A stretch of DNA of 64,000 nucleotides from positions 17,556 to 81,555 of the forward strand of contig QXWX01000018.1 in assembly GCA_009911175.1 (NCBI GenBank), written 5' to 3'. Both the position numbers and the translations under genes were made by a program. The stretch is from Lachnospiraceae bacterium. GTDB taxonomy: Bacteria > Bacillota_A > Clostridia > Lachnospirales > Lachnospiraceae. Below, piece by piece: positions 1-64,000 of the stretch. The notes under the pieces were generated by a model. The model worked only from the letters and a program-made list of their open reading frames with translations, made no database searches and was not told where the DNA came from. Position 1 is the stretch's first letter, and the number at the start of each line of letters is the position of its first letter.

Positions 1-204
1 CTTTTACCTACTTTAGGAGTATAATGCAATTACCTGGATGGGGAGTCTCATATTTTCTCTCTACAAGGTTAAAATATATCTGTGAATTACATAATAAAAA
101 TGTATCATTTACGGGTTCGTTTTCCGGCGGGCCTGTCGGGGGGGAGATCCTTTTTCGGCTTGTGGTGCAGTGTGGTTTATAGATAAGAAAGGAGTAACAA
201 GCAG
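1..204 (+). other. Leader upstream of the microcompartment operon
   Basis: No gene is visible on the forward strand. A TATAAT hexamer stands at 20-25, but its -35 would fall off the window edge, so the operon promoter may only be partly included. The dehydratase ribosome binding site AAGGAG (about 188-194) closes the stretch. I see no riboswitch-like structure. Confidence 0.4.
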
Positions 205-2748
205 ATGGGATTATATACTTACAACAGTACGGATATCCCGAAGACTGACCGGATTCCAAAGCTGGTTGACCATTTATACGCAAAGCTGCCGGAGATTGAG
301 TCGGCAAGAGCTGTCCTGATCACGGAGTCATACCGTCAGACGGAAAATGAACCCATGGTCATCCGCCGCGCGAAGGCATTTCAGCACATTTTGGAGAATA
401 TTCCGATCATCATCCGTGACCTGGAGCTGATCGTGGGAAGCACGACCATCGCTCCAAGGGGCTGTCAGACCTACCCGGAGTTCTCTTACGAATGGCTGGA
501 AGCAGAGTTTGACACGGTAGAGACCAGGTCTGCCGATCCATTTTACATATCGGAGCAGACCAAGCGGGAACTGAAGGAAGCGAATGCCTACTGGAAGGGC
601 AGGACCACCAGTGAGCTGGCAACGGCTTATATGGAACCGGAGACATTGACCGCTATGGAACACAACATGTTCACGCCGGGAAATTATTTCTACAATGGTG
701 TAGGACATGTGACGGTCAAGTATGAGGAGGTGCTCGCCATCGGATTTTCCGGAATCCGGCAGAAAGCGGAGGCACAGATGGCTGCCTTAAGCCTGACAGA
801 CGGAGACTACCAGAGGAAGTCCCGTTTCCTGCAGGCAGTCATCATCAGCTGCGACGCGGCTGTGACCTATGCCAGACGGTATGCGAAGCTGGCTCTGGAA
901 GAAGCGGAGAAATGCACCGATGGGGCAAGAAAACTGGAACTGCTCCGGATCGCACAGAATTGTGCCAATGTGCCGGAGAAAGGGGCTAACGGATTCTATG
1001 AGGCATGCCAGTCATTCTGGTTTGTACAGCAGCTTCTGCAGATCGAATCCAGCGGGCACTCCATTTCGCCGGGACGATTTGACCAGTACATGTATCCTTA
1101 TTATAAGAAGGATCTGGACAGCGGCAAGCTGACACGTGAATTTGCTCAGGAACTGATGGACTGCATCTGGGTGAAACTGAACGACCTGAACAAGTGCCGT
1201 GACGCTGCATCGGCAGAAGGATTTGCAGGCTATAGCCTGTTCCAGAACCTGATCGCCGGAGGACAGAACAAGGAGGGCATTGACGTGACCAATGACTTGT
1301 CCTTCATGTGCATCCAGGCGTCTATGCATGTATTCCTTCCGCAGCCGTCTTTATCAGTCCGTGTGTGGAACGGTTCGCCTCATGAATTTCTGGTCAAGGC
1401 AGCGGAACTGACACGTACCGGGATCGGGCTTCCGGCATATTACAACGATGAAGTCATCATTCCGTCCCTGGTCAGCAGAGGACTGACGCTGCAGGATGCC
1501 CGGGAGTACAACATCATCGGATGTGTGGAACCCCAGAAGGCGGGCAAGACCGAAGGATGGCATGACGCCGCGTTCTTCAATATGTGCCGTCCGCTGGAGC
1601 TGGTATTTACCAACGGCGTGGATAAAGGGGTACAGGTAGGACCGCAGACAGGAAATGTCGAGGATATGAAGACCTTCGAGGAATTTTATCATGCATACAA
1701 GATGCAGATGGATTATGCCATCAAGCTGCTGGTCAACGCAGACAATGCCATTGATATGGCTCATGCGGAGCGCTGTCCGCTGCCGTTCTTATCGTCCATG
1801 ATAGACGACTGTATGAACCGCGGCAAGACCGTGCAGGAAGGCGGCGCTGTCTACAATTTCACTGGTCCCCAGGGCTTCGGGGTTGCCAATATGGCGGATT
1901 CCCTGTATGTCGTGAAGAAGCTGGTGTACGACGAACAGAAAGTAACTATGAAGGAAATAAAGACCGCTCTGATGACTAATTACGGCAAAGGACTTGACGC
2001 CGAAGATATTGCGGCTGTTACGGCAAATGTGGCCAACGAGATGAGGGCAGCCGGACAGGCCGTGGGAGAAGCGGAGATCGCAGCCATCCTGAAAACCGTG
2101 GTCGCGGCATCTGAATCACCGGAGGTCAAGGCCAACGGAGAACGGCTTCAGAAGCTGATCGATCAGGTTCCGAAGTTCGGTAATGACATTGCGGAGGTGG
2201 ATACATTTGCCAGGGACGTGGCTTATACCTATACGAGACCGCTGGAGAATTACAGGAACCCAAGGGGAGGCATCTTCCAGGCCGGCCTGTATCCGGTATC
2301 GGCTAATGTTCCGCTGGGCGCGCAGACAGGGGCAACACCGGACGGAAGACTGGCACATATGCCGGTGGCAGACGGGGTATCACCATCTGCGGGCAAGGAC
2401 GTGAACGGTCCTACGGCAGCAGCCAATTCGGTATCCAAGCTGGATCATTATATTGCTTCCAATGGAACCCTGTTCAACCAGAAGTTCCATCCGTCCGCAT
2501 TGAGCGGGAGAAAAGGACTTGACAACTTTGTAGGCCTGATCCGTTCCTACTTCGACCAGAAGGGCAGCCATATGCAGTTCAACGTGGTCAGCAGAGAGAC
2601 GCTTCTGGACGCGCAGAAGCATCCGGAGCAGTACAAGCACCTGGTAGTGCGTGTGGCAGGCTACAGCGCATTGTTTACGACGCTGTCCAAGTCGCTGCAG
2701 GATGATATCATCCGCCGGACCGAGCAGGGCTTCGGAAATGAGGCGTAA
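205..2748 (+). CDS. Glycyl radical propanediol dehydratase (B12-independent), microcompartment signature enzyme
   Basis: This is an 847-aa glycyl radical enzyme of the glycerol/1,2-propanediol dehydratase branch. The active-site loop reads GCVEP with the thiyl Cys at residue 440 and the acid at Glu442. The glycyl radical loop RVAGYSALF lies near the C-terminus with the radical on Gly819. The GCVEP motif and the pdu-type neighbours argue for diol dehydration (1,2-propanediol to propionaldehyde) and against pyruvate formate-lyase or choline lyase. A good Shine-Dalgarno precedes the ATG. It is the first gene of the operon and is followed 20 bp later by its activase. Whether it prefers propanediol or glycerol cannot be read from sequence alone, but the aldolase and Pdu set favour propanediol from fucose or rhamnose. 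Confidence 0.93.
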   Translation: MGLYTYNSTDIPKTDRIPKLVDHLYAKLPEIESARAVLITESYRQTENEPMVIRRAKAFQHILENIPIIIRDLELIVGSTTIAPRGCQTYPEFSYEWLEAEFDTVETRSADPFYISEQTKRELKEANAYWKGRTTSELATAYMEPETLTAMEHNMFTPGNYFYNGVGHVTVKYEEVLAIGFSGIRQKAEAQMAALSLTDGDYQRKSRFLQAVIISCDAAVTYARRYAKLALEEAEKCTDGARKLELLRIAQNCANVPEKGANGFYEACQSFWFVQQLLQIESSGHSISPGRFDQYMYPYYKKDLDSGKLTREFAQELMDCIWVKLNDLNKCRDAASAEGFAGYSLFQNLIAGGQNKEGIDVTNDLSFMCIQASMHVFLPQPSLSVRVWNGSPHEFLVKAAELTRTGIGLPAYYNDEVIIPSLVSRGLTLQDAREYNIIGCVEPQKAGKTEGWHDAAFFNMCRPLELVFTNGVDKGVQVGPQTGNVEDMKTFEEFYHAYKMQMDYAIKLLVNADNAIDMAHAERCPLPFLSSMIDDCMNRGKTVQEGGAVYNFTGPQGFGVANMADSLYVVKKLVYDEQKVTMKEIKTALMTNYGKGLDAEDIAAVTANVANEMRAAGQAVGEAEIAAILKTVVAASESPEVKANGERLQKLIDQVPKFGNDIAEVDTFARDVAYTYTRPLENYRNPRGGIFQAGLYPVSANVPLGAQTGATPDGRLAHMPVADGVSPSAGKDVNGPTAAANSVSKLDHYIASNGTLFNQKFHPSALSGRKGLDNFVGLIRSYFDQKGSHMQFNVVSRETLLDAQKHPEQYKHLVVRVAGYSALFTTLSKSLQDDIIRRTEQGFGNEA

Positions 2749-2768
2749 GCGGGGCAGGAGGTAGCGCC

Positions 2769-3563
2769 ATGGAAGACTATAAGAAGACAAAGGGCCGCAT
2801 TTTTGACATTCAGCGGTACTCGATCCATGATGGAAATGGAATCCGTACCATTGTGTTTTTGAAGGGATGTGTGCTTCGCTGCCGCTGGTGCTGCAATCCG
2901 GAATCTCAGGAATATGCCATACAGACCATGATGGTCCAGGGAGAGCCGAAGATCATCGGCAGAGATGTGACCGTGGCCGAGGTCATGGAGACCGTGGAGA
3001 AGGACCGCCCCTATTACCGCCGGACCGGAGGAGGACTGACGCTCTCGGGCGGGGAAAGTCTCTGCCAGCCGGAATTTGCGGCGGCGCTTCTGCGCGCGGC
3101 AAAGGAAAACGGCATCAATACGGCCATGGAGAGTATGGGCTGCGCAAAGTGGGAAGTGATCGAAGGAGTGCTTCCTTATCTGGATCAGTATCTGCTGGAT
3201 ATCAAGCACTGCAATCCGGACAAGCACAGGGAATTTACCGGCAGGTCCAATGAGCTGATGCTGGAAAACGCAAAGAAGATCGCGGCTTCCCATATGACAG
3301 AGCTGAGCATCCGTGTCCCGGTGATTCCGGGTTTTAACGACACACCGGAGGAGATCCGGGATATCGCCGCATATACCAGAGCGCTCGGCAATGTAAAGCG
3401 GCTCCATTTATTGCCGTATCACAGACTTGGACAGGATAAATATGCCGGACTTGGGAGAGAATACCTGATGGGCGATGTGAAGCCGCCGGCCAACGAGAAA
3501 ATGCGGGAGCTGCTCACGGCTGCGGAGCAGACAGCAGGGATCGAATGCCAGATCGGCGGGTAA
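2769..3563 (+). CDS. Glycyl radical enzyme activating protein (radical SAM)
   Basis: This 264-aa radical-SAM protein carries the cluster motif CVLRCRWC (CX3CX2C) near residue 37 and the GGES-type SAM-binding segment LSGGESL. It is predicted to abstract hydrogen from Gly819 of the upstream dehydratase using SAM and an electron donor. The ferredoxin-like insert with extra 4Fe-4S cysteines that most dehydratase activases carry after the radical-SAM cysteines is absent; the protein goes straight from CCNPES to the helical DVTVAEVM segment. In that respect it resembles pyruvate formate-lyase activase. An AGGAGG site precedes the ATG, and the gene sits 20 bp after the dehydratase. Confidence 0.92.
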   Translation: MEDYKKTKGRIFDIQRYSIHDGNGIRTIVFLKGCVLRCRWCCNPESQEYAIQTMMVQGEPKIIGRDVTVAEVMETVEKDRPYYRRTGGGLTLSGGESLCQPEFAAALLRAAKENGINTAMESMGCAKWEVIEGVLPYLDQYLLDIKHCNPDKHREFTGRSNELMLENAKKIAASHMTELSIRVPVIPGFNDTPEEIRDIAAYTRALGNVKRLHLLPYHRLGQDKYAGLGREYLMGDVKPPANEKMRELLTAAEQTAGIECQIGG

Positions 3564-3656
3564 GATAAAAGAGATATAGAGAGAAATATATAGTATAAAA
3601 TGGGTGCATTAAGGTCTGCGGACCTGAATCATTATAAATCCAAGGAGGAAAAAAGG

Positions 3657-4460
3657 ATGCAAAACGAATTTGAAATCAAAAAAGAGATGTGTGAGATCGG
3701 CAAACGTGTTTACAACCGCGGAATGGTTGCGGCAAATGACGGAAACTTTTCCGTAAAGCTCAATGACAATGAATTTCTGTGCACACCGACCGGCGTCAGC
3801 AAAGGTTTCATGACTCCGGAATACATCTGCAAGGTAGATGCGGAAGGCAGGGTACTTCAGGCAAATAAGGGCTTCAGACCGTCATCGGAGATCAAGATGC
3901 ATATGCGTGTCTACAAAGAGAGACCGGACGTAAATTCCGTAGTACACGCGCATCCGCTGTATGCAACTACATTTGCGATCGCAGGGATCCCGCTGACACA
4001 GCCGATCATGCCGGAAGCAGTGATCGCTCTCGGATGTGTTCCGATCGCGAAGTACGGCACACCTTCCACGATGGAGATTCCGGACGCGGTATCCGAGCAT
4101 CTGCAGTATTTTGACGCTGTATTGCTGGAGAACCACGGCGCGCTGACCTACTCCGATTCTCTGCTGAATGCATATCATAAGATGGAATCTGTTGAGTTCT
4201 ACGCGCGTCTGTTATGGCAGACCATGCAGATCGGCGGACCGCAGGAGCTGAACAAAGAGCAGGTGGAAAAGCTGTATGAGATCAGAAGACAGTTCGGACT
4301 TCCCGGAAAGCATCCTGCAAACGTATGCCCGAATGCAAAGGCTGGAAAGCCGAGCTGCCATACATGCGGTGGAAACTGCAGCGGCGGAGCGGCTCCGAAG
4401 GCAGATGCGGACCTGGTAGCAGAGATCACCAAGAAGGTCATGAGCCAGCTTGGAATGTAA
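3657..4460 (+). CDS. fucA: L-fuculose/rhamnulose-phosphate-type class II aldolase with encapsulation tail
   Basis: This is a 267-aa zinc class II aldolase/adducin-family protein. Metal-ligand histidines sit in VHAHPLYATT and ENHGAL. The family splits deoxyhexulose-1-phosphates into dihydroxyacetone phosphate and L-lactaldehyde, the precursor of 1,2-propanediol. The catalytic domain is followed by a cysteine-rich linker (CHTCGGNC) and a C-terminal amphipathic helix ending KKVMSQLGM, a probable microcompartment-targeting peptide. The start at 3657 is chosen because AAGGAGG stands 8-14 bases upstream; a longer in-frame start at 3600 has no ribosome site. An aldolase inside the operon is the hallmark of the GRM5 type. 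Fuculose versus rhamnulose specificity is not resolved. Confidence 0.88.
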   Translation: MQNEFEIKKEMCEIGKRVYNRGMVAANDGNFSVKLNDNEFLCTPTGVSKGFMTPEYICKVDAEGRVLQANKGFRPSSEIKMHMRVYKERPDVNSVVHAHPLYATTFAIAGIPLTQPIMPEAVIALGCVPIAKYGTPSTMEIPDAVSEHLQYFDAVLLENHGALTYSDSLLNAYHKMESVEFYARLLWQTMQIGGPQELNKEQVEKLYEIRRQFGLPGKHPANVCPNAKAGKPSCHTCGGNCSGGAAPKADADLVAEITKKVMSQLGM

Positions 4461-4532
4461 GAAAAACCGCAGAAGGCCGGGGCGTATGGGGCGTAAGGGC
4501 CTGCGCCCGGCAGAAAAGAAACGAGGACTGCT

Positions 4533-5054
4533 ATGAATGAACAGGAGATTTCCGGTGTGGTGCAGGCCGTACTGGAAGGAATGAAAAATACGGGTTCCGC
4601 GCATGGAGCCGGACATGTCTCCACATGCAAAAAGCATAAGATGACTCTGGAAAAAGCCAATGCCCTGATCGAGAAGGTCAAGGCGAAGGCATCGGAGATG
4701 GGCGTCCGTGCGGTGGTGGCGGTTGCAGACCAGGCCGGAAGGCCCGTGTCGGTCCAGAGTATGGACGGAGCCTACATAGCAAGCTTTGACATTGCGTTAA
4801 ATAAATCATTTACCTCGGCAAGCCTGAACATGTCAACGGAGGCTTTAAGCCATTTGAGCCAGCCGGGACAGCCCTTGTACGGCATCCAGTTTACCAATGA
4901 CGGCAAGATCGTCATCTTTGGAGGCGGAGAGGTGCTGGAAGCAGAGGGGAAAATGATCGGAGCCCTGGGGGTGAGCGGCGGTACCGCCAAGCAGGATACC
5001 GAGCTTGCGGCCTACGGCAGGGAAGTATTTAAGGAGGTAATAGCGTGTCTGTAA
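4533..5054 (+). CDS. PduO C-terminal / GlcG / HbpS-like protein
   Basis: This 173-aa protein has an N-terminal amphipathic helix (EISGVVQAVLEGMK), a short linker containing STCKKHK, and a GlcG/HbpS domain from about residue 35 (the family found as the C-terminal half of PduO). No adenosyltransferase domain is present, consistent with a B12-free pathway. Similar stand-alone proteins occur in most glycyl-radical microcompartments; their role is unproven, and haem or cofactor binding has been proposed for relatives. The N-terminal helix resembles those on PduP, the zinc dehydrogenase and PduL, so it is probably a lumen protein. Its end overlaps the start of the aldehyde dehydrogenase by 10 bp. 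Confidence 0.85.
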   Translation: MNEQEISGVVQAVLEGMKNTGSAHGAGHVSTCKKHKMTLEKANALIEKVKAKASEMGVRAVVAVADQAGRPVSVQSMDGAYIASFDIALNKSFTSASLNMSTEALSHLSQPGQPLYGIQFTNDGKIVIFGGGEVLEAEGKMIGALGVSGGTAKQDTELAAYGREVFKEVIACL

Positions 5055-6433
5055 ATGAACAGATGGTTCAGGACATTGTGCAGGAAGTGGTGGCGAAGAT
5101 GCAGATTGCTTCCGACGTGACCGGCAACCACGGTGTTTTCCAGGATATGAACACTGCCATTGAGGCAGCCAAGAAAACACAAAGAATCGTTGCCCGGATG
5201 TCCATGGACCAGAGAGAGAAGATTATTTCCAATATCCGCGGAAAGATCAAAGAGCATGCGGAGATCTTCGCGCGGATGGGAGTACAGGAGACCGGCATGG
5301 GAAATGTCGGACACAAGATCTTAAAGCATCAGCTTGTAGCTGAGAAGACACCCGGAACAGAAGATATTCAAACAACAGCCTGGTCAGGAGACAGAGGGCT
5401 GACACTGATCGAGATGGGACCTTTCGGGGTCATCGGCGCAATCACTCCATGTACCAATCCAAGCGAGACGGTGCTGTGTAATACGATCGGTATGCTGGCA
5501 GGAGGCAATACGGTCGTATTCAATCCACATCCGGCAGCAATCAAAACATCGATCTATGCCGTCAACCTGATAAACGAAGCATCACTGGAGGCCGGAGGCC
5601 CGAACAATATTGCATGTACGGTAGAGAAGCCGACCCTGGAGAGCAGCAACATTATGATGAAGCACAAGGATATCCCGCTGATCGCCGCGACCGGAGGCCC
5701 GGGTGTGGTGACGGCTGTGCTGTCCTCCGGCAAGAGAGGTATCGGCGCAGGGGCAGGCAACCCGCCCGCGCTGGTGGATGAGACAGCAGATATCCGCAAG
5801 GCGGCAGAGGACATTGTCAATGGATGTACCTTTGACAACAATCTTCCCTGTATCGCGGAGAAGGAGATCGTAGCGGTGGATTCCATTGCGGATGAGCTGA
5901 TGCATTACATGATCACCGAGCAGGGCTGCTACCTGGCTTCCAAGGAAGAGCAGGATGCGCTGACAGAGGTGGTATTAAAGGGCGGACGCCTGAACAGAAA
6001 ATGTGTCGGAAGAGACGCAAAGACTCTGCTGGGCATGATCGGCGTAACCGTACCGGACAATATCCGGTGCATTACCTTTGAAGGACCGAAGGAGCATCCG
6101 CTGATCGCGGAGGAGCTGATGATGCCGATCCTGGGGGTAGTCAGGGCAAAGGATTTTGACGATGCGGTAGAGCAGGCCGTATGGCTGGAGCACGGCAACC
6201 GTCATTCTGCCCACATCCACTCCAAGAATGTGGACAATATCACCAAATATGCAAAGGCGATCGACACAGCGATCCTTGTAAAGAACGGACCGTCCTATGC
6301 GGCGATCGGGTTCGGCGGAGAGGGCTTCTGTACCTTTACCATTGCCAGCCGGACAGGAGAAGGACTGACAAGCGCAAGCGCATTTACGAAGAGGAGACGC
6401 TGCGTAATGTGCGACAGCCTGTGTATTCGATAA
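5045..6433 (+). CDS. pduP: CoA-acylating propionaldehyde dehydrogenase
   Basis: This 462-aa protein belongs to the PduP/EutE family and converts propionaldehyde, CoA and NAD+ to propionyl-CoA and NADH inside the microcompartment. The nucleophile is Cys269 in NNLPCIAEK. The first 20 residues (NEQMVQDIVQEVVAKMQ) form an amphipathic targeting helix typical of PduP. The start is a GTG at 5045, supported by AAGGAGGT 7-14 bases upstream; it overlaps the preceding gene, indicating translational coupling. It works with PduL, which turns propionyl-CoA into propionyl-phosphate and recycles CoA, and with an alcohol dehydrogenase that recycles NADH. Confidence 0.94.
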   Translation: MSVNEQMVQDIVQEVVAKMQIASDVTGNHGVFQDMNTAIEAAKKTQRIVARMSMDQREKIISNIRGKIKEHAEIFARMGVQETGMGNVGHKILKHQLVAEKTPGTEDIQTTAWSGDRGLTLIEMGPFGVIGAITPCTNPSETVLCNTIGMLAGGNTVVFNPHPAAIKTSIYAVNLINEASLEAGGPNNIACTVEKPTLESSNIMMKHKDIPLIAATGGPGVVTAVLSSGKRGIGAGAGNPPALVDETADIRKAAEDIVNGCTFDNNLPCIAEKEIVAVDSIADELMHYMITEQGCYLASKEEQDALTEVVLKGGRLNRKCVGRDAKTLLGMIGVTVPDNIRCITFEGPKEHPLIAEELMMPILGVVRAKDFDDAVEQAVWLEHGNRHSAHIHSKNVDNITKYAKAIDTAILVKNGPSYAAIGFGGEGFCTFTIASRTGEGLTSASAFTKRRRCVMCDSLCIR

Positions 6434-6541
6434 AAGCAAAGCAGGAGATCAGCCTGCAGCGGAACAGGCAGCCATGGAAATGAGACTGGTTCCGCGGCAG
6501 TATAAAGGCAGGCTGGTCGTAAGTTGAGGAGGCAATATAAA

Positions 6542-7753
6542 ATGGAAATGAATTCTGCAAATGTAGAAGCCGTTGTAAAGCAGGTTCTGGAAAGCATGTT
6601 GAGCCAGCCGGTTTCGGCCCCGGCAGCTGCACCGGCAGCAGGCCAGGCGATTCCGAAGACTGCGCATGTAGCGATGCTGACGGCTCTGGAGCATTATGAT
6701 GTAAAGGAATTTCCGATGCCGGAGGTCGGCGACGGAGATATCCTTGTAAAAGTAGAAGGCTGCGGCGTCTGCGGAACAGACGCTCATGAATTTAAGAGAG
6801 ATCCTTTCGGCCTGATCCCGGTAGCGCTGGGACATGAAGGCACCGGCGAGATCGTGAAGATGGGTAAGGATGTCAAGGCGGACAGTGCCGGAAAGCCATT
6901 GAAGGTAGGTGACAAGGTAGTAACCTGTATGATCTTTAAGGATAACCCGGATATTACCATGTTCGACCTGAACAAGCAGAATGTGGGCGGCGCGGATGTA
7001 TATGGACTGCTTCCGGACGATGATATTCATCTGAACGGATGGTTTTCCGATTACATATTGATCCGGAAGGGTTCCACCGTATTCAATGTCAGCGATCTGG
7101 ATCTGAAGTCCCGTATCCTGATCGAACCCTGCGCCGTACTGATCCACGCGGTTGAGAGGGCGAAGACAACCGGCATCCTGCGGTTCAACAGCAGGGTTGT
7201 GGTTCAGGGCTGCGGACCGATCGGACTGATCTGTATCGCGATCCTCCGTACCATGGGGATTGAAAATATTGTGGCAGTAGACGGCAATCAGCAAAGGCTG
7301 GATTTCGCGAAGAGGATGGGAGCAGACAATTCCGTCAACTTCATGAACCACAAGGGAATCGAAGCGCTCAGCGGCGCAGTGAAGGAAGCATTCGGCGGAT
7401 ACGAAGCGGATTTCGCGTTCCAGTGTACCGGATCTCCGGTGGCTCACGCGAATATCTACAAGTTCATCCGCAACGGCGGCGGACTCTGCGAGCTGGGATT
7501 CTTCATCAACGGCGGAGACGCGACCATCAATCCGCACTTTGACCTTTGCTCCAAGGAGATCACGCTGGTCGGCTCCTGGGTATACACCCTGAGAGATTAC
7601 GCGACTACATTTGACTTCCTGAAACGGGCGAAGGCGATCGGACTTCCGATGGATGACCTGATCACACATGAATTTCCGCTGGAGCAGATCAACGAGGCAC
7701 ATGTAACAAATCTGAAGCAGGAAGGCCTCAAGATCGCGATCGTGAATAAGTAG
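6542..7753 (+). CDS. Zinc-dependent alcohol dehydrogenase, microcompartment-targeted
   Basis: This 403-aa MDR-family dehydrogenase shows GCGVCGTDAHEF (catalytic zinc Cys), GHEGTG, and a Rossmann motif around GCGPIGL. The N-terminus (ANVEAVVKQVLESML) followed by a Pro/Ala linker is a classic encapsulation peptide. It may reduce lactaldehyde to 1,2-propanediol, which would place the step between aldolase and dehydratase inside the shell, or act on propanal; this is inference. The start at 6542 is chosen over an upstream one because GAGGAGG lies 9-15 bases before it. The gap to pduP is about 108 bp and holds a small inverted repeat around GCCTG/CAGGC. Confidence 0.88.
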   Translation: MEMNSANVEAVVKQVLESMLSQPVSAPAAAPAAGQAIPKTAHVAMLTALEHYDVKEFPMPEVGDGDILVKVEGCGVCGTDAHEFKRDPFGLIPVALGHEGTGEIVKMGKDVKADSAGKPLKVGDKVVTCMIFKDNPDITMFDLNKQNVGGADVYGLLPDDDIHLNGWFSDYILIRKGSTVFNVSDLDLKSRILIEPCAVLIHAVERAKTTGILRFNSRVVVQGCGPIGLICIAILRTMGIENIVAVDGNQQRLDFAKRMGADNSVNFMNHKGIEALSGAVKEAFGGYEADFAFQCTGSPVAHANIYKFIRNGGGLCELGFFINGGDATINPHFDLCSKEITLVGSWVYTLRDYATTFDFLKRAKAIGLPMDDLITHEFPLEQINEAHVTNLKQEGLKIAIVNK

Positions 7754-7843
7754 TGATGATTCAGAACGGCAGCGGACGGTTCTGTGGTCTGCCGTCGTGA
7801 ACATTGACGTGATCTTTGAAATTACCTGCGAAGGAGAGTGGTT

Positions 7844-8188
7844 ATGGGAGAAGCAGTAGGAATGCTGGAGGTATTCGGGCTGGCGACCGCCTACGCCGCG
7901 GCAGATGCCGGGTGCAAGGCAGGCAATGTCCGGCTGGAGACCTTTGATAAAAACAAACCGGCGAATGCGGATGAATTACCTGTACCGCTGATCGTGATGG
8001 TGAAATTTCGCGGAAGCGTATCCGATGTCCAGGCTGCGTTAGAGGCGGCAAGCGCCAGGGCCAAAGAGCTTGCGGGAATCGTAACGGAATACAAGATCGC
8101 AAGGCCCACGGAGGATACGGAGAAGATGCTCAAACTGAGCGGCTTAGATAAAGGAACACCAAATAAAAAATATTTAAAAGAAGTCTAG
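7844..8188 (+). CDS. BMC-H shell protein, variant with C-terminal tail
   Basis: A 114-aa single BMC-domain protein (GEAVGMLEVFGLATAYAAAD start, typical PduA/EutM fold). It differs from its neighbours by a longer loop after the second strand (KNKPANADELPVP) and a basic C-terminal extension ending KKYLKEV. It probably forms a hexameric shell tile with a distinct pore. The ATG at 7844 follows AAGGAG with good spacing; GTG at 7838 is also in frame but lies inside the spacer. It starts the run of four consecutive shell genes. Confidence 0.87.
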   Translation: MGEAVGMLEVFGLATAYAAADAGCKAGNVRLETFDKNKPANADELPVPLIVMVKFRGSVSDVQAALEAASARAKELAGIVTEYKIARPTEDTEKMLKLSGLDKGTPNKKYLKEV

Positions 8189-8200
8189 GAGGATATAAAA

Positions 8201-8476
8201 ATGGCACAGCAGGCATTAGGAATGGTAGAAACCAGAGGTTTGACAGCAGCAATCGAAGCAGCAGACGCAATGACAAAGGCGGCTGAGGTTACATTGGTAG
8301 GAACAGAGAAGATCGGATCCGGTCTTGTAACTGTTCTGGTACGCGGAGACGTAGGCGCTGTGAAGGCGGCTGTCGAGACAGGAGCGGACGCTGCGGCAAG
8401 ACTTGGAGAGCTGGTTGCGACACACGTGATCCCGAGGCCGCATGACGACGTAGAGAAGATTCTCCCTACGGTTTAA
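8201..8476 (+). CDS. pduA: BMC-H shell protein (PduA/PduJ type)
   Basis: A canonical 91-aa BMC-domain protein ([39 protein letters not shown], ending in the [15 protein letters not shown] helix). Members form cyclic hexamers that tile the facets of the shell; the pore is the likely route for 1,2-propanediol. It is close to identical at protein and partly DNA level with the BMC domain of the gene at 8870-9382, indicating duplication. AGGAGG stands 9 bases before the ATG. Confidence 0.94.
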
Positions 8477-8571
8477 TTTGAGAGAAGCTGTGATCCGCGG
8501 TCCGGATTAAAAAAAGGGCTGCGGGCCGTAACAGGAGAATCCCTCAGATTGATAAGTAAAGGAGCAGTCTC

Positions 8572-8856
8572 ATGGGACAGGCATATGGATTTTTTGAAAT
8601 CCCGAGTGTGACGGCAGCTGTAGTCGCCATTGATATGATGTGCAAGACGGCGCAGGTGGAATTGGTCACATGGGAGAAAAAACTGGGCGGGCGTCTTGTC
8701 ACCATCATCATCCGCGGGGATGTGTCCGCAGTGACACAGGCGATCGAAACCGCTGCCGCGAACGGGATCAAAGAACCGGCGGCATACGCGGTGATCGCAA
8801 GTCCCCACGAGGAGATCATCAAGATGGTGAACCAGAGCGCGAACCGGGTAAGTTAA
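8572..8856 (+). CDS. BMC-H shell protein, divergent paralogue
   Basis: A 94-aa BMC-domain protein ([22 protein letters not shown]) more diverged than its neighbours. [23 protein letters not shown] marks the pore-side strand and loop; the C-terminus reads [12 protein letters not shown]. It is probably a hexameric shell tile, possibly with a different pore or edge role. GGAGCAG ribosome site; the next gene begins 14 bp after its stop. Confidence 0.9.
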
Positions 8857-8869
8857 GGAGGCAGTGACC

Positions 8870-9382
8870 ATGGCAGATGAGAAGAAGCCGACAGGCGAGG
8901 AGAAGAACGTAGATTCTTCCAAAGCGGAAGGCGCGGCCAAAAAAGGCAGAGCAAAGAAAACTGCAGGATCAAAAGCTGCGTCCGCAAAGAAAGCAGAAAC
9001 AACAGCCAAAGCGCCTGCCAAGACAGTTCAGAGAGTGAAGCAGGCGGCGCGGCAGGCAGAAGAGGTTATTGTAGAGCAGACAATCCAGAAGGAGGAAAAA
9101 AGAATGTCACAGGAAGCATTAGGAATGGTGGAAACTAGAGGTCTGGTAGCATCAATCGAAGCAGCAGATACCATGCTCAAAGCAGCAAATGTTGTACTGG
9201 TAGGAACAGAGAAGATCGGATCCGGTCTTGTAACCGTTATGGTACGCGGAGACGTAGGTGCTGTTAAATCAGCAGTAGAGTCCGGCGCGGAAGCGGCAGG
9301 AAGACTCGGTGAGTTAGTAGCGACCCACGTGATCCCAAGACCTCACGGCGATGTAGAGAAGATTCTTCCGGCAATCAAATAA
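8870..9382 (+). CDS. BMC-H shell protein with Lys/Ala-rich N-terminal extension and internal start
   Basis: The full frame (170 aa) has about 78 residues very rich in Lys, Ala, Thr and Glu (histone-H1-like patches such as [12 protein letters not shown]), followed by a standard 92-aa BMC domain ([13 protein letters not shown]). The first start at 8870 has AAGGAGG eight bases upstream. A second start ATG at 9104 has its own perfect GGAGG at 9091-9095, so a short shell protein equal to a normal PduA can be made from the same message. This recalls PduB/PduB', which also uses two starts, although the extension is unrelated. The extension may face the lumen or cytosol and bind nucleic acid or cargo; that is inference. 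Confidence 0.88.
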
Positions 9383-9398
9383 GTACGAGCGATGCCAG

Positions 9399-9431
9399 CT
9401 GAGGGGTATTCCGTCAGGATGCGTCCCTCAG
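9399..9431 (+). other. Intercistronic hairpin after the shell genes
   Basis: CTGAGGG (9399-9405) pairs with CCCTCAG (9425-9431) in the 128-bp gap before pduL. There is no following T-run, so it is better read as an mRNA processing or 3'-stabilising stem than as a terminator; it may keep shell-gene message levels above those of the enzymes. Confidence 0.4.
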
Positions 9432-9510
9432 AAGATATGCAGGATTTGCTGCTGCGGATACCGTAAGTGTGAACAGCAATAAATCCTGCATCACCAAGAG
9501 GAGAATTGAT

Positions 9511-10158
9511 ATGGACAATAGTAATGTAGCATTAATTACGAAAATGGTCTTAGAAGCAATCGAAAAGCAGAAAGCTTCGGCGGAAAATGGTTACCTCGTA
9601 CCAGTCGGGGTATCCGCAAGACACATCCATCTGACTCAGGAGCATGTGGAGGCTCTATTCGGGGAAGGTTATCAGCTGACGAAGAAAAAAGAGCTGATGG
9701 GCGGACAGTACGCATCCAACGAGACAGTGACCATTGTCGGCTTAAAGCTTCGTGCCATTGAGAATGTCCGGATCTTAGGACCTGTCAGAAGCAAATCCCA
9801 GGTAGAGGTATCCGCTACAGACGCCATCCGCCTCGGTGTGAAGGCGCCGATCCGGGAATCCGGCAATATCGCCGGCTCCGCGGCAGTTGCGGTTGTGGGG
9901 CCGAAGGGCGTGATCTATCTGAACGAGGGATGTATCATTGCGAAGAGACATATCCACATGGCGCCGAAGGATGCCATGGCAGCCGGAGTACATGACGGCG
10001 ATATTGTTTCCGTAAAAGCAGACAATGAGCGCGGTACCGTATTTAACCATGTGCAGATCCGTGTAGACGACAGCTTTACACTGGAGATGCATATTGATAC
10101 GGACGAGGCAAATGCATCGAAAATTGCGACAGGAGACACGGTGAGGATCATATGCTAA
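9511..10158 (+). CDS. pduL: Phosphate propanoyltransferase PduL
   Basis: A 215-aa PduL-family phosphotransacylase, converting propionyl-CoA and phosphate to propionyl-phosphate and CoA. The zinc-binding signatures are visible as VSARHIHLTQEHV in the first half and AKRHIHMAP in the second. Residues 1-20 (NSNVALITKMVLEAIEKQ) form the encapsulation helix. The start at 9511 follows AGAGGAGA; a frame-compatible upstream codon at 9469 lacks a site. Its end overlaps the EutN-type gene by 7 bp. No propionate kinase is in the window, so the final ATP-yielding step must lie elsewhere. Confidence 0.95.
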   Translation: MDNSNVALITKMVLEAIEKQKASAENGYLVPVGVSARHIHLTQEHVEALFGEGYQLTKKKELMGGQYASNETVTIVGLKLRAIENVRILGPVRSKSQVEVSATDAIRLGVKAPIRESGNIAGSAAVAVVGPKGVIYLNEGCIIAKRHIHMAPKDAMAAGVHDGDIVSVKADNERGTVFNHVQIRVDDSFTLEMHIDTDEANASKIATGDTVRIIC

Positions 10159-10418
10159 TCGGAAAAGTAGTAGGAAGTGTTGTTTCAACACGGAAAAGTG
10201 AAAATTTAGTCGGTAATAAATTCATGATCGTAGATGTTCTGGAGCATATGCAGAACGGCGCAAAACAGCTCATTGCCATTGACAAGATCGGCGCCGGAGT
10301 AGGAGAATACGTACTGGTGGCACAGGGCAGCGCGGCCAGGATCGGAAGCGGCATGCCGGATGCCCCTGTGGATGCGGCGATCGTTGGAATTATTGACGAT
10401 GGAACAGGACTGGAGTAG
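10152..10418 (+). CDS. pduN: BMC-P vertex protein (EutN/CcmL/PduN family)
   Basis: An 88-aa pentameric vertex protein. The N-terminus LIGKVVGSVVSTRKSENLVGNK and the loop VAQGSAAR are diagnostic of the EutN/CcmL fold. Pentamers cap the twelve vertices of the polyhedral shell. It overlaps pduL by 7 bp, so translation is probably coupled; it is followed 9 bp later by the PduS-like gene. Confidence 0.93.
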   Translation: MLIGKVVGSVVSTRKSENLVGNKFMIVDVLEHMQNGAKQLIAIDKIGAGVGEYVLVAQGSAARIGSGMPDAPVDAAIVGIIDDGTGLE

Positions 10419-10427
10419 TGAAAGATT

Positions 10428-11771
10428 ATGGATATGAAAGAATTAAGCATGCTCATGCAGCAAAACGGGATCGTGGGCGCCGGCGGCGCGGGCTTTCCCA
10501 CCTATGCGAAGCTGAATGAGAATGCGGAAACAATTATTCTGAACTGCGCAGAATGTGAACCACTACTGAGATTACATAGACAATTACTCGAAAAATATGC
10601 CCAGGAGATTGTGGATACCTTCCATCTGATCGGAGAGGCGGTGGGGGCCAAAGAGGTCATCATCGGAATCAAGAAAGCATATACCAGGACGATCGAGGCG
10701 CTCAATGCAGTCATCGGCGTTTATCCGGAGGTTCGGTTAGGGCTTCTGGATGAAGTCTATCCTGCCGGTGATGAAGTGGTGCTGATCTACGAGGTGACCG
10801 GAAAAGTCGTAAGGCCGGGCGGGCTTCCCATCGAATGCGGCGTCGCCGTGTTCAACGTGGAGACGGTCTACAATGTATACAGGGCCATGAACCAGCAGAC
10901 CCCGGTGATGGATAAGCTGGTGTCCGTGGTGGCGGAAGTAGAGCATCCAATGACCGTGCGCGTGCCGATTGGTACAAGCATTGAGGAGACGGTGCGCCTT
11001 GCAGGAGGAGTGACCACACCCAATCCGGTGTATTTTATCGGCGGACCGATGATGGGATTTATCGGAAGCGGTTCCCAGCCGGTAACCAAGACGACCAATG
11101 CGGTGTTGGTGCTTCCGGAATCCCACTATATCATCCAGAGGAAACGGCAGAAGGTTTCTATAGACCTGAAACGGGCGGCGGCATGCTGCTGCCAGTGCAG
11201 TATGTGTACGGACCTGTGTCCGAGAAACCGTCTGGGCCATCCGATCGAGCCCCACCTGTTCATGCGTGCGGCGACCTGTAAGGATGTGCAGAAGCCGGAT
11301 ATCTTTGTCAACACGTTTTTCTGCAGTTCCTGCGGATTGTGTGAGATGTATTCCTGTTTCCAGGGACTCTCACCGCGAACACTGATGGCAGAGTACAAGG
11401 CAGGCTTAAGAAGCCATGGCCTGAAGCCGCCTGCAGTCGTACCCGAGCCGGTAGGGGAAGAGAGGGAATACCGCAAGGTTCCGATGGAACGTCTCATGGC
11501 AAGACTGGATCTGGCGAAGTACAACAGGGAAGCGCCGCTGGATGAATCGGCGGTACCGGTTCGCAGGGTAAAGATCATGCTCAGCCAGCATATTGGCGCG
11601 CCGGCTTCCCCAATTGTAAAGCAGGGGGATACCGTTGCCGCGGGACAGATGATCGCGGAACCGGCCAAGGGCTTAAGCGTGGGCATCCATGCCTCTATTG
11701 ACGGTGTGGTGAAAGAAGTAAGTGAGAAATATGTGATCATTGAGACGCAGGAAGGACGTGCAGGGAAATGA
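10428..11771 (+). CDS. pduS: PduS-like RnfC-family electron-transfer flavoprotein
   Basis: A 447-aa protein with an RnfC/Nqo1-type NADH/FMN-binding front half (GAGGAGFPTYAKL, glycine-rich loop; NCAECEPLL) and two ferredoxin-like cysteine clusters (CCQCSMCTDLCP near residue 253 and CSSCGLCEMYSC near residue 300), then a sandwich/lipoyl-like C-terminus. In cobalamin Pdu systems PduS reduces the corrinoid; here there is no B12 enzyme. It more plausibly supplies low-potential electrons to the radical-SAM activase, or shuttles electrons across the shell through PduT. The 4-bp ATGA overlap with pduT supports that partnership. Confidence 0.92.
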   Translation: MDMKELSMLMQQNGIVGAGGAGFPTYAKLNENAETIILNCAECEPLLRLHRQLLEKYAQEIVDTFHLIGEAVGAKEVIIGIKKAYTRTIEALNAVIGVYPEVRLGLLDEVYPAGDEVVLIYEVTGKVVRPGGLPIECGVAVFNVETVYNVYRAMNQQTPVMDKLVSVVAEVEHPMTVRVPIGTSIEETVRLAGGVTTPNPVYFIGGPMMGFIGSGSQPVTKTTNAVLVLPESHYIIQRKRQKVSIDLKRAAACCCQCSMCTDLCPRNRLGHPIEPHLFMRAATCKDVQKPDIFVNTFFCSSCGLCEMYSCFQGLSPRTLMAEYKAGLRSHGLKPPAVVPEPVGEEREYRKVPMERLMARLDLAKYNREAPLDESAVPVRRVKIMLSQHIGAPASPIVKQGDTVAAGQMIAEPAKGLSVGIHASIDGVVKEVSEKYVIIETQEGRAGK

Positions 11772-12316
11772 GTAAGGCAATTGGAATGGTAGAATATAAG
11801 ACTGTTTCAGCAGGTGTCGTGGCGGCAGACGCCATGGTGAAGACCTCTGAAGTCAGTATCATCGAAGCACAGACCGTATGTCCGGGAAAGTATATCGTCA
11901 TCATTTCAGGAGATCTGAGCGCAGTCAATGCAGCCGTGGAAGCGGCAAAAACATTGCATGGAATGCATCTGATCAACAGTTTTGTACTCGGCAACCCGCA
12001 CGAATCCATTTTCCCGGCTATCTACGGGGCAGCCGAGATAGAAGCGGTTTCGGCCCTGGGAATCATGGAGACATACGATGCGACTTCGATCATAGTGGCG
12101 GCAGATGAAGCGGCAAAGACAGCGATTGTGGATCTTGTGGAGCTTCGGATCGCAAGAGGAATGTGCGGAAAATCCTACCTGATGCTGACCGGGGAGGTGG
12201 CAGCCGTAGAGGCGGCCATCGAACGGGCAAGATCAGTGACTGCAAAGGACGGGATGTTCCTGGATTCCTCCGTGATCGCACATCCGGACGCACAGATCAG
12301 GAATGCGATACTATAA
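11768..12316 (+). CDS. pduT: Tandem-BMC (BMC-T) shell protein, PduT type
   Basis: A 182-aa protein with two fused BMC domains that forms trimeric pseudohexamers. Cys38 in QTVCPGK matches the pore cysteine through which PduT trimers hold a 4Fe-4S cluster, suggesting electron flow across the shell from the adjacent PduS. The second domain starts near residue 96 (ALGIMETYDATSIIVAADEAAK). It begins within the pduS stop codon. Confidence 0.93.
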   Translation: MSKAIGMVEYKTVSAGVVAADAMVKTSEVSIIEAQTVCPGKYIVIISGDLSAVNAAVEAAKTLHGMHLINSFVLGNPHESIFPAIYGAAEIEAVSALGIMETYDATSIIVAADEAAKTAIVDLVELRIARGMCGKSYLMLTGEVAAVEAAIERARSVTAKDGMFLDSSVIAHPDAQIRNAIL

Positions 12317-12335
12317 ACAGTTGGGAGGCGGTACG

Positions 12336-13100
12336 ATGCTTGCGATTGAGAGACGGAATGAGATACTGGAAAAGCTACAGGCAGAACGCCGCGTGGTAGT
12401 GAGTGAATTGAGCCAGTTCTACAAGGTGTCGGAGGAGACGATACGGCGTGACCTGGAGAAGCTTGTCAATGACGGATATGCGATTAAGAGCTACGGCGGC
12501 GCGGTGATCAATGAAAACACCAATATTGATCTGCCTTTTAAGGTCCGGAAGAACCATAACGTGATCGGCAAGCAGCGCATCGCCGGGCTGTTTAACAAGA
12601 TGGTGAAGGACGGCGACAGCATCATGCTGGACGCCAGTTCCACCGCCGTCTATGTCGTGAAAGCATTGAAGGATAAAAAGAATCTGACGGTGATCACCAA
12701 TTCAGTGGAGATCATCATAGAACTGCTGGATGTGCCGGACTGGAAGATCCTTTCCACCGGAGGCGTGTCCAGGGAAGGGTCATTCGCCCTGGTAGGCCCC
12801 CAGACGGACCGGATGCTGAGGTCGTACCATGTGGACAAGGCAGTGATCTCCTGCAAGGGGATCGACCTGCAGGCTGGGATCACGGATTCCGACGAGCTTC
12901 ATGCGGACAACAAAAGAACCATGCTGGAATCCGCCAGAGAAAAGATCCTGGTGGTGGACGGCAGCAAATTCGGAAAGGTGGCATTCAACACCATTGCCGG
13001 GCTGGGTGAGATTACATCCGTCGTCACAGACGAAAAGCCCGACGAGCAGTGGCTGCAGGCGATGGAGGCTGCAGGGACAGAATGCATCTATCCGGAGTAA
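12336..13100 (+). CDS. DeoR-family transcriptional regulator
   Basis: A 254-aa DeoR/GlpR-type repressor. It has an N-terminal winged helix-turn-helix (RRNEILEKLQAERRVVVSELSQ; SEETIRRDLEKL) and a C-terminal sugar-phosphate-binding domain (DASSTAVYVVKAL, TGGVSREGSFALVGP, VVDGSKFGKVAF). In fucose/rhamnose loci such regulators respond to the sugar phosphate; it probably controls this operon, though it is transcribed with it. The ATG at 12336 follows GGGAGGCGG; an earlier in-frame start at 12303 overlaps pduT and lacks a site. Confidence 0.9.
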   Translation: MLAIERRNEILEKLQAERRVVVSELSQFYKVSEETIRRDLEKLVNDGYAIKSYGGAVINENTNIDLPFKVRKNHNVIGKQRIAGLFNKMVKDGDSIMLDASSTAVYVVKALKDKKNLTVITNSVEIIIELLDVPDWKILSTGGVSREGSFALVGPQTDRMLRSYHVDKAVISCKGIDLQAGITDSDELHADNKRTMLESAREKILVVDGSKFGKVAFNTIAGLGEITSVVTDEKPDEQWLQAMEAAGTECIYPE

Positions 13101-13126
13101 ATAATGCGACAGGATGATTCGGTCAA

Positions 13127-14272
13127 ATGAAAAGTTTTGATATAAAGACAAAGATATATTTTGGCGACCAGGCGCTGGACAGGCTCTCGGAAATTCCCTA
13201 CCAGCGGGTGCTGGTCATCACGGACCCGTTCATGGCTCAGAGCAGTATGATCAATCTGGTAACCGATCCTCTGAAAAAGGGCCGCAAGGAATTTGAGATT
13301 TTCCAGGATGTGGTTCCGGACCCGCCCATCGAAAAGATTTCCGAAGGCGTGAAAAAAATGCTGGAGTACAGGCCCGATGTGATTGTGGCGGTGGGCGGCG
13401 GCTCTGCCATTGACTCCTCCAAGTCTATCCGGGAATTTGCGCTGAGGGTTGACCGCTATGGGGAGGTTGGGCTGATCGCAATCCCAACGACCAGCGGGAC
13501 GGGCTCGGAAGTGACTTCCTTTGCGGTGGTTTCAGATCCGAAAGAACAGAGAAAGTATCCGCTGGTATCCCGGGATATGACGCCGGATGAGGCGATTCTG
13601 GACGCGGAGCTGGTGAAAAGCGTGCCGCCTGCGGTGACGGCAGATACGGGAATGGATGTATTTACCCATGCGCTGGAAGCCTGCGTGAGTACGAACCGGA
13701 ACGATTTTTCCACGGCTCTGGCGGAAAAATCCATCGAGATCTGCGGCGTGTTCCTGCTTCGGGCATACTTAGACGGCAGCGATACCCACGCCAGACAGAA
13801 GATGCACTCGGCTTCCTGCCTGGCAGGTCTGGCATTTAACTCCGCATCATTGGGGCTGAACCACGGGATGGCGCACCAACTGGGCGCAACCTTCCATATC
13901 CCCCACGGGCGGGCCAATGCCATGCTGCTTCCGCATATCATTGAGTTTAACAGTGATATCAATAAGCACAGCAAAAGTCAGACGGACTATCTGCCTGCGG
14001 TAAAGCGTTATTCCACCGTGGCGCAGATTCTGGGCCTGAGCAGCTATAATAAAATCATGACCGTGCGCTCCCTGGTGAACTGGGTGCAGTTCATGATGAA
14101 GGAAATGGATATCCCGCTGTCCATCTCCCAGATGGAGAAGATATCCAAAGAAGAATATTTTGCCGCCATCGACCGTATGGCAGATGCCGCGCTGGCTGAC
14201 GGCTGTACCGCCACCAACCCGCGGGTGCCGAGCAAGGCGGATATTATGAAAATTTATGAAGCATTGTGGTGA
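13127..14272 (+). CDS. pduQ: Iron-containing alcohol dehydrogenase (PduQ-like, 1-propanol dehydrogenase)
   Basis: A 381-aa group III alcohol dehydrogenase. NAD-binding GGGSAIDSSK stands near residue 88; iron-ligand histidines lie in the GLNHGMAHQLGATFHIPHGRAN region. It would reduce propanal to 1-propanol and so regenerate NAD+ for PduP. No clear encapsulation helix is present at the N-terminus, so it may bind through another partner (PduQ is thought to bind PduP) or be cytosolic. It is the last gene before two stem-loop terminators. Confidence 0.9.
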   Translation: MKSFDIKTKIYFGDQALDRLSEIPYQRVLVITDPFMAQSSMINLVTDPLKKGRKEFEIFQDVVPDPPIEKISEGVKKMLEYRPDVIVAVGGGSAIDSSKSIREFALRVDRYGEVGLIAIPTTSGTGSEVTSFAVVSDPKEQRKYPLVSRDMTPDEAILDAELVKSVPPAVTADTGMDVFTHALEACVSTNRNDFSTALAEKSIEICGVFLLRAYLDGSDTHARQKMHSASCLAGLAFNSASLGLNHGMAHQLGATFHIPHGRANAMLLPHIIEFNSDINKHSKSQTDYLPAVKRYSTVAQILGLSSYNKIMTVRSLVNWVQFMMKEMDIPLSISQMEKISKEEYFAAIDRMADAALADGCTATNPRVPSKADIMKIYEALW

Positions 14273-14277
14273 AGCTT

Positions 14278-14327
14278 AGCTGCAATCGTGTCTGTTTCGT
14301 ATGTGAGCAGACGCGGCTGCAGCTTTT
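14278..14327 (+). terminator. Terminator of the microcompartment operon
   Basis: AGCTGCA (14278-14284) pairs with TGCAGCT (14318-14324), and GTCTG with CAGAC inside it, followed by TTTT. It lies 5 bp after the pduQ stop codon. Confidence 0.75.
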
Positions 14328-14415
14328 AAAATATGTCCGAAATATTTACATCCCTATGGTGTGAGCAAACTTTTAAATGACTGTGTGGAATTAGAACAGC
14401 AAGAATATGGTATTG

Positions 14416-14454
14416 AAAGCCGCAGATTTCTGATGAAAGAGGTCTGCGGCTTTT
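14416..14454 (+). terminator. Second stem-loop terminator
   Basis: AAAGCCGCAGA (14416-14426) pairs perfectly with TCTGCGGCTTT (14443-14453), followed by TT. It isolates the microcompartment operon from the next transcription unit. Confidence 0.7.
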
Positions 14455-14471
14455 ATGTATAGAAAATTCTA

Positions 14472-14510
14472 TTGACATATAAGTGTATATAGTGCATAGT
14501 GTGTATATAG
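14472..14510 (+). promoter_or_regulatory. Promoter and repeat operator of the GntR-ABC operon
   Basis: TTGACA (14472-14477), a 17-bp spacer and CATAGT (14495-14500) form a sigma-A promoter. The decamer GTGTATATAG occurs at 14483-14492 and again at 14501-14510, one copy in the spacer and one just after the -10. This suits autoregulation by the GntR/YtrA-type repressor encoded next. Confidence 0.65.
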
Positions 14511-14541
14511 ATACATCACATTAAAAGAGGAGACAGGACCA

Positions 14542-14916
14542 TTGAAAATATTAATCTCGAACACTTCTGACATCCCATTGTATCAACAGATCAAAGACCA
14601 GATTAAGGATGCTATCCTGAAAGAAGAGTTGGTTGAAAATGATCCGCTTCCCTCGATCCGTGCATTTGCCAATGATTTGAAAGTCAGTGTCCTGACGATA
14701 AGACGGGTCTATGAAGAACTGGAACAAGAAGGGTTTGTGATAAGCCAGGTTGGTATCGGGACCTTTGTATCTGCAAGTAATATTGAACTGCTCAGAGATT
14801 CCAGACGCCGCCTTGTAGAGCAGAAAATGCAGGACATGATACAGACCGCAAAAGCACTGGATATCACTAAGGAAGAACTGAATGCAATGATGGATATTCT
14901 TTATGAGGAGGTATGA
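14542..14916 (+). CDS. GntR-family regulator, YtrA subfamily
   Basis: A 124-aa short GntR protein: winged helix (IPLYQQIKDQIKDAILKEEL, LPSIRAFANDLKVSVLTIRR, GTFVS) plus a small C-terminal helix pair, the YtrA layout that accompanies ABC exporters. The start is a TTG at 14542 with GAGGAG 9-14 bases upstream. It overlaps no gene but ends 5 bp before the ABC ATPase start, so it represses its own exporter operon by family analogy. That operon is now broken by the mobile element. Confidence 0.88.
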   Translation: MKILISNTSDIPLYQQIKDQIKDAILKEELVENDPLPSIRAFANDLKVSVLTIRRVYEELEQEGFVISQVGIGTFVSASNIELLRDSRRRLVEQKMQDMIQTAKALDITKEELNAMMDILYEEV

Positions 14917-14920
14917 CTAC

Positions 14921-15415
14921 ATGGCATCAATTTTAGAGGTTTCCGGATTGAGAAAGAGTTACGGCAATTTTGAACTGAAAGATATCAGTTTTACGATTCA
15001 GGAGGACTGTATCACAGGCTTTATAGGCGCAAACGGCGCGGGAAAAAGCACAACCATTTATTCTCTGCTGAATCTGGTCCGCAGAGAGGCAGGAACGATC
15101 ACATTTCGCGGAAAAGATATTTCTGCAGACGAAAGACTGTTCAAGGATAAAATCGGTGTTGTTTTTGACAGCAGCAGCTTTTATGATGAACTGACGATTC
15201 AGGAGATGACCTCATTGATTGCGCCCTCATATTCTGAGTGGAATCAGCGTGCGTATCAAGAGTATTTAGATATGTTTTCTCTGCAGAAGGAACATATCAT
15301 AGGAATGCTGTCAAAAGGCATGAAAATGAAATACGCTCTTGCACTTGCTCTGTCGCACAACGCAGAGCTGCTGATTATGGATGTAAACTGGACTATGGTT
15401 TTTGACTGTATATAG
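14921..15415 (+). pseudogene. ABC transporter ATPase, 5' half (interrupted)
   Basis: This encodes the first 154 residues of an ATPase with Walker A IGANGAGKST, the signature region LSKGMKMKYALALALS and the start of Walker B (LLIMD). At 15383 the homology stops; ten foreign codons follow to a stop. The missing part (EPTSGLDP onward) is found at 32684-33066. Joining 14921-15383 to 32684-33066 gives 846 bp, exactly 282 codons, so the gene was intact before the insertion. A truncated ATPase lacking the Walker B glutamate would be inactive. Confidence 0.93.
15373..15383 (+). repeat. Left junction copy of the 11-bp direct repeat
   Basis: GATTATGGATG, part of the Walker B codons of the interrupted ATPase, repeated at 32673-32683. 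The base context here is GATGTA, which resembles the core hexanucleotide I recall for Tn554 attachment; that comparison is from memory. Confidence 0.85.
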
Positions 15416-15433
15416 CGTATATTGTGTTTAAAA

Positions 15434-15515
15434 TAATGGAATATAGCTACAGAATACACAAAGCATGGGGAAAAATGTGTATGAAGTAGAGGGAATGGCA
15501 GAGAGGAATAATGGT
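15434..15515 (+). repeat. Imperfect dispersed repeat, copy A
   Basis: This shares a 28-base exact block (GGGAAAAATG through AGTAGAGGGAA) plus flanking similarity (ATGGAATATAGCTAC and GGCAGAGAGGA) with 26660-26755, in the same orientation. The two copies bracket the cargo region of the element. Function unknown; it could be a relic of a shared insertion sequence end or promoter region. Confidence 0.7.
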
Positions 15516-15728
15516 ATCTTGAAAAGTAAAGGTGGGGAAATTGAGTGTCAGCCAAAGTGTTTACATAAGGTGTTGTGCGAGAGAGCAGTGCATTAGAAGC
15601 TTTGAAGGGGATTGCCGTTTTCACAGTAGTACAACGAATATTAAGTTCCCGATTTTTCAGAGTCCCTGAAGACACTGATTTATCGGGCTTTGCTTATAAT
15701 GAAAATAGCAAAGACTTAATTTAACTCG

Positions 15729-16199
15729 TTGTATGACCTGTACCGACAGTTTGTCCCTGATTCTGTTTCACAAAGGCGAAATGTGAATACTGCAAAAATG
15801 TCCGACTCTGAAATTATTACTCTGAGTATCTGTGGCGAGTTGATTGGCATAGATTCTGAAAATGCCTGGTATTCTTTTGTAAAACGTAATTACCAGCATC
15901 TTTTTCCCCGGCTTTGCTCCCGTACCCGGTTTAACCGAACCAGGAGGGCACTTTTGCAGGTAACGGAACTGCTTCGGCAGAAACTGTCTCATTCCTTTCT
16001 CATGCCAGCTAGCCGTTATTTTGTTATTGACAGCTTCCCCCTTTCGGTCTGCAAGTTTGGGTGCGCACGTTACTGTTGTTCCTTCCGTGAAGACGGGGCA
16101 AATTACGGAAGATGTCCTTCTAAAAAAGAAACTTATTTTGGCTTCAAGATTCATGCCATAATTACTTTAAAAGGCTATATCACAGCATTTGTCGGTTGA
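15729..16199 (+). pseudogene. IS982-family transposase, C-terminally truncated
   Basis: About 156 residues of an IS982-type DDE transposase: KMSDSEIITLSICGEL, the segment RYFVIDSFPLSVC with the first catalytic Asp, and ETYFGFKIHAIITLKGYITAF. Homology ends there, before the later acidic residues. The frame opens with TTG and has no good ribosome site. A relic only. Confidence 0.75.
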
Positions 16200-16657
16200 G
16201 ACAATATGTCTTTCTCTTTCCTGTTTGAGTTCCGTTGCATTTTGATATAACCCATACTGAAAGTACCAGCCAAATTTTCTGCTCCCATTTTTTGATGTGC
16301 AGGATTCAACTTCCTTTAAGGACGGGAGTGCGGTAAGGAACTGGTTCCAGCAGGTGGCAACATGGCTATTATGCAGTCTCACTTGCGAAGCAATCATCTG
16401 GTTGGAAATCTCTTAGGATGCCAGAAGGATGATCGTGGTTCTCTTTATCAGGCTTGCTAGAAGGGGGCAACTTAAAAAAGGCAGATAAGAACGCCATTAT
16501 CGCATCGGATAAAACAGGAATTGCATTAATTGTTTTCCTGTGTATAATATAACCATTTTATCCACTTGTAATAAAAATATTATGTACCAAAAAGAAAAAG
16601 TATTAGTGCGAATTATTTTTAAGGCTGTAAATACAAAGTTATATTTATAGTATTTTC
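16200..16657. other. Gene-free scar between IS982 relic and LytTR gene
   Basis: There is no supportable gene. Short reverse-strand coding-like fragments (for example 16167-16397) look like debris of an unidentified mobile gene. The right part (16500-16657) is AT-rich and featureless. Confidence 0.4.
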
Positions 16658-17095
16658 TTATTTAAAGGAAAATGCCATAATTACTATAGGTGCGTATTTT
16701 CTACTCATGTGAATTTTCATATTATTAGTTAATATAATATCATTATAACATATTGTTCGGATTTTTCTTAATGATACAATACAGTTCTGTGTACATTTAA
16801 TAAAACCATAAGAAGATAGTAATTTTAATTCGCTATTTAAAGTTCCATATTTATGAAATATACCATCTTGAGAGTAAATTGTAATTTGATGTTCATGTAT
16901 TTCCATGTAGTATATATCAAATATTCGGATTTTAGAGATAGATGATCTGGTTTTGCAAATATACTCTTGCTGAGTATCTCTATAAAGTTGTAATGCTTGT
17001 TTTAAGCCTAAAATTCCATATTGCTCTAAAAAGCCATCAAGGTTATTTTTGAATTCATTGTCTATTTGATATTTAGTTGACAAAGATATTTCCAT
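16658..17095 (-). CDS. LytTR-domain DNA-binding protein
   Basis: A 145-aa reverse-strand protein. The C-terminal two thirds (from ICKTRSSISKIRIFDIYYME to the end) fit a LytTR DNA-binding domain, including the FIKCTQNCIVSLRKI and NMKIHMSRKYAP segments. The N-terminal 40 residues are a short helical part, not a receiver domain, so it is a stand-alone LytTR regulator like those that control competence or bacteriocin genes. ATG at 17095 is preferred (AGGAG 9 bases upstream) over TTG at 17101. It diverges from the cassette that begins at 17896 and may regulate it. AT-rich like the cassette. Confidence 0.7.
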   Translation of the reverse strand: MEISLSTKYQIDNEFKNNLDGFLEQYGILGLKQALQLYRDTQQEYICKTRSSISKIRIFDIYYMEIHEHQITIYSQDGIFHKYGTLNSELKLLSSYGFIKCTQNCIVSLRKIRTICYNDIILTNNMKIHMSRKYAPIVIMAFSFK

Positions 17096-17274
17096 TTTCA
17101 ATTTCTCCTATCTTTTGCAGTTCACTTCATTATATAAGACAATCTATTGGCAAAAAAATGACGCATATTAAAAAAAAAAAAAAAATTTTTCTGGATATGA
17201 TGTTTGGAAGGCATTATATGATGTTTATGCATTGTTAAAATTGGGAAAAAATGTATAATATTTAAAGGGAATAA

Positions 17275-17821
17275 GCTGTGAAATCGGCATAGCCGATTTT
17301 ACCTAGCGAACGGAGGTAACTCATTTCGCTTTGGTAGGCTGATAACATACAATAGGAAAATCCTATCAGGTAAAATCTAGTCGACTACCTATACCGAGTC
17401 TTTGGAGCCGAAGCAGTAATGTCAGGTTTAAGTGTAGGACAGGGAGCAACAGAACTGAGAAATGATTATGAGGTTGGAAATGGTCGATGTGCTTGTTTAT
17501 ACAGTAGACAATATCATTGTGAACGTTATGGTGAGGAAGTAATGTCCATTGTATACCATACATCTCATCAAGGAGATAGAAAAGAAAGAGGAAATCAGAT
17601 AGATAACAGGAAGTCCGAATGTCTATAGTATCAAAGAGATTACTAATCATAGGGGGAGAGAAGGGGTATACCTTATAGTGAAAGTGGATTCATTCAAATT
17701 GACAATGGAGAGTCAGGCACATTGGATGAATAAAACGGAAATATCATAGGATTAAGCCGTATGTGCTAATAGCGTATGTACGGTTTGAATAAAGGGTATG
17801 GGAAGTAATTACCATATTTAC
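17275..17821 (+). ncRNA. ORF-less group II intron (remnant or trans-dependent)
   Basis: Domain V is recognisable at 17755-17786: AGCCGTA pairs with TACGGTT, an upper stem TGTGC/GCGTA, and the conserved 2-nt TG bulge; the AGC triad is intact. It is followed by a domain VI-like stem (ATGG/CCAT around 17799-17814). Upstream DNA is rich in local stems (for example AAATCGGC/GCCGATTT at 17281-17299). No maturase/reverse transcriptase gene lies in the domain IV position, so it is either a deletion derivative or depends on a maturase elsewhere. The 5' end is uncertain; I do not see a clean GTGYG start. Confidence 0.68.
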
Positions 17822-17895
17822 TAAGGATAGATTTAGCATAATTTTAGAATGGATATGTATTGTGTTTTAGACTCGTTTAATAGAGGAGAAGATTT

Positions 17896-19014
17896 ATGGA
17901 AAAGAAATATCAAATATTTATTAGTTCTACATATAATGATTTGAAAGAAGAAAGACGAAAGGTTCAAGACACAATATTATCTATGTATCATTTTCCCATT
18001 GGGATGGAAATGTTCAGTGCGGGAGACGAGGAACAGTGGGAAATTATTCAAGATACAATTGACAGTTCTGATTATTATGTTTTAATTGTAGGTCATAAAT
18101 ATGGAAGTGTGATAGAAAGAGGGAAAGATAAGGGAATAAGTTACACGCAAAAGGAATTTCGATATGCTTTGAAGAAAGAGATTCCTATCTTAGCCTTTTT
18201 AATTGATAAAAATGCTAAGATTACTACAGATATGATAGAAAGAGATGCTATTAAAGAAAAAAAATTAGAAGAATTTAAAAAAGAAATTAAAAAGAATAGG
18301 ATGGTACAATGGTGGACAAATAAAGAAGATTTAGCCAATAAAGTTATGGTAGCTTTAAATAAACAAATGAATAGAATCCCAAGACCAGGATGGATAAGAT
18401 CAGATTCGATTACTAATGAGGAATTAGATAAAGCGGAAAGAATAGTAATGGATAGAACGAATAGTCCACAGTATAAAAGGGAGGATGCTGAAAAAAGTAA
18501 AAAGGAAAACGAAAAACTTTTTATGACATCAGACGATGGAATGGGAGAGATAGATTATTTTGAAAGATTCAATATACTAAAGAAAAAGATTAGTGAACAC
18601 CCTACAAATTTGGAAATGAATGATTTTATACTAAAGAGTTACGAGCAAATAGTGGAATGGCTTATTAATTTAGGGGAACAATATGAAAGAGAAAATGAGG
18701 ACATTATTCTGAGAATAAATAAAGTTAATTCAGTAATAGTTGTTTTTCATTTTTATAAAAACAAAAAATTAATAAGAGCATTAAAAGTGTTTTTGGAAAG
18801 TATGTTTGGAAAGAGTGAAAAAAGTATTTTGATTTCACAAAATGAAGTGGTTTCACCAGGAACCGCTTCTTATGATGGAGTATATGATGTGAAATTTGAT
18901 GAAGGAAAAATGAAGTTGTTTGCGACAGGTTCTATGTTGAACTCTAAGAAGTACGTGACAGCAGAAGAAGTAGTTGCAGATATATGGGAGAGTTATATAC
19001 AACCATATCTGTAA
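17896..19014 (+). CDS. DUF4062-domain protein, first gene of the cassette
   Basis: This 372-aa protein opens with a DUF4062 domain (residues 1-90: YQIFISSTYNDLKEERRKV, SDYYVLIVGHKYGSV, ISYTQKEFRYAL). That fold is related to TIR/nucleoside-deoxyribosyltransferase-like sensors and is common at the N-terminus of defence and NTPase proteins. The rest (residues 130-372) is charged and helical with no recognised domain; there is no P-loop. GAGGAG precedes the ATG. It heads a run of nine co-directional AT-rich genes. Its role could be sensor or effector for a molecule made by the downstream enzymes; this is inference. Confidence 0.82.
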   Translation: MEKKYQIFISSTYNDLKEERRKVQDTILSMYHFPIGMEMFSAGDEEQWEIIQDTIDSSDYYVLIVGHKYGSVIERGKDKGISYTQKEFRYALKKEIPILAFLIDKNAKITTDMIERDAIKEKKLEEFKKEIKKNRMVQWWTNKEDLANKVMVALNKQMNRIPRPGWIRSDSITNEELDKAERIVMDRTNSPQYKREDAEKSKKENEKLFMTSDDGMGEIDYFERFNILKKKISEHPTNLEMNDFILKSYEQIVEWLINLGEQYERENEDIILRINKVNSVIVVFHFYKNKKLIRALKVFLESMFGKSEKSILISQNEVVSPGTASYDGVYDVKFDEGKMKLFATGSMLNSKKYVTAEEVVADIWESYIQPYL

Positions 19015-19081
19015 GTATAAAATTTCCTTTTTAACAAATAGGACTATAGGTGAAAGAATAAATAATAAAGAGAGGATGTAA

Positions 19082-19600
19082 ATGCAGATACCAGATAATA
19101 ATTTGTTTTGTGTATATGGAGTAGGGGCAATCATTGAACGTATGATCGAAAGAAGAAGATTTGTGTTGATACAAAATAGAGTTAGGAAAGGAAAGCAGTC
19201 TGGTTTAATAGAAGTTCCATGTGGGAAAGTAAAAGCAACAGAAGATGCAGTTACCGTAATAAAACAAAGGGTCGTTGAGGAAACTGGATTGAGGATAACA
19301 AAAATAGCTGGTATGGAAGAAAGCATAGTCATGAAAAAGAGTATACAGAATTGCCGCCCATTTTATTCTTGCCAGAGCATAGAAAAGGACTTTCCTGTTG
19401 CGATAAATTTTTTTATTTGTTCTGTAGAGGGAAACCCTAAGACGTATACGGAGGCTGCAGATAATATAAGATGGACTTCGATAGATGAATTATCTGGGAT
19501 GTTAATGAATGAAGAGGAAAAATTTTTACCAGTGGTGGTTGGAGCACTTAAAGAATATGTAAAGAATATAGAAGAGGAGAAAAAGATATGGAATTTATGA
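19082..19600 (+). CDS. Nudix-domain protein with altered Nudix box
   Basis: A 172-aa Nudix-fold protein. The box reads GKVKATE-DAVTVIK-QRVVEETGL. The GX5E spacing and the metal-binding EE pair are present, but the usual REU is QRV, so one glutamate and the arginine of the signature are changed. It may hydrolyse poorly, or bind a nucleotide-linked ligand rather than cut it. Several cysteines near the middle (NCRPFYSCQS) are unusual. Its end overlaps the HIT gene by 13 bp, so the two are translationally coupled. Confidence 0.8.
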   Translation: MQIPDNNLFCVYGVGAIIERMIERRRFVLIQNRVRKGKQSGLIEVPCGKVKATEDAVTVIKQRVVEETGLRITKIAGMEESIVMKKSIQNCRPFYSCQSIEKDFPVAINFFICSVEGNPKTYTEAADNIRWTSIDELSGMLMNEEEKFLPVVVGALKEYVKNIEEEKKIWNL

Positions 19601-20001
19601 GCAAATTTAAACCAACAGAAAATAAAGTTAAAGAGTTTGAAAATTGGATTATAGTTATACGCGAAAAACAGGTGACATTAGGGGCGTGCGTTATACTTCT
19701 TAAACGTCAGATAAGTTCTTTGAGTGAAATGACAGAGGAAGAAGTGAAAGAGTTTCCCAGAGTAATAAAATGGTATGAGGAAAAATGTCAAAATTGTTTT
19801 GGTGCAGAAAAATTTAATTATGTTGTTGCAATGATGAAGGATAGATTTGTTCATTATCATGCTTTTCCCAGGTATTCTTTTGCTGTTAATAAATATAATA
19901 AGGAATGGATAGATCAAGATTGGCCTAAAGTTATTAATTTTAGAAATATGGATATTGATAAAGAAATTCTTAAGAGGATTATAAAGGATATGAAGGAATA
20001 A
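19588..20001 (+). CDS. HIT-family protein
   Basis: A 137-aa protein of the histidine-triad superfamily. The motif reads FVHYHAFPRYS, which aligns to HVHFHVIPR of diadenosine tetraphosphate hydrolase/Hint-like proteins. The central nucleophilic His and the third His are kept while the first is Phe. Family members cut nucleoside phosphoramidates or transfer/hydrolyse nucleotidyl groups. Being coupled to a Nudix protein suggests shared handling of a nucleotide-linked intermediate or product (inference). GAGGAG before the ATG; the next gene starts 1 bp after its stop. Confidence 0.77.
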   Translation: MEFMSKFKPTENKVKEFENWIIVIREKQVTLGACVILLKRQISSLSEMTEEEVKEFPRVIKWYEEKCQNCFGAEKFNYVVAMMKDRFVHYHAFPRYSFAVNKYNKEWIDQDWPKVINFRNMDIDKEILKRIIKDMKE

Positions 20002-20002
20002 G

Positions 20003-21226
20003 ATGTTGACAGGAAATATTATCTTTAACGGGAATGCTGAAAATGCATTATTATTAGAATATGAAATTAATCAGGAAGAGTTATTTCAAAAGGGCTGTTT
20101 GATATATTCAGAGCAATTAACAAATGAAGTGGCACTTTTAGCAATAAAAGTACATGCGGTAGGACTTTTAACATGCAACTCTTCATTTGCTACTCATGGT
20201 GCCAATATATTGCGGTCATATTTTAATCGGAATTATTGTCAGTTCCTTTGGATAACTAATATAAAGAGAACTGAACTTGAGGGATACATTGGAAAAAGAA
20301 TCAGTATCATTAATGGAAAATTATCTTTTCCAATGAATGAACGAAACGATAGTTTTGTTCGCGATATAGTACTCAATCCGATAAAAAATAGAACAAAAAT
20401 AAAATATTATATCTCTAAAGGGAAAATGGATGTATGTTATTGGCCGCATCGAAAGTATGATATTTTTACATTTTCTATTATGAAAAAAGGGTTGAAAAAA
20501 AACTATGAGTGGTTATTCGCTAAGAAAACTGATGTTATATTAGATGGAGAGGGCCGCATTTGGTTTTCAGATGGTATTCCACTTCGTAGCATAATTGATT
20601 TGGCAAGGAATTATGAGACCAGTGAGTTGTATCTAGAAAAACAAGTGGAGGTATATCACAAAATAATTTTGAATATTTCATCCCAAATGATATTTTCAAA
20701 GTGTGTTGAATTATTGATTGAATATTTCACGGTATTTATTTTGTATCATAATACATATGAGTATGTTTTACTTGATATATATTATTGTGCTGAAAGTGCA
20801 TATGGAGCAGAATTTGCTAATGAATGTATAAACGTATTCTTATTTTGCTGCATAGACGAATGGATGTTAATGCATTCATTGACATTGGAAAAGCACAAAA
20901 GTCTTTATGCTAGTGAACCATTAACTCCAGTTCCTAATTTCTCAATTTATGATGATATTAAGAAGAAGGAAAAAGACATTTATAATTATTTTGAGAAATC
21001 TGGGAAGTTAGTTTTTTATGAGCAAAATAGGAAAAAAATTCAGTATTGGATAAAAGTATTTGTTGTAAAGGAGTGGAAGTTTGTAATCAACAAAATTTTA
21101 TTTACAAGATGCGGAAAGAAGATACGGGAATTTTGTGCAAATCAAAAGTTATCGTTAATACAAATACAAAAAATGATGATTGATAGAGTATTGAAGATAA
21201 TGGGGGATTTAAATGAATATATTTAA
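20003..21226 (+). CDS. PEP-synthase-type phosphohistidine swivel protein fused to unknown domain
   Basis: A 407-aa protein. Residues 1-110 resemble the mobile swivelling domain of PEP-utilising enzymes: TGNIIFNGNAENALLLE, then AVGLLTCNSSFATHGANILRS, which aligns with the TxxGGxxSHxAIxAR phosphohistidine site; the phospho-acceptor would be the His in FATHGA. Residues 120-407 are an unrecognised, mostly helical region with many Tyr and Cys. In rifampin phosphotransferase and PEP synthase this His carries phosphate from the ATP-grasp domain to the substrate. The partner ATP-grasp is the next gene, which overlaps by 14 bp. The long C-terminal part may be the acceptor-binding domain. Confidence 0.72.
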   Translation: MLTGNIIFNGNAENALLLEYEINQEELFQKGCLIYSEQLTNEVALLAIKVHAVGLLTCNSSFATHGANILRSYFNRNYCQFLWITNIKRTELEGYIGKRISIINGKLSFPMNERNDSFVRDIVLNPIKNRTKIKYYISKGKMDVCYWPHRKYDIFTFSIMKKGLKKNYEWLFAKKTDVILDGEGRIWFSDGIPLRSIIDLARNYETSELYLEKQVEVYHKIILNISSQMIFSKCVELLIEYFTVFILYHNTYEYVLLDIYYCAESAYGAEFANECINVFLFCCIDEWMLMHSLTLEKHKSLYASEPLTPVPNFSIYDDIKKKEKDIYNYFEKSGKLVFYEQNRKKIQYWIKVFVVKEWKFVINKILFTRCGKKIREFCANQKLSLIQIQKMMIDRVLKIMGDLNEYI

Positions 21227-22001
21227 TATTACAGTATTAGATAGTAGTAACATTACAGAAAATTGTGGGACAAAAGCTCTTATGCTTGCAGAATTGGCAA
21301 AAATGGGGATACAGGTTCCTGTGTTTTACGGGATTGGGGTAGACGATTTTATACGATTTTGCAAAAGGTTCAATAATACATCTTTTTTGAATCAGGATGT
21401 AGAACTGCTTTTGTCAGAGAGGCTGCCAGAAGATAAATATATGGTCAGATCTTCTGTCGTACCCAAAAACAAAGAAAATCTAGATTTTGGATCTATGATA
21501 TCAGGTGCATTTGAAAGCTTTAGTGCAAATAATTATGACGAGGTTTTGCAAAGAGTTTTGGAAGTTTGGCGTTCTTTCTTTTCAGAGAAAGCAAAGGAAC
21601 AATGTGCTTTGTTTTTAGAGGATGGCTCTATATTAGGAATGGGAGTACTGATACAGAAGTATATTGAACCAGTGATTTCTGGTGTTTTACATTCAGATAA
21701 AGGTAAATATAATATTAGTTGGATAAAAGGACATTTGTCTAAGATTGTATCAGGTTTAACTCGAGGAAATGCAATCACATGTTATCAAAATGAGGAAAAT
21801 GAAACCATTTTGCGTGGGGTGGAGGAAAATATATTAAAAATTATAGATTATGGATATGAGTCAGTATTTACTGAGTTAGAAGGATTGGGAAGGAAAATTA
21901 ATCAAAAACTAGGTTATGAAATAGAAATGGAATGGATTTATGATGGAAAATATATATGGGTTGTTCAATGTCAAAAATTGATAGAAGAGGGTATATCATG
22001 A
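21213..22001 (+). CDS. PEP/pyruvate-synthase-type ATP-grasp domain protein
   Basis: A 262-aa stand-alone ATP-binding domain of the PPDK/PEP synthase N-terminal family: GTKALMLAELAKMGIQVP, YMVRSSVVPKN, the SGAFESF segment, VWRSFFSEKA, LIQKYIEPVISGVL and a closing WVVQCQ. In full-length relatives this domain splits ATP to AMP and phosphate and phosphorylates the swivel histidine. Here it is separated from the swivel protein encoded just upstream, and no PEP-binding TIM barrel is present, so the acceptor is probably not pyruvate. ATGA overlap with the next gene. Confidence 0.8.
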   Translation: MNIFNITVLDSSNITENCGTKALMLAELAKMGIQVPVFYGIGVDDFIRFCKRFNNTSFLNQDVELLLSERLPEDKYMVRSSVVPKNKENLDFGSMISGAFESFSANNYDEVLQRVLEVWRSFFSEKAKEQCALFLEDGSILGMGVLIQKYIEPVISGVLHSDKGKYNISWIKGHLSKIVSGLTRGNAITCYQNEENETILRGVEENILKIIDYGYESVFTELEGLGRKINQKLGYEIEMEWIYDGKYIWVVQCQKLIEEGIS

Positions 22002-23152
22002 TAGGAATAATGTTTGTTGGACTTTTGGGTGATAATGCTACAACAGTTATTGTAGGTAGCATGGCAATGAAATATGGATATATTCCATTAAAATATGGTA
22101 TTACTGACTATGGTAAACTCTTTGGTAAAGATTTTACAGATGTACATGATATGGTTTTTTCTGGTTGGGACTATCAGGATAAAAGTGTATTTGAATGTGC
22201 AATGAACAAAGGGATTATTTCTACTGAAATAATAAGTCTCGTACCAGAGTTAAATAAGATTATGCCATACAAAGGTATTCATACAGATATGGATATTCCT
22301 TTGGAGGACAATTTTAATCATTATTATAACCCTCAAACGGTAACTCAAGCAATACAATTTATAAAAAAAGATATTTTGGATTTTAAATCAAAGAACCATT
22401 TAAACAATGTAATTGTTTTCTATATGGGTTCTCCAGCCAAAGTAATAGAGTCAAATATTCTCAAGCTATCTTATGATAATATTATGCAGTTAGAAGTAAA
22501 ACAATTGCCTAGTTCATTGCTATATGCGATAGCAGCTATTGAATCTAATGCGCATTTTGTAGATTTTACTCCAAGCGAAACACTAGAGTTTTGTTTTATA
22601 AATGATTTGGCAAGAAAGTACGGTGTGCAAGTTTCAGGAAGAGATGGAAGTACTGGACAGACAATGTTAAAATTAGTAATTGCTGATATGTTACGAATTC
22701 GTAATTTACATCTAGATGCATGGTATAGTACTAATATTATCGGAAATCATGACGGCTATATATTGTCAATGCCGGAGTATTGCGTTACAAAGATTCAAGA
22801 TAAGACAAATGGAATTAAAAACTTATTAGGATATGATGATTTTGAACATAAAGTGTCGATTGAATATTTTAAATATAAAGGAGATAAAAAAGAATCATGG
22901 GATGCTGTGTATTTTAGTGGATGGCTTAATGAGCCAATGTCGCTAAAATTAAATTGGCAGGGAGAAGATTCCATACTTGCAGCACCGATTATTCTTGATA
23001 TTATTCGTTTGATAGTGTTGGGTAGTGAATATGGATTATGTGGTATCCAAAAACAGTTAGGACTTTTTTATAAACATCCGTTTTTATGTGAAGGAATGTC
23101 ATTTACACAATTATATGAGCAACTAATTAATTTTTATGCAGGATTATCATAA
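21998..23152 (+). CDS. myo-Inositol-1-phosphate synthase homologue
   Basis: A 384-aa protein of the Ino1 family. It has an N-terminal NAD-binding loop (GLLGDNATTVIVG) and a conserved core: VDFTPSETLEF, GRDGSTGQTMLK, WYSTNIIGNHDGYILS, KYKGDKKESWD and DSILAAPIILDIIRL. The family converts glucose-6-phosphate to inositol-3-phosphate through NAD-linked oxidation, aldol cyclisation and reduction. GRDGSTGQT is the variant loop seen in actinobacterial secondary-metabolism homologues, as I recall. ATG at 21998 is chosen because AGAGG precedes it and it overlaps the upstream stop by 4 bp. An inositol phosphate or relative may be the scaffold phosphorylated by the two preceding proteins. Confidence 0.85.
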   Translation: MIGIMFVGLLGDNATTVIVGSMAMKYGYIPLKYGITDYGKLFGKDFTDVHDMVFSGWDYQDKSVFECAMNKGIISTEIISLVPELNKIMPYKGIHTDMDIPLEDNFNHYYNPQTVTQAIQFIKKDILDFKSKNHLNNVIVFYMGSPAKVIESNILKLSYDNIMQLEVKQLPSSLLYAIAAIESNAHFVDFTPSETLEFCFINDLARKYGVQVSGRDGSTGQTMLKLVIADMLRIRNLHLDAWYSTNIIGNHDGYILSMPEYCVTKIQDKTNGIKNLLGYDDFEHKVSIEYFKYKGDKKESWDAVYFSGWLNEPMSLKLNWQGEDSILAAPIILDIIRLIVLGSEYGLCGIQKQLGLFYKHPFLCEGMSFTQLYEQLINFYAGLS

Positions 23153-23165
23153 AATAAGGTGAAGT

Positions 23166-24239
23166 ATGCGAACGATAATAAAAGATGCGTTATATTATAG
23201 ATGCGATTGTAAAGAATTAAGAAGTGTTAAATTAAATAAGACAGAATATACATTTTCTGAGTCTGTTTCCAATGATCTCATTAAGACATTGCAAACAAAT
23301 GATTTCAAAGCTGTTTTTATTGGGAGATTAAACATTTTCTCCCATTCGATGAATGTATTACGAAAAGCGGTAGATGGGAAAGATATAATAATTATTATTG
23401 GGGTAAGTAAGATTTTAAACAAATTAAAAGTAAGTAAAGAATGTACTTTAGATTTGAAAAAAAACAAAATTATTATAGAAGATACGGAATACATTTTTTT
23501 AAACTTTGATTATGGCTCAGATACAGATGAGGAAATTGAATACAATATTGTTTCTAAATATATCTGCTATAAACCTGATTATTATTATAGTAAAGAGCTG
23601 GCAGAAATAATAAGAAAAGGATTTGAACAGTCCAAAGTAAAAACTCAGGAACATCTAATTTCTGTTATATCGGAGAAAAATAGGATTTGGAATTATGGAA
23701 TCGGATTTCCAAAAGAGATATATTTGAATCTAACTTCGAATCAAAAATATTTTTATATGTCCCTTTTAGAATACATTGATATACTACAAGACATTATGGG
23801 ATTTTGTAGTACAAAGCAAAAAGATGAAAAATTGGTTGAGTTATTAATTAAGCATTTTTCATATTCCACAATATTTTCTTTTTGCTTAACAAATGCTAGC
23901 TTGAGTTTGTATCATGAATTAAAAGATAATCAACTGTTTGAAAAATGTTATCAAGTTTTTACATTAATTTCACCTATTACAGATAAAGAGGACTTAACTG
24001 TTAAAGAAATCCAGAGAATGAGGATATGTCTTCAGTATTTGCTTTCTGATAAAGAAGATAAATTTATAATTACTTATCCAGAATTTGAAGGTATACAAAT
24101 AACAACGAAAGTCATTATTTTCTTTGTTATGCATTTATTTTCAGATATTCGTAGGTGTGTCATTGGAAAGCTAGTTGAGGGAAATAATTGGTTTGCATCT
24201 TTATGTACTCACAAGAAGAGGAATAATGAGGTATACTAG
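23166..24239 (+). CDS. Unknown protein of the cassette (357 aa)
   Basis: I do not recognise this family. The N-terminal 120 residues alternate hydrophobic strands and turns (KAVFIGRLNIFSHSMNVLRK, DGKDIIIIIGVSKIL) and look alpha/beta. Residues 180-357 are helical with several Cys and aromatic residues. There is no signal peptide and no clear membrane span. It lies 13 bp after the inositol synthase gene and abuts the next gene directly, so it belongs to the same transcription unit. A catalytic or binding role cannot be assigned. Confidence 0.75.
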   Translation: MRTIIKDALYYRCDCKELRSVKLNKTEYTFSESVSNDLIKTLQTNDFKAVFIGRLNIFSHSMNVLRKAVDGKDIIIIIGVSKILNKLKVSKECTLDLKKNKIIIEDTEYIFLNFDYGSDTDEEIEYNIVSKYICYKPDYYYSKELAEIIRKGFEQSKVKTQEHLISVISEKNRIWNYGIGFPKEIYLNLTSNQKYFYMSLLEYIDILQDIMGFCSTKQKDEKLVELLIKHFSYSTIFSFCLTNASLSLYHELKDNQLFEKCYQVFTLISPITDKEDLTVKEIQRMRICLQYLLSDKEDKFIITYPEFEGIQITTKVIIFFVMHLFSDIRRCVIGKLVEGNNWFASLCTHKKRNNEVY

Positions 24240-24980
24240 ATGTCTGAAAAAGCAAAACATAAGAAGAAGAGAAAGAAGTTAGAAGCAAAAGAAAATACAA
24301 TAGATGGTTTCAATTTTACTAAGGTCAATATAAGGCTTTCTATGTCACCAAAAGATTATAAGGAACTTATTCTTAAAATGGAAAATAATTCTAAAGAAAT
24401 ATTGTTATTGTCAAAAAGGATGACGGTAATGTTCAAATCTGAATTAATGATTCAAGAAATGGCAAAAAAGCGTTTCGGTGAAGGAAGTCCACATATTGAA
24501 GCATATATTGATGAACATACTCTTAGGAAAGCCTCTTTTTTTTCTGCGTTGGAAAGTGGATGTAAAATTTATGAGATACATAACAAAGCGGAATTAGAAA
24601 AATACCTAAAAGAAAGATCTCATGTTGGTATTGGTCAAGTGGGTTATGAACATATTATACAAATGGTTAAAAATTGGAAAAAGACAATGCATGACTACCC
24701 AAAACAATATTTTGTAGCGTTAACAGAAGAGTCTATCCCTTTTAAATATGAGTTAGTTAACAGGGAATGGATGGTGATTCATGAATCTGTAGGAGCGCAG
24801 AGTGACCAGAGAATGAATGCATTGTTTATTAATTCAAAAGAAATTGTAAAAGATGTGCGTAAAGATTTTTTCTCTATTTGGGAGAGAACAAACAATGTAG
24901 ACAAAGATAAATCCAATATAGATACGTGGCTTGATAAAATAATTAAAGTTATTAAAGGTGAAAATGAGATAAATGAATAG
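24240..24980 (+). CDS. Unknown protein of the cassette (246 aa)
   Basis: The N-terminus is strongly basic (SEKAKHKKKRKKLEAKEN). The C-terminal half, with VALTEESIPFKYELVN, WMVIHESVG and NALFINSKEIVKDVRKDF, recalls the phospholipase-D-like sensor domain attached to some XRE regulators, but no catalytic HKD motif is visible; this is a weak resemblance. The start codon follows directly on the previous stop. It could be a nucleic-acid-binding regulator or effector of the cassette. Confidence 0.7.
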   Translation: MSEKAKHKKKRKKLEAKENTIDGFNFTKVNIRLSMSPKDYKELILKMENNSKEILLLSKRMTVMFKSELMIQEMAKKRFGEGSPHIEAYIDEHTLRKASFFSALESGCKIYEIHNKAELEKYLKERSHVGIGQVGYEHIIQMVKNWKKTMHDYPKQYFVALTEESIPFKYELVNREWMVIHESVGAQSDQRMNALFINSKEIVKDVRKDFFSIWERTNNVDKDKSNIDTWLDKIIKVIKGENEINE

Positions 24981-24991
24981 GATTAGAAAAT

Positions 24992-25765
24992 ATGAAAAAC
25001 AAAGTGAAAAGGAATGAGAATATTGTAGAGCATTTCACCAAAAGGTCAATGCAGTATGACAATATATCTTTGTGGGTTACAAATGAAACAATATTAAAAA
25101 GAATGTTGGATTTTTTGCCGGAAGATGATAAAAAATATAAAATATTAGATCTAGGGGCTGGGACAGGTGCGGTATCTAAATACATTTTAAATAATTATAA
25201 AAAAGATGTAGAAATAACAGCTGTAGATAATTGCTTATCCATGCTAGAAAAGATTGATGAACAGCAAATTCAAATTGTCGAGAGTGATGTAGCTAGAATG
25301 CCGTTCCCAGATCATAGTTTTGATGTTGTGATTTCTAGACAATGCCTGCATTACGTAGAAAATTTGGATGAAGCAATGTCAGAAGTTCGAAGAGTAATGA
25401 AAAAGGATGGAGTGTTTATTTTAGGGCAAATTGTACCCTATGATTCTGTTACTGCTCAATATTGGAATGAGATCACGCAAATACGACAACCTTTTCGAAA
25501 GTGGTATTTTACAGCAGAGCAGTGGAACCAAAAACTTGCACAAAATAATTTCAAAATATTAAATAAAAGTATATGTGTACATCAAGGATCCGTTAATATG
25601 TGGATAAAAAAATATAATATAACGGAGTATAGTTTAATAGAAAAATATAAACGTTTGCTTTTGGAGGCAGACTACCACTATAAACAAATATATTCAGTTC
25701 AGGAGAATGAGGATGATGTAACTTATAATGCTTATTGGCATATTGTGAAGAGTATTGCCTTTTGA
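24992..25765 (+). CDS. SAM-dependent methyltransferase (class I)
   Basis: A 257-aa methyltransferase-11-type protein. Motif I is ILDLGAGTGAVSKYI (residues 49-63), motif II acidic residue in ITAVDNCLSML, and motif IV region FDVVISRQCLHYV. Close in layout to small-molecule methyltransferases (ubiquinone/tetrapyrrole type), not rRNA or DNA types. It is the last gene of the nine-gene run, so it may methylate the product. It is preceded by a weak ribosome site (GGATTAG). Confidence 0.85.
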   Translation: MKNKVKRNENIVEHFTKRSMQYDNISLWVTNETILKRMLDFLPEDDKKYKILDLGAGTGAVSKYILNNYKKDVEITAVDNCLSMLEKIDEQQIQIVESDVARMPFPDHSFDVVISRQCLHYVENLDEAMSEVRRVMKKDGVFILGQIVPYDSVTAQYWNEITQIRQPFRKWYFTAEQWNQKLAQNNFKILNKSICVHQGSVNMWIKKYNITEYSLIEKYKRLLLEADYHYKQIYSVQENEDDVTYNAYWHIVKSIAF

Positions 25766-25968
25766 GAGGTTATAACACTATGCTTTAATCTGTGAAAAGA
25801 TGAGAATTTTCGGAATACTTAACAGTAAGTGATCCAAAAAAATATGGTATCTGGTAAATTCTGTATAAATTTGCTGCGCTGTTGTCTTGCTTCTGAACAA
25901 TGATTATAATATGGTTTAATCACCATTATTTAAGCAATGCTGTAATAGATATATTGGGGGAAAGAAAT
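25766..25968. other. AT-rich spacer after the cassette
   Basis: No gene. A TATAAT at about 25909 might serve the following decayed gene. I see no strong terminator after the methyltransferase. Confidence 0.3.
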
Positions 25969-26604
25969 ATGGATAATGAGCTAGAGAGTGTAAAGTTAAG
26001 GAAAATCCAGTGGTAAATTCGGTTCTTTTAGCGCTGATAAAAGCAATTCCGGTTATTGAAGAGTTATTAGATTCTTCAATAGATAAATCTTTAGAAAATT
26101 TTCAACAGAAAAAGGAATAAGAACTGGTAGATATAATCTTAAAAAATTCTCATTCTATTACATCTGATATGGTTAATGATGTCGAATTTATCGTTAACTA
26201 TGCGAGAGCGAAGGAGGCTGTAAGAAGACTTGCAACTAATGATAAAGTGAAATTTTTTGGCAATCTTATACGAAATGGTTATTTGTCAGGTAGACATATT
26301 CAAAGCAGTATCTTTGATGAATATGTAAATATATTAGATAGTATGTCATACCGGGAAATCTTATATTTGGTTGATTATAAGAAATATTGCGAAGATTGTT
26401 CCAAAAAGAGTAAGTCATCAAGACGTGAATATAATAAATTCTCACAATTTTGTAAAGATTATTCACAAAAAAAATTACACAAAGAGAAATTTATTTTGTG
26501 TTTATGTATCTTGAACAAACAGGATTTATAGAAGAGGAATTTGAAACGGAACCTGGGGATGTGGATGAAAATGATAATACATTTTATGGTTTTGAAAATG
26601 AATG
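25969..26604 (+). pseudogene. Decayed hypothetical gene (two frameshifts and a stop)
   Basis: A start ATG at 25969 with GGGGGAAAG upstream gives only 15 codons. The coding signal then continues in another frame from about 26010 (VNSVLLALIKAIPVIEELLD), meets a TAA at 26118-26120, continues in the same frame (LVDIILKNSHSITSDMV) to about 26500, then shifts again to a frame ending EPGDVDENDNTFYGFENE at 26604. Together this is one protein of about 205 residues without a known domain. The residue patterns are those of a soluble cytoplasmic protein frequent in mobile Firmicute DNA. Confidence 0.65.
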
Positions 26605-26939
26605 AGTAAAAGTAATGTAGTGGCTTCTTCTGTCAAAGAGGAGGCTATTTATATTTAGTAGTGGAATAGGGCTACTTAATATACAGGGCATAGGGAAAAA
26701 TGTGTATGAAGTAGAGGGAAAAAATGTAATGACTGGCAGGGAGGAGTGATGTCTCCAGAAGCCGGTTTTTTGTTGGGAATAAATCAGAGGATAGGTAGGA
26801 ATGCACAGTTTTAAACACAGATTATTGGTACATTTTGTGGATTGCTTTCCAGCAGGAAAGTGGTATCGTATGATGCTTAATGTAGGATGCATTAAAAAAA
26901 GAATAATACATATATAAAGATTCAGGCAGTGGAAGGGAT
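26605..26939. other. Gene-free stretch with dispersed repeats
   Basis: This holds copy B of the repeat shared with 15434-15515, and a 26808-26890 segment resembling 28227-28305 (TGCACAGTTT, GTGGATNGCTTTCCA and GGTATC blocks in the same order). Probably relics of the same family of mobile DNA. No supportable gene. Confidence 0.4.
26660..26755 (+). repeat. Imperfect dispersed repeat, copy B
   Basis: Same-orientation partner of 15434-15515: a 28-base exact core and similar flanks, with a 13-base insertion after the core. Confidence 0.7.
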
Positions 26940-27125
26940 ATGACAGTCACATATCAGGGAGAAACATATCAGACTGTTAAGTCGTTAGCAGAAGCCTATA
27001 AGGTGGATTATGTACGATTATGGAAACTGCTGAAAGAGAAGTGGCCTGTGGAAGATGCCATGAAGGTCCGCATGGACAGAATATCAGGAGGGAAAAACAT
27101 TTCTGGAATATTTCCGGCTGGTTAA
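26940..27125 (+). CDS. Small helix-turn-helix-like protein, probably truncated
   Basis: A 61-aa frame. VKSLAEAYKVDYVRLWKLLK looks like a helix-turn-helix of the kind that starts mobile-element regulators. Coding-like sequence appears to continue in another frame (27020-27373, ending KKKPKREMER), suggesting a frameshift near 27070. No strong ribosome site. Function unknown. Confidence 0.35.
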   Translation: MTVTYQGETYQTVKSLAEAYKVDYVRLWKLLKEKWPVEDAMKVRMDRISGGKNISGIFPAG

Positions 27126-27482
27126 GCAACTGCGGGAGGAGTCTGGTTGGCCAAAAGATTGGGTGTGAGGTGGAAACATATTCCGATGGCGAAAGGGGGA
27201 TAGCCAAAGAACGGATGGCAGCGGCATACGGAATAAAATACCGGATAGAAAAAACAGACGGTTCAGTATTTACTGCATATGACTCGAATCTGGAAGTCAT
27301 ACGAAGGCCGGAACGGAAGGTGAAAAGTTGTAACAGATCCAAAAAGAAGCCCAAAAGGGAAATGGAGCGGTAAGGAATCCACTGCGGTAGCCTGTAAATC
27401 CAAAGGCAGGAAAAATCTACTTGAATACAAACATAAGTTCCGTTATGATATAGTATAAAATGACAGATTGAGGAAGATGGAA

Positions 27483-28037
27483 ATGAGTGAAACAAATGTA
27501 TTTGAGGAATGCCCTGTATACAAATCGGAGCATTTCCTGCTGAGATAAATGGGGATGGAGGACGCGGAAGGACTTTTCCAATGCTACAGCAACCCGGAGG
27601 CTGCAAAGTATTTTAACGGAGACTGCTGCGGCGATGATTTTTATTATACGGATTTCTGCAAGTTTGTGAAATGCATGGAGTTTTGGGAAAGCAGGTATCA
27701 GGAAAAGGATTTTGTCCGTTTTACGGTCATAGACATTGAACTGGAGAAAATTATCGGAATGGCAGAGGTCTGTCCTTCTTATAAGTATTCAGTGGATGGA
27801 AACTGCATGGGGATCCTGCGGCTGGACCTCCTGCCCGAGTTTGAGAACAGGGAAGATATCCAGGAACTGATGGAATTGCTCCTGGAACATGTATATGAAG
27901 ATTTCCAGGTATGCTCCGTGATCATGAAAGCACAGGAGGATGCGCTGGTCAGGAGAAATGTACTGAAAGACCTGTACTTTGTTCCAGCCCGGGATGAGTG
28001 CAGTATTCCGTTTAAGGATTATTTTATCCGTTATTGA
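27483..28037 (+). pseudogene. GNAT-like acetyltransferase with an early stop
   Basis: The gene starts at 27483 (MSETNVFEECPVYKSEHFLLR), meets TAA at 27546-27548, and continues in the same frame (MEDAEGLFQCYSNPEAAKYF) to 28037. A GNAT-type layout is visible: the R-[stop]-M-x-x-x-D-A-x-x-L-F opening, a central strand with FTVIDIELEKIIGMAEV and a C-terminal FVPARDE. A single base change would repair it. Re-initiation at 27549 could yield a 162-aa product, but no ribosome site precedes it. Confidence 0.65.
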
Positions 28038-28622
28038 GGGCAGATGAAATAGATAAAAATGAATAGGGAAAAGAATGCCGGAGACAGCAGATGCAGTGTA
28101 ACCTTATGGTCAGAAAACTGTATCTGCTTTTTGCTTTCAAATGTAATGGGGGTAGGGAAGAGATGCAGGTTATAAGGCTGCCGCTTAGATCTGGGTTTTC
28201 CAACGCTGGATGAAGCAGCCCTTTGTCATATCTGCACAGTTTCCGGGATTCAGGTTTGTCAGGTTCCGTGGATGGCTTTCCACTTTAGAAGCTGGTATCA
28301 TGTCGTACCTGAAGCAGAGGAAATTATAGAAAGGAGAAAGATGACATGCTGGAATGCGACATGGATAAACAGTGGGCAGAGTCATTGTCACTATGGGTGG
28401 ACCGGAAGGTGGTCACGTACCTGGAAGAAAACCATTCCCAGTTTGAAGGTAAGCGATGAATAACCTATCGTTTTTACAAATCCTGAAATCTATGCGATAA
28501 TTCCCTTACAGGAGAAGCCCCTGCCAATTCCCAGGTTTCTGCATTCAGGGCCTGTTGTGCGTCAGATCATTCCACCGCCCTATGCACGCTTACTCCAAAT
28601 CAATAGGAAGAGGTGAGCTTTT
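28038..28622. other. Gene-free scar before IS66
   Basis: There are only short open stretches (28210-28329 and 28272-28463) without ribosome sites. The 28227-28305 part resembles 26808-26890, so this is degraded repeated mobile DNA. The start of the IS66 element must lie near 28570, but I could not fix its terminal repeat. Confidence 0.35.
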
Positions 28623-29015
28623 ATGGCTCAAAAACGTATCAAACGTACCGATCAGGAATGGTTCGAGCTGATCAAGGACTGTAAATCCAGCAGCTTGAAA
28701 GTCAAAACCTGGTGTGAACAGCACGGGATCACCGCAAAGGCACTGGATTACCATACCCGCCGCCTTCGCCAGAATGGCTATGCGATCCCGCAAAAAATCG
28801 CACCGACTGTTCCGTATGAAAAGCATGAAATCGTCTGCCTGGATGTTCCACAAAATATATCCGGCACAAAAGCAGCGTCTTTTGCTTTGAACCCCCAGTC
28901 TGTCCATCCCATGGTACTCCACCTTGATTTCCACGGAGTACATATGGAAATCTCCAATGATGCGGCGCAGGAAACCATCACAAAAACCCTCCTCGCGCTG
29001 CAGAACCTGTGTTAG
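28623..29015 (+). CDS. tnpA: IS66-family accessory protein TnpA
   Basis: A 130-aa IS66 Orf1: helix-turn-helix front (WFELIKDCKSSSLKVKTWCEQHGITAKALDYHTRRL) and a variable tail. It is needed with TnpB and TnpC for IS66 transposition. AGAGGTGAG precedes the ATG. It overlaps tnpB by 7 bp. Confidence 0.85.
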   Translation: MAQKRIKRTDQEWFELIKDCKSSSLKVKTWCEQHGITAKALDYHTRRLRQNGYAIPQKIAPTVPYEKHEIVCLDVPQNISGTKAASFALNPQSVHPMVLHLDFHGVHMEISNDAAQETITKTLLALQNLC

Positions 29016-29362
29016 GCAATCTTTCCGGAGTATCAAAGCTCTGTCTCATTACAGGGCGTACCGACATGCGGCTTTCGATCAATGGCCTCATGGCGGTCCT
29101 CCGGGATACTTATCAGCTGGATCCTTATGCAAACACTCTGTATCTTTTCTGCGGCAAAAAGGCCGACCGGCTCAAAGCGCTGTATCATGATAAAAATGGT
29201 TTCGTACTGCTTTATATGCGGCTGGATGCCGGGCGTTTTCAATGGCCGCGCAGCGCGTCCGAAGCGCGGATGCTTACCCGGCAGGAATACCGGTGGCTGA
29301 TGGAAGGACTCTCCATCGACCAGCCCAGGGCGCTGCGCCCTTCTCAGAAAAGGGATTTCTAA
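29009..29362 (+). CDS. tnpB: IS66-family accessory protein TnpB
   Basis: A 117-aa IS66 Orf2: SKLCLITGRTDMRLSINGL, NTLYLFCGKKADRLKALYHDK, GFVLLYMRLD, GRFQWPRS. Complete by comparison with the usual 115-120 residues. Start is a GTG overlapping tnpA. Confidence 0.9.
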   Translation: MLGNLSGVSKLCLITGRTDMRLSINGLMAVLRDTYQLDPYANTLYLFCGKKADRLKALYHDKNGFVLLYMRLDAGRFQWPRSASEARMLTRQEYRWLMEGLSIDQPRALRPSQKRDF

Positions 29363-29430
29363 GCCGGATTTGTGAAAAACAGAGAATTTAAAAATCTTTT
29401 TTCGGTTCTGCACGGCCAAAAAAAGAACGG

Positions 29431-29552
29431 TTATCCACACTGCCGCAGATTTTCAGGAGCGTGATCCACAAACAGGCGCCTGGCGGAGGGTTTTTGTGGA
29501 TCACAGTTCCGGAAACCGGTGGATAACTCTGTATTTTTAGAAGTTATCCACA
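29431..29552. promoter_or_regulatory. Cluster of DnaA-box-like sequences in IS66
   Basis: TTATCCACA occurs exactly at 29431-29439 and 29544-29552. TGATCCACA (29462-29470) and TGTGGATCA (29495-29503) lie in a perfect 12-bp inverted repeat around the palindrome CAGGCGCCTG. GTGGATAACT (29519-29528) is inverted to AGTTATCCAC (29542-29551). The five boxes lie within 122 bp of the tnpB-tnpC gap. Confidence 0.5.
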
Positions 29553-29656
29553 CATCAGGAGTTCGTCAAAATGCCGATGGATGTATCCGGGGCAGTTTGC
29601 AGACCGCCATAGTTTCCACTATAATAAAGGGACAAGAAAAGAAGGAGGAACATCCT

Positions 29657-30265
29657 ATGGTGGAGCATACGGAAGATTTGATCAGGCTCTTATATAAAAC
29701 AATTGAACAAAAAGACGACCAGATCCAGAAACTCCCGGTCAGAGAGATCCGCTGTCCGATACCGGAAGGGGAGAGGCCGTGTCCGGATTGTGGCACTCCG
29801 ATGGAGACGATCACCTGGCAGTTTGTGCGGGAAGAGCTTCGGATCACTCCCGCAAAGGTAGAACGGATCCGCTACATGCAGGAGGTCCTTGCATGCCCGG
29901 TCTGCCGTGAGGAGGATACCGGCACGATCGTCAAGGCGCCGGTACCCACCGCCCTGCTGGCACACAGTCCGGCTTCGCCGTCTATGGCTGCCTTCGTCAT
30001 GTATCAGAAGTTCCTGAATTCGGTTCCTTTCTACCGCCAGGAAATGGACTGGCTCCAAATGGGAACCCCGCTGGCCAGGGAAACCACCTCAAACTGGTGT
30101 ATCAAATGCGCGCTGGCCTATTTCGAACCTGTTTATGACCGGCTTCATGAATATCTTGTAAAACGCGGGATCCTCCATGCGGATGAGACGGTCTGCCAGG
30201 TTCTCCACGAAACAGGGAAAACAGCATCTTCAAACTCTTATATGTGTTATGTGCTGAGTTTTTGA
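29657..30265 (+). pseudogene. tnpC: IS66 transposase TnpC, truncated and internally deleted
   Basis: The ATG at 29657 follows GAAGGAGG. The protein shows the IS66 leader (RLLYKTIEQKDDQIQKL), a zinc-finger-like CPDCGTPMETI, and the core ARETTSNWCIKCA and LHADETVCQVLHE with the first catalytic acid. It ends at residue 202 in a foreign tail after SNSYM, far short of the usual 500 residues, and the stretch after IQKL seems shortened. The truncation point near 30240 marks later DNA rearrangement next to the recombinase module. Confidence 0.85.
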
Positions 30266-30474
30266 GAAAGGCCGGGATCCACAAGAATGCTGTATTTCAG
30301 CCATTTATCCCAAAAACTCATAACATAATTATTTATCTTGCATTCTGAATGAAATCAGGCATATCCTGATTTTTTGAATGCGATTGCTCAAGTGTATTCG
30401 GTATATTTGTTTCCGCTTTTCTTTCTTTCAATATCTTTGAAACAGAGCCTTGATGGATACGCAGATAAGGTTTA

Positions 30475-30606
30475 TGACAAGCTTGTCATAAAAACTACAT
30501 CGATTATATGCCAAGAAGGTTGGATGCTGCAAATGAAGAATTTTTCAGCCAGCAGGAAGAAAGCCTTGCGGCAGGGTTGAAGAAAGGGGACGGAGATGGA
30601 GAATAA
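30475..30606 (+). pseudogene. C-terminal relic of an upstream tyrosine recombinase (TnpA-like)
   Basis: The frame HKNYIDYMPRRLDAANEEFF followed by a Gln/Glu tail ending at TAA 30604-30606 overlaps the start of the intact recombinase by 11 bp. Position and tail type fit the end of the first recombinase of a Tn554-like tnpA-tnpB-tnpC operon; the rest is lost, probably through IS66-linked deletion. Confidence 0.5.
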
Positions 30607-32104
30607 AGTTTCCATTTGTGAGATGGAATGCTTTCGGAAAGCTCCGCAGGCTCAGAAAGACAGGGTAACCGCGAACCTGATTTTCGATATGGAAAAACTT
30701 CCGACAGAAGAGATGAGAACAGAGTTCCGTCAATTCTTAATGGAAAGAGAAAAAAATATATCTGTTGCAACAATGATGAAGGAACGGATATATTACAATA
30801 TGATATGCCGGTTTTTGAAGGATGGGGGAAGCCGGATCAAAAGTTTTCAGGACAAGACTTTAGAGGAATGGCTGAGAAAACTGAACGTATGGCTTATGCA
30901 GCAGGGGCTGTCACGGACTGAACGGGGAATCAGCGTGTATGGGAAAGAAGACATCAAGCCATCAAGAGTGATCACATATTTCCGAAAAATACATTTTTTT
31001 ACGCAAGCGAAAGATACGAGGAGGGAAACAGCGAAAGATATATGGGATTTAAGAAAAATAGATGTCCCATATAAGGAAAATATAATTAAGAATTTTGAGA
31101 CGTTGAATTTTAAAAATATCATACAGCCTGATATAAGGGAGGAAACAAAAAAAGCGGTGCTGCGGCATTTACAATATGAAGCGCTGGCTACGATTTCTAA
31201 GGAGTTGACTGCTATACGCCGGATGTCAAAATACTTGGATAAACATTATCCGAAAGTGAAATCCTGCATGGATATCAACAGAAAAATTCTTGAAGTATAT
31301 CTGATCTATCTCCAGGTAGAGGATACCGGGGTGAACAATTTCAGAAGTGACTTGACGAGGTTAAGAGCGCTGCTGGAAACCATTGGGAAAATTTATGGAG
31401 CCAGCCATCTGGAAAACCTGTTTTTAAATACAGATATTCCGCATCCGGTTAGGACAGAATTAAAATCCTATAGTGATGAGGAGTTGAAAAGATTTAATGC
31501 CGCATTTGTAAAAATGGAGGAACAGATGTGTCGGCTCATGGTCATCCACCAAATGCTTGGGACAAGGATATCCGATACCCTGACGCTGCAGACAGATTGC
31601 CTGTATGAGCTGGAAGGGCGGCCAATGATACGCATCCATCAAATGAAAACAGACACATTTGTCAAAAATATTAGCGCAGAACTGGAAATTCTGATCCAGA
31701 AAGCAATCCAGTATACGAAAAAGAAATATGGGGAAACGAAGTTTATCTTTGTAGATGAAAAGAATCCGGAGAGACCTCTGCAATACAGTACGGTGCAAAG
31801 TCGTGTGATGATAATGGTACAAAAAGAAGATTTGCGGGATGATAAGGGGCAGTTATTCGGATTTGGCACTCATATGTTCCGTCACTGCTATGGAATCCTT
31901 CTGACAGAGATGCATTATGACGATTGGACCATCGCAAAGCTGCTCGGACACCGGAGTATAAAAAATGTGAAGTATTACAGGAAAATGAGCCTACAGATTC
32001 TGGCGGATGAGACGAGGGAAGTCCGGGAACGGAAGAGTAAACTGATAGAAAAATATTTAGACGGATGGGGCGAAGAATATGAACAAGTACGACAACATGA
32101 TTGA
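30596..32104 (+). CDS. Tyrosine recombinase (Tn554 TnpB-like)
   Basis: A 502-aa site-specific recombinase. The catalytic set is visible: Arg324 in LGTRISD, His426/Arg429 in HMFRHCYG, His452 in LGHRS and Tyr461 in KYYRKM. The 300-residue N-terminal part is a long helical DNA-binding region as in Tn554-type enzymes. Overlaps the downstream small gene by 26 bp. It is intact and could act on the element's ends, but Tn554 needs two recombinases and the upstream one is a relic. Confidence 0.88.
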   Translation: MENKVSICEMECFRKAPQAQKDRVTANLIFDMEKLPTEEMRTEFRQFLMEREKNISVATMMKERIYYNMICRFLKDGGSRIKSFQDKTLEEWLRKLNVWLMQQGLSRTERGISVYGKEDIKPSRVITYFRKIHFFTQAKDTRRETAKDIWDLRKIDVPYKENIIKNFETLNFKNIIQPDIREETKKAVLRHLQYEALATISKELTAIRRMSKYLDKHYPKVKSCMDINRKILEVYLIYLQVEDTGVNNFRSDLTRLRALLETIGKIYGASHLENLFLNTDIPHPVRTELKSYSDEELKRFNAAFVKMEEQMCRLMVIHQMLGTRISDTLTLQTDCLYELEGRPMIRIHQMKTDTFVKNISAELEILIQKAIQYTKKKYGETKFIFVDEKNPERPLQYSTVQSRVMIMVQKEDLRDDKGQLFGFGTHMFRHCYGILLTEMHYDDWTIAKLLGHRSIKNVKYYRKMSLQILADETREVRERKSKLIEKYLDGWGEEYEQVRQHD

Positions 32105-32459
32105 AAAGAACCGGAAAGTCAGTGAGGAAAAAATAGCGAGGGCAAAAAGCGCAATCCGGGAAATGATTGAGGAAGAAGAGAAGGTTACAATCCCAAAGCT
32201 GATGAAGAAAACGGGGCTGTCGAGGGGATTTTTTTATAAGAATCCGATAGTACGCAAAGAGATCGACCGGGCACTGGATCTCCAGGCAGGGATGGTGGAC
32301 AGCAAGCGGAAGGTTCTGGATATGGTGATGGAGAACCGAATCGAACTGCTGGAGCAGACGATCACAAAACTGAAGAAAGAAAACGCAGAATTGAAGCAGC
32401 AGAATGAAAAGCAGCAGAAGTTGCTGAACAAGAAGAATCTGAGTATATTGAAGTCATAA
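32079..32459 (+). CDS. TnpC/DUF6262-like small transposon protein
   Basis: A 126-aa protein. N-terminal helices (EEKIARAKSAIREMIEEEE), a helix-turn-helix (VTIPKLMKKTGLSRGFFYKN), and a C-terminal coiled coil (LEQTITKLKKENAELKQQNE). This is the layout of the accessory protein encoded after the recombinases in Tn554-family elements, where TnpC influences insertion efficiency and orientation. It is the last gene before the right junction. Confidence 0.82.
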   Translation: MNKYDNMIEKNRKVSEEKIARAKSAIREMIEEEEKVTIPKLMKKTGLSRGFFYKNPIVRKEIDRALDLQAGMVDSKRKVLDMVMENRIELLEQTITKLKKENAELKQQNEKQQKLLNKKNLSILKS

Positions 32460-32480
32460 GGTGAAAACAGAAAACTATGT

Positions 32481-32519
32481 AGAACCAAGTGGGCATGCGG
32501 GAAGCATGCCTGTGGTTCT
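32481..32519. terminator. Strong hairpin near the right end of the element
   Basis: AGAACCA (32481-32487) pairs with TGGTTCT (32513-32519), and inside it GGCATGC with GCATGCC. No T-run follows, so it may be a weak terminator or a recombinase-recognised structure. Confidence 0.5.
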
Positions 32520-32672
32520 GTTGAAGATATAGAGATAGGAAGTGAGGCGTTATCCAGAGGGATGGCGCCTGCTTTTTGGGGAGTTAGAGGGATTTTGGGA
32601 AAGGATACACATTACACAAATGTGTATGCCGCTAAATTCAGTGTTTTCAAGGCATGAGGGAGATGGGGTACA

Positions 32673-32683
32673 GATTATGGATG
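32673..32683 (+). repeat. Right junction copy of the 11-bp direct repeat
   Basis: GATTATGGATG, followed by AGCCGAC, which continues the ATPase codons for EPT. Partner of 15373-15383. Confidence 0.85.
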
Positions 32684-33066
32684 AGCCGACAAGCGGACTC
32701 GATCCCTTTATGCGGAAGCAGTTTATCCGCATTTTGAAAACATATATGGAGGCGGGAAGCAGGGCTGTCTTTTATTCCACGCACAACACGACAGATTTAG
32801 ATCAATCCGCGGATATGCTGATCATGATACATGCAGGAACTATTTTATTTGAAGAGAACAAAGATGCGCTGCTGGAGAAATTCAGAATCGTTAAAGGCGA
32901 TGTAAAACTGCTGCCGGGTATACAGCCCTTCATGCTGAGTTTTGACAAAAGTAATTATGGTTTTACCGGCATTACGGACAAAGCTGAAAAAATCAAAGCA
33001 GCATATCCGGAGGTTCTGATCGAAAGAGCTGCAATAGAGGATATTATGCTTGCATATATAAAGTAG
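32684..33066 (+). pseudogene. ABC transporter ATPase, 3' half (interrupted)
   Basis: EPTSGLDPFMRKQFI (Walker B glutamate and D-loop), STHNTTDLDQ (switch histidine) and a 100-residue C-terminal domain ending IEDIMLAYIK. It fuses in frame and without gap or overlap to 14921-15383 once the element is removed, giving a 281-aa YtrB-like ATPase. An open frame from 32542 runs into it through element DNA but has no start worth trusting. Confidence 0.92.
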
Positions 33067-33210
33067 CGTAAAGAATCGTTTAAGTAAATGACATGGAAAC
33101 GGCGCCTGTCCAACCGCACAGCCGGCATATTTTTCGCAGACAGGCAATGATGCATCTGTGCAGGTTGGGTGTGGTATACAACAATCAGATTCAAAGGAGC
33201 GTGAATCAAA

Positions 33211-33852
33211 ATGATAATGACATTGGTAAAAAAAGACATCATGATTATAAAAGGATATGCTTTGGCAGAAATTGCAATTGCAGTCGGAATCCCTCTGATA
33301 ATCGCAAACAGGCAGCCGCAAATGGGCGGAATGACAGGACTTTTGATGGCGACTTTGATTGTCTCACTAACCTTTAACCTGGCGGTTTCGGGAAAGGAAA
33401 ATCAATATCCGAAAGCGACCGCTCTGCTTTCATCTACCCCATATATGAGGAATAGGGTGGTTGCGGCAAAATACATCTTATACATTATAATCTATCTGTT
33501 CTGCTGTATTGTGTCGTTCGCTGAAATGAAATTCATTCCGGAACTCAGGGTGGAATCCTTTGCTCAATCCGCGGCGTTTGTTTTTCTCTCTCAGGCGATT
33601 GGGATGGGAATTTTCCTGCCAATACAGTACAAACTTGGCTATGGAAAAACAAGATACTTATGCTTTTTGTTTTATCTGTATCCTTTTGCTGTAGATGTAA
33701 TGAAACAGATGCGGCTGTTTGAAAGCTTCGGGTATTTGCGCCATTCCAATACGGGGACTTCAGCTATGATATTGTTTGCTGCCGGATTGGCAGTTTGGAT
33801 CATTTCTTTTGAAATTTCGAAAAAGATATTTGACGGGAAGGACTTAGTATAA
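33211..33852 (+). CDS. ABC-2-type transporter permease
   Basis: A 213-aa membrane protein with about six hydrophobic spans (for example YALAEIAIAVGIPLIIA, YILYIIIYLFCCIVSF, MILFAAGLAVWIISF), typical of short ABC-2 permeases paired with YtrB-like ATPases. GGAG lies before the ATG. The 144 bp between the ATPase and this gene hold an inverted repeat CCAACCGCACAG/CTGTGCAGGTTGG (about 33102-33168). With the ATPase split by the element the exporter should be non-functional, and transcription from the GntR promoter no longer reaches this gene directly. Confidence 0.82.
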   Translation: MIMTLVKKDIMIIKGYALAEIAIAVGIPLIIANRQPQMGGMTGLLMATLIVSLTFNLAVSGKENQYPKATALLSSTPYMRNRVVAAKYILYIIIYLFCCIVSFAEMKFIPELRVESFAQSAAFVFLSQAIGMGIFLPIQYKLGYGKTRYLCFLFYLYPFAVDVMKQMRLFESFGYLRHSNTGTSAMILFAAGLAVWIISFEISKKIFDGKDLV

Positions 33853-33893
33853 AGTGAACCGTGTGAAACGGCCGGATATCCGGAGGAAAGAGA

Positions 33894-33950
33894 GAATCCC
33901 CTTGTATTTCAGGACTTTGAGAAAGGCATAAAGTACAAGGGATTCCCTTT
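33894..33950. terminator. Bidirectional terminator
   Basis: GAATCCC-CTTGTA (33894-33906) pairs with TACAAG-GGATTC (33934-33945), followed by CCCTTTT. It lies between the ABC permease and the convergent DUF4179 gene. Confidence 0.7.
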
Positions 33951-34003
33951 TCCTTGGGAATCAGGGAAAAAACGGTATGGACCGTCAGTCCCGTGAAAAA
34001 ACA

Positions 34004-35281
34004 TTACTGCAGTTCAAACGGAATTTCCGCGATCACTTGGGGCGCATCATCAGTGCCGGCAGTCTTATCCACGATTTTTACCACAAATTGAGAAGCTTCC
34101 GCTGCATTTGCAGTGATCTCCAAAAGGGGCTGTCCGGTTGTCTCATCGGATGCGTAAGAAATATGCTCCCATTCAACCTTTGCGCCGGCGGAATCAAAAA
34201 TCTGAGGAACCAGCGCATGGGTGTCCCGTCCGAAGGGGACAAGGATTGTAAGGTGGAGACTGCTGGGGGTGGCAGCGGCCTTTGTGACGGTGAAGCCCTG
34301 GTTCTTTGACGGACTGCTCAAGCTTCTGCTGCCGGACGGGTCTGCGGATGTACGAAAGGCCAGCTTCCAGTTTCCGCGTATGGTCTTATGCCCCATCGCC
34401 TCATGGTACGCCCCTTTATAGGTGCCGATATCTTCCAGCCTTGTGCCTCCGACTGCGTTAAAATCCAGTCTGACTTCCAGGCTATCCGCGGAAGTGAGGC
34501 CCGCGGAATCCATGGAAATGCGTACAAGCTGGACAAAAGAGCCGTCATCGCTTTTCCGAGGCTGCATGAATACAGATGTCACCTCTGTTCCGTTTATGAA
34601 GGCCGGAGCAAAGAAGGGAAGCGGATCTCCCTCTATAAAGTTTAGCGGAGTAAGGAACTCAGAGCTGTTCAATTCTTCGTCTTCTGTCCGTATGGAAAGT
34701 GTATAGTACAGGTCATAGCCGTCAAAGTATACATCGGAAATCATAACCTCTACACCGCTGTCATCGGCAATGGTTCCAGGCTCCGTACTGCTGCCGTTTG
34801 CATTGACTCCGGATTTTGCGGAACCAGTGTCTGTATCACTGCCAGATTTTGCGGAGCTTCCGTCTGTATCACTTTGCGGAGCTTCTGCTTTTTTCGAATA
34901 TTTTTCAATCTCTTCATATGCGGTTTTGTCCTTTGGATCTGTACGGATGTTGGTTTCCTGGATTTTTTTAAAGAGATTTCCTATAATCGGAAGATCCCTT
35001 GCAAGTGCCGGCTGGCTGAAAAGCAGACCGCCGGCACTTATTGTAATCACGGCTGCCGCAGCTGCTGCGGCCCATGCTGCCATCCGCCGCTTTCCCTGCC
35101 GTATATGCGCTGTATTTGTTTGTTCTGCACTTATTTGCTCTGCATTTTGCTTCACGGTACGTTCCTTTTGGGGCCTGCGGCTCAAAATCTGCCGGTATGC
35201 TTCGTTCAGCTTTTCATCTACCGCATCGGGAATGATCAGCTCCCGGCAAAGCTCCTGTTTCATTTTTTGTTCTAAATTCAT
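34004..35281 (-). CDS. DUF4179 membrane protein, probable anti-sigma factor
   Basis: A 425-aa reverse-strand protein: cytoplasmic N-terminus of 66 residues, one membrane span (residues 67-90, Ala/Val-rich), then a large extracellular part with a low-complexity Ser/Gly/Asp linker (about 130-175) and an immunoglobulin-like region. The N-terminus with DUF4179 membrane segment directly downstream of an ECF sigma gene marks the usual sigma/anti-sigma pair of Firmicutes. GGAGGTG precedes the ATG. The signal sensed is unknown. Confidence 0.82.
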   Translation of the reverse strand: MNLEQKMKQELCRELIIPDAVDEKLNEAYRQILSRRPQKERTVKQNAEQISAEQTNTAHIRQGKRRMAAWAAAAAAAVITISAGGLLFSQPALARDLPIIGNLFKKIQETNIRTDPKDKTAYEEIEKYSKKAEAPQSDTDGSSAKSGSDTDTGSAKSGVNANGSSTEPGTIADDSGVEVMISDVYFDGYDLYYTLSIRTEDEELNSSEFLTPLNFIEGDPLPFFAPAFINGTEVTSVFMQPRKSDDGSFVQLVRISMDSAGLTSADSLEVRLDFNAVGGTRLEDIGTYKGAYHEAMGHKTIRGNWKLAFRTSADPSGSRSLSSPSKNQGFTVTKAAATPSSLHLTILVPFGRDTHALVPQIFDSAGAKVEWEHISYASDETTGQPLLEITANAAEASQFVVKIVDKTAGTDDAPQVIAEIPFELQ

Positions 35282-35439
35282 TCATTACACCTCCAAATTT
35301 GTAACCAATTTACGAAGCAAATTGATTGCCTGTCATCTGCGAAGCAGATTTTTAATGCGGGCAATACCCGTATCATTTTTTATACGATGCTTTACACTAC
35401 CTTACAGTCAATTTGCATAGAAAATGGACTTTCTGCCTG
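35282..35439 (-). promoter_or_regulatory. Two small hairpins between sigma and anti-sigma genes
   Basis: On the reverse strand, ATCTGC-TTC-GCAGAT (about 35337-35351) and CAATTT/AAATTG around GCTTCG (about 35308-35326) lie before the DUF4179 ribosome site. They may tune the sigma to anti-sigma ratio. No strong terminator sequence is seen. Confidence 0.4.
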
Positions 35440-35991
35440 TTATCTGCGGGGCATTGCCTCCCTGGATTCGGAATAGGACATTTCTTGTAAATAAAGCCTC
35501 CTGTACAGATCCCTGCCCCTGGAAAGCCTGGTTTTGATTGTATTTTCGTTCAGACCCAGGAGCTCGGCGATCTCTTTGACGCTAAATTCCTCCGCATAGT
35601 ATAAAAGCAGTACGAGCCGGTATTTTGCGTCGATCTGCTCCATCAGCCTGGAAAATTCAATATTGTCTGTCACCTCTTTTTCCGGGCCGGGGTTCTCATC
35701 GTGCTCCCGCAGTTCTTGGATTGATGCCAGTTTATGCCGTTCTTTGAGGATTCTGCGGCAGTGGTTTATCAGGATCTTAAACATCCAGGCTTTGAATACG
35801 GAAGGATTTTTCAATGTGCTTATTTTTTCATAGCAGGTCAGCGCCGTGTCCTGGATGGCATCGGCCGCGTCCGGGGCGTTTTTTAAAATTCCGAACGCAA
35901 TACGGAACATTTCCTGCTTGTTGTTTTCGATCAGCGTGATCAGCGCCTCACCGTCGCCGCTCTGGGCCTGCTCAATCAGCGAATGGTTCAT
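35440..35991 (-). CDS. ECF-type RNA polymerase sigma factor
   Basis: A 183-aa sigma-70 ECF protein. Region 2 (EMFRIAFGILKNAPDAADAIQ, FKAWMFKILINHCRRIL) and region 4 (YRLVLLLYYAEEFSVKEIAELL, NENTIKTRLSRGRD) are both intact. The start at 35991 has AAGGAGCGG upstream; an in-frame ATG at 36033 has none. It is co-transcribed with its probable anti-sigma factor encoded next on the same strand. Confidence 0.92.
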   Translation of the reverse strand: MNHSLIEQAQSGDGEALITLIENNKQEMFRIAFGILKNAPDAADAIQDTALTCYEKISTLKNPSVFKAWMFKILINHCRRILKERHKLASIQELREHDENPGPEKEVTDNIEFSRLMEQIDAKYRLVLLLYYAEEFSVKEIAELLGLNENTIKTRLSRGRDLYRRLYLQEMSYSESREAMPRR

Positions 35992-36093
35992 GTATACCGC
36001 TCCTTTCGTCTTTGCTGCTGCAGCATTACACATATTAAGATAAAATAAAGGGGAAAAGGTTTCATATTTTTTGAATTAATTGGCTTGACCGGC

Positions 36094-37365
36094 TTATAAA
36101 GAAATCATCAGAGAAGAGATGAAAAATATAGTGCTCAAAAGAAAATATCCTTTTGATAATAGTTCCTTATGCATGATATCAAACCAAAAAATCAGAACAG
36201 TTGCTGCAGCCAGGATGATGCATACGGCCAAAATTCGGAATATATCGGTATGCAGAATCAAGGACAGCAGCATCCCTTCCCCTGCAATAACGATCATTGG
36301 AATCACGGCAAACTGTAATGCGATCTGCTTTTCTGATAATGGAATCAACAGGCCGTCCTGTGCTTTTTCAAGAATGCTGTCCAACTGCAGCAGCATACTT
36401 CGAAGAGTCAGTTGAAATACCGCAAAGATACTTCCGGTCAGCAGAAGCTGACGTGTCGATTCCTGATCCAAAATCGGGATCGTCCAAAATAGTTCAACCC
36501 GGCAGATGGTCAGACTGAATGTAAAGAAAAGCAATCCGGTTAAAATAAATTCCCTGCTTAATCTGTAAATGGAGGTTCCTGCTTTCCAGACCAGAGGAAA
36601 TCTGGCCAGCAGTTTCGGTGCATTTTTTCGAACAGGAAGATTGCGGAGCTTTTTTTCTTTTGCGTATTGATTTAATAAAACCGTATTATGATCGTTTTGG
36701 GCAGTATGTATTTTTTCAATAAACTGCATTTCATCTTCGTATTTTTCTATATTCAGATGAAGTGTGAGCAAATAGCGGTACAGCATGAAACACCACAGTA
36801 AAAAAGCAATACCGGACAAGAAGGGATGTATCCAGACGAAAAAAACGGATAAATATAATAAAAGCAAGATACCAAAATCAAATAAGGTTTTTCTGTTTTT
36901 ATGATAGATTTTCCAGCGGAGCAATCCTCCGGAATTTAATAAATATAAAACAGAAAACAGGGTGTATGCAAAATCACGGTTCCAATTTACCCCATTTATA
37001 CACAATGCAAGGAACAGGGCCTGTAAAAACTGCCTGCACGCGATTCCGATAAATTTTATTCCGATCAGTTTTTTCAGCCTTTTTTCACAAAACAGGGAAA
37101 TAGAAGCGGGCTTTACAATAATAAGAGGCTTAACTCTGAAAAAGCAGCAGCAAAAAGAATATCCTGCCAGTGCGGAAATCAGGCCGTTATAGATCCTAGG
37201 CCGGAAGCCCTCTATGTCTCCGATTGCAGGAGCAGCGAAAGCAGTAAAGAGGAACAAGATGTAACCGGTGAAGAAAACGAAAAATAGAGAGGGTAATAAA
37301 AGATTGCTTACCATTCTTTTACACTCCCGCAGCCTGTTCAGACACAACATTTTATAGATATACAT
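36094..37365 (-). CDS. Multi-span membrane protein, probable ABC exporter permease
   Basis: A 423-aa protein with about ten hydrophobic segments (for example LLPSLFFVFFTGYILFLFTAF, GILLLLYLSVFFVWIHPFLSG). No family is certain, but it follows the ATPase gene by 28 bp on the same strand and so should be its permease. AAGGAGG precedes the ATG. MerR-type control is predicted for the pair. Confidence 0.72.
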   Translation of the reverse strand: MYIYKMLCLNRLRECKRMVSNLLLPSLFFVFFTGYILFLFTAFAAPAIGDIEGFRPRIYNGLISALAGYSFCCCFFRVKPLIIVKPASISLFCEKRLKKLIGIKFIGIACRQFLQALFLALCINGVNWNRDFAYTLFSVLYLLNSGGLLRWKIYHKNRKTLFDFGILLLLYLSVFFVWIHPFLSGIAFLLWCFMLYRYLLTLHLNIEKYEDEMQFIEKIHTAQNDHNTVLLNQYAKEKKLRNLPVRKNAPKLLARFPLVWKAGTSIYRLSREFILTGLLFFTFSLTICRVELFWTIPILDQESTRQLLLTGSIFAVFQLTLRSMLLQLDSILEKAQDGLLIPLSEKQIALQFAVIPMIVIAGEGMLLSLILHTDIFRILAVCIILAAATVLIFWFDIMHKELLSKGYFLLSTIFFISSLMISL

Positions 37366-37393
37366 GTTTCATGCCTCCTTCATTTTATCAGAA

Positions 37394-38131
37394 TCACGGT
37401 TTGACTGTATCGGATGTACAGCGATCTGTCAGGTGCAGGTAAAGTTCTTCTAATGAAACTGCATCGCTCACATGGTACTGCGCAGTGATTTCTTCTTTAC
37501 TGCCCTCCGCAAGAACCTGCCCGTTGTGGAGAAAAACAAATCTGCCGCAGATGGCTTCTGCCAGATCCAGCGAGTGAGTTGAAATGAGTATAGCTTTATG
37601 CTGATGCGTTAATTCCTGCAGAATCTGCTTAAATATATGGAGTTGTCGGGGATCAAGCCCTGTGAAGGGTTCGTCTGCCAAAAATATTTCATATTGACGC
37701 AGCAGCGCAAGTGCAATCATAAGCTTTTGCAGATTCCCCTTTGACAGGGCACAGGGAATTTTGTGCAGATGCTTCTGTAAATCTAATTGTTTGATCAGAC
37801 CTTGAACGGAAAGAGGATTTTGCGGATACAGCGCTTTTACAAACTGCAAATGTTCCAAAACGGTAAGCTCTTCATAATATACAGGTGTATCCGGCACAAA
37901 TGTGAACGGATGATTCGTATTTGACAAAGCGGATACAGGGCTTTGGTTTACCAAAATATTTCCGCTGGATGGTGTTAATTTTTTGACCATTATTTTCAGC
38001 ATGGTCGTTTTGCCGGAACCATTGGAACCAATCAGACCTGTTATTGTACCACTTTGAATTTGAAAACTTACATTTTGCAGGACAGGCAACTCTGTATAAG
38101 AAAAATTGATATTCTCCACCTTAACGTGCAT
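37394..38131 (-). CDS. ABC transporter ATP-binding protein
   Basis: A 245-aa ATPase: Walker A LIGSNGSGKTTM, signature CALSKGNLQKLMIALALL, Walker B EIFLADEPFTGLDP, switch ISTHSLD. Layout of CcmA/YxlF-type exporter ATPases. AAGGAGGAG stands before the ATG. It is transcribed from the MerR-type promoter at 38155-38185. Confidence 0.9.
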   Translation of the reverse strand: MHVKVENINFSYTELPVLQNVSFQIQSGTITGLIGSNGSGKTTMLKIMVKKLTPSSGNILVNQSPVSALSNTNHPFTFVPDTPVYYEELTVLEHLQFVKALYPQNPLSVQGLIKQLDLQKHLHKIPCALSKGNLQKLMIALALLRQYEIFLADEPFTGLDPRQLHIFKQILQELTHQHKAILISTHSLDLAEAICGRFVFLHNGQVLAEGSKEEITAQYHVSDAVSLEELYLHLTDRCTSDTVKP

Positions 38132-38154
38132 TGTAACTCCTCCTTTTTTGTTTG

Positions 38155-38185
38155 ATCTTACACCTTAGACAAGGTTTAAGGTCAA
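38155..38185 (-). promoter_or_regulatory. MerR-type promoter with 19-bp spacer and dyad operator
   Basis: On the reverse strand TTGACC (-35), a 19-bp spacer and TAAGAT (-10). The spacer holds the dyad ACCTTA-N9-TAAGGT. A 19-bp spacer with a centred dyad is the diagnostic design of MerR-activated promoters. It faces the ABC genes; the MerR-family gene lies just upstream. Confidence 0.85.
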
Positions 38186-38245
38186 GAAAAAAGAAAGATT
38201 TTCTGTATAATCTAGTTACTGTGAATGGTAACATAATCTAAAGGC

Positions 38246-38857
38246 CTATGCCTTTTCGTTGTAAGATATTATCCGAATCATGCAGACGAACACAACGATT
38301 ATCATAGAAAGTGCAATCAACTGAAACGGCAAAGTCATATAAGCAGTAAAAAGCTCGAAATAAAAATACAAACACAGGATCATGACAAACAGCCATCCTA
38401 AAATGCAGACTGACTGCCTGGAAAGAAAAATAAGACTCTTTATGCGGTCCTGCTTTTTTAGCTGCTCTAATTGTCTGCAGTAAGCCTCTTTATTATGAAA
38501 TATTTGTTCTAACAGGTTGTCCGGCACTTCGTTTATATCGAATTCCAGATCGGCAAGCTGTTCACATAAGAGTTGATTTTGTCTGATTCTTTGCTCCTTG
38601 GTTTTGAGGTCATCCATATGTATTCTCAGAACATCTGATAAATTTTTTCTGCCTTGTATACATTCACGAATCTCTGAAACAGAAATGTCCAGTATTCTCA
38701 GCAGTTTTATTCGATTCAGCAGCTTGACATCAGCATCGGTGTATTCACGGTAACCATTCATGGGATTTCTTTGCGGAAAGATCAGCTGCTCTTTTTCATA
38801 AAAACGAATATTATGACTGGTGATTCCGGTTTGATTTTCTACTTCTTTTATTTTCAC
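38246..38857 (-). CDS. MerR-family regulator with C-terminal membrane spans
   Basis: A 203-aa protein: MerR winged helix (IKEVENQTGITSHNIRFYEKEQL, NGYREYTDADVKLLNRI), a dimerisation helix, then two hydrophobic segments (SVCILGWLFVMILCLYFYF and PFQLIALSMIIVVFVCMIRII). Membrane-anchored MerR proteins are found beside exporters of lipophilic or peptide compounds. It should activate the ABC genes from the 19-bp promoter about 60 bp downstream of its stop. Confidence 0.88.
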   Translation of the reverse strand: MKIKEVENQTGITSHNIRFYEKEQLIFPQRNPMNGYREYTDADVKLLNRIKLLRILDISVSEIRECIQGRKNLSDVLRIHMDDLKTKEQRIRQNQLLCEQLADLEFDINEVPDNLLEQIFHNKEAYCRQLEQLKKQDRIKSLIFLSRQSVCILGWLFVMILCLYFYFELFTAYMTLPFQLIALSMIIVVFVCMIRIISYNEKA

Positions 38858-38948
38858 AGGCGGCCCCTTCTTTCGTGATTTGTTTTTCTTTATTATATCA
38901 GGCTTTTTGCAAACTCACAAATGATTCAAAAGAATGCTGCATTGAAAC

Positions 38949-38985
38949 GTTACAGTTCGCGGCCGGTTGGGCCGTGAACTGTAAC
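38949..38985. terminator. Long perfect hairpin
   Basis: GTTACAGTTC (38949-38958) pairs with GAACTGTAAC (38976-38985), extended inward by GCGGCC/GGCCGT. There is no T-run; it resembles a palindromic repeat unit or a transcription barrier upstream of hipBA. Confidence 0.45.
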
Positions 38986-39057
38986 ATTGGAACACCTTAT
39001 ACAAAAGAATTTTGCCTGGGCCGTTGAATAAAATATTGGAAAAGTGTATAATAAAAA

Positions 39058-39117
39058 TAGATAATATATGAGCTGTTTTTATGGAAAAATGTATAAAATA
39101 GATCATATATTATCTAT
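39058..39117. promoter_or_regulatory. Palindromic operator of the hipBA operon
   Basis: TAGATAATATATGA (39058-39071) is repeated inverted as TCATATATTATCTA (39103-39116), a perfect 14-bp inverted repeat with a 31-bp gap. The right arm also forms its own palindrome ATAGAT-N8-ATCTAT. Location directly upstream of hipB suits autorepression by the HipB dimer. Confidence 0.65.
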
Positions 39118-39158
39118 ACTGAAAAGAAACTGTATATGCAAAGGAGAGGTGTAGCAAG

Positions 39159-39440
39159 GTGGCGGCAGAATATGTATGGGAGACGCCGGAAGAGATGGAT
39201 CTGCTCCTGGCGCAGAGAATACGAAGGATTCGGAAGCGTCGTTTAGTTTCACAGGAAAAGCTAAGCCAGATGAGCGGAGTCAGTTTTGGATCAATCAAGC
39301 GTTTTGAAACGACAGGAAAGATTTCCCTGCTTTCCCTGACAAAGCTTGCGGTTGCACTCGACTGCGGGGACGAGATCCGAAATATGTTTACACAGATTCC
39401 ATATCGGAATATAGAGGAGGTTATTCGTGAAGGCAGATAG
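39159..39440 (+). CDS. hipB: HipB-like antitoxin, XRE family
   Basis: A 93-aa XRE helix-turn-helix protein (QRIRRIRKRRLVSQEKLSQMSGVSFGSIKRFE, LTKLAVALDC). The GTG start at 39159 is backed by AAGGAGAGG eight bases upstream. It overlaps hipA by 14 bp, the usual antitoxin-first order. Confidence 0.88.
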   Translation: MAAEYVWETPEEMDLLLAQRIRRIRKRRLVSQEKLSQMSGVSFGSIKRFETTGKISLLSLTKLAVALDCGDEIRNMFTQIPYRNIEEVIREGR

Positions 39441-40581
39441 ATATCTTAAGGTGCTGTATCAAGGCAGGCTGGCAGGTACACTGGCCCTTACACCGGAGAA
39501 AAAGGCGGCATTCGAGTATGCAGACGAATGGCTGAAGGACGGTTTTTCCATCAGCCCGTTTTCCCTTCCTCTGAAAAAACAGGTATTCATCCCTCAAAAA
39601 GACTATTTTCACGGCCTGTTCGGCGTATTTGCGGACAGCCTGCCGGATGCGTGGGGAAATATTCTATTGAACAGGCTTTTAAAGAAAAAGGGGATCAATG
39701 CGGATCAGATGGATATACTGGACCGGCTGGCAATCGTCGGGAGTTCCGGAATGGGGGCATTGACCTATCAGCCGGAAATACAGGTGGCAGAGGAGGGGAG
39801 CGGCCTGGATCTGGATTATCTGTCAGAGCAATGCCAGAGCATTTTGGAGACAGAATACACGGAGGAACTGGACCGGCTTTATCACCTGGGAGGTACCAGC
39901 GGCGGCGCAAGGCCCAAGATCATGACAAAAATAGGGGAAGAGGATTGGATTATTAAATTTCCGGCTCGACATATAGATGGGGAAGAGAGCGGATTTATGG
40001 AATACAAGTACGCAAAGTGTGCGGCTGCGTGCAAAATCCAGATGCCCGAGACAAAATTATTCCCTTCTCAGAAGTGCAGAGGATACTTTGGAACAAAGCG
40101 ATTTGACAGGGTGAGGGCGGACGGTGCGGGTGAAACGAAAAAAATTCATATGCTGACAGCGGCCGCATTGCTGGAACTGGATTTTGAGCAGCCGAGTCTG
40201 GATTATCACAGCCTGATGAAGCTGACAAAAATTTTAACAAGAAATAACCAGGAAGATATGCAGAATATGTTCCGCAGGATGTGTTTCAATGTGTTTGCCC
40301 ACAACCGGGATGACCATTCGAAAAATTTTTCGTTTCTTTATGATGAAGAGAAAGATTGCTGGCGGCTGAGTCCGGCATACGATCTGACTTACAGTACGAC
40401 ATATTATGGTGAGCATACCACAACCGTGGACGGAGAAGGGGCTTCTCCGGGAATCAGAGAAATCCTGGCAGTGGGAACAGCGGCTGGGCTGGGGAAAAGG
40501 TACTGTGAAGCCGCTGCGCAGGAGATTTTGGAGAAGGTAAAACAGATGCTGGGAAGGTATTTATCATGCGGTTGGTTATGA
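39427..40581 (+). CDS. hipA: HipA-like serine/threonine kinase toxin
   Basis: A 384-aa HipA-family kinase. The Gly-rich loop GGTSGGARPKIM, the catalytic loop HNRDDHSKN (Asp295) and the metal-binding SPAYDLT (Asp319) are all present. HipA phosphorylates a tRNA synthetase (GltX in the E. coli case), which stops translation and favours persistence. The GTG start overlaps hipB, with GGAGG upstream. All catalytic residues are intact, so the toxin should be active when not bound by HipB. Confidence 0.92.
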   Translation: MKADRYLKVLYQGRLAGTLALTPEKKAAFEYADEWLKDGFSISPFSLPLKKQVFIPQKDYFHGLFGVFADSLPDAWGNILLNRLLKKKGINADQMDILDRLAIVGSSGMGALTYQPEIQVAEEGSGLDLDYLSEQCQSILETEYTEELDRLYHLGGTSGGARPKIMTKIGEEDWIIKFPARHIDGEESGFMEYKYAKCAAACKIQMPETKLFPSQKCRGYFGTKRFDRVRADGAGETKKIHMLTAAALLELDFEQPSLDYHSLMKLTKILTRNNQEDMQNMFRRMCFNVFAHNRDDHSKNFSFLYDEEKDCWRLSPAYDLTYSTTYYGEHTTTVDGEGASPGIREILAVGTAAGLGKRYCEAAAQEILEKVKQMLGRYLSCGWL

Positions 40582-40609
40582 AAGTTATGACTTTCGGAGG
40601 GCAGAAATT

Positions 40610-41074
40610 ATGCTGAACATCATTTTCAACAGAGGCACAAGGGACATCGAAAACAGGAATTATGTGTTTAGCCCGGACACCTATTTTAAATATAACTATG
40701 AGGAAGAATGGTTTGAGGATGAACTGGTGAAGGAAATGGTTTTGGACGTAGACAGTTCATCGGTAATATCTGCGCATGCAATTGACAGTCCAGTTCTTGG
40801 GGTGATCGCTCCGGAAAGACTGTCAGGCGGTGTGAAAGCCCTTATTATCATGTACAAAGAGCCGTCTTTAATAGTGAACGCCTCTTCCTGCGGGAATAAT
40901 TGTGCAAAATGGATATTAGAGATTGGGAAAATACAGGATATTACCATCAGGCTCGGATATGAGATGGAGTTTGAAGAGCCTTTTGAAATCTGTATCAAAA
41001 ACAGTGGGAAAGTGGTTCATAGCTACGTTGATTTTCTAAAAGAATTTCAGGAGGTGGAGATTTTTGAAGGGTAA
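40610..41074 (+). CDS. DUF4869-like protein
   Basis: A 154-aa acidic protein (MLNIIFNRGTRDIENRNYVF start, WFEDELVKEMVLDVD). The pattern is that of DUF4869, small proteins found next to P-loop proteins in Lachnospiraceae. No known activity. It overlaps the following gene by 11 bp; GGAGGG precedes the ATG. Confidence 0.65.
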   Translation: MLNIIFNRGTRDIENRNYVFSPDTYFKYNYEEEWFEDELVKEMVLDVDSSSVISAHAIDSPVLGVIAPERLSGGVKALIIMYKEPSLIVNASSCGNNCAKWILEIGKIQDITIRLGYEMEFEEPFEICIKNSGKVVHSYVDFLKEFQEVEIFEG

Positions 41075-41528
41075 TATCAAAGTGATTGTCTCCACCAAAA
41101 AGCTGCGTTATGAGTTAAATCTGCGCAGGAATATTACGGTGATTCAGGGAGACAGCGCTACAGGGAAGACCACTCTGATTCAGATTGTAAGCGATTATTT
41201 ATCCGGAAGGACAGGACCTGGAACGGAAGTGATATGTGACAAAAAATGTGCTGTCTTATCAGGAGATACAGAGAGTGCAGTGATACGGTTGAAAGCACTG
41301 GCGGATGCAGTTGTATTTGTAGATGAACAGGAACGATTTTTGTATTCGAAAGTATTTGCAGAGAATGTGTTAGATTCAAATTGTTATTTTGTGTTTATTG
41401 CAAGAGACGGGCTGAATATGCTGCCGTATAGTGTGAATGAGATTTATTACCTTAAGAACAGCGGTTATTATCAGAATACCAGGCAGGTGTATAATTCCAT
41501 ACATCAGGTATATCCTCAAGATATCTGA
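41064..41528 (+). CDS. P-loop ATPase-like protein, partner of DUF4869
   Basis: A 154-aa protein with Walker A QGDSATGKTTLIQ and a Walker B-like AVVFVDEQE. The start is TTG at 41064, supported by AGGAGGTGG just before it and by overlap with the preceding gene. As I recall, related proteins are longer, so this may be C-terminally shortened. The pair looks like an ABC/AAA-type accessory module; whether it belongs to hipBA is unclear. Confidence 0.65.
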   Translation: MKGNIKVIVSTKKLRYELNLRRNITVIQGDSATGKTTLIQIVSDYLSGRTGPGTEVICDKKCAVLSGDTESAVIRLKALADAVVFVDEQERFLYSKVFAENVLDSNCYFVFIARDGLNMLPYSVNEIYYLKNSGYYQNTRQVYNSIHQVYPQDI

Positions 41529-41575
41529 TATGATCAAGGCTTTATAAGTTTATCCTGGATTTCCCGCTCTTATGC

Positions 41576-41604
41576 TTGACATATTTTTGCTCTGAGAGTA
41601 TCAT
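41576..41604 (+). promoter_or_regulatory. Sigma-A promoter of the satellite BMC genes
   Basis: TTGACA (41576-41581), a 17-bp spacer and TATCAT (41599-41604), 76 bp upstream of the first shell gene. Confidence 0.75.
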
Positions 41605-41680
41605 TTTTAATAGGATAAGTATCTGAAAAATCAACGGATACGACAGAAAAAGTTCATTTCTGAAAGCGAGGAACAAATCA

Positions 41681-42046
41681 ATGGCAAGTACTCATGAGGA
41701 ACAGATCAGGATCGTGCAGGAAACCGTGGCCGGCAAGGAAATCACCTTTGCCCATGTGATGGGAAGTCCGGCTCCGATCATATATCAGAAACTGGGATTA
41801 AATCCGCAGGTGGACTACCGCTCATCTGCGATTGGGATTATGAACATGACACCGCCGGAATCCGCAGTCATTGCATCGGATATTGCGGTGAAAAGCGGGA
41901 ATGTCTATCTCGGCTTCGCAGACCGTTTTACCGGGACGCTGATCATTACAGGCGATATCTCGGAGGTGTTTTCCGCAATGACGGAGATCGTGGACTATTT
42001 CCGGGATTCCCTGGGGTATGTAGTCTGCGGCATTACGAAGAGATAA
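41681..42046 (+). CDS. pduU: PduU/EutS-type BMC shell protein (copy 1)
   Basis: A 121-aa circularly permuted BMC protein (ETVAGKEITFAHVMGSP, SAIGIMNMTPPESAVIASDIAV, FADRFTGTLIITGD). PduU hexamers have a beta-barrel that plugs the pore. It starts a three-gene satellite operon about 27 kb from the main cluster. GAGGAA before the ATG. Confidence 0.9.
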   Translation: MASTHEEQIRIVQETVAGKEITFAHVMGSPAPIIYQKLGLNPQVDYRSSAIGIMNMTPPESAVIASDIAVKSGNVYLGFADRFTGTLIITGDISEVFSAMTEIVDYFRDSLGYVVCGITKR

Positions 42047-42137
42047 GGCAGAGGCAAAAAAAGTCTCTGATGACTGAGAACAGGATCAAGGGCGTATCTG
42101 TGAACTACAAGGCAGCTACGGGACAGGAAGTGACGCG

Positions 42138-42566
42138 ATGGCTCGAATTACAAAGGAGGAACTGCTGGAAAAGCTGTTCCATAACGACTATGAACATCTA
42201 AAGGGAAAGCGGCTGCGCATGACGCGTGTGCGGGTTCCGGGCAAGGAGGTTTGTCTGGCACATGTGCTCAGCCCATCCGAGACATGTATCTATCAGAATC
42301 TGGCCCTGCATATCGGTGTCCATGAAGGGGAAGACCATACCGGTGAATCCATCGGCCTGATTCGTTTCACCCCATGGGAAGCGGTGGTGGCTGCAGCGGA
42401 TATAGCGGTAAAAAGCGCGGATGTGCAGGTTGGATTTATGGATCGCTTCTGCGGTTCTCTGATCCTCACCGGAGGTTTGTCACAGGTTCAGACCGCGGTG
42501 GAAGAGGTGGTCAGATTTTTCGGTGAAGAACTGGGCTTTCGGACCTGCGAAGTCCATAAAAATTAA
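42138..42566 (+). CDS. PduU/EutS-type BMC shell protein (copy 2, longer N-terminus)
   Basis: A 142-aa paralogue with about 20 extra N-terminal residues (TKEELLEKLFHNDYEHLKGK). The conserved segments are VPGKEVCLAHVLSPSETCIY, SIGLIRFTPWEAVVAAADIAV and FMDRFCGSLILTGG. Two non-identical PduU-type proteins side by side could form mixed or alternative shell tiles. Confidence 0.88.
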   Translation: MARITKEELLEKLFHNDYEHLKGKRLRMTRVRVPGKEVCLAHVLSPSETCIYQNLALHIGVHEGEDHTGESIGLIRFTPWEAVVAAADIAVKSADVQVGFMDRFCGSLILTGGLSQVQTAVEEVVRFFGEELGFRTCEVHKN

Positions 42567-42589
42567 TATGACAGGAACAGGAAGTCAAT

Positions 42590-43102
42590 ATGAAAAAACT
42601 TTTTTTGATGGGCAGGAGCGAAGCGGGAAAAACCTCTCTGACACAGGCTCTGAAAGGCGAAGAGCTTCATTATGTAAAAACACAATACACCAATACCAAC
42701 GAGGACACGATCGATTCTCCGGGGGAATACGCGGAGTCGAAGTGCTTCAGCGTAGGACTTGCCTGCTTTTCCTTTGAGGCCGATGTGGTGGCGATGGTTC
42801 AGGCGGCAGATGAGCCGTACAATCTGTTCGGGCCTGGAGGCCGTTCGTTTATCCTGCGTCCGCTCATAGGGATTATTACGAAGGTGGATTCGCCCTATGC
42901 CAATATTCCGATGGTCAGGCAATGGCTGGTTAATGCAGGGTGTGAACGGATCTTTCTGATCAATAACGTGACCAGAGAGGGGATTGACGAGTTGATGGAG
43001 TATCTGTCGGAGGAGCTTCCCGTCCTTACACTGCAGCAGGCGAAAGACAGGCAGGCGTTGGGACTGAATGAATGGGATGCTGTGCCGCTGGCAGGAGAAT
43101 GA
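42590..43102 (+). CDS. pduV: PduV/EutP-family GTPase
   Basis: A 170-aa small P-loop protein. Walker A GRSEAGKTSL, the switch DSPGEYAE and the guanine-specificity region GIITKVDSPYA. Members bind the PduU pore and are linked to movement or positioning of microcompartments. Followed directly by a strong terminator. Confidence 0.9.
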   Translation: MKKLFLMGRSEAGKTSLTQALKGEELHYVKTQYTNTNEDTIDSPGEYAESKCFSVGLACFSFEADVVAMVQAADEPYNLFGPGGRSFILRPLIGIITKVDSPYANIPMVRQWLVNAGCERIFLINNVTREGIDELMEYLSEELPVLTLQQAKDRQALGLNEWDAVPLAGE

Positions 43103-43137
43103 GAGACTTGCCTGAAAAAGATAAAAAAAGAAAAGCG

Positions 43138-43168
43138 GAGACTGCTGAATACAGTGGTCTCTTTTTTT
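43138..43168 (+). terminator. Rho-independent terminator of the satellite operon
   Basis: GAGAC (43138-43142) pairs with GTCTC (43157-43161), with inner CTG/CAG, followed by seven T. Confidence 0.85.
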
Positions 43169-43252
43169 CATTTAAGTGGGGATATTTTTGTCACTGAAAC
43201 GTCTAATAGATGTAATACAAATGAGAGGCCGGCGGAAGGGAGATGTAAATGA

Positions 43253-43907
43253 GTGACGAAAGAACAATTGGGAACCTTGATCCTTGCTTCTGAAAAACAA
43301 ATGTACGCTACAGCAAAGTCCATCCTGAAACAGGATGCAGACTGCGCAGATGCGATACAGGAAAGATGCAGTCGGAGAGGACGGAAAGTTGATGAAAAAC
43401 CAGCTATCCTATATCAAGAAGGGGGATGGGGTGAATACGCTGGACGAAGTTGTGGGGACCGAAGAGGTCAGCCAGAAGCTGGTGCTTGTGACAACAACGT
43501 ATACCAACAACGGCGATCAGGAGCTGCACAACGTACTTTATCAGGGAAACCTCCTGCTTCTGAAAGAGCAGGACAGTGAATACCGCATCTATACCTATTC
43601 TGATACGGAAGGACTCTGTGACATTGCCGGAGGCGGTACCTGCGGGGAATCCGGCCAGGCATACGACGATATCGTGCAGAGCGGAGCTGCCTGGAGTCAG
43701 AAATATTGGTCGCCCCATGCGGATTATGGGAACGGCGGTAATTATATTTCCGCATTAAAACCGGGAGAATCTGTTCAGACCCGGCATGCCTGGATCGTAA
43801 ATGAGCCGGATCTGGAAGATATATATCTGAATGTATGTGTAACCGGCGGAATGATGGAATTTGGCGAGGATATGATAGAGACCGGACTTGTGGATGTACG
43901 GCAGTAA
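43253..43907 (+). pseudogene. Deletion chimera of an ECF sigma gene and a downstream anti-sigma-like gene
   Basis: The first 37 codons (GTLILASEKQMYATAKSILK, DADCADAIQE) are the start of an ECF sigma factor with its ribosome site. The frame then breaks near 43363 and the remainder, in another frame (LSYIKKGDGVNTLDEVVG to MIETGLVDVRQ), is the C-terminal ectodomain of a DUF4179/DUF4352-like protein. An internal deletion removed most of both genes. No functional product is expected from the first frame; the second has no start signal. Confidence 0.75.
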
Positions 43908-43929
43908 TCCGCATATTGGCAGGTATGAA

Positions 43930-43966
43930 AACGAAGAACGCAGGCATGACCGCTGCGTTCTTCGTT
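43930..43966. terminator. Bidirectional terminator
   Basis: AACGAAGAACGCAG (43930-43943) pairs over 14 bp with CTGCGTTCTTCGTT (43953-43966). It ends both the pseudogene transcript and the reverse sugar transporter operon. Confidence 0.85.
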
Positions 43967-44006
43967 CTGTTTCATATCTCAGAAATGTTCCTGAAACCTC
44001 TGCTTT

Positions 44007-45122
44007 TTAATATACGTCTTTCCACTCGTCAATATTGTCAGCGTCGAACTTGAACGGTGCGCCCAAGATCATTTCTGTACCGCCGTCATCTGCCGCAACG
44101 ATTTCATAATCGCCCATGTCGCCTGCGGTGAACTTGTCGCCTTCTGCGCCTGTGATGGTTCCGTCAACCAGTGCCATGGAAGTATAAGCTCCAAGACGTC
44201 CAAGGTCGATGGGATTCCACAGATACATATACGGGCAGGAGTGGTCGTCATCGTCGCCGATGTACTCAGCCATTTCAGACGGAAGTCCGAGGCCGGTCAG
44301 CTTCACGGAAGACTTTTCATCCTGAAGAACCTTAGCTGCCGCGTTGATACCAACGGTAGTCGGAGCACAGATCACTTTCAGATCCGGATATTTTGCAAGC
44401 AGAGCCTGTGTCTGGTCGGTGGATTTCTGCGGCTCGTCATCGCCGTAAGCAACCTCTACCAGCTCCAGTCCGGAATACTTGTCATCGCTTTCCATAACTT
44501 CCTTCATTGCGTCGATCCATGCGTTCTGGTTTGCCGCCTGTGATGTAGCAGACAGAACTGCCCACTGTCCTTCTCCGCCGGAGATATCAAGTACGGCATC
44601 CATCAGAGCCTGTCCGATCTCCTGTACACCTGCCTGGTTTACAAATACCTGGCGGCTGTCCGGATTGGTCTTGGAATCTTCACAGCATACCTTGATGCCT
44701 GCGTCCATTGCTTCTTCCAAAGCTGCCTGCAGCGCGTTCTCATCGTTTGCCGCGATACAGATGGAGTCAACACCCTGGGAGATCAGGGACTGGATTACGG
44801 AAACCTGCGCGTCCGCTGTCGGTGCTTCCGGATGCTTTACGATTGCCGTGCCGCCTGCTGCTTCGATGACTTCCTGGAAACCGTCGGCTGTCTTCTCGTT
44901 GAACGGGTTTCCCGCGGATTTTGTAACGATCGCATATGTACCGCTGCCGCTTTCTCCGCCGTCGTCACCGACTTCTTCCGCGTCGTCGCCTGCATCGTTA
45001 GTAGCTTCGCTGCTGCTGCCGCTGTCAGCATTCCCACTGTCGCTGTTTCCGCCGCCGCATCCAACTGCCATTGTAGCGACCATAGCTGTGCACAATAAAG
45101 CGCTTAATAATTTTTTCTTCAT
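44007..45122 (-). CDS. CUT2 sugar ABC transporter substrate-binding lipoprotein (RhaS-like)
   Basis: A 371-aa protein with a lipoprotein signal (lipobox AVGC, Cys22) and an acidic Ser/Gly/Asp linker. Its periplasmic-binding-protein-type body includes VTKSAGNPFNEKTADGFQ and the C-terminal WNPIDLGRLGAYTSMALVDG and GAPFKFDADNIDEW. The C-terminal pattern resembles rhamnose-binding RhaS, as I recall; AI-2 or ribose binding is possible. The start at 45122 follows GGAGGAAAG; an earlier frame to 45251 has no site. Last gene of the reverse operon, separated from the permease by a 240-bp gap with a hairpin. Confidence 0.85.
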   Translation of the reverse strand: MKKKLLSALLCTAMVATMAVGCGGGNSDSGNADSGSSSEATNDAGDDAEEVGDDGGESGSGTYAIVTKSAGNPFNEKTADGFQEVIEAAGGTAIVKHPEAPTADAQVSVIQSLISQGVDSICIAANDENALQAALEEAMDAGIKVCCEDSKTNPDSRQVFVNQAGVQEIGQALMDAVLDISGGEGQWAVLSATSQAANQNAWIDAMKEVMESDDKYSGLELVEVAYGDDEPQKSTDQTQALLAKYPDLKVICAPTTVGINAAAKVLQDEKSSVKLTGLGLPSEMAEYIGDDDDHSCPYMYLWNPIDLGRLGAYTSMALVDGTITGAEGDKFTAGDMGDYEIVAADDGGTEMILGAPFKFDADNIDEWKDVY

Positions 45123-45208
45123 GCTTCTTTCCTCCCTGGAATATGATTTTTTATACAAAGTATCCCCTGTCCGGCAGATCTGCCTTATCGAATGAAGCCC
45201 GCCCGCCA

Positions 45209-45238
45209 CACAGGGTATGCATGAAAGGATTCCCTGTG
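45209..45238 (-). other. Intercistronic hairpin before the binding-protein gene
   Basis: CACAGGG (45209-45215) pairs with CCCTGTG (45232-45238). Such stems upstream of a binding-protein gene often allow its message to be processed and kept at higher level than the permease message. Confidence 0.4.
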
Positions 45239-45362
45239 GGTATTCTGGCAAGGACTTCTGAATATAAGCAGTTTATCCGCCGAATCAGGCCCGGATACCT
45301 GGTATCATGAAATAACTGGTATAAAAAGGTTTCAATATAACAAATAATACAACAGATGATCT

Positions 45363-46361
45363 TTATGCTTTCTTCTTTACATTTAGTTTTGCTGAGATGT
45401 TCGGCAGCAGTACCGCCAGGATCAGCAGAATTCCCAGTATGATCAGGATCAGCTGTGGGTTCATGTTGATCTGGCCCAGGCCGATCCGCAGGCAGATGAT
45501 GGTAAAGCCGGAAATGATTCCGCCCAGCAGCCTTCCTTTTCCGCCGGAAGTGGAGATCCCGCCGAATACTGCCATCGCAATGGCATCCATCTCAAATCCG
45601 TTTCCGGTGGTGGTGTTCGCCCCATAAAGGACGGAAGTCAAAAACAGTGCTGCCAGCCCGGCCATGAATCCCATCACGGTATAGATGATGAGCCGGATGG
45701 TCTGCACATGGATTCCGGAATAGTATGCCGCCAGCCGATTGGAACCGATGGCATATACGCTCCGGCCGAAGGTAGTCTTTGCCAGGACCACGCTGAACAA
45801 TACGGCCATGATGATCACGACAAAGAAAATGTAGGGAATGATCCCGACTTTCCCGGCGATCATGCGGAAGCCGTCCGCATTGGTCAGGGAAATGGATCCG
45901 CCACTTCCCAGCGCAATCTCCGCGATCCCGCGGAATACGATCTGGGTTCCCAGCGTTACGATCATGGGCGGCAGCTCCTGAAAGTTGGTCAGGATCAGCC
46001 CGTTCACCAGGCCGCACACCGTACCTACCAGTAACGCGACCAGGATTACCATCCCGAAGGGAAGTCCCTTGTTGGAGGCCATGCAGGTCATCGTAGCGGA
46101 CAGGCAGACCGTAGCGCCTACGGAGATATCAATCTCACCGAGTACCAGGATGAATGCCATCGGAAACAGCAGGAACATCTCTGTCAGGTACTTCGGCATT
46201 TCTCTCAAAACGTTGCTGAACTGATAGCTTTGGGAGATACCTGCGCAAAAAATATTGATCAGGATAAACAATACGACTAACATGCCTTCCCAGCAGAATA
46301 ATGTCTTTTTCAGAGATTTCTCCGGGACATTGGCAATCGTTCTTCCGGATTTTCCAGCCAT
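45363..46361 (-). CDS. CUT2 sugar ABC transporter permease
   Basis: A 332-aa RbsC-type permease with about ten spans; EIDISVGATVCLSATMTCM and the AYYSGIHVQTIRLIIYTVMGFMAG region carry the family motifs. GGGAGG before the ATG. It lies 2 bp after the other permease gene, with which it forms a heterodimer by analogy to RhaPQ or LsrCD. Confidence 0.9.
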   Translation of the reverse strand: MAGKSGRTIANVPEKSLKKTLFCWEGMLVVLFILINIFCAGISQSYQFSNVLREMPKYLTEMFLLFPMAFILVLGEIDISVGATVCLSATMTCMASNKGLPFGMVILVALLVGTVCGLVNGLILTNFQELPPMIVTLGTQIVFRGIAEIALGSGGSISLTNADGFRMIAGKVGIIPYIFFVVIIMAVLFSVVLAKTTFGRSVYAIGSNRLAAYYSGIHVQTIRLIIYTVMGFMAGLAALFLTSVLYGANTTTGNGFEMDAIAMAVFGGISTSGGKGRLLGGIISGFTIICLRIGLGQINMNPQLILIILGILLILAVLLPNISAKLNVKKKA

Positions 46362-46363
46362 AG

Positions 46364-47356
46364 TTACATCTCCCTCCCTTTCAGATTGTTCTTATCCATC
46401 ATGCGCTGCGTGATGACATTGAGCACGATCACGACCAAGATGATGACGCCCTTTACCGTGTTCTGCGCGATCGCTTCGATTCCTACAAGCGGAAGCGCCT
46501 TTGCGATGATCGCCAGGATCAGGGAGCCTAAGAGTGCTCCGGCTACGCTTCCCCGGCCGCCGGTCATGCTGACGCCGCCGATGACGCAGGCCGCAATGAC
46601 ATCCATCTCTCTGCCGTACAGCATATTTGGCTGCGCAGAGGAGTAAATGGAAACCGCCAGCGCGCCGCACAGTCCGGAGAGCGTACCCATCACCGTATAG
46701 ACCAGCAGCTCCACATTTGCCGTATTGATACCGGAGATCTGGGCCGCTTCCCGGTTGCTTCCCACCGCATAGACCATTCTTCCGATCTTGGTCCACTTCA
46801 TGACAATGAAGAAAATGATATAGCAGATCACCATAACGATGATGACGTTGTTCACTCCGAGTACGCTTCCCAGTGCAAAGTCCTTAAAGGTTCCCAGATT
46901 TTCCGCACTGGCCCACTGGCTGTTGGCGATGATGTAGGCAAGCCCCCGGTATATATACATAAAGCCCATTGTGGCAATGATCGGCAGTACCTTTCCTCTG
47001 GAAATGATCAGCCCGATCAGCAGCCCGCACAGTGCGCCGATCCCGATGGCGATGAGGAATAATACGAATGTATTCTGCACCATGCCGTATTTCATCAGCA
47101 TACCCACCGACATACCGGAAAATGCAAGCGTGGAAGCGATGGAGATATCAATTCCGCCGATCAGCAGTACTCCCAGCATTCCCAGGGTCATGATCATGAT
47201 GACCGCATTGTTTTTCAACATATCTGAAATGGATTTTAATGTCATGAAAGAAGGACTCCGCAGCGAGATCACGATACAAAGGACGATCAGTACGATCAGC
47301 AGGCTCGCTTCACGGGAATCGGTAATCTTCTTTAAGACTGATTTATTCTCTTTCAT
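46364..47356 (-). CDS. CUT2 sugar ABC transporter permease
   Basis: A 330-aa RbsC-type permease (GGIDISIASTLAFSGMSVGML, AQISGINTANVELLVYTVMG, GGVSMTGGRGSV). The start at 47356 follows CAGGGAAG; the frame opens further upstream at 47395 but that overlaps the ATPase end without a ribosome site. Partner of the adjacent permease. Confidence 0.9.
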   Translation of the reverse strand: MKENKSVLKKITDSREASLLIVLIVLCIVISLRSPSFMTLKSISDMLKNNAVIMIMTLGMLGVLLIGGIDISIASTLAFSGMSVGMLMKYGMVQNTFVLFLIAIGIGALCGLLIGLIISRGKVLPIIATMGFMYIYRGLAYIIANSQWASAENLGTFKDFALGSVLGVNNVIIVMVICYIIFFIVMKWTKIGRMVYAVGSNREAAQISGINTANVELLVYTVMGTLSGLCGALAVSIYSSAQPNMLYGREMDVIAACVIGGVSMTGGRGSVAGALLGSLILAIIAKALPLVGIEAIAQNTVKGVIILVVIVLNVITQRMMDKNNLKGREM

Positions 47357-47372
47357 CTTCCCTGTTTCCCCC

Positions 47373-48863
47373 TTACTTTGATTTTTCCATGGCAAGCTCC
47401 AGGATGCCCTCCTGGGTTGCCTCGCCTCTGCTCAATTCCCCGGTTACCCTTCCGTTGCACATGACGATGATCCGGTCGCTCATGCCTAAGATCTCCGGCA
47501 TTTCGGAGGAGATCAGGATGATGGCATATCCTTTTTTCGCCAGGTCGCCCATGATCTGGTAGATCTCAGCCTTTGCGCCGACATCGACGCCCTTGGTAGG
47601 TTCGTCCATGATGACCACTTTCATTTCTTGTCCCAGTGCCTTGGCAACCACCACCTTCTGCTGGTTTCCTCCGGAGAGGGAGGAGGCCGGGTCAAAGATG
47701 GTCACAGCCTTGGTGTCCACGTCTTCCAGAAGCTCTTTGGAAATCTCCCGTTCCTTTTTCTCGTCGTTGAAGCCGTTTTTCGCGTATTTGCCCATGGTGG
47801 GGAGGACTACATTTCTTCCCAGCCCCCAGCTCATGATCAATCCTTCCTTCTGCCGATCCTCAGGAAGCAGGATGATGCCCTGCTTCATGGCGTCGGAGGG
47901 CTGCTTGATCTGGATCGGCTTCCCTTCCAGATACACCTTTCCTTCGTCCGGTTTCGTAATCCCGCATACACTCTCCACCACTTCTGTACGTCCGGCGCCG
48001 ACCAGCCCGGTGAGCCCGATGATTTCGCCCGCATGGACGCTGAAAGAGACATTCTTATAATACCCCATTCTGGAAAGACCTTCGACCTTCAAAACCTCCG
48101 CACCGATTTTGACTTCCGGCTTCGGAAACAGGTCCTTGATCTCCCGGCCCACCATGGCCTTGATCAGATCTGCGTTGGTGATCCCGTCTACGTCATAAGT
48201 TCCGATATACTGGGAATCCCGGAATACGGTGACTCTGGTGGCCAGGCGGTACATATCTTCAAAACGGTGGGAGATGAAGATGATAGACACGCCGTCGTCC
48301 CGCAGCTTATCCACGATCCGGTACAGCTCCTCCGATTCATTCTTGGTCAGCGCGGCCGTAGGCTCATCCAGGATGATGATCCTCGCATTGGTGGAGAGCG
48401 CTTTGGCGATCTCTACCATCTGCTGCTGAGCGACGCTGAGCGCCCCCATCTCATCCGTGGATTTGAAATCCGCGTTTAACTGTTCCAGAAGCGTGGCGGC
48501 TTCTTCGTTCATTTTTTTCCACTGGATCATGCCGTTTTTGATGATCTCATGACCCATGAATATATTCTCTGCGACGCTCAGATCCGGATAGGATGTGGGA
48601 TGCTGGTATACGGCCGCGATTCCCGCGGCCTGCGCGTCCCTGGGCCCTTTGAAATCTATTTTCCGGCCGTCTAAGAACATCTCGCCCTCTTCGGCTTTGT
48701 GAACGCCGGTGATGACTTTTATAAATGTAGATTTTCCGGCACCGTTCTCACCCATCAGCGCATGAACTTCGCCCTTTTTTAACTGGAACTGCACGTTGTT
48801 CAATGCCTTTACGCCGGGAAATATTTTCGTAATTCCTTTCAATTCCAAAACATAATCCGACAC
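47373..48863 (-). CDS. CUT2 sugar ABC transporter ATPase, two nucleotide-binding domains
   Basis: A 496-aa tandem ATPase. Domain 1: GENGAGKST, LSVAQQQMVEIAKAL, IIILDEP. Domain 2: the usual degenerate Walker A (GLVGAGRTE), LSGGNQQKVVVAKAL, VVIMDEPTKGVDVGAK. I place the start at GTG 48863, because GGAGG lies nine bases before it; the ATG at 48893 has none and would add ten basic residues. First gene of the reverse operon and divergent from the two-component genes. Confidence 0.92.
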   Translation of the reverse strand: MSDYVLELKGITKIFPGVKALNNVQFQLKKGEVHALMGENGAGKSTFIKVITGVHKAEEGEMFLDGRKIDFKGPRDAQAAGIAAVYQHPTSYPDLSVAENIFMGHEIIKNGMIQWKKMNEEAATLLEQLNADFKSTDEMGALSVAQQQMVEIAKALSTNARIIILDEPTAALTKNESEELYRIVDKLRDDGVSIIFISHRFEDMYRLATRVTVFRDSQYIGTYDVDGITNADLIKAMVGREIKDLFPKPEVKIGAEVLKVEGLSRMGYYKNVSFSVHAGEIIGLTGLVGAGRTEVVESVCGITKPDEGKVYLEGKPIQIKQPSDAMKQGIILLPEDRQKEGLIMSWGLGRNVVLPTMGKYAKNGFNDEKKEREISKELLEDVDTKAVTIFDPASSLSGGNQQKVVVAKALGQEMKVVIMDEPTKGVDVGAKAEIYQIMGDLAKKGYAIILISSEMPEILGMSDRIIVMCNGRVTGELSRGEATQEGILELAMEKSK

Positions 48864-49096
48864 CTGCTTTACCCTCCTTCTTTTTGATCCCATAGGATGC
48901 GGAAAGACTGATTGAGGCAGGCTTTCCGTATGAGTCTATTCTATCAGCAGGCGGATTGACATAAAACAGCAATTTTCTTCGATTAAGGGTAAATTTTTTT
49001 TGTGGCAATTTTCCGGAGGATTTGCTAAAATGAAAAAATGAACTGGCTGGCGGAATGCCCGGAAGGGCTTTTGTGTGCAAAGGGGACGGGAATAGA

Positions 49097-50671
49097 ATGA
49101 AGCTGTTAATTGCGGATGATGAACTGTTGACAAGAGAGGGGCTGGCGTCCTCAATCGACTGGGAAAGCATGGGGATCCATCAGATCTTTCAGGCGGATGA
49201 CGGCCTGCGTGCCTTACATATCGCAAAGCTGCAGGAGCCGGATATCATTTTATCCGATATCCGCATGCCGCGGATGAACGGGATCGAGCTGGTGGAAAAG
49301 CTGACGGAGCTGTTGCCTGACACCAGCATTATTTTTATGAGCGGCTATTCAGATAAGGAATATCTGAAAGCCGCGATCAAGCTGAAAGCCATTGATTATG
49401 TAGAAAAGCCGCTGAACCCGGAGGAGGTTCAAAAAACGGTGGCGGAGGCCATCCGCCGCCGTCAGCAGGTGCTGCGGTCCAGGCAGAATGAGGATCTGCT
49501 GTCCATGGAAACGGAATCCAATCTCGCGCTTCTGCTGACGAAGCCTTATAGGGATCACTGCGGAGAGATCGAAGCTCTTTTGCGGGAACTCTCCCTTCGT
49601 CTGTCGCCGGAAAGCGGCTTTGTGACGTATATCGTGAAGCTGCGGACCGAGGAACCTATCTCGGTGCTGATCAAGGGAATCCGGGAGAATCTGAAGGGTT
49701 TCCTGAAAAATTTCCACATGAATTCGGTTTATATCCGGATGCATGCGGTGCATCATGTGTTCCATGTGTTTGGAGAGGGCGGAGTGCCGTCCGCGGCCGT
49801 ACTGTCTTCTATTGACTTTTTCTTCAAAGAGCAGTTCAGACCCTTTGGACTGTTTGTCATGAGCCGGGGAGACACGGTGAATGGAATCGCAAGGGCATAT
49901 CATTCCTATGCTTCGGCGGTGGTCGCCATCCAGAACAGCTTTTTCTTTCACGCAGGCACACTGCTGACATCTGAGGATACAGGAGGGGGATATACATTTG
50001 CGGCGGAAGGTCCGGCGGGGCTGGAAAATGATACGGGAAGCTTTGCCGAGGCGCTGGAGGCAAAGGATCAGAACCGATGCCAGAGCTTCCTGGACGGTCT
50101 GCATCAGAAATACTATAAGAACTACGGAATGCTGCCGAATCAGATCAAGGACGCATATTACCGGCTGTTCAACGCTTTAAATGACTGCCGGCAGAAGTGG
50201 AAGCTTTCCGCAGATTCCGCAGGGACGGATTCCAGCGAAAGCATCATCGAATATCTGGAAAATTGCTTTACCTACGAGGAACTGCATCATACTCTGGAGG
50301 AGCGGACCAGGCTGATGTTCCAGCGGCTGGAGCTTTCTGTTCCGGAGGATAATGTGATCTTTCTGATCAAAGAATATATCGCAAAGCATTACGGCAGCGA
50401 TCTGCTATCCATCAAGGAGATCAGCGATTATGTGCATTTGTCCGCATCCTATGTCTGTACATATTTTAAGAACCAGACCGGGCAGACGCTGAACCAGTAT
50501 CTGACCGAATACCGTATGGAAAAGGCGATGCGCCTGCTGGAGGACGCCAGGAACCAGATCGCGGACATTTCCGCCAAGGTGGGATACAGCAACGGAAATT
50601 ATTTCAGCAAGAGCTTTAAAAAGTTTACAGGGCTGACGCCTTCGAAATACAGGGAAAAGATGTTGGGGTGA
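49097..50671 (+). CDS. YesN-type AraC-family response regulator
   Basis: A 524-aa protein: N-terminal receiver (LLIADDELLTREG; phospho-Asp in DIILSDIRMPRMNG; lysine in YVEKPLNPEEV), a long middle part, and a C-terminal AraC helix-turn-helix pair (LLSIKEISDYVHLSASYVCTYFK, QIADISAKVGYSNGNYFSKSFK). Regulators of this type activate sugar-uptake genes. The start at 49097 follows AGGGGACGGG. It is divergent from the CUT2 operon, its likely target, and is followed by its kinase. Confidence 0.9.
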   Translation: MKLLIADDELLTREGLASSIDWESMGIHQIFQADDGLRALHIAKLQEPDIILSDIRMPRMNGIELVEKLTELLPDTSIIFMSGYSDKEYLKAAIKLKAIDYVEKPLNPEEVQKTVAEAIRRRQQVLRSRQNEDLLSMETESNLALLLTKPYRDHCGEIEALLRELSLRLSPESGFVTYIVKLRTEEPISVLIKGIRENLKGFLKNFHMNSVYIRMHAVHHVFHVFGEGGVPSAAVLSSIDFFFKEQFRPFGLFVMSRGDTVNGIARAYHSYASAVVAIQNSFFFHAGTLLTSEDTGGGYTFAAEGPAGLENDTGSFAEALEAKDQNRCQSFLDGLHQKYYKNYGMLPNQIKDAYYRLFNALNDCRQKWKLSADSAGTDSSESIIEYLENCFTYEELHHTLEERTRLMFQRLELSVPEDNVIFLIKEYIAKHYGSDLLSIKEISDYVHLSASYVCTYFKNQTGQTLNQYLTEYRMEKAMRLLEDARNQIADISAKVGYSNGNYFSKSFKKFTGLTPSKYREKMLG

Positions 50672-50708
50672 TTATCACAAATGGATACGGGCATCGGGAG
50701 GCCGGACA

Positions 50709-52517
50709 ATGGGAATTCTTTTTCATAAAATCACGCGTTTTTACAGGAATCTACGGCTTCAGACCAAGCTGACGATCACGCATCTTGTCATTGTTACGAT
50801 ACCGATGGTGGCAATACCGGTGCTGTTTTTTACACAGCTCTATGACATGATCGTTGCCGATACCGTGCGGAAGGAGCAGGAGGCAGCCATTCAGACCGCG
50901 CCTTTGATCGAGGAGACAGTGGCGGATATCCTAGCTGCCAATGGACAGCTTACAGAGCATGAATTTTACAATAAACTGGTCAATCCGGCACGAACGGAAG
51001 ATCTGGAGTCCTTTGTAGATTCGAAAGAAGCAGAAGCGTTCAGAAAGGAAGCGGAGGGCCTGGCAGAGGGGGGGCTGATCAGAGATATCCGCCTTTATGT
51101 GGATATCCCTGACGGCGGAGAGTTTTTTTCGGAAAGCGCCCTGGGTCCTCTGGCGGAATCCATGGACCGGGTGCGCAGGACTTACTGGTACGGGATCTTT
51201 GCGGGAGAGCCTTCCACCAGCAGGCTGTTCTGCCCGTCCTTTTATCTGGGTACGTATGAGAAGGGTGTATACGGGGATATTGCCTATATTACCAGAGGCC
51301 GGACAGTCTACGAAGGAAGATGGATCACGTTTTATCTTGCCGTTTATTTTTCACAGGAGCACTTGGACGAGCTTTTGAAAAATAATATGAGCTCCAACAG
51401 CAGTGTGGCCTATATCATCAATAATCGGGACAGCATGGTTGCCACGACGGATATCGCACTGTCAGGGACGTACCATTTCAGCTACGATGTGGTGCAGGAA
51501 TCGGTCATGTCCTCGAACAATTTCATCTCCAAAAACATTCTGGGTGAGGATGTGTATGCCGGGTTTAACCGGATCCGCAATACGGACTGGTTTATGGTGG
51601 TGGCGGTCCCATCGGAACCGCTGATCCAAAAGAGCCGGATCTTTATCGGACTGTTCGGGCTGGTCTATCTGGGGTGCATCCTGGCGTCCTTTATGATCGC
51701 CACGCTTTTGTCCAGGTCTTTGACGAATCGCCTGTCGGCAGTGATCGACCAGATGTCGAAGTGCCGTCTGGGACTACCGGCGGCTCTGCCGGATTCGGAT
51801 GCCCAGGACGAGATTGGAGCGCTGGTGGATTCCTACAACTATATGACCCATATCATCCATGACCTGGTGGAGGAGCAGGCAAAGGCGGCGGAGGACCTGC
51901 GGATCGCGGAGTTCAATTCCCTGCAGGCACAGATGAATCCGCATTTCCTGTATAATACGATGGATATGATCAACTGGCTGTCACAGCAGGGACGTTCCCA
52001 GGAGGTGACCATGGCCGTGCAGAAGCTGTCCCGGTTCTACAAGCTGACGCTGAGCCGGAAGCAGTCCCTGAGCACCATCCAGGATGAGCTGGAGCATGTG
52101 TCGATCTATGTGGAGCTCTTGAACATGCGGTTTGCGGATAACATTGATTTTATTGTGGATATGCCGGACAGCCTGATGGAACGCCCGATCCCGAAGCTGA
52201 CCTTCCAGCCGGTGGTGGAGAACTCCATCCTCCACGGCATCATGGAAAAGGAGGAGAAGGAGGGGACCATCGTGCTTACCGGTTGGGAGGAAGAGCATGG
52301 GATCGTGATCCTGATCTCGGACGATGGGGTGGGGATCCAGCCGGATATACTGGAGAACATTCTGGCTGAGAAAAAGATTGCGGAGGGAAGCTCCGGGACC
52401 AATATTGCGGTGTACAATACCCATCGGCGTCTGCAGCTCATGTACGGTATGGAATATGGTCTGAAATACAGCAGCACGCCGGGGGAGGGGACAGAGGTGG
52501 AGATTCGGATTCCGTGA
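50709..52517 (+). CDS. YesM-type sensor histidine kinase
   Basis: A 602-aa membrane kinase: span 1 (HLVIVTIPMVAIPVLFF, about residues 22-38), an extracellular sensor domain of about 270 residues, span 2 (LFGLVYLGCILASFMIATLLS), HAMP, His-kinase box (QAQMNPHFLYNTMDMINWLS) and HATPase (NSILHGIMEKE, SDDGVGIQPDILE, SSGTNIAVYNTHRRL). It is probably paired with the preceding regulator and with the CUT2 transporter, sensing the sugar directly or through its binding protein. Confidence 0.92.
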   Translation: MGILFHKITRFYRNLRLQTKLTITHLVIVTIPMVAIPVLFFTQLYDMIVADTVRKEQEAAIQTAPLIEETVADILAANGQLTEHEFYNKLVNPARTEDLESFVDSKEAEAFRKEAEGLAEGGLIRDIRLYVDIPDGGEFFSESALGPLAESMDRVRRTYWYGIFAGEPSTSRLFCPSFYLGTYEKGVYGDIAYITRGRTVYEGRWITFYLAVYFSQEHLDELLKNNMSSNSSVAYIINNRDSMVATTDIALSGTYHFSYDVVQESVMSSNNFISKNILGEDVYAGFNRIRNTDWFMVVAVPSEPLIQKSRIFIGLFGLVYLGCILASFMIATLLSRSLTNRLSAVIDQMSKCRLGLPAALPDSDAQDEIGALVDSYNYMTHIIHDLVEEQAKAAEDLRIAEFNSLQAQMNPHFLYNTMDMINWLSQQGRSQEVTMAVQKLSRFYKLTLSRKQSLSTIQDELEHVSIYVELLNMRFADNIDFIVDMPDSLMERPIPKLTFQPVVENSILHGIMEKEEKEGTIVLTGWEEEHGIVILISDDGVGIQPDILENILAEKKIAEGSSGTNIAVYNTHRRLQLMYGMEYGLKYSSTPGEGTEVEIRIP

Positions 52518-52611
52518 GGGCGGCAGTCCGTCAAATATGAGAATGTATAAAGTGTAAGAAAAATGCCTTGCGGCAGATATTATCCACAAAAATAACAGCT
52601 GCATGTCACTT

Positions 52612-52644
52612 CTTGAGCATTTCTTGGAATTTGCTGGTTATAAT
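52612..52644 (+). promoter_or_regulatory. Promoter with CTTGAG direct repeat (response regulator operon)
   Basis: CTTGAG (52612-52617) and CTTGGA (52623-52628) stand 11 bp apart, one helical turn, and a TATAAT lies 10 bp after the second at 52639-52644. The -35 is weak and covered by the repeats, as in OmpR-type activated promoters. The same arrangement is found at 54456-54488. Confidence 0.7.
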
Positions 52645-52674
52645 GGGTTTATTAAATGTGTGGAGGATAGATGG

Positions 52675-53349
52675 ATGCGGCGGTATACTCTATTGATTGT
52701 GGATGACGAACCTGGAATTACTGATATGATAAAAAGCTATTTTGCGTCAGAATATGATGTGCTTACCGCTTATAGTGGCAGGGAAGCGCTCCAAAAGCTG
52801 ACAGGGAAGCCGGACTTGATTCTTTTGGATATCAACATGCCGGAGATGGATGGTCTGGAGGTCTGCAAGAAGATTCGGCAGTTTGTTTCGAGTCCGATTC
52901 TGTTTCTTACGGCACGCGTTGAATCAGTTGATAAGATCATAGGTTTTCGGGCAGGGGCAGATGATTATATTGTAAAGCCTTTTGACTTAGATGAGCTTGG
53001 GGCACGGGTTGCGGCGCACCTGCGGAGAGAACAGCGTTCGATGGAGAATCGGATCGTTCGCTTTTTTGGTGAGCTGGCCATTGACTATGGAAACCGAGCC
53101 GTATCAGTAAGTGGACAGCCAGTTTTGCTGACAAAAAGAGAGTTTGACATTTTGGAACTTCTTTCTATGAATGCGGGGCAGGTTTTTGACCGGGAACGGA
53201 TCTATGAAGCGATATGGGGAATTGACGGTGACGGAAACAGTGGCACGGTGATGGAGCACATCCGAAAGATCCGGGCAAAGCTGGCCGGATATACATTTCA
53301 CAGTTATATTGAAACTGTTTGGGGGTGTGGATATAAATGGAACGCCTGA
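52675..53349 (+). CDS. OmpR-family response regulator
   Basis: A 224-aa protein: receiver (LLIVDDEPGITDMIKSYF; phospho-Asp in LILLDINMPEMDG; DYIVKPFDLDELGARV) and a winged-helix DNA-binding domain (LTKREFDILELLSMNAGQVFDRE, VMEHIRKIRAKL, VWGCGYKWN). The start at 52675 has GGAGG eight bases upstream. It overlaps the kinase gene by 13 bp. Predicted to bind the CTTGAG repeats before its own gene and before the ABC genes. Confidence 0.93.
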   Translation: MRRYTLLIVDDEPGITDMIKSYFASEYDVLTAYSGREALQKLTGKPDLILLDINMPEMDGLEVCKKIRQFVSSPILFLTARVESVDKIIGFRAGADDYIVKPFDLDELGARVAAHLRREQRSMENRIVRFFGELAIDYGNRAVSVSGQPVLLTKREFDILELLSMNAGQVFDRERIYEAIWGIDGDGNSGTVMEHIRKIRAKLAGYTFHSYIETVWGCGYKWNA

Positions 53350-54437
53350 AAAATATGGATTTAAAAAAAGCATTTTTTGTGTTGTCGGTCTGTTGTATCA
53401 TGGTTTCTCTGTTGATTCTTTTGCTGCTCCTCGTATTCTGTGGAAATATCCGTGACAGTTATCCTGCCGGAGGAATCGAGATCCGGTCGGATGGAACAAC
53501 GATAATACTGGAGGGGCCGACAAAAGACCAGCAAAGGATTTTAGAGATAATAGATGTGCTTCAGTTATTGGCCTGTATCCTGTTCCCTGCCGGAGGATTG
53601 GGAGCGGCGGGGGTTTTGTTCTACCACATAAAGCTGAAGATGCCGATCGCTGTTTTACAAAAGGGGACGGAACGTATCCTGAACCATGATCTGGATTTTT
53701 CAGTTCCGGAGGTTTCAAAAGATGAACTGGGACAGATCTGCAGAGGTTTTGAGACTATGCGTGCGGAGCTTCTTAAGGCAAATCAGGAGTTATGGGAGCA
53801 GGCAGAGGAGAGGAAGCGGTTGAATGCGGCATTTTCCCATGACCTGCGCAATCCGGTTACCGTATTAAAGGGAACCATTAAGCTCATACGGCAAGGCAAA
53901 GAGGACGGACAAGCTTTTGAAAGATTGGAGGATTATGTGCTTCGCATTGAGAACTATGTGGAGGCAATGAGTGGAATCCAGAGATTGGAGCAGCTTCCGT
54001 TCCAAGAAAGGGAATGTGCATATTCCCAGCTTCACGCAGAATTATTGGATACGGTGAAATTTTTGGCGCCAGCAATGGAAACGTCGGTAATTGTACCGGA
54101 GACAGGGCACGTGAAGCTGGATCATGGAATATTTTTAAATGTTGCTGAGAACCTGATCAGAAATGGGGCCCGGTTTGCCCAGAATAACCTGTCTGTTTAT
54201 CTGGAGGCTCGGGAAGGCTGCCTTCTTCTGACGGTAGCAGATGATGGATCTGGCTATCCGGAAAAGCTGCTTCAGGATGGCCCCAGGCCTTTTGGCAAGA
54301 TGAGTGAGGAGACGGAGCATTTTGGGATGGGATTATACAGCGCCCGGATACTATGCCTGAAACATAGAGGCTCACTGGAATTAAAGAATCCGGCAGGCGG
54401 CGGGGCATCAGCAACGGCAATATTTCGGATAAATTGA
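53337..54437 (+). CDS. Sensor histidine kinase
   Basis: A 366-aa kinase: span 1 (SVCCIMVSLLILLLLLVFC), a short outer loop of about 50 residues, span 2 (LLACILFPAGGLGAAGVLFY), HAMP-like linker, H-box FSHDLRNPVTVLKG, N-box NVAENLIRNGARF and G-box DDGSGYPEKLL. The small outer loop suggests sensing within the membrane or via the ABC transporter, as in antimicrobial-peptide modules. It overlaps its regulator; a second ATG lies at 53355. Confidence 0.9.
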   Translation: MERLKNMDLKKAFFVLSVCCIMVSLLILLLLLVFCGNIRDSYPAGGIEIRSDGTTIILEGPTKDQQRILEIIDVLQLLACILFPAGGLGAAGVLFYHIKLKMPIAVLQKGTERILNHDLDFSVPEVSKDELGQICRGFETMRAELLKANQELWEQAEERKRLNAAFSHDLRNPVTVLKGTIKLIRQGKEDGQAFERLEDYVLRIENYVEAMSGIQRLEQLPFQERECAYSQLHAELLDTVKFLAPAMETSVIVPETGHVKLDHGIFLNVAENLIRNGARFAQNNLSVYLEAREGCLLLTVADDGSGYPEKLLQDGPRPFGKMSEETEHFGMGLYSARILCLKHRGSLELKNPAGGGASATAIFRIN

Positions 54438-54455
54438 TTTTATTCATTTCATAAT

Positions 54456-54488
54456 CTTGAGCGTTTCTTGAGAATTGTCCATTATACT
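54456..54488 (+). promoter_or_regulatory. Promoter with CTTGAG direct repeat (ABC genes)
   Basis: CTTGAG at 54456-54461 and 54467-54472, 11-bp period, then TATACT (54483-54488) ten bp after the second repeat. Geometry equals that at 52612-52644, pointing to one response regulator for both. Confidence 0.75.
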
Positions 54489-54518
54489 CATCTTATCATT
54501 GATAAGGAGAGTGTTTTT

Positions 54519-55190
54519 ATGGTTATTGAAGCAAAAGAACTATCGAAGATTTATGGCAGTGGCGAGAACCGTGTAGTAGCGCTTGATAAGGCAGGACTTA
54601 AGATTGGTCAGGGAGATTTTATTTCAATAATAGGGCCTTCCGGCAGTGGGAAGAGTACATTGTTACATTTGCTGTCAGGATTGGATCGGCCTACGTCTGG
54701 AAGCCTGACTTATGATGGAAAGGATATTTATAGCTTTCATGATAAGGAACTTTCTGCGTTCCGACGCAGACGGATTGGTTTTATTTTTCAGCAGTTTAAT
54801 CTCCTGCCGGTCCTGACGGCAAGGGAAAATATGATCATGCCGATTCTTCTGGATAAGAAGCAGCCGGAAGAGACCTATCTGGACCAGCTTACGGGACTGC
54901 TTGGAATTCAGGAACGCCTGGCCCATCTTCCCCATGAGCTTTCCGGAGGGCAGCAGCAGCGTGTTGCCATTGCCCGTGCCCTGGCGGCGCAGCCCGACAT
55001 CATTTTTGCAGACGAGCCGACAGGGAATCTTGACAGCAAAAGCGGGAGCGAGGTCATGGAACTCCTTAAGAACGTCCAAAGAAAGATGGATAAGACACTG
55101 GTGGTCATTACCCATGATAACCGGATTGCAAAGATGGCTGACAGGCAGTTTGTAATCGTAGATGGTATTCTCTCGGAGGTGGCAGCATGA
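54519..55190 (+). CDS. ABC transporter ATPase (LolD/MacB-type)
   Basis: A 223-aa ATPase: Walker [18 protein letters not shown]-loop [12 protein letters not shown], signature [16 protein letters not shown], Walker [17 protein letters not shown] at 54519 follows AAGGAG; the longer frame from 54468 lies in the promoter. The stop overlaps the permease start by 4 bp. Confidence 0.95.
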
Positions 55191-57676
55191 AATCATATCG
55201 TGTTTTGGCGTGGAAAGAACTGCTTGCCCAGAAAGTTACTTCCATATTAATCCTGATTGCTGTGATTCTCTCTACGATCATAACAACTGTAATCGGGCAG
55301 TCCATCGGCATTTTAAATGCAATGAAGGAACAACAGGCAATTGCCCTTGCAGGGGAAAAGTACGGTTCCTTTGTGCAGCTCACAGAAGAACAGCTTGCCG
55401 CAATAAAATCTGATTCCCGTTTTTCCTATATTGGCGCGGCGATTGACCTGGGGACGATAGAGCTGAACAGCCAGCTTAGACTTAGCCTTGTAGAATATTT
55501 GGATCATAGTTATGAGAGGTATCCGGCTTTTACAGAACTCCTGGAAGGACGGCTTCCAGAGCGCCCGATGGAGATTGCGCTGTCAGAGGATGTGCTAAAA
55601 TTTCTTGGCTTTCAGGGAAAAGTCGGGGATAAGATTTCCCTGACGGCTTCGAAAGCATGGCGGCATGGGATTCTGCCTGCAGTGGATTATACGGAGGAAT
55701 TTATCCTGACAGGAATTACGAAGAGTAATTATGTGGCGTATACTTACGGCATGCTTCCGGGGATAGTGGGAGAGGGGACGGCAGAAAGATTGTTCCCGTC
55801 CGGGCAGGTGTATTATGTAGTGGATTTTCGGACGGCAGATAAAAAAAGTATGCAGAGTACAGTAGAGGATGTGGCGGAAAGATTGCAGATTCCGGAGCTG
55901 GATGTGACTTATAACATAGTTTATCTGTCTGCTGCAGGAATTCCGTATGATGATACGGAAGAAAACGGGGAGAGCGGAATGGATGTTTCGTTTCTTCAAC
56001 TGGCCGGTATTATGGTCGGCGGTCTCGTTCTTTTGGCATCGGGCCTTGTGATTTACAATGTGCTGAAGATTTCAGTATCGAAACGTATGAAAGAATACGG
56101 GGTGCTGCGGGCCATTGGAGGTGAGAAAGGGCAGCTTTACGGGATTGTTTCCCTACAGATTCTGTTTCTATGCCTGATTGGGATTCCAATCGGGATGCTG
56201 ATTGGGTTTTTATCGGCAAAAACGATCTTTTCGATGGCGACAGGATTTGTATCTCCAGAGATGTTCATGGTGCAGGATGCGGCAGGATTACAGGAACTGA
56301 TACAGGAGAACAGTTCTGGAAAACCGTTGTTCCTCGCTGTGGGGGCGCTTTTTACCCTGTTCTTTGCATTTGCCGCGGCTGTTCCGGCTGTCCGGTATGC
56401 CGGAAAAGTGGCGCCGACTGTGGCCATGTCCGGAAGGGACACAAAAATCAGGCGCAGAAACCGCAGAACAAAAAAGATTCGAAACTTCGCGGCATATTAT
56501 GCCCGGCTGAACCTGAAACGCAGCCGCGGCCGGACGGCTATCACCATTTTGTCCCTTGTGATGAGTATTACTGTATTTGTTGCCCTGCAGAGTTTTACGG
56601 CCCTTTTAAATGCCGCGGAGTTAATGGAAGAAATGCGGCTGGGGGATTACTCCATTATAAATGAGACGGCAGGCTTTACCAGTGCGGATTTAGAGAACTT
56701 ACTGGGGAACGAAGCGGTGGATTCGGCAGCAGCCATTCAGTTTTCCCTTTATGATACGGAAGAACTGATTTCCGGAATGTCGCCGGGATTTGAATTAAAG
56801 CCGGGGGAGACTCTCCAGGTTGTCGGCCTCAATGAAGCATATATGGATTATTATACCCGGGGGAGAATTTCAAAAGAAGATATGAAGCGCCTCAACGCAG
56901 GAGAAGGCTGCGTTATAAAGAATCCGTTCCCCATTGTTTATGAAGGGAAAGAGTTAGAGCATTCGGAATTCCGGGCAGGCGAAACGGTTTCTATAAATGG
57001 AAGAGAGCTGCCGGTGATAGAGGCATTTGACGGGACAGACGGATTTGCCAGTGTGGGGAATCAGGGGTTCACGAACGGAATCCAGGTAATTGTGTCTGAC
57101 CGGCTTTACCCGGAACTAACAGGGAGAAAAGAATATCAGGAGATATGTCCTGTTTTGAAAAGGGAGGCGGACAGGGAGCAGTTTGACCTGACGGTAGAAG
57201 CGCTTTGCCGGGAAATTCCGGGCACCACATATCTTTCCTATGAAGATACGGACCGTCAGCTGGCGGAAAGCTATGAACAGATACGGATGCTGGCATGGGG
57301 ATTGATCCTTTTTGTCGGGTTGATCGGCCTTTTGAATATTGTGAATACGGTCTATACGAATATCCATACACGGGTAACGGAGATTGGGATGCAGAGGGCG
57401 ATCGGTATGAGTCATGAGGTGCTTTATCAGACCTTCCTGTGGGAAGGGGCATATTATGGAATCATTGCTGCCCTTATCGGATGTGTGACGGGTTATATCT
57501 GTACTATTTTTGTGGAAGCCGCGCGTACGGATACCATCCAGCTTGTTTCAATTCCTGTAGTTTCCATGGCAGAGGCTACCGCAATGTCTGTGCTTGCCTG
57601 CCTGATTGCAACGTGCATACCATTGAGGCGGATCGCGAAAATGAGTATCGTGGATTCTATTGAGACAATAGAATAA
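55187..57676 (+). CDS. FtsX-type ABC transporter permease
   Basis: An 829-aa permease with an N-terminal span, a large extracellular domain, and two FtsX-domain sets: spans around residues 270-300, 325-345, 380-405, a cytoplasmic linker, a span near 450, a second extracellular domain, and three closing spans. With the preceding ATPase and two-component system it forms a peptide-resistance or envelope-stress type exporter module. The exported or sensed compound cannot be read from sequence. Confidence 0.9.
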
Positions 57677-57693
57677 GGAAAGTCAGTGCGTAT

Positions 57694-57729
57694 CTGCCAG
57701 ACAACAGGGGTACAAATGTTGTCTGGCAG
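57694..57729. other. Perfect 12-bp hairpin after the permease gene
   Basis: CTGCCAGACAAC (57694-57705) pairs with GTTGTCTGGCAG (57718-57729), without a T-run; likely 3' stabiliser or weak terminator. Confidence 0.55.
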
Positions 57730-57770
57730 AAATAATTTGTCTCTATATGTGGAATGTAGACTTACGAAAA

Positions 57771-57799
57771 AAAGACACTGTCTTCCCACAGTGTCTTTT
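57771..57799. terminator. Rho-independent terminator
   Basis: AAAGACACTGT (57771-57781) pairs with ACAGTGTCTTT (57788-57798) followed by T; the A-run upstream makes it bidirectional, serving the permease and the convergent VOC gene. Confidence 0.8.
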
Positions 57800-57835
57800 C
57801 TAACAAATCATATACCTCAAAATAAGTATAGGATT

Positions 57836-58204
57836 TTATTGTTTGACTGTACTTAAACAAAACGGATGACCTTCTGGATCAAACATAACTGTTGAAGTGT
57901 CATAATACTGAATTTCAGATTTCGTTGCCCCACATTCTAAAGCATGTAAAACACCTTTTTCCAAGTCATCAACCAGAAAATCAATGTGTGCCATTTGTTG
58001 TTGTTTATCTTTCTGCCATGGCCATACTGGTGCTACATATTCTTCAATTTCCTGAAACGCAAAAATCCAACCTTGAGGAGAGCGTAACCCTGCCCAGCCA
58101 TTCCCTGAAAGAATTTTTTCCCAACCTAGTAACTTTACATAAAAATTTGATAATGCATCAGCATTTTGGCAATCATAAGCAAAACCTGCAATATCACTAA
58201 TCAT
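57836..58204 (-). CDS. VOC (glyoxalase/bleomycin-resistance-like) protein
   Basis: A 122-aa single VOC-fold unit pair: IAGFAYDCQNADALSNFYVKLLGWE, MAHIDFLVDDLEKGV, VMFDPEGHPFCLS. Metal-ligand-like His and Glu positions are partly present. The family covers metal-dependent isomerases and drug-binding proteins; no specific substrate can be given. GAGGAAT precedes the ATG. Its lower GC matches the regulator next to it. Confidence 0.85.
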   Translation of the reverse strand: MISDIAGFAYDCQNADALSNFYVKLLGWEKILSGNGWAGLRSPQGWIFAFQEIEEYVAPVWPWQKDKQQQMAHIDFLVDDLEKGVLHALECGATKSEIQYYDTSTVMFDPEGHPFCLSTVKQ

Positions 58205-58298
58205 TTCTTATTCCTCATTCATAGAAATTTTCTGCCTATTTTATGTCTTTTACTGCAATTTGAATATGGTCTATGACTGGTTGCATTATTTCCTCCTC

Positions 58299-59048
58299 CT
58301 AGTCTGTCAACCAATATTTTGAACCATCCCTTGAGCGTCCCATAAAGCCATACATGATTAGATAACGTCTAATCGTTATGTAATCTTCAAAAATAGGCTT
58401 CAATGTTTGGTTTACTTCTTTTTCGCTATACTGTTTGCCTTTTTCAAACTGCTCGGCTATCTTAGCAAGAATGACAACTTTTTTCTTTTCTTTTGGCGAA
58501 AAGGTTTTTAATACAAGAGGTTCCAAACTGCAAAAAGAGGTTTCTAAAATATGTTGTTTCTCTTGTTCGGTTATCAAGTAGCGGTCGTCTACATAAATTG
58601 CACTATTATGAATAGGTATTATGGCATTATCCGTAGTTGGTTTAGCTTCAAATACTTGCTCGTATACTGCTAAATATAACTTTGCCCGTTTAGCTTTTTC
58701 TCGAAAAGTAAAGCGTTGCCTTCTTATAGTGGCTTCTGTCACACCTAATTTTTTTGCCATTTCTTTATCGGACACACCCTTAGCAAAAAGCGATAGTAAC
58801 TCTTTCTGATTTTGGGTTAGCGTATTGTACTTTGTTTCAGAAACGAGAAGCTGTGACAAATTTCCTCTATGAATTCCTTTTATGTGCTTTGATACAGCGT
58901 GTTCAGCAACATAAAAACTGTTTTCGATTGAAAAAATCTGCCCAACTTCAAAATGTTGTTCGCAATAGTTGCAAATATAAGCATCTTTTTCTTTATCATA
59001 CCTATAACCTTGTTTTAGCTCCTCTAAAGTGAGTTTTTCGTAATCCAT
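58299..59048 (-). CDS. LuxR-type HTH regulator with DUF2087 domain
   Basis: A 249-aa protein. The N-terminus has a zinc-ribbon-like ICNYCEQHF; the middle has a LuxR/sigma-4-type helix-turn-helix (LTQNQKELLSLFAKGVSDKEMAKKLG, EATIRRQRF); the C-terminal 80 residues are DUF2087 (FSPKEKKKVVILAKIAEQF, IFEDYITIRRYLIMYGFMGR, DGSKYWL). Probably an autorepressor, given the dyad over its promoter. It may govern the VOC gene downstream on the same strand. Confidence 0.85.
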   Translation of the reverse strand: MDYEKLTLEELKQGYRYDKEKDAYICNYCEQHFEVGQIFSIENSFYVAEHAVSKHIKGIHRGNLSQLLVSETKYNTLTQNQKELLSLFAKGVSDKEMAKKLGVTEATIRRQRFTFREKAKRAKLYLAVYEQVFEAKPTTDNAIIPIHNSAIYVDDRYLITEQEKQHILETSFCSLEPLVLKTFSPKEKKKVVILAKIAEQFEKGKQYSEKEVNQTLKPIFEDYITIRRYLIMYGFMGRSRDGSKYWLTD

Positions 59049-59072
59049 TGGTATAATTCATTCCCTATATTG

Positions 59073-59109
59073 ATAAACATATTATACTTATGTTTATTAA
59101 ATCTGTCAA
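59073..59109 (-). promoter_or_regulatory. Consensus promoter with operator over the -10
   Basis: Reverse strand: TTGACA, 17-bp spacer, TATAAT, both hexamers perfect. The inverted repeat ATAAACAT/ATGTTTAT (59073-59080 and 59090-59097) straddles the -10, fitting autorepression by the DUF2087 regulator. Confidence 0.8.
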
Positions 59110-59362
59110 CGATATTTTGAAAAACTCTTTGTCATGCATTGCGTAGTAGTAAATTTGTTGATCTGCTTCGCAAGGAACAAATAAAAGCCGACAATTTTTT
59201 CTCGTTTTGTTTCCTTGAAAATGCCGATAGATACTGTGTTTTAGCGGATAATCAAATTTTTAGTTCGTTTTTTATTAGAAAAATAATAGAATCATAATTT
59301 TAAAACTGTCTCATTGCATAAGGAACGGAATTGTACTATGATTTAGACAGGAGGAACGGAAT
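59110..59362. other. Divergent intergenic region
   Basis: There is no gene. AT-rich; it holds the upstream part of the promoters for the regulator (reverse) and the MGMT-like gene (forward). A clear forward promoter is not evident. Confidence 0.35.
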
Positions 59363-59839
59363 ATGGCGAATGAAGATAAAAAAGATTTTAATGCAATGTT
59401 ACATGAAAGTAAGGATATGCCGAAGATTCAAGTGATTACGGATCAGAAAAGTATTAAAAAATATGGTGGGGACAGAATGTATTTTGCGCCGCCAATTGAG
59501 TATGATAAAATTATGAGGAAGATTCCTTACGGGAAGGTGACCACTGTAGGAGAGATTCGTGAACATTTTGCTAAGTTAAATGGCGCGGATTTTACGGAGC
59601 CTATTACAGCCGGTATTTTCGTTTCTATTGCGGCATGGGCAAGCCATCAGAGAACAAAGGATGAGACGCCTTACTGGCGGACGCTGAAAGCAAAAGGGGA
59701 GTTAAATCCCAAATATCCCGGCGGTGTGCAGGCGCAGAAATCAAAACTGGAGGCAGAGGGCCATGCGATCATTCAAAAAGGAAGAACGAATATCCGGTAT
59801 TATGTAAAAGATTATGAGGATTTTCTTTTTGATTTGTAA
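59363..59839 (+). CDS. MGMT-family protein
   Basis: A 158-aa protein whose middle part (MRKIPYGKVTTVGEIREHFAK) resembles the DNA-binding domain of O6-methylguanine methyltransferase. The PCHR acceptor motif is missing: the equivalent region reads TPYWRTLKAKGELNPKYPGG. This is the alkyltransferase-like (ATL) layout, with Trp in place of Cys, known for binding alkylated guanine without repairing it. GGAGGAA precedes the ATG. Confidence 0.78.
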   Translation: MANEDKKDFNAMLHESKDMPKIQVITDQKSIKKYGGDRMYFAPPIEYDKIMRKIPYGKVTTVGEIREHFAKLNGADFTEPITAGIFVSIAAWASHQRTKDETPYWRTLKAKGELNPKYPGGVQAQKSKLEAEGHAIIQKGRTNIRYYVKDYEDFLFDL

Positions 59840-59872
59840 AAAAACATCGTATGATAAAGAGGCAATACAGGT

Positions 59873-60794
59873 ATGTGGCAGATTTCATTCATTCTTTTTT
59901 TAATACCATTTTGTATATTTGCGAGAATTATGTTATGTGACCCCAGGACATTATGGAGCGGCGTCTCCTTTTTCTGGATGATGACATGTCTGGCCGTTTT
60001 TTTGTTTTTTATATTATCCGAATATTCAGCATGGCTCGCAGCACATGATGCAATCATCGGAATCCTGGTTTTTCTGTTTATTTTGGCGGTAGTCAGTGTG
60101 ATTGCATTTCCTGCGGTTTTGATTGTCACATTCTTTATAGAAGGTATAAAAATCATCAGGCATGAGGGAATGAAACCGTCTAATTTATTATCTATGCTAT
60201 TTTCAATCTTGCTGTCTGTATATCTTGTTGTCTGGCCGGTGATCGGGAGTCTGGAAAAAGGCAAGTTTAGTACAATGCTCTACGTAATTATTAGCTTTTC
60301 TGCAATATACGTATTGTCATTGATGGCAATGTATTCACTATCTGCAATTCTTAATCTTATTCACCTGAAAAAGAAGAGGAATGCGGAATCAAAATGCAGT
60401 GCTGATCATGTCCGGAGGGCAGGGGCCAGGCGAGGATATTCCGGAAAGTGAGGCTATGGCGGCTTATGCGGTCGATCAAGGAGTGGATGACGAAAGAATC
60501 ATAACAGAGCAAAAATCGGTATCAACTGAGGAAAATCTGATGTTTTCAAAGGAGTTGATACACAAAGAGAATGCTAGAATTGTTATAGTTACGACTGCTT
60601 ATCATGTTTTCAGAGCCTTAATTCTGGCGAAGCAGCAAGGAATAAAATGTGTAGGGTTTGGCGCAAAGACGAAATGGTATTTTACATTGAATGCTTTGAT
60701 TCGTGAATTTGTAGGATATCTTCAGCTGACCTGGAAGAGACATGGTATTGTAATTGGCATAATTGTATGTATTGCAGCAGTAACTATTAGATGA
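59873..60794 (+). pseudogene. YdcF-family membrane protein, broken by internal deletion
   Basis: The first part (59873 to about 60380) encodes five hydrophobic spans and ends HLKKKRN. The second, in another frame (from about 60385), resumes at AVLIMSGGQGPGEDIPESEAM and runs to the end with two more typical DUF218 motifs (STEENLMFSKEL, ATTAYHVFRALILA-like). The about 40 residues that should lie between, including the first DUF218 strand (VVLG), are gone. Neither half should fold into an active protein. Confidence 0.75.
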
Positions 60795-60796
60795 AT

Positions 60797-61052
60797 TGTT
60801 TGCAAGCAGGGAGGAAAAGAAAGATGGCAAAGATTAGAAGACAAACTTACAGCCTGGGTCAGTGTCTTAAAAAAGGAAAACGGAAACAATCCGCATAGAT
60901 CGCTTGGAATCAGGACTTACTTTAGTGTTGGAATTCCGCGATATAAGCCAGAAGTGCATGAAGCAATGGAGGAAGCAAAGCGTATTAGCAGAGACCCGAA
61001 TACAAAGAGATATGGAAGCTTTGCAGAAGTATTAGAGGATATAGATTTATGA
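60797..61052 (+). pseudogene. Relic of a RelB/DinJ-like antitoxin
   Basis: The frame VSVLKKENGN followed by IPRYKPEVHEAMEEAKRISR and a SFAEVLEDIDL end matches the C-terminal pattern of RelB/DinJ antitoxins, but the N-terminal ribbon-helix-helix is unrecognisable and the ATG at 60824 is in another frame. No toxin gene follows. Confidence 0.5.
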
Positions 61053-61088
61053 AATATGAAAGATTTCTGTTTATACACGGAGAGTAGA

Positions 61089-61124
61089 AAAAGCCCATGC
61101 AAAGAAATATTTGCATGAGCTTTT
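61089..61124. terminator. Bidirectional terminator
   Basis: AAAAGC-C-CATGCAAA pairs with TTTGCATG-A-GCTTTT. It lies between the antitoxin relic and the convergent ABC gene. Confidence 0.75.
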
Positions 61125-61144
61125 GAAATCCTCTATATTGTCCT

Positions 61145-62830
61145 CTATTTCTTTAGATGAAAATATTCTGAAAAACATGAAGCTGTATTGATAAGGTGTT
61201 TAAAACATCCCTTTTCTTTTATGCGACCATTTTGCATATAAAAAATTTCATCATACTTATCCAACAAGTTCGGTTCTAGATGATGAGTAATCGTTATGAG
61301 TGTTAAATCCTCCATTTTTAATAATCTATTTTCAATATCATATGCTGTTTGCATATCAATAGCGGATGTACCCTCGTCTAATATCAGAATAGGTTTATTT
61401 CTGATTAAGGCGCGTGCAACTGCAATTCTTTGTTTTTGTCCACCAGATAGATTAGATCCATTTTCTCCCACCTGATATTGCAAGCCAGTTGGAAGTTCTG
61501 ATATAAATTCGGTCAATCCGCTGTCCGCTATAACTTTTTCAATTTGTTCTTCTGGATAATGTTCATGCAAACAGATATTGTCGTATATGGTTTCGTCAAA
61601 CATATAGATATTCTGATGAATTATTGAGGACAACTGAACCACGTTATCTTTATCCAGCATATGATATTCCGTATCGTCATACAATATTTCTCCGGTGTAT
61701 GTGGAGTAGTAACCAGATAAGAGTTTAATCAGTGTACTTTTTCCGCAACCGCTTTTTCCAACAATAACGTATTTTTTACCTTTTTCAATAAGACAGTCTA
61801 TTCCGCTTAATGCCTCTTTTTTCCCGTCATAGGAAAAGGACAAATCCTTTGCGCATATATGAGATTTATATGTGGCTATATTCTCTTTTTTGGGTGGCGT
61901 TAAGGAATGTTTTGATATATTCTCCAACTTTTCTACAATAGGTCGGACACTTTTCATTTTAGGAACATTTGTAAATATCATAATAAGAGGGTTTGCCAGA
62001 TTACTGCTTACTTGTACCATTCCTAATAAAGTCCCCACAGTTATGCGTCCCGTGATAATAAAATAAGCAGATAAAAATAAAACCACAATCTGGACCATAA
62101 GGGCTAGAAAAGCAGAAAGCCCCTCATTTAGTGCAAATAATCTATCAACACTATATTTAGAATTGATTGTTTCAGTATTTACTTTATCAAATCGCTGTAT
62201 TACGCTTTTTACCATGGAATATGATTTAATAATTTCAAATCCAGACAGAATGTCTTTTAAGTTGGCTGTGAAATCTGCCAGCTTTGAAGAAAACATATTC
62301 TGTTTTTTTTCCAGTGTTCCACCGAGCAGGCTTGGAACAAGGATCATAACTGCAATCGCGGCTACTACGCAAATTGTAACAATGATATCAAAATAAATCA
62401 TCAGCACGAAAGACGATATAAAAATAACTGTGTATTGTATTACTTCAAAAAGAGGAAGTAAAAAATTGTCCTCCAACATTTTCACATCATTTGTAACGAC
62501 AGATATGTAATCAGCGGTATTTTTCTTTTCAAAATCTTCTATGTTATGATTGATTGTTCCCCGAAAAACATCTGAACGGATTTGAAGCATAATCTTGCAT
62601 ATTACTTTTTTGCTGAGCAGAGATTGAAGATAAAGAGAAAATCCCAATACTACAAAATAGATAATCGAAAATACAACCAATCTTAAAAATTGCTGGAAAT
62701 TTTTATCAATAGCTATATCTAATAGTTGCTGAAGCAGGACAGCCATAAAAACATAACCCAAAGAAGCGATTATGCTGGTTAAAATTGTTAAGATAAATAA
62801 TAACTTGTTTTTCCTAATATAAATGCTCAT
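61145..62830 (-). CDS. ABC half-transporter (membrane plus ATPase)
   Basis: A 561-aa protein: six spans in residues 1-300, then an ATPase with VGKSGCGKSTLIKLLSG, NLSGGQKQRIAVARAL and ILILDEGTSAID (Gly in place of the usual Ala/Pro after the glutamate). Exporter of lipids, peptides or drugs; a homodimer is likely since no partner is adjacent. It is controlled by the TetR gene upstream through the shared palindrome. Confidence 0.9.
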   Translation of the reverse strand: MSIYIRKNKLLFILTILTSIIASLGYVFMAVLLQQLLDIAIDKNFQQFLRLVVFSIIYFVVLGFSLYLQSLLSKKVICKIMLQIRSDVFRGTINHNIEDFEKKNTADYISVVTNDVKMLEDNFLLPLFEVIQYTVIFISSFVLMIYFDIIVTICVVAAIAVMILVPSLLGGTLEKKQNMFSSKLADFTANLKDILSGFEIIKSYSMVKSVIQRFDKVNTETINSKYSVDRLFALNEGLSAFLALMVQIVVLFLSAYFIITGRITVGTLLGMVQVSSNLANPLIMIFTNVPKMKSVRPIVEKLENISKHSLTPPKKENIATYKSHICAKDLSFSYDGKKEALSGIDCLIEKGKKYVIVGKSGCGKSTLIKLLSGYYSTYTGEILYDDTEYHMLDKDNVVQLSSIIHQNIYMFDETIYDNICLHEHYPEEQIEKVIADSGLTEFISELPTGLQYQVGENGSNLSGGQKQRIAVARALIRNKPILILDEGTSAIDMQTAYDIENRLLKMEDLTLITITHHLEPNLLDKYDEIFYMQNGRIKEKGCFKHLINTASCFSEYFHLKK

Positions 62831-62844
62831 AATAACCTCCTTTT

Positions 62845-62865
62845 ATACATGTTGCGTGTATGTAT
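62845..62865. promoter_or_regulatory. TetR-type operator before the ABC gene
   Basis: ATACATGTTGCGTGTATGTAT, an imperfect palindrome directly upstream of the ABC ribosome site. Similar sequences lie at 63554-63602 before the TetR gene. Confidence 0.65.
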
Positions 62866-62915
62866 TTTGCTTAAAATAAAATTGCCTTTCGACAATTTTA
62901 TCTTCATGTGCGACT

Positions 62916-63539
62916 TTATGCGTTTTCTTTGCATAATTTGGCGAATTCGTCATCAATTACTGGAAGACCTAAATTATCCATAATTGATTTAATCATTAAA
63001 AATTTCTGCCATGCTTCATCAGCAGTCATGGGATATATAGTAGGTATCGACCAGAAGTTCGTTAAAAGAACAAATAAATCTGCTAATAATTTTGGCTGTT
63101 CAGACTGAATAGAACCGTCTTGTATTCCTTCCTCTATCAATTCTTGATACATAGGTGCTAGTTCTTGATTACTTTCAATCAGTTTTTTTAGAAAAGCTGG
63201 ACTTCCCATAAGTTGCATGGACGCCATACTTAACTGATGATGTTCTGTTTCATCAAAAGATGTTCTTAATACGCACTTTAACTTTTCTAATCCATTCAGT
63301 TCTTTGTGCCTTTTTGCTTTTTCAAAGGGATTGCTTTCATAAAAAAGTTTTTCACATAAAGCGTCAAATACTTCTTCCTTTGACTTAAAATGATGATAAA
63401 AAGCTCCTCTCGTCAGACCGCCCATTTCGCTTATAATGTCTAATACAGTTGTTTCTTCATATCCTTTTTCTAAAAATAATTTTAAAGAAGCGTCCAATAT
63501 TTTTTGAACTGTTTCTTCTGGATACTTATTTCGTGGCAA
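62916..63539 (-). CDS. TetR-family regulator
   Basis: A 207-aa protein: TetR helix-turn-helix (VQKILDASLKLFLEKGYEETTV, GLTRGAFYHHFKSKEEVFDAL) and a helical ligand-binding part (SMASMQLMGSPAFLKKLIE). It should repress itself and the ABC half-transporter via the ATACATG palindromes. Confidence 0.92.
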   Translation of the reverse strand: MPRNKYPEETVQKILDASLKLFLEKGYEETTVLDIISEMGGLTRGAFYHHFKSKEEVFDALCEKLFYESNPFEKAKRHKELNGLEKLKCVLRTSFDETEHHQLSMASMQLMGSPAFLKKLIESNQELAPMYQELIEEGIQDGSIQSEQPKLLADLFVLLTNFWSIPTIYPMTADEAWQKFLMIKSIMDNLGLPVIDDEFAKLCKENA

Positions 63540-63553
63540 AAGCTCACCCCCTT

Positions 63554-63602
63554 ATACATGTATTTTGCACGTATATAGTATCATACAATTTGCATGTATG
63601 TC
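63554..63602. promoter_or_regulatory. Paired TetR-type operators before tetR
   Basis: ATACATG/CGTATAT around TTTTGCA (63554-63576), and CATACA/TGTATG around ATTTGCA (63582-63602). Both resemble the site at 62845-62865, sharing TTGC with flanking ATACA/GTAT arms. Confidence 0.65.
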
Positions 63603-63680
63603 AATGTTTTTTGATAAGCATTATTCAAGTACCTGCATGCGGTACAGAAAAAGCTGTCCCAATATCTGTAATTCTCCAAC

Positions 63681-63880
63681 AGAGCGCTGCCCTGAATACA
63701 CACCGGATTTTACGAAACTGGCGGAAAGCTATGGTGCGAAAGGTATTCGAGTAACAAAAGAAAATGAGATTGCCGCTGCATTTGAAACAGCATAAAATAC
63801 ATTAAAAGTGCCAGCTGTCATTGAATTTATGATTGAGCCGGAGGAAAATGTGATGCCGATTGTTCCGCCCGGCAATGCTT
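63681..63880 (+). pseudogene. ilvB: 3' relic of acetolactate synthase large subunit
   Basis: Reading CPEYTPDFTKLAESYGAKG, then an in-frame TAA near 63793, then TLKVPAVIEFMIEPEENVMP and IVPPGNALDD: the C-terminal 60 residues of IlvB-type thiamine-diphosphate enzymes. Everything upstream is missing and the stop interrupts it, so it is non-functional. Confidence 0.8.
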
Positions 63881-63894
63881 TGGACGACACTACA

Positions 63895-64000
63895 CTAGTA
63901 CAGCATTGCGTAATTAACGGTGGATTCTGCACCTGCTATTTCTGCCAGTTCTGCGTTGTCGTCAATCAACGATGCCACCGCATCGCCTCTTTCCTCCGCC
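63895..64000 (-). CDS. C-terminal end of an unidentified protein (runs off the window)
   Basis: An open reverse frame from the window edge ends with TAG at 63895-63897; its tail reads DDNAELAEIAGAESTVNYAM. Too short to name. It converges on the ilvB relic. Confidence 0.35.
   Translation of the reverse strand, partial: AEERGDAVASLIDDNAELAEIAGAESTVNYAMLY

Follow-up and report, generated by a model that had tools for sequence, protein, structure and literature searches.

A small, rarely seen and mobile gene set, whose core is kept together in distant bacteria, was found in a 64 000-nucleotide stretch of DNA from a Lachnospiraceae bacterium (hereafter the window). In the window it forms a cassette of nine genes, g1 to g9, all recovered on the forward strand between positions 17896 and 25765 by an ORF check (Table 1). 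Neighbouring genes are separated by 67 bp (g1–g2), 1 bp (g3–g4), 13 bp (g6–g7), 0 bp (g7–g8) and 11 bp (g8–g9), or overlap by 13 bp (g2–g3), 14 bp (g4–g5) and 4 bp (g5–g6, with the g6 start taken at 21998; its longest ORF starts at 21956). The GC content of the cassette is 27–33%, against 50–56% over the window's initial 14 kb, and the description given in an earlier sequence-only reading, of nine near-contiguous, AT-rich genes on one strand, was thereby borne out. Promoter-like sites across the operon were not in excess (57 versus 55.1 in shuffled sequence); such matches in the g1–g2 gap were at chance level. The one terminator-like site lies within g5.

Table 1. Features of the cassette and of the element that carries it (window coordinates)
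Feature	Position	Strand	Basis or remark
Left junction, GATTATGGATG direct repeat in Walker B region of ABC-ATPase gene	15373..15383	.	read directly
Group II intron domains RF02005	17357..17558	+	64.2 bits, cut-off 49
g1, DUF4062 TIR-like protein, Swarozyc family	17896..19014	+	Pfam 9.3e-30; PDB 10wc KpSwz 1.2e-38
g2, Nudix hydrolase	19082..19600	+	Pfam 2.4e-9; outside conserved core
g3, HIT-family protein, core gene	19588..20001	+	orthologues in L008, L095
g4, phosphohistidine swivel domain (1–110) and helical domain (111–407), core gene	20003..21226	+	predicted fold, invariant His
g5, stand-alone PPDK_N / PEP-synthase-type ATP-grasp domain	21213..22001	+	Pfam 2.7e-12
g6, myo-inositol-1-phosphate synthase (MIPS), GRDGSTGQT subfamily, core gene	21998..23152	+	Pfam; PDB 7nwr 7e-89
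g7, divergent paralogue of g4, His kept in alignment	23166..24239	+	hmmsearch, hhalign
g8, predicted PLD-fold protein without HKD motif, core gene, candidate sensor/effector	24240..24980	+	predicted fold
g9, SAM methyltransferase, small-molecule type	24992..25765	+	Pfam Methyltransf_11 1.2e-22; outside conserved core
IS66-type transposase ORF, right part of element	29519..30265	+	DDE_Tnp_IS66 4e-22
Tyrosine recombinase (Tn554-like) of carrying element	30596..32104	+	Pfam Phage_integrase 6e-15
Right junction, second GATTATGGATG, then rest of ABC-ATPase gene (..DEPTSGLDP..)	32673..32683	.	read directly

The cassette had been taken for transposon cargo, and this was confirmed by an ABC-transporter ATPase gene split by an insert of ~17.3 kb, by the 11-bp GATTATGGATG at either end of that insert (found on the given strand of the window at 15373 and 32673 only) and by a tyrosine recombinase at the right end. 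Among database records, those of Clostridioides, Listeria and Enterococcus came closest to the gene that flanks the insert. As an indication of the host, the recombinase gave distant and mixed matches only. Positions 15380–15496, the initial ~117 bp of the element, recur in two genomes of one genus (91% in G001, 95% in G1176), as do relatives of the 502-aa recombinase (80% and 76% identical, respectively). Tn554-like elements, to which we tentatively assign the carrying element, possess three genes for recombinases and are joined to their target site-specifically. On contig C264 of G1176, ORFs of 371, 591 and 502 aa lie in a row, with a recombinase match for the 502-aa ORF only; the window element retains one 502-aa recombinase followed by a small ORF of ~126 aa (about 32079–32458), beside the IS66 element and with the 11-bp repeats at both ends. 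A search of plasmids with the DNA of the whole element gave no near match. Immediately 5' of the cassette there is apparently an ORF-less group II intron; a weak domain-5-like match lies at 17752–17822 (RF00029, 24.7 bits against a cut-off of 40).

Predicted functions of the encoded proteins

The DUF4062 domain of g1 aligned over residues 2–176 with KpSwz of the Swarozyc family. The 2026 report on Swarozyc describes DUF4062 as a TIR-like NADase family and Swarozyc as an antiphage system in which a DUF4062 defence protein is portal-activated (PMC13174449), in line with the earlier suggestion that DUF4062 is a TIR-like immune domain. In contrast to Swarozyc as presented there, g1 precedes eight other genes, carries a C-terminal domain shared with TIR-type proteins and has a glutamine in place of the catalytic glutamate. 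The C-terminal part (residues 232–370) matched the ThsB1 model of PADLOC (3e-4) and is also present in the TIR-type proteins L105 and L106. At the position of the catalytic glutamate (E97 of KpSwz) g1 has Gln85, with Glu87 two residues further on; in an alignment of eight DUF4062 relatives drawn from a single bacterial family, in which such relatives occurred in 8 of 200 genomes, the residue was Glu in six and Gln in two. Because of this glutamine, g1 is regarded as a relative of the Swarozyc DUF4062 NADase family with putative NADase activity.

Genes g4 and g5 appear to encode the two halves of a split dikinase. Pfam gave no swivel-domain match for g4; residues 1–110 are predicted to adopt a phosphohistidine-swivel fold, with an invariant histidine in the alignment, and residues 111–407 were modelled as mainly helices. 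Rows of the fold comparison (VIA-align) covered mainly residues 1–123, and a likeness of the C-terminal part to choline kinases was rejected (probabilities < 0.1). The likely partner of g4 is g5, whose profile matched PEP synthase first, and also the prodigiosin ligase PigC and rifamycin phosphotransferase. Its motif VQCQK corresponds to LQCRP in a Deinococcus protein, the family consensus being LQxRP. The call of split PEP-synthase modules made from the sequence therefore stands for g5 by Pfam match, and for the g4 swivel by predicted fold and histidine without a Pfam match. Like rifampin phosphotransferase, PEP synthase and PPDK, the cassette has an ATP-grasp domain (g5) and a predicted swivel fold with an invariant histidine (g4), but these are divided between two proteins and joined by a second swivel-type protein, g7. 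Unlike PEP synthase and PPDK, g4 has the helical domain where the PEP/pyruvate barrel would be; no Pfam match to that C-terminal barrel was found among the nine proteins. Two ORFs previously left unnamed were also placed, g7 as a divergent copy of g4 (hmmsearch 1.8e-9 within the set of nine; hhalign probability 94%, E 1e-7, 242 columns) and g8 as a predicted PLD fold.

The remaining family calls of that reading agreed with Pfam for DUF4062, Nudix, MIPS and methyltransferase, whereas the HIT score of g3 (18.3 bits) fell below the cut-off of 21.5, which its L008 orthologue exceeded (24.0). The orthologues of g3 in L008 (1.6e-27) and L095 (1.1e-30) share with it the motif xHxHxxPRY (3/3), retaining two of the three histidines of the HIT triad. 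The g6 protein contains both domains of Ino1 (NAD_binding_5 2.7e-36, Inos-1-P_synth 5.1e-27), and its profile matched MIPS 7nwr best in the PDB. Four lysines (K265, K269, K298 and K359), invariant in 46 of 46 alignment rows, were read against the alignment of 1u1i, whose lysines at these places we take to be catalytic. A suspected loss of a catalytic lysine from GRDGSTGQT was dropped, since the counterparts of the catalytic lysines are all invariant and located outside this motif. Thus g6 resembles Ino1 in domains and lysines, and differs in having GRDGSTGQT rather than the GKDGKTGQT of L010 and in belonging to a mobile cassette. An Ari2-type five-membered cyclitol synthase is disfavoured because the profile scores MIPS 7nwr far above 6k96 (6.5e-20). 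Such a lysine network is described as catalytic in PMC11348189.

The predicted phospholipase-D fold of g8 is without the catalytic motif: across 14 rows HxK(x4)D had no invariant HxK (H181-E182 14/14, S183 13/14, D189 7/14). Six basic residues (K59, R60, K66, R78, R96 and R191) were invariant in all 14. The N-termini of the family vary, with three predicted membrane helices (8 of 13 proteins), a soluble extension or neither, and the window's own g8 has no such helix. These extensions and the lack of HKD set the family apart from TrmB-type sensor domains and PLD nucleases; TrmB carries a winged helix at the position of the extensions. Weak DUF7436 matches were also seen for g8 and were set aside.

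A conserved core in actinobacterial mobile elements

Homologs of g3, g4, g6 and g8, together with a g5 equivalent, were found in two readable cassettes on actinobacterial mobile elements, the Arthrobacter plasmid pZXY24 and a conjugative-element-like contig. In both, the order is g8, HIT, ATP-grasp-like, MIPS, a nucleotidyltransferase gene on the opposite strand and swivel, and the six genes of L095 are orthologous to the six of L008. The evidence linking g5 to the core is moderate, the short actinobacterial counterparts at its place having only motifs in common with it. No match to g1, g2, g7 or g9 was found in the L008 or L095 cassette. The proposed co-occurrence of MIPS, ATP-grasp, swivel and DUF4062 genes was thus seen for the first three (moderately for ATP-grasp), accompanied by HIT and g8, and in neither element for DUF4062. 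Likewise, the concern that no second genome would keep the genes together does not apply to the core, which is found together elsewhere, whereas the full set of nine was found in no second genome. In independent protein lists, relatives fell on contigs of equal size 15 times for swivel and MIPS and 7 times for swivel and g8, against means of 0.3 and 0.02 when the sizes were shifted.

All three readable copies are on mobile elements and two have defence-type neighbours: an NYN nuclease, DarT-like and AAA proteins on pZXY24, and GHKL ATPases, DNA methylases and a phosphoesterase in G854. Sulfation genes also adjoin the pZXY24 copy. True relatives of the swivel alignment occurred in 0/397, 0/391, 1/394, 0/259 and 0/251 genomes, in partly overlapping samples whose counts are not independent and with the control record pZXY24 recovered; in a sample of three genomes, the one positive was the same genome as in the 394. 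Seven weak matches in the 397-genome sample were all in ORFs of 538–584 aa, presumably PTS Enzyme I. The swivel alignment found nothing on species-genome contigs, and the best 80 of 586 MIPS loci in species genomes were general MIPS genes, none with other cassette parts. Scans of viral contigs using the swivel alignment, the g8 alignment and a MIPS pattern detected no relatives, and none of g4 was detected in a phage collection, so carriage by phages was rejected for the collections scanned. The earlier reading knew of no published system with this gene set, and no paper describing it was found in the open-access library searched.

Proposed function and alternative explanations

Taken together, the core linkage, mobile carriage, invariant residues, predicted folds, KpSwz match and defence-type neighbours suggest an intracellular system for signalling or defence that moves horizontally, a reading to which we give slightly less than an even chance; its product, sensing, trigger and antiphage role are inferred. 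The enzyme families fit the synthesis of a phosphorylated inositol-type compound, as anticipated from the sequence. In the proposed scheme, g6 would convert glucose-6-phosphate to inositol phosphate, and g5 would phosphorylate the swivel histidine of g4, so that a further phosphate is added to an acceptor held by the helical domain of g4. The HIT protein g3, with a MobA-like nucleotidyltransferase in the actinobacteria, might attach, remove or swap a nucleotide. The degenerate PLD fold of g8 would bind the product, and its variable N-terminus would execute or relay the effect. To this the window copy adds a Swarozyc-type DUF4062 protein, a Nudix protein, a second swivel protein and a methyltransferase, probably a killer module (DUF4062) and signal tuning. 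The DUF4062 protein, previously suggested as the sensor, is unlikely to be a universal one because neither actinobacterial cassette has a match to g1; for this role g8 is more plausible.

The main alternative is that the cluster is biosynthetic and yields a metabolite for secretion or storage, with MIPS making inositol phosphate, the dikinase phosphorylating or activating it, the methyltransferase finishing it and DUF4062 as an unrelated neighbour. PigC/RedH and rifampin phosphotransferase phosphorylate or activate their substrates, and the g5 profile matches include PigC and rifamycin phosphotransferase. On a plasmid of Deinococcus radiodurans, a split ATP-grasp and swivel pair belongs to a cluster with P450, radical SAM and MFS-transporter genes, and MIPS-type enzymes also serve the synthesis of natural products (the match to 6k96, a five-membered-cyclitol-phosphate synthase). 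The small-molecule type of g9 and the sulfation genes next to the pZXY24 copy point the same way. We nevertheless consider a biosynthetic cluster rather unlikely, as no transporter or carrier-protein family match was found in the window or L008 cassette (L095 having the same six genes by orthology), g8, which among the parts lacking an enzyme motif is the most conserved, varies N-terminally like a sensor/effector, and the three readable copies are mobile, two of them with defence-type neighbours.

It is also conceivable, with lower probability, that two unrelated units adjoin, a Swarozyc-type g1 (perhaps with g2) and an inositol-phosphate cassette, g3–g9, for host carbon/phosphate metabolism. 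The absence of g1 and g2 matches from L008 and L095, the differing frequencies of DUF4062 relatives (8/200 genomes of the family) and true swivel relatives (0/397), and promoter-like matches between g1 and g2, though at chance level, would agree with this. However, only 67 bp separate the two genes, which share a strand and have no terminator-like site in the gap, and rarity and mobility are unusual for housekeeping metabolism. Least probable, and in our view very much so, is modification of membrane lipid or envelope, in which g8 as a membrane-anchored PLD-fold transferase would put inositol phosphate on lipid and alter phage receptors or the envelope. PLD-type phosphatidylserine synthases are among the fold matches of g8, and the membrane helices predicted in much of its family would suit such a role, whereas the missing HKD motif and the helix-free g8 of the window argue against it.

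Within the signalling or defence reading, MIPS and the split dikinase might produce the messenger on demand, as an inositol (pyro)phosphate or an inositol-nucleotide. It would be read by a degenerate PLD-fold receptor with exchangeable membrane or soluble effector parts, and the system could recruit a TIR-like killer that consumes NAD. This would be a new class of immunity or self-signalling, and we think it somewhat unlikely. To our knowledge, known messenger-based bacterial immune systems use nucleotides. Thoeris and CBASS are such messenger-based systems, and the cassette resembles them in its proposed logic only, an enzyme-made small molecule and a sensor with swappable domains, apart from the likeness of the g1 C-terminus to ThsB1. 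PADLOC found no CD-NTase or ThsA among the nine proteins, the partial ThsB1 match being to g1 only, and the proposed messenger would differ in coming from MIPS and a dikinase. Even if the cassette is biosynthetic, it offers testable enzymes of which no description was found, namely a split dikinase whose acceptor domain is uncharacterised and a MIPS subfamily. If the messenger proposal is true, the cassette would stand beside CBASS and Thoeris as their inositol-phosphate equivalent, dispersed by transposons, plasmids and conjugative elements. It would then bring a different kind of signal chemistry to prokaryotes and might be an ancient parallel of the inositol-phosphate signalling of eukaryotes.

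The cassette and its carrier element

All nine open reading frames (g1 to g9, window 17896..25765) were found where the sequence-only reading had placed them, all on the + strand and either overlapping their neighbours or at most 67 bp from them, and the AT-richness it had described was borne out by a GC content of 27-33% against 50-56% across the window's opening 14 kb. Pfam matches confirmed the families proposed for g1 (DUF4062), g2 (Nudix), g5 (PPDK_N ATP-grasp), g6 (both domains of myo-inositol-1-phosphate synthase, MIPS) and g9 (methyltransferase); the g3 score for HIT was slightly below the cut-off, and the swivel protein g4, of which g7 is a paralogue, has no Pfam family. Among the NCBIfam matches listed, none of the nine proteins reached a curated cut-off. 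PADLOC-DB gave eight matches at E ≤ 1, including the ThsB1 model with the C-terminal part of g1 (3e-4), the candidate Nudix model PDC-S07 with g2 (3e-9) and the mad2 model with g9 (4e-16); g4, g5, g6 and g8 were without a match at this threshold.

The proposed transposon carriage also held: the cassette lies inside a 17.3-kb insert with a recombinase and terminal repeats, which splits an ABC-ATPase gene at the Walker B region (the left portion stops at ..LLIMD). The repeat GATTATGGATG occurs twice on this strand of the window, both times at an insert junction. The group II intron directly upstream of the cassette is apparently without an ORF. The first ~117 bp of the element were found again in two sampled genomes of one genus (91% in G001, 95% in G1176), which also encode relatives of the recombinase (80% and 76% identity, respectively). 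In G1176 the recombinase is preceded by 371- and 591-aa ORFs, and we take the three to be a Tn554-like trio. A 62-bp direct repeat (85% identical) was observed at window 15434-15495 and 26659-26720; the latter copy, just past the cassette region, repeats the left-end sequence of the element, which is perhaps a composite of two elements.

Features of the insert, its junctions and the Arthrobacter plasmid locus
Feature	Location	Remarks
Split ABC-ATPase gene	window 14903-15415 and 32542-33066	adjoins GntR-like ORF (by eye) and ABC-2 membrane protein gene
Left junction repeat GATTATGGATG, first copy	window 15373-15383	end of left ABC-ATPase part
Right junction repeat GATTATGGATG, second copy	window 32673-32683	ABC-ATPase gene picks up again
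IS982-type ORF	within 17.3-kb insert	
LytTR gene	within 17.3-kb insert	
Group II intron	window 17357-17822	D1-D4 match 64.2 bits; weak domain-5 match ~190 bp further
GNAT-like gene	within 17.3-kb insert	
IS66 transposase	within 17.3-kb insert	
Tyrosine recombinase, 502 aa	within 17.3-kb insert	
Nudix, directly followed by DarT-like ADP-ribosyltransferase gene	L008 (pZXY24) 16578-17814	near inositol cassette

Outside the element, window 13127-14272, just upstream of the split gene, encodes a relative of the 1-propanol dehydrogenase PduQ, which suggests an adjoining propanediol-utilisation or microcompartment locus; its closest plasmid records are from Clostridioides, Listeria and Enterococcus (47-52% identity) and point to a host within the Bacillota. 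A HipA-like kinase gene (HipA_C 1.8e-50) is located at window 39427-40581.

A core in two actinobacterial loci

Searches among ~5.8 billion proteins identified 52 relatives of g4, counting the window's own entry; 20 positions were invariant in an alignment of 49 sequences, including His65 in SSFATHGANILR. Searches with g8, which has a predicted phospholipase D (PLD) fold lacking the catalytic HKD motif, and with MIPS returned 13 and 351 proteins. Linkage was assessed by equality of contig sizes between these lists, each protein being represented by its longest contig, with all 52 swivel proteins, all 13 g8 proteins and 113 of 119 MIPS sizes as input. With MIPS sizes taken from the best 120 of 351, coincidences numbered 15 for swivel with MIPS, four for g8 with MIPS and four for all three together; swivel and g8 coincided seven times. 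Sizes shifted by 1-100 bases in either direction gave means of 0.3 (swivel/MIPS), 0.02 (swivel/g8) and 0.04 (g8/MIPS), with maxima of 3, 1 and 1, providing indirect evidence that the three genes are linked.

On pZXY24 of Arthrobacter sp. ZXY-2, six genes occupy one 5.2-kb stretch in the order g8, HIT, a 214-224-aa ORF, MIPS, a MobA-like nucleotidyltransferase (opposite strand) and swivel, the last matching at 7.6e-33 a profile built without it. One of 394 genomes sampled around the actinobacterium Micromonospora has all six of these genes, identically ordered (L095), on a contig also encoding a large serine recombinase and a TraD/VirD4-like protein. The window's g3, g4, g6 and g8, used alone as queries, matched both loci, which is good evidence for their core membership. 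The short ORFs between HIT and MIPS match each other (1.2e-24); their likeness to g5 consists of motifs (GxK, RS or RP, SGAxxS, QxQ) and position only (profile comparison E 0.08 over 26 residues), and evidence for g5 as a core member is therefore moderate. The other four genes, g1, g2, g7 and g9, had no match at either locus. On a Deinococcus radiodurans plasmid (10744-12807), a 346-aa unknown protein, a 66-aa swivel and an ATP-grasp protein form a three-part set; the cluster around it also encodes radical SAM enzymes, a carbamoyltransferase, a P450 and an MFS transporter.

The neighbours of two copies point to defence surroundings, a suggestive observation rather than an enrichment test. On pZXY24, an NYN-nuclease gene is head-to-head with g8, and an AAA gene with IetA matches, of a generic AAA kind, lies ~4 kb ahead of this end; a Nudix gene, showing no relationship to g2 in these searches, and the DarT-like gene (1.6e-5) follow ~3.6 and ~4.2 kb past the swivel gene, with sulfation and kinase genes in between. 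On the cassette contig of the other actinobacterial copy (L095, genome G854), genes for DNA methylases and two GHKL ATPases lie roughly 4 to 19 kb off, as does one for a calcineurin-like phosphoesterase with a match to a defence-candidate model.

Possible function

The DUF4062 protein g1 matched KpSwz (PDB 10wc; 1.2e-38), a protein of Swarozyc, which is reported as a portal-activated TIR-like NADase antiphage system (PMC13174449). Since the KpSwz construct begins at residue 16, residue 82 of its chain was equated with catalytic E97; in the alignment the counterpart of this residue in g1 is Gln85, with Glu87 close behind. NADase activity of g1, as judged from this alignment, is therefore uncertain. 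In 200 genomes of one family, ten matches comprised eight DUF4062 relatives, with Glu at this site in six and Gln in two, and two TIR-type proteins (L105, L106) that have only the C-terminal domain in common with g1, suggesting a sensor or oligomerisation domain swapped between TIR and DUF4062 proteins.

MIPS, the dikinase halves (g5 and g4) and HIT would together make up a pathway to an inositol compound that is phosphorylated and possibly linked to a nucleotide. Only g8 among the conserved parts lacks an enzyme motif; its HKD-less PLD fold with invariant basic residues, and its N-termini differing among relatives, would suit a receptor that binds an anionic ligand and is coupled to an effector. 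We tentatively favour intracellular signalling or defence, at somewhat under an even chance. Defence is preferred over metabolism because of mobile carriage (a transposon in the window, a plasmid in Arthrobacter and a conjugative-type element in L095), extreme rarity in species genomes and the Swarozyc relative in the window copy. A biosynthetic cluster appears less likely, two unrelated units slightly less likely again, and a role in envelope modification improbable. Among the matches listed for the open-access literature (titles and abstract openings, with subscription journals and most preprints outside this scope), no paper linked phage defence to MIPS, to a dikinase or to a pathway for inositol. 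If confirmed, the messenger chemistry proposed for a signalling or defence cassette would be new in itself.
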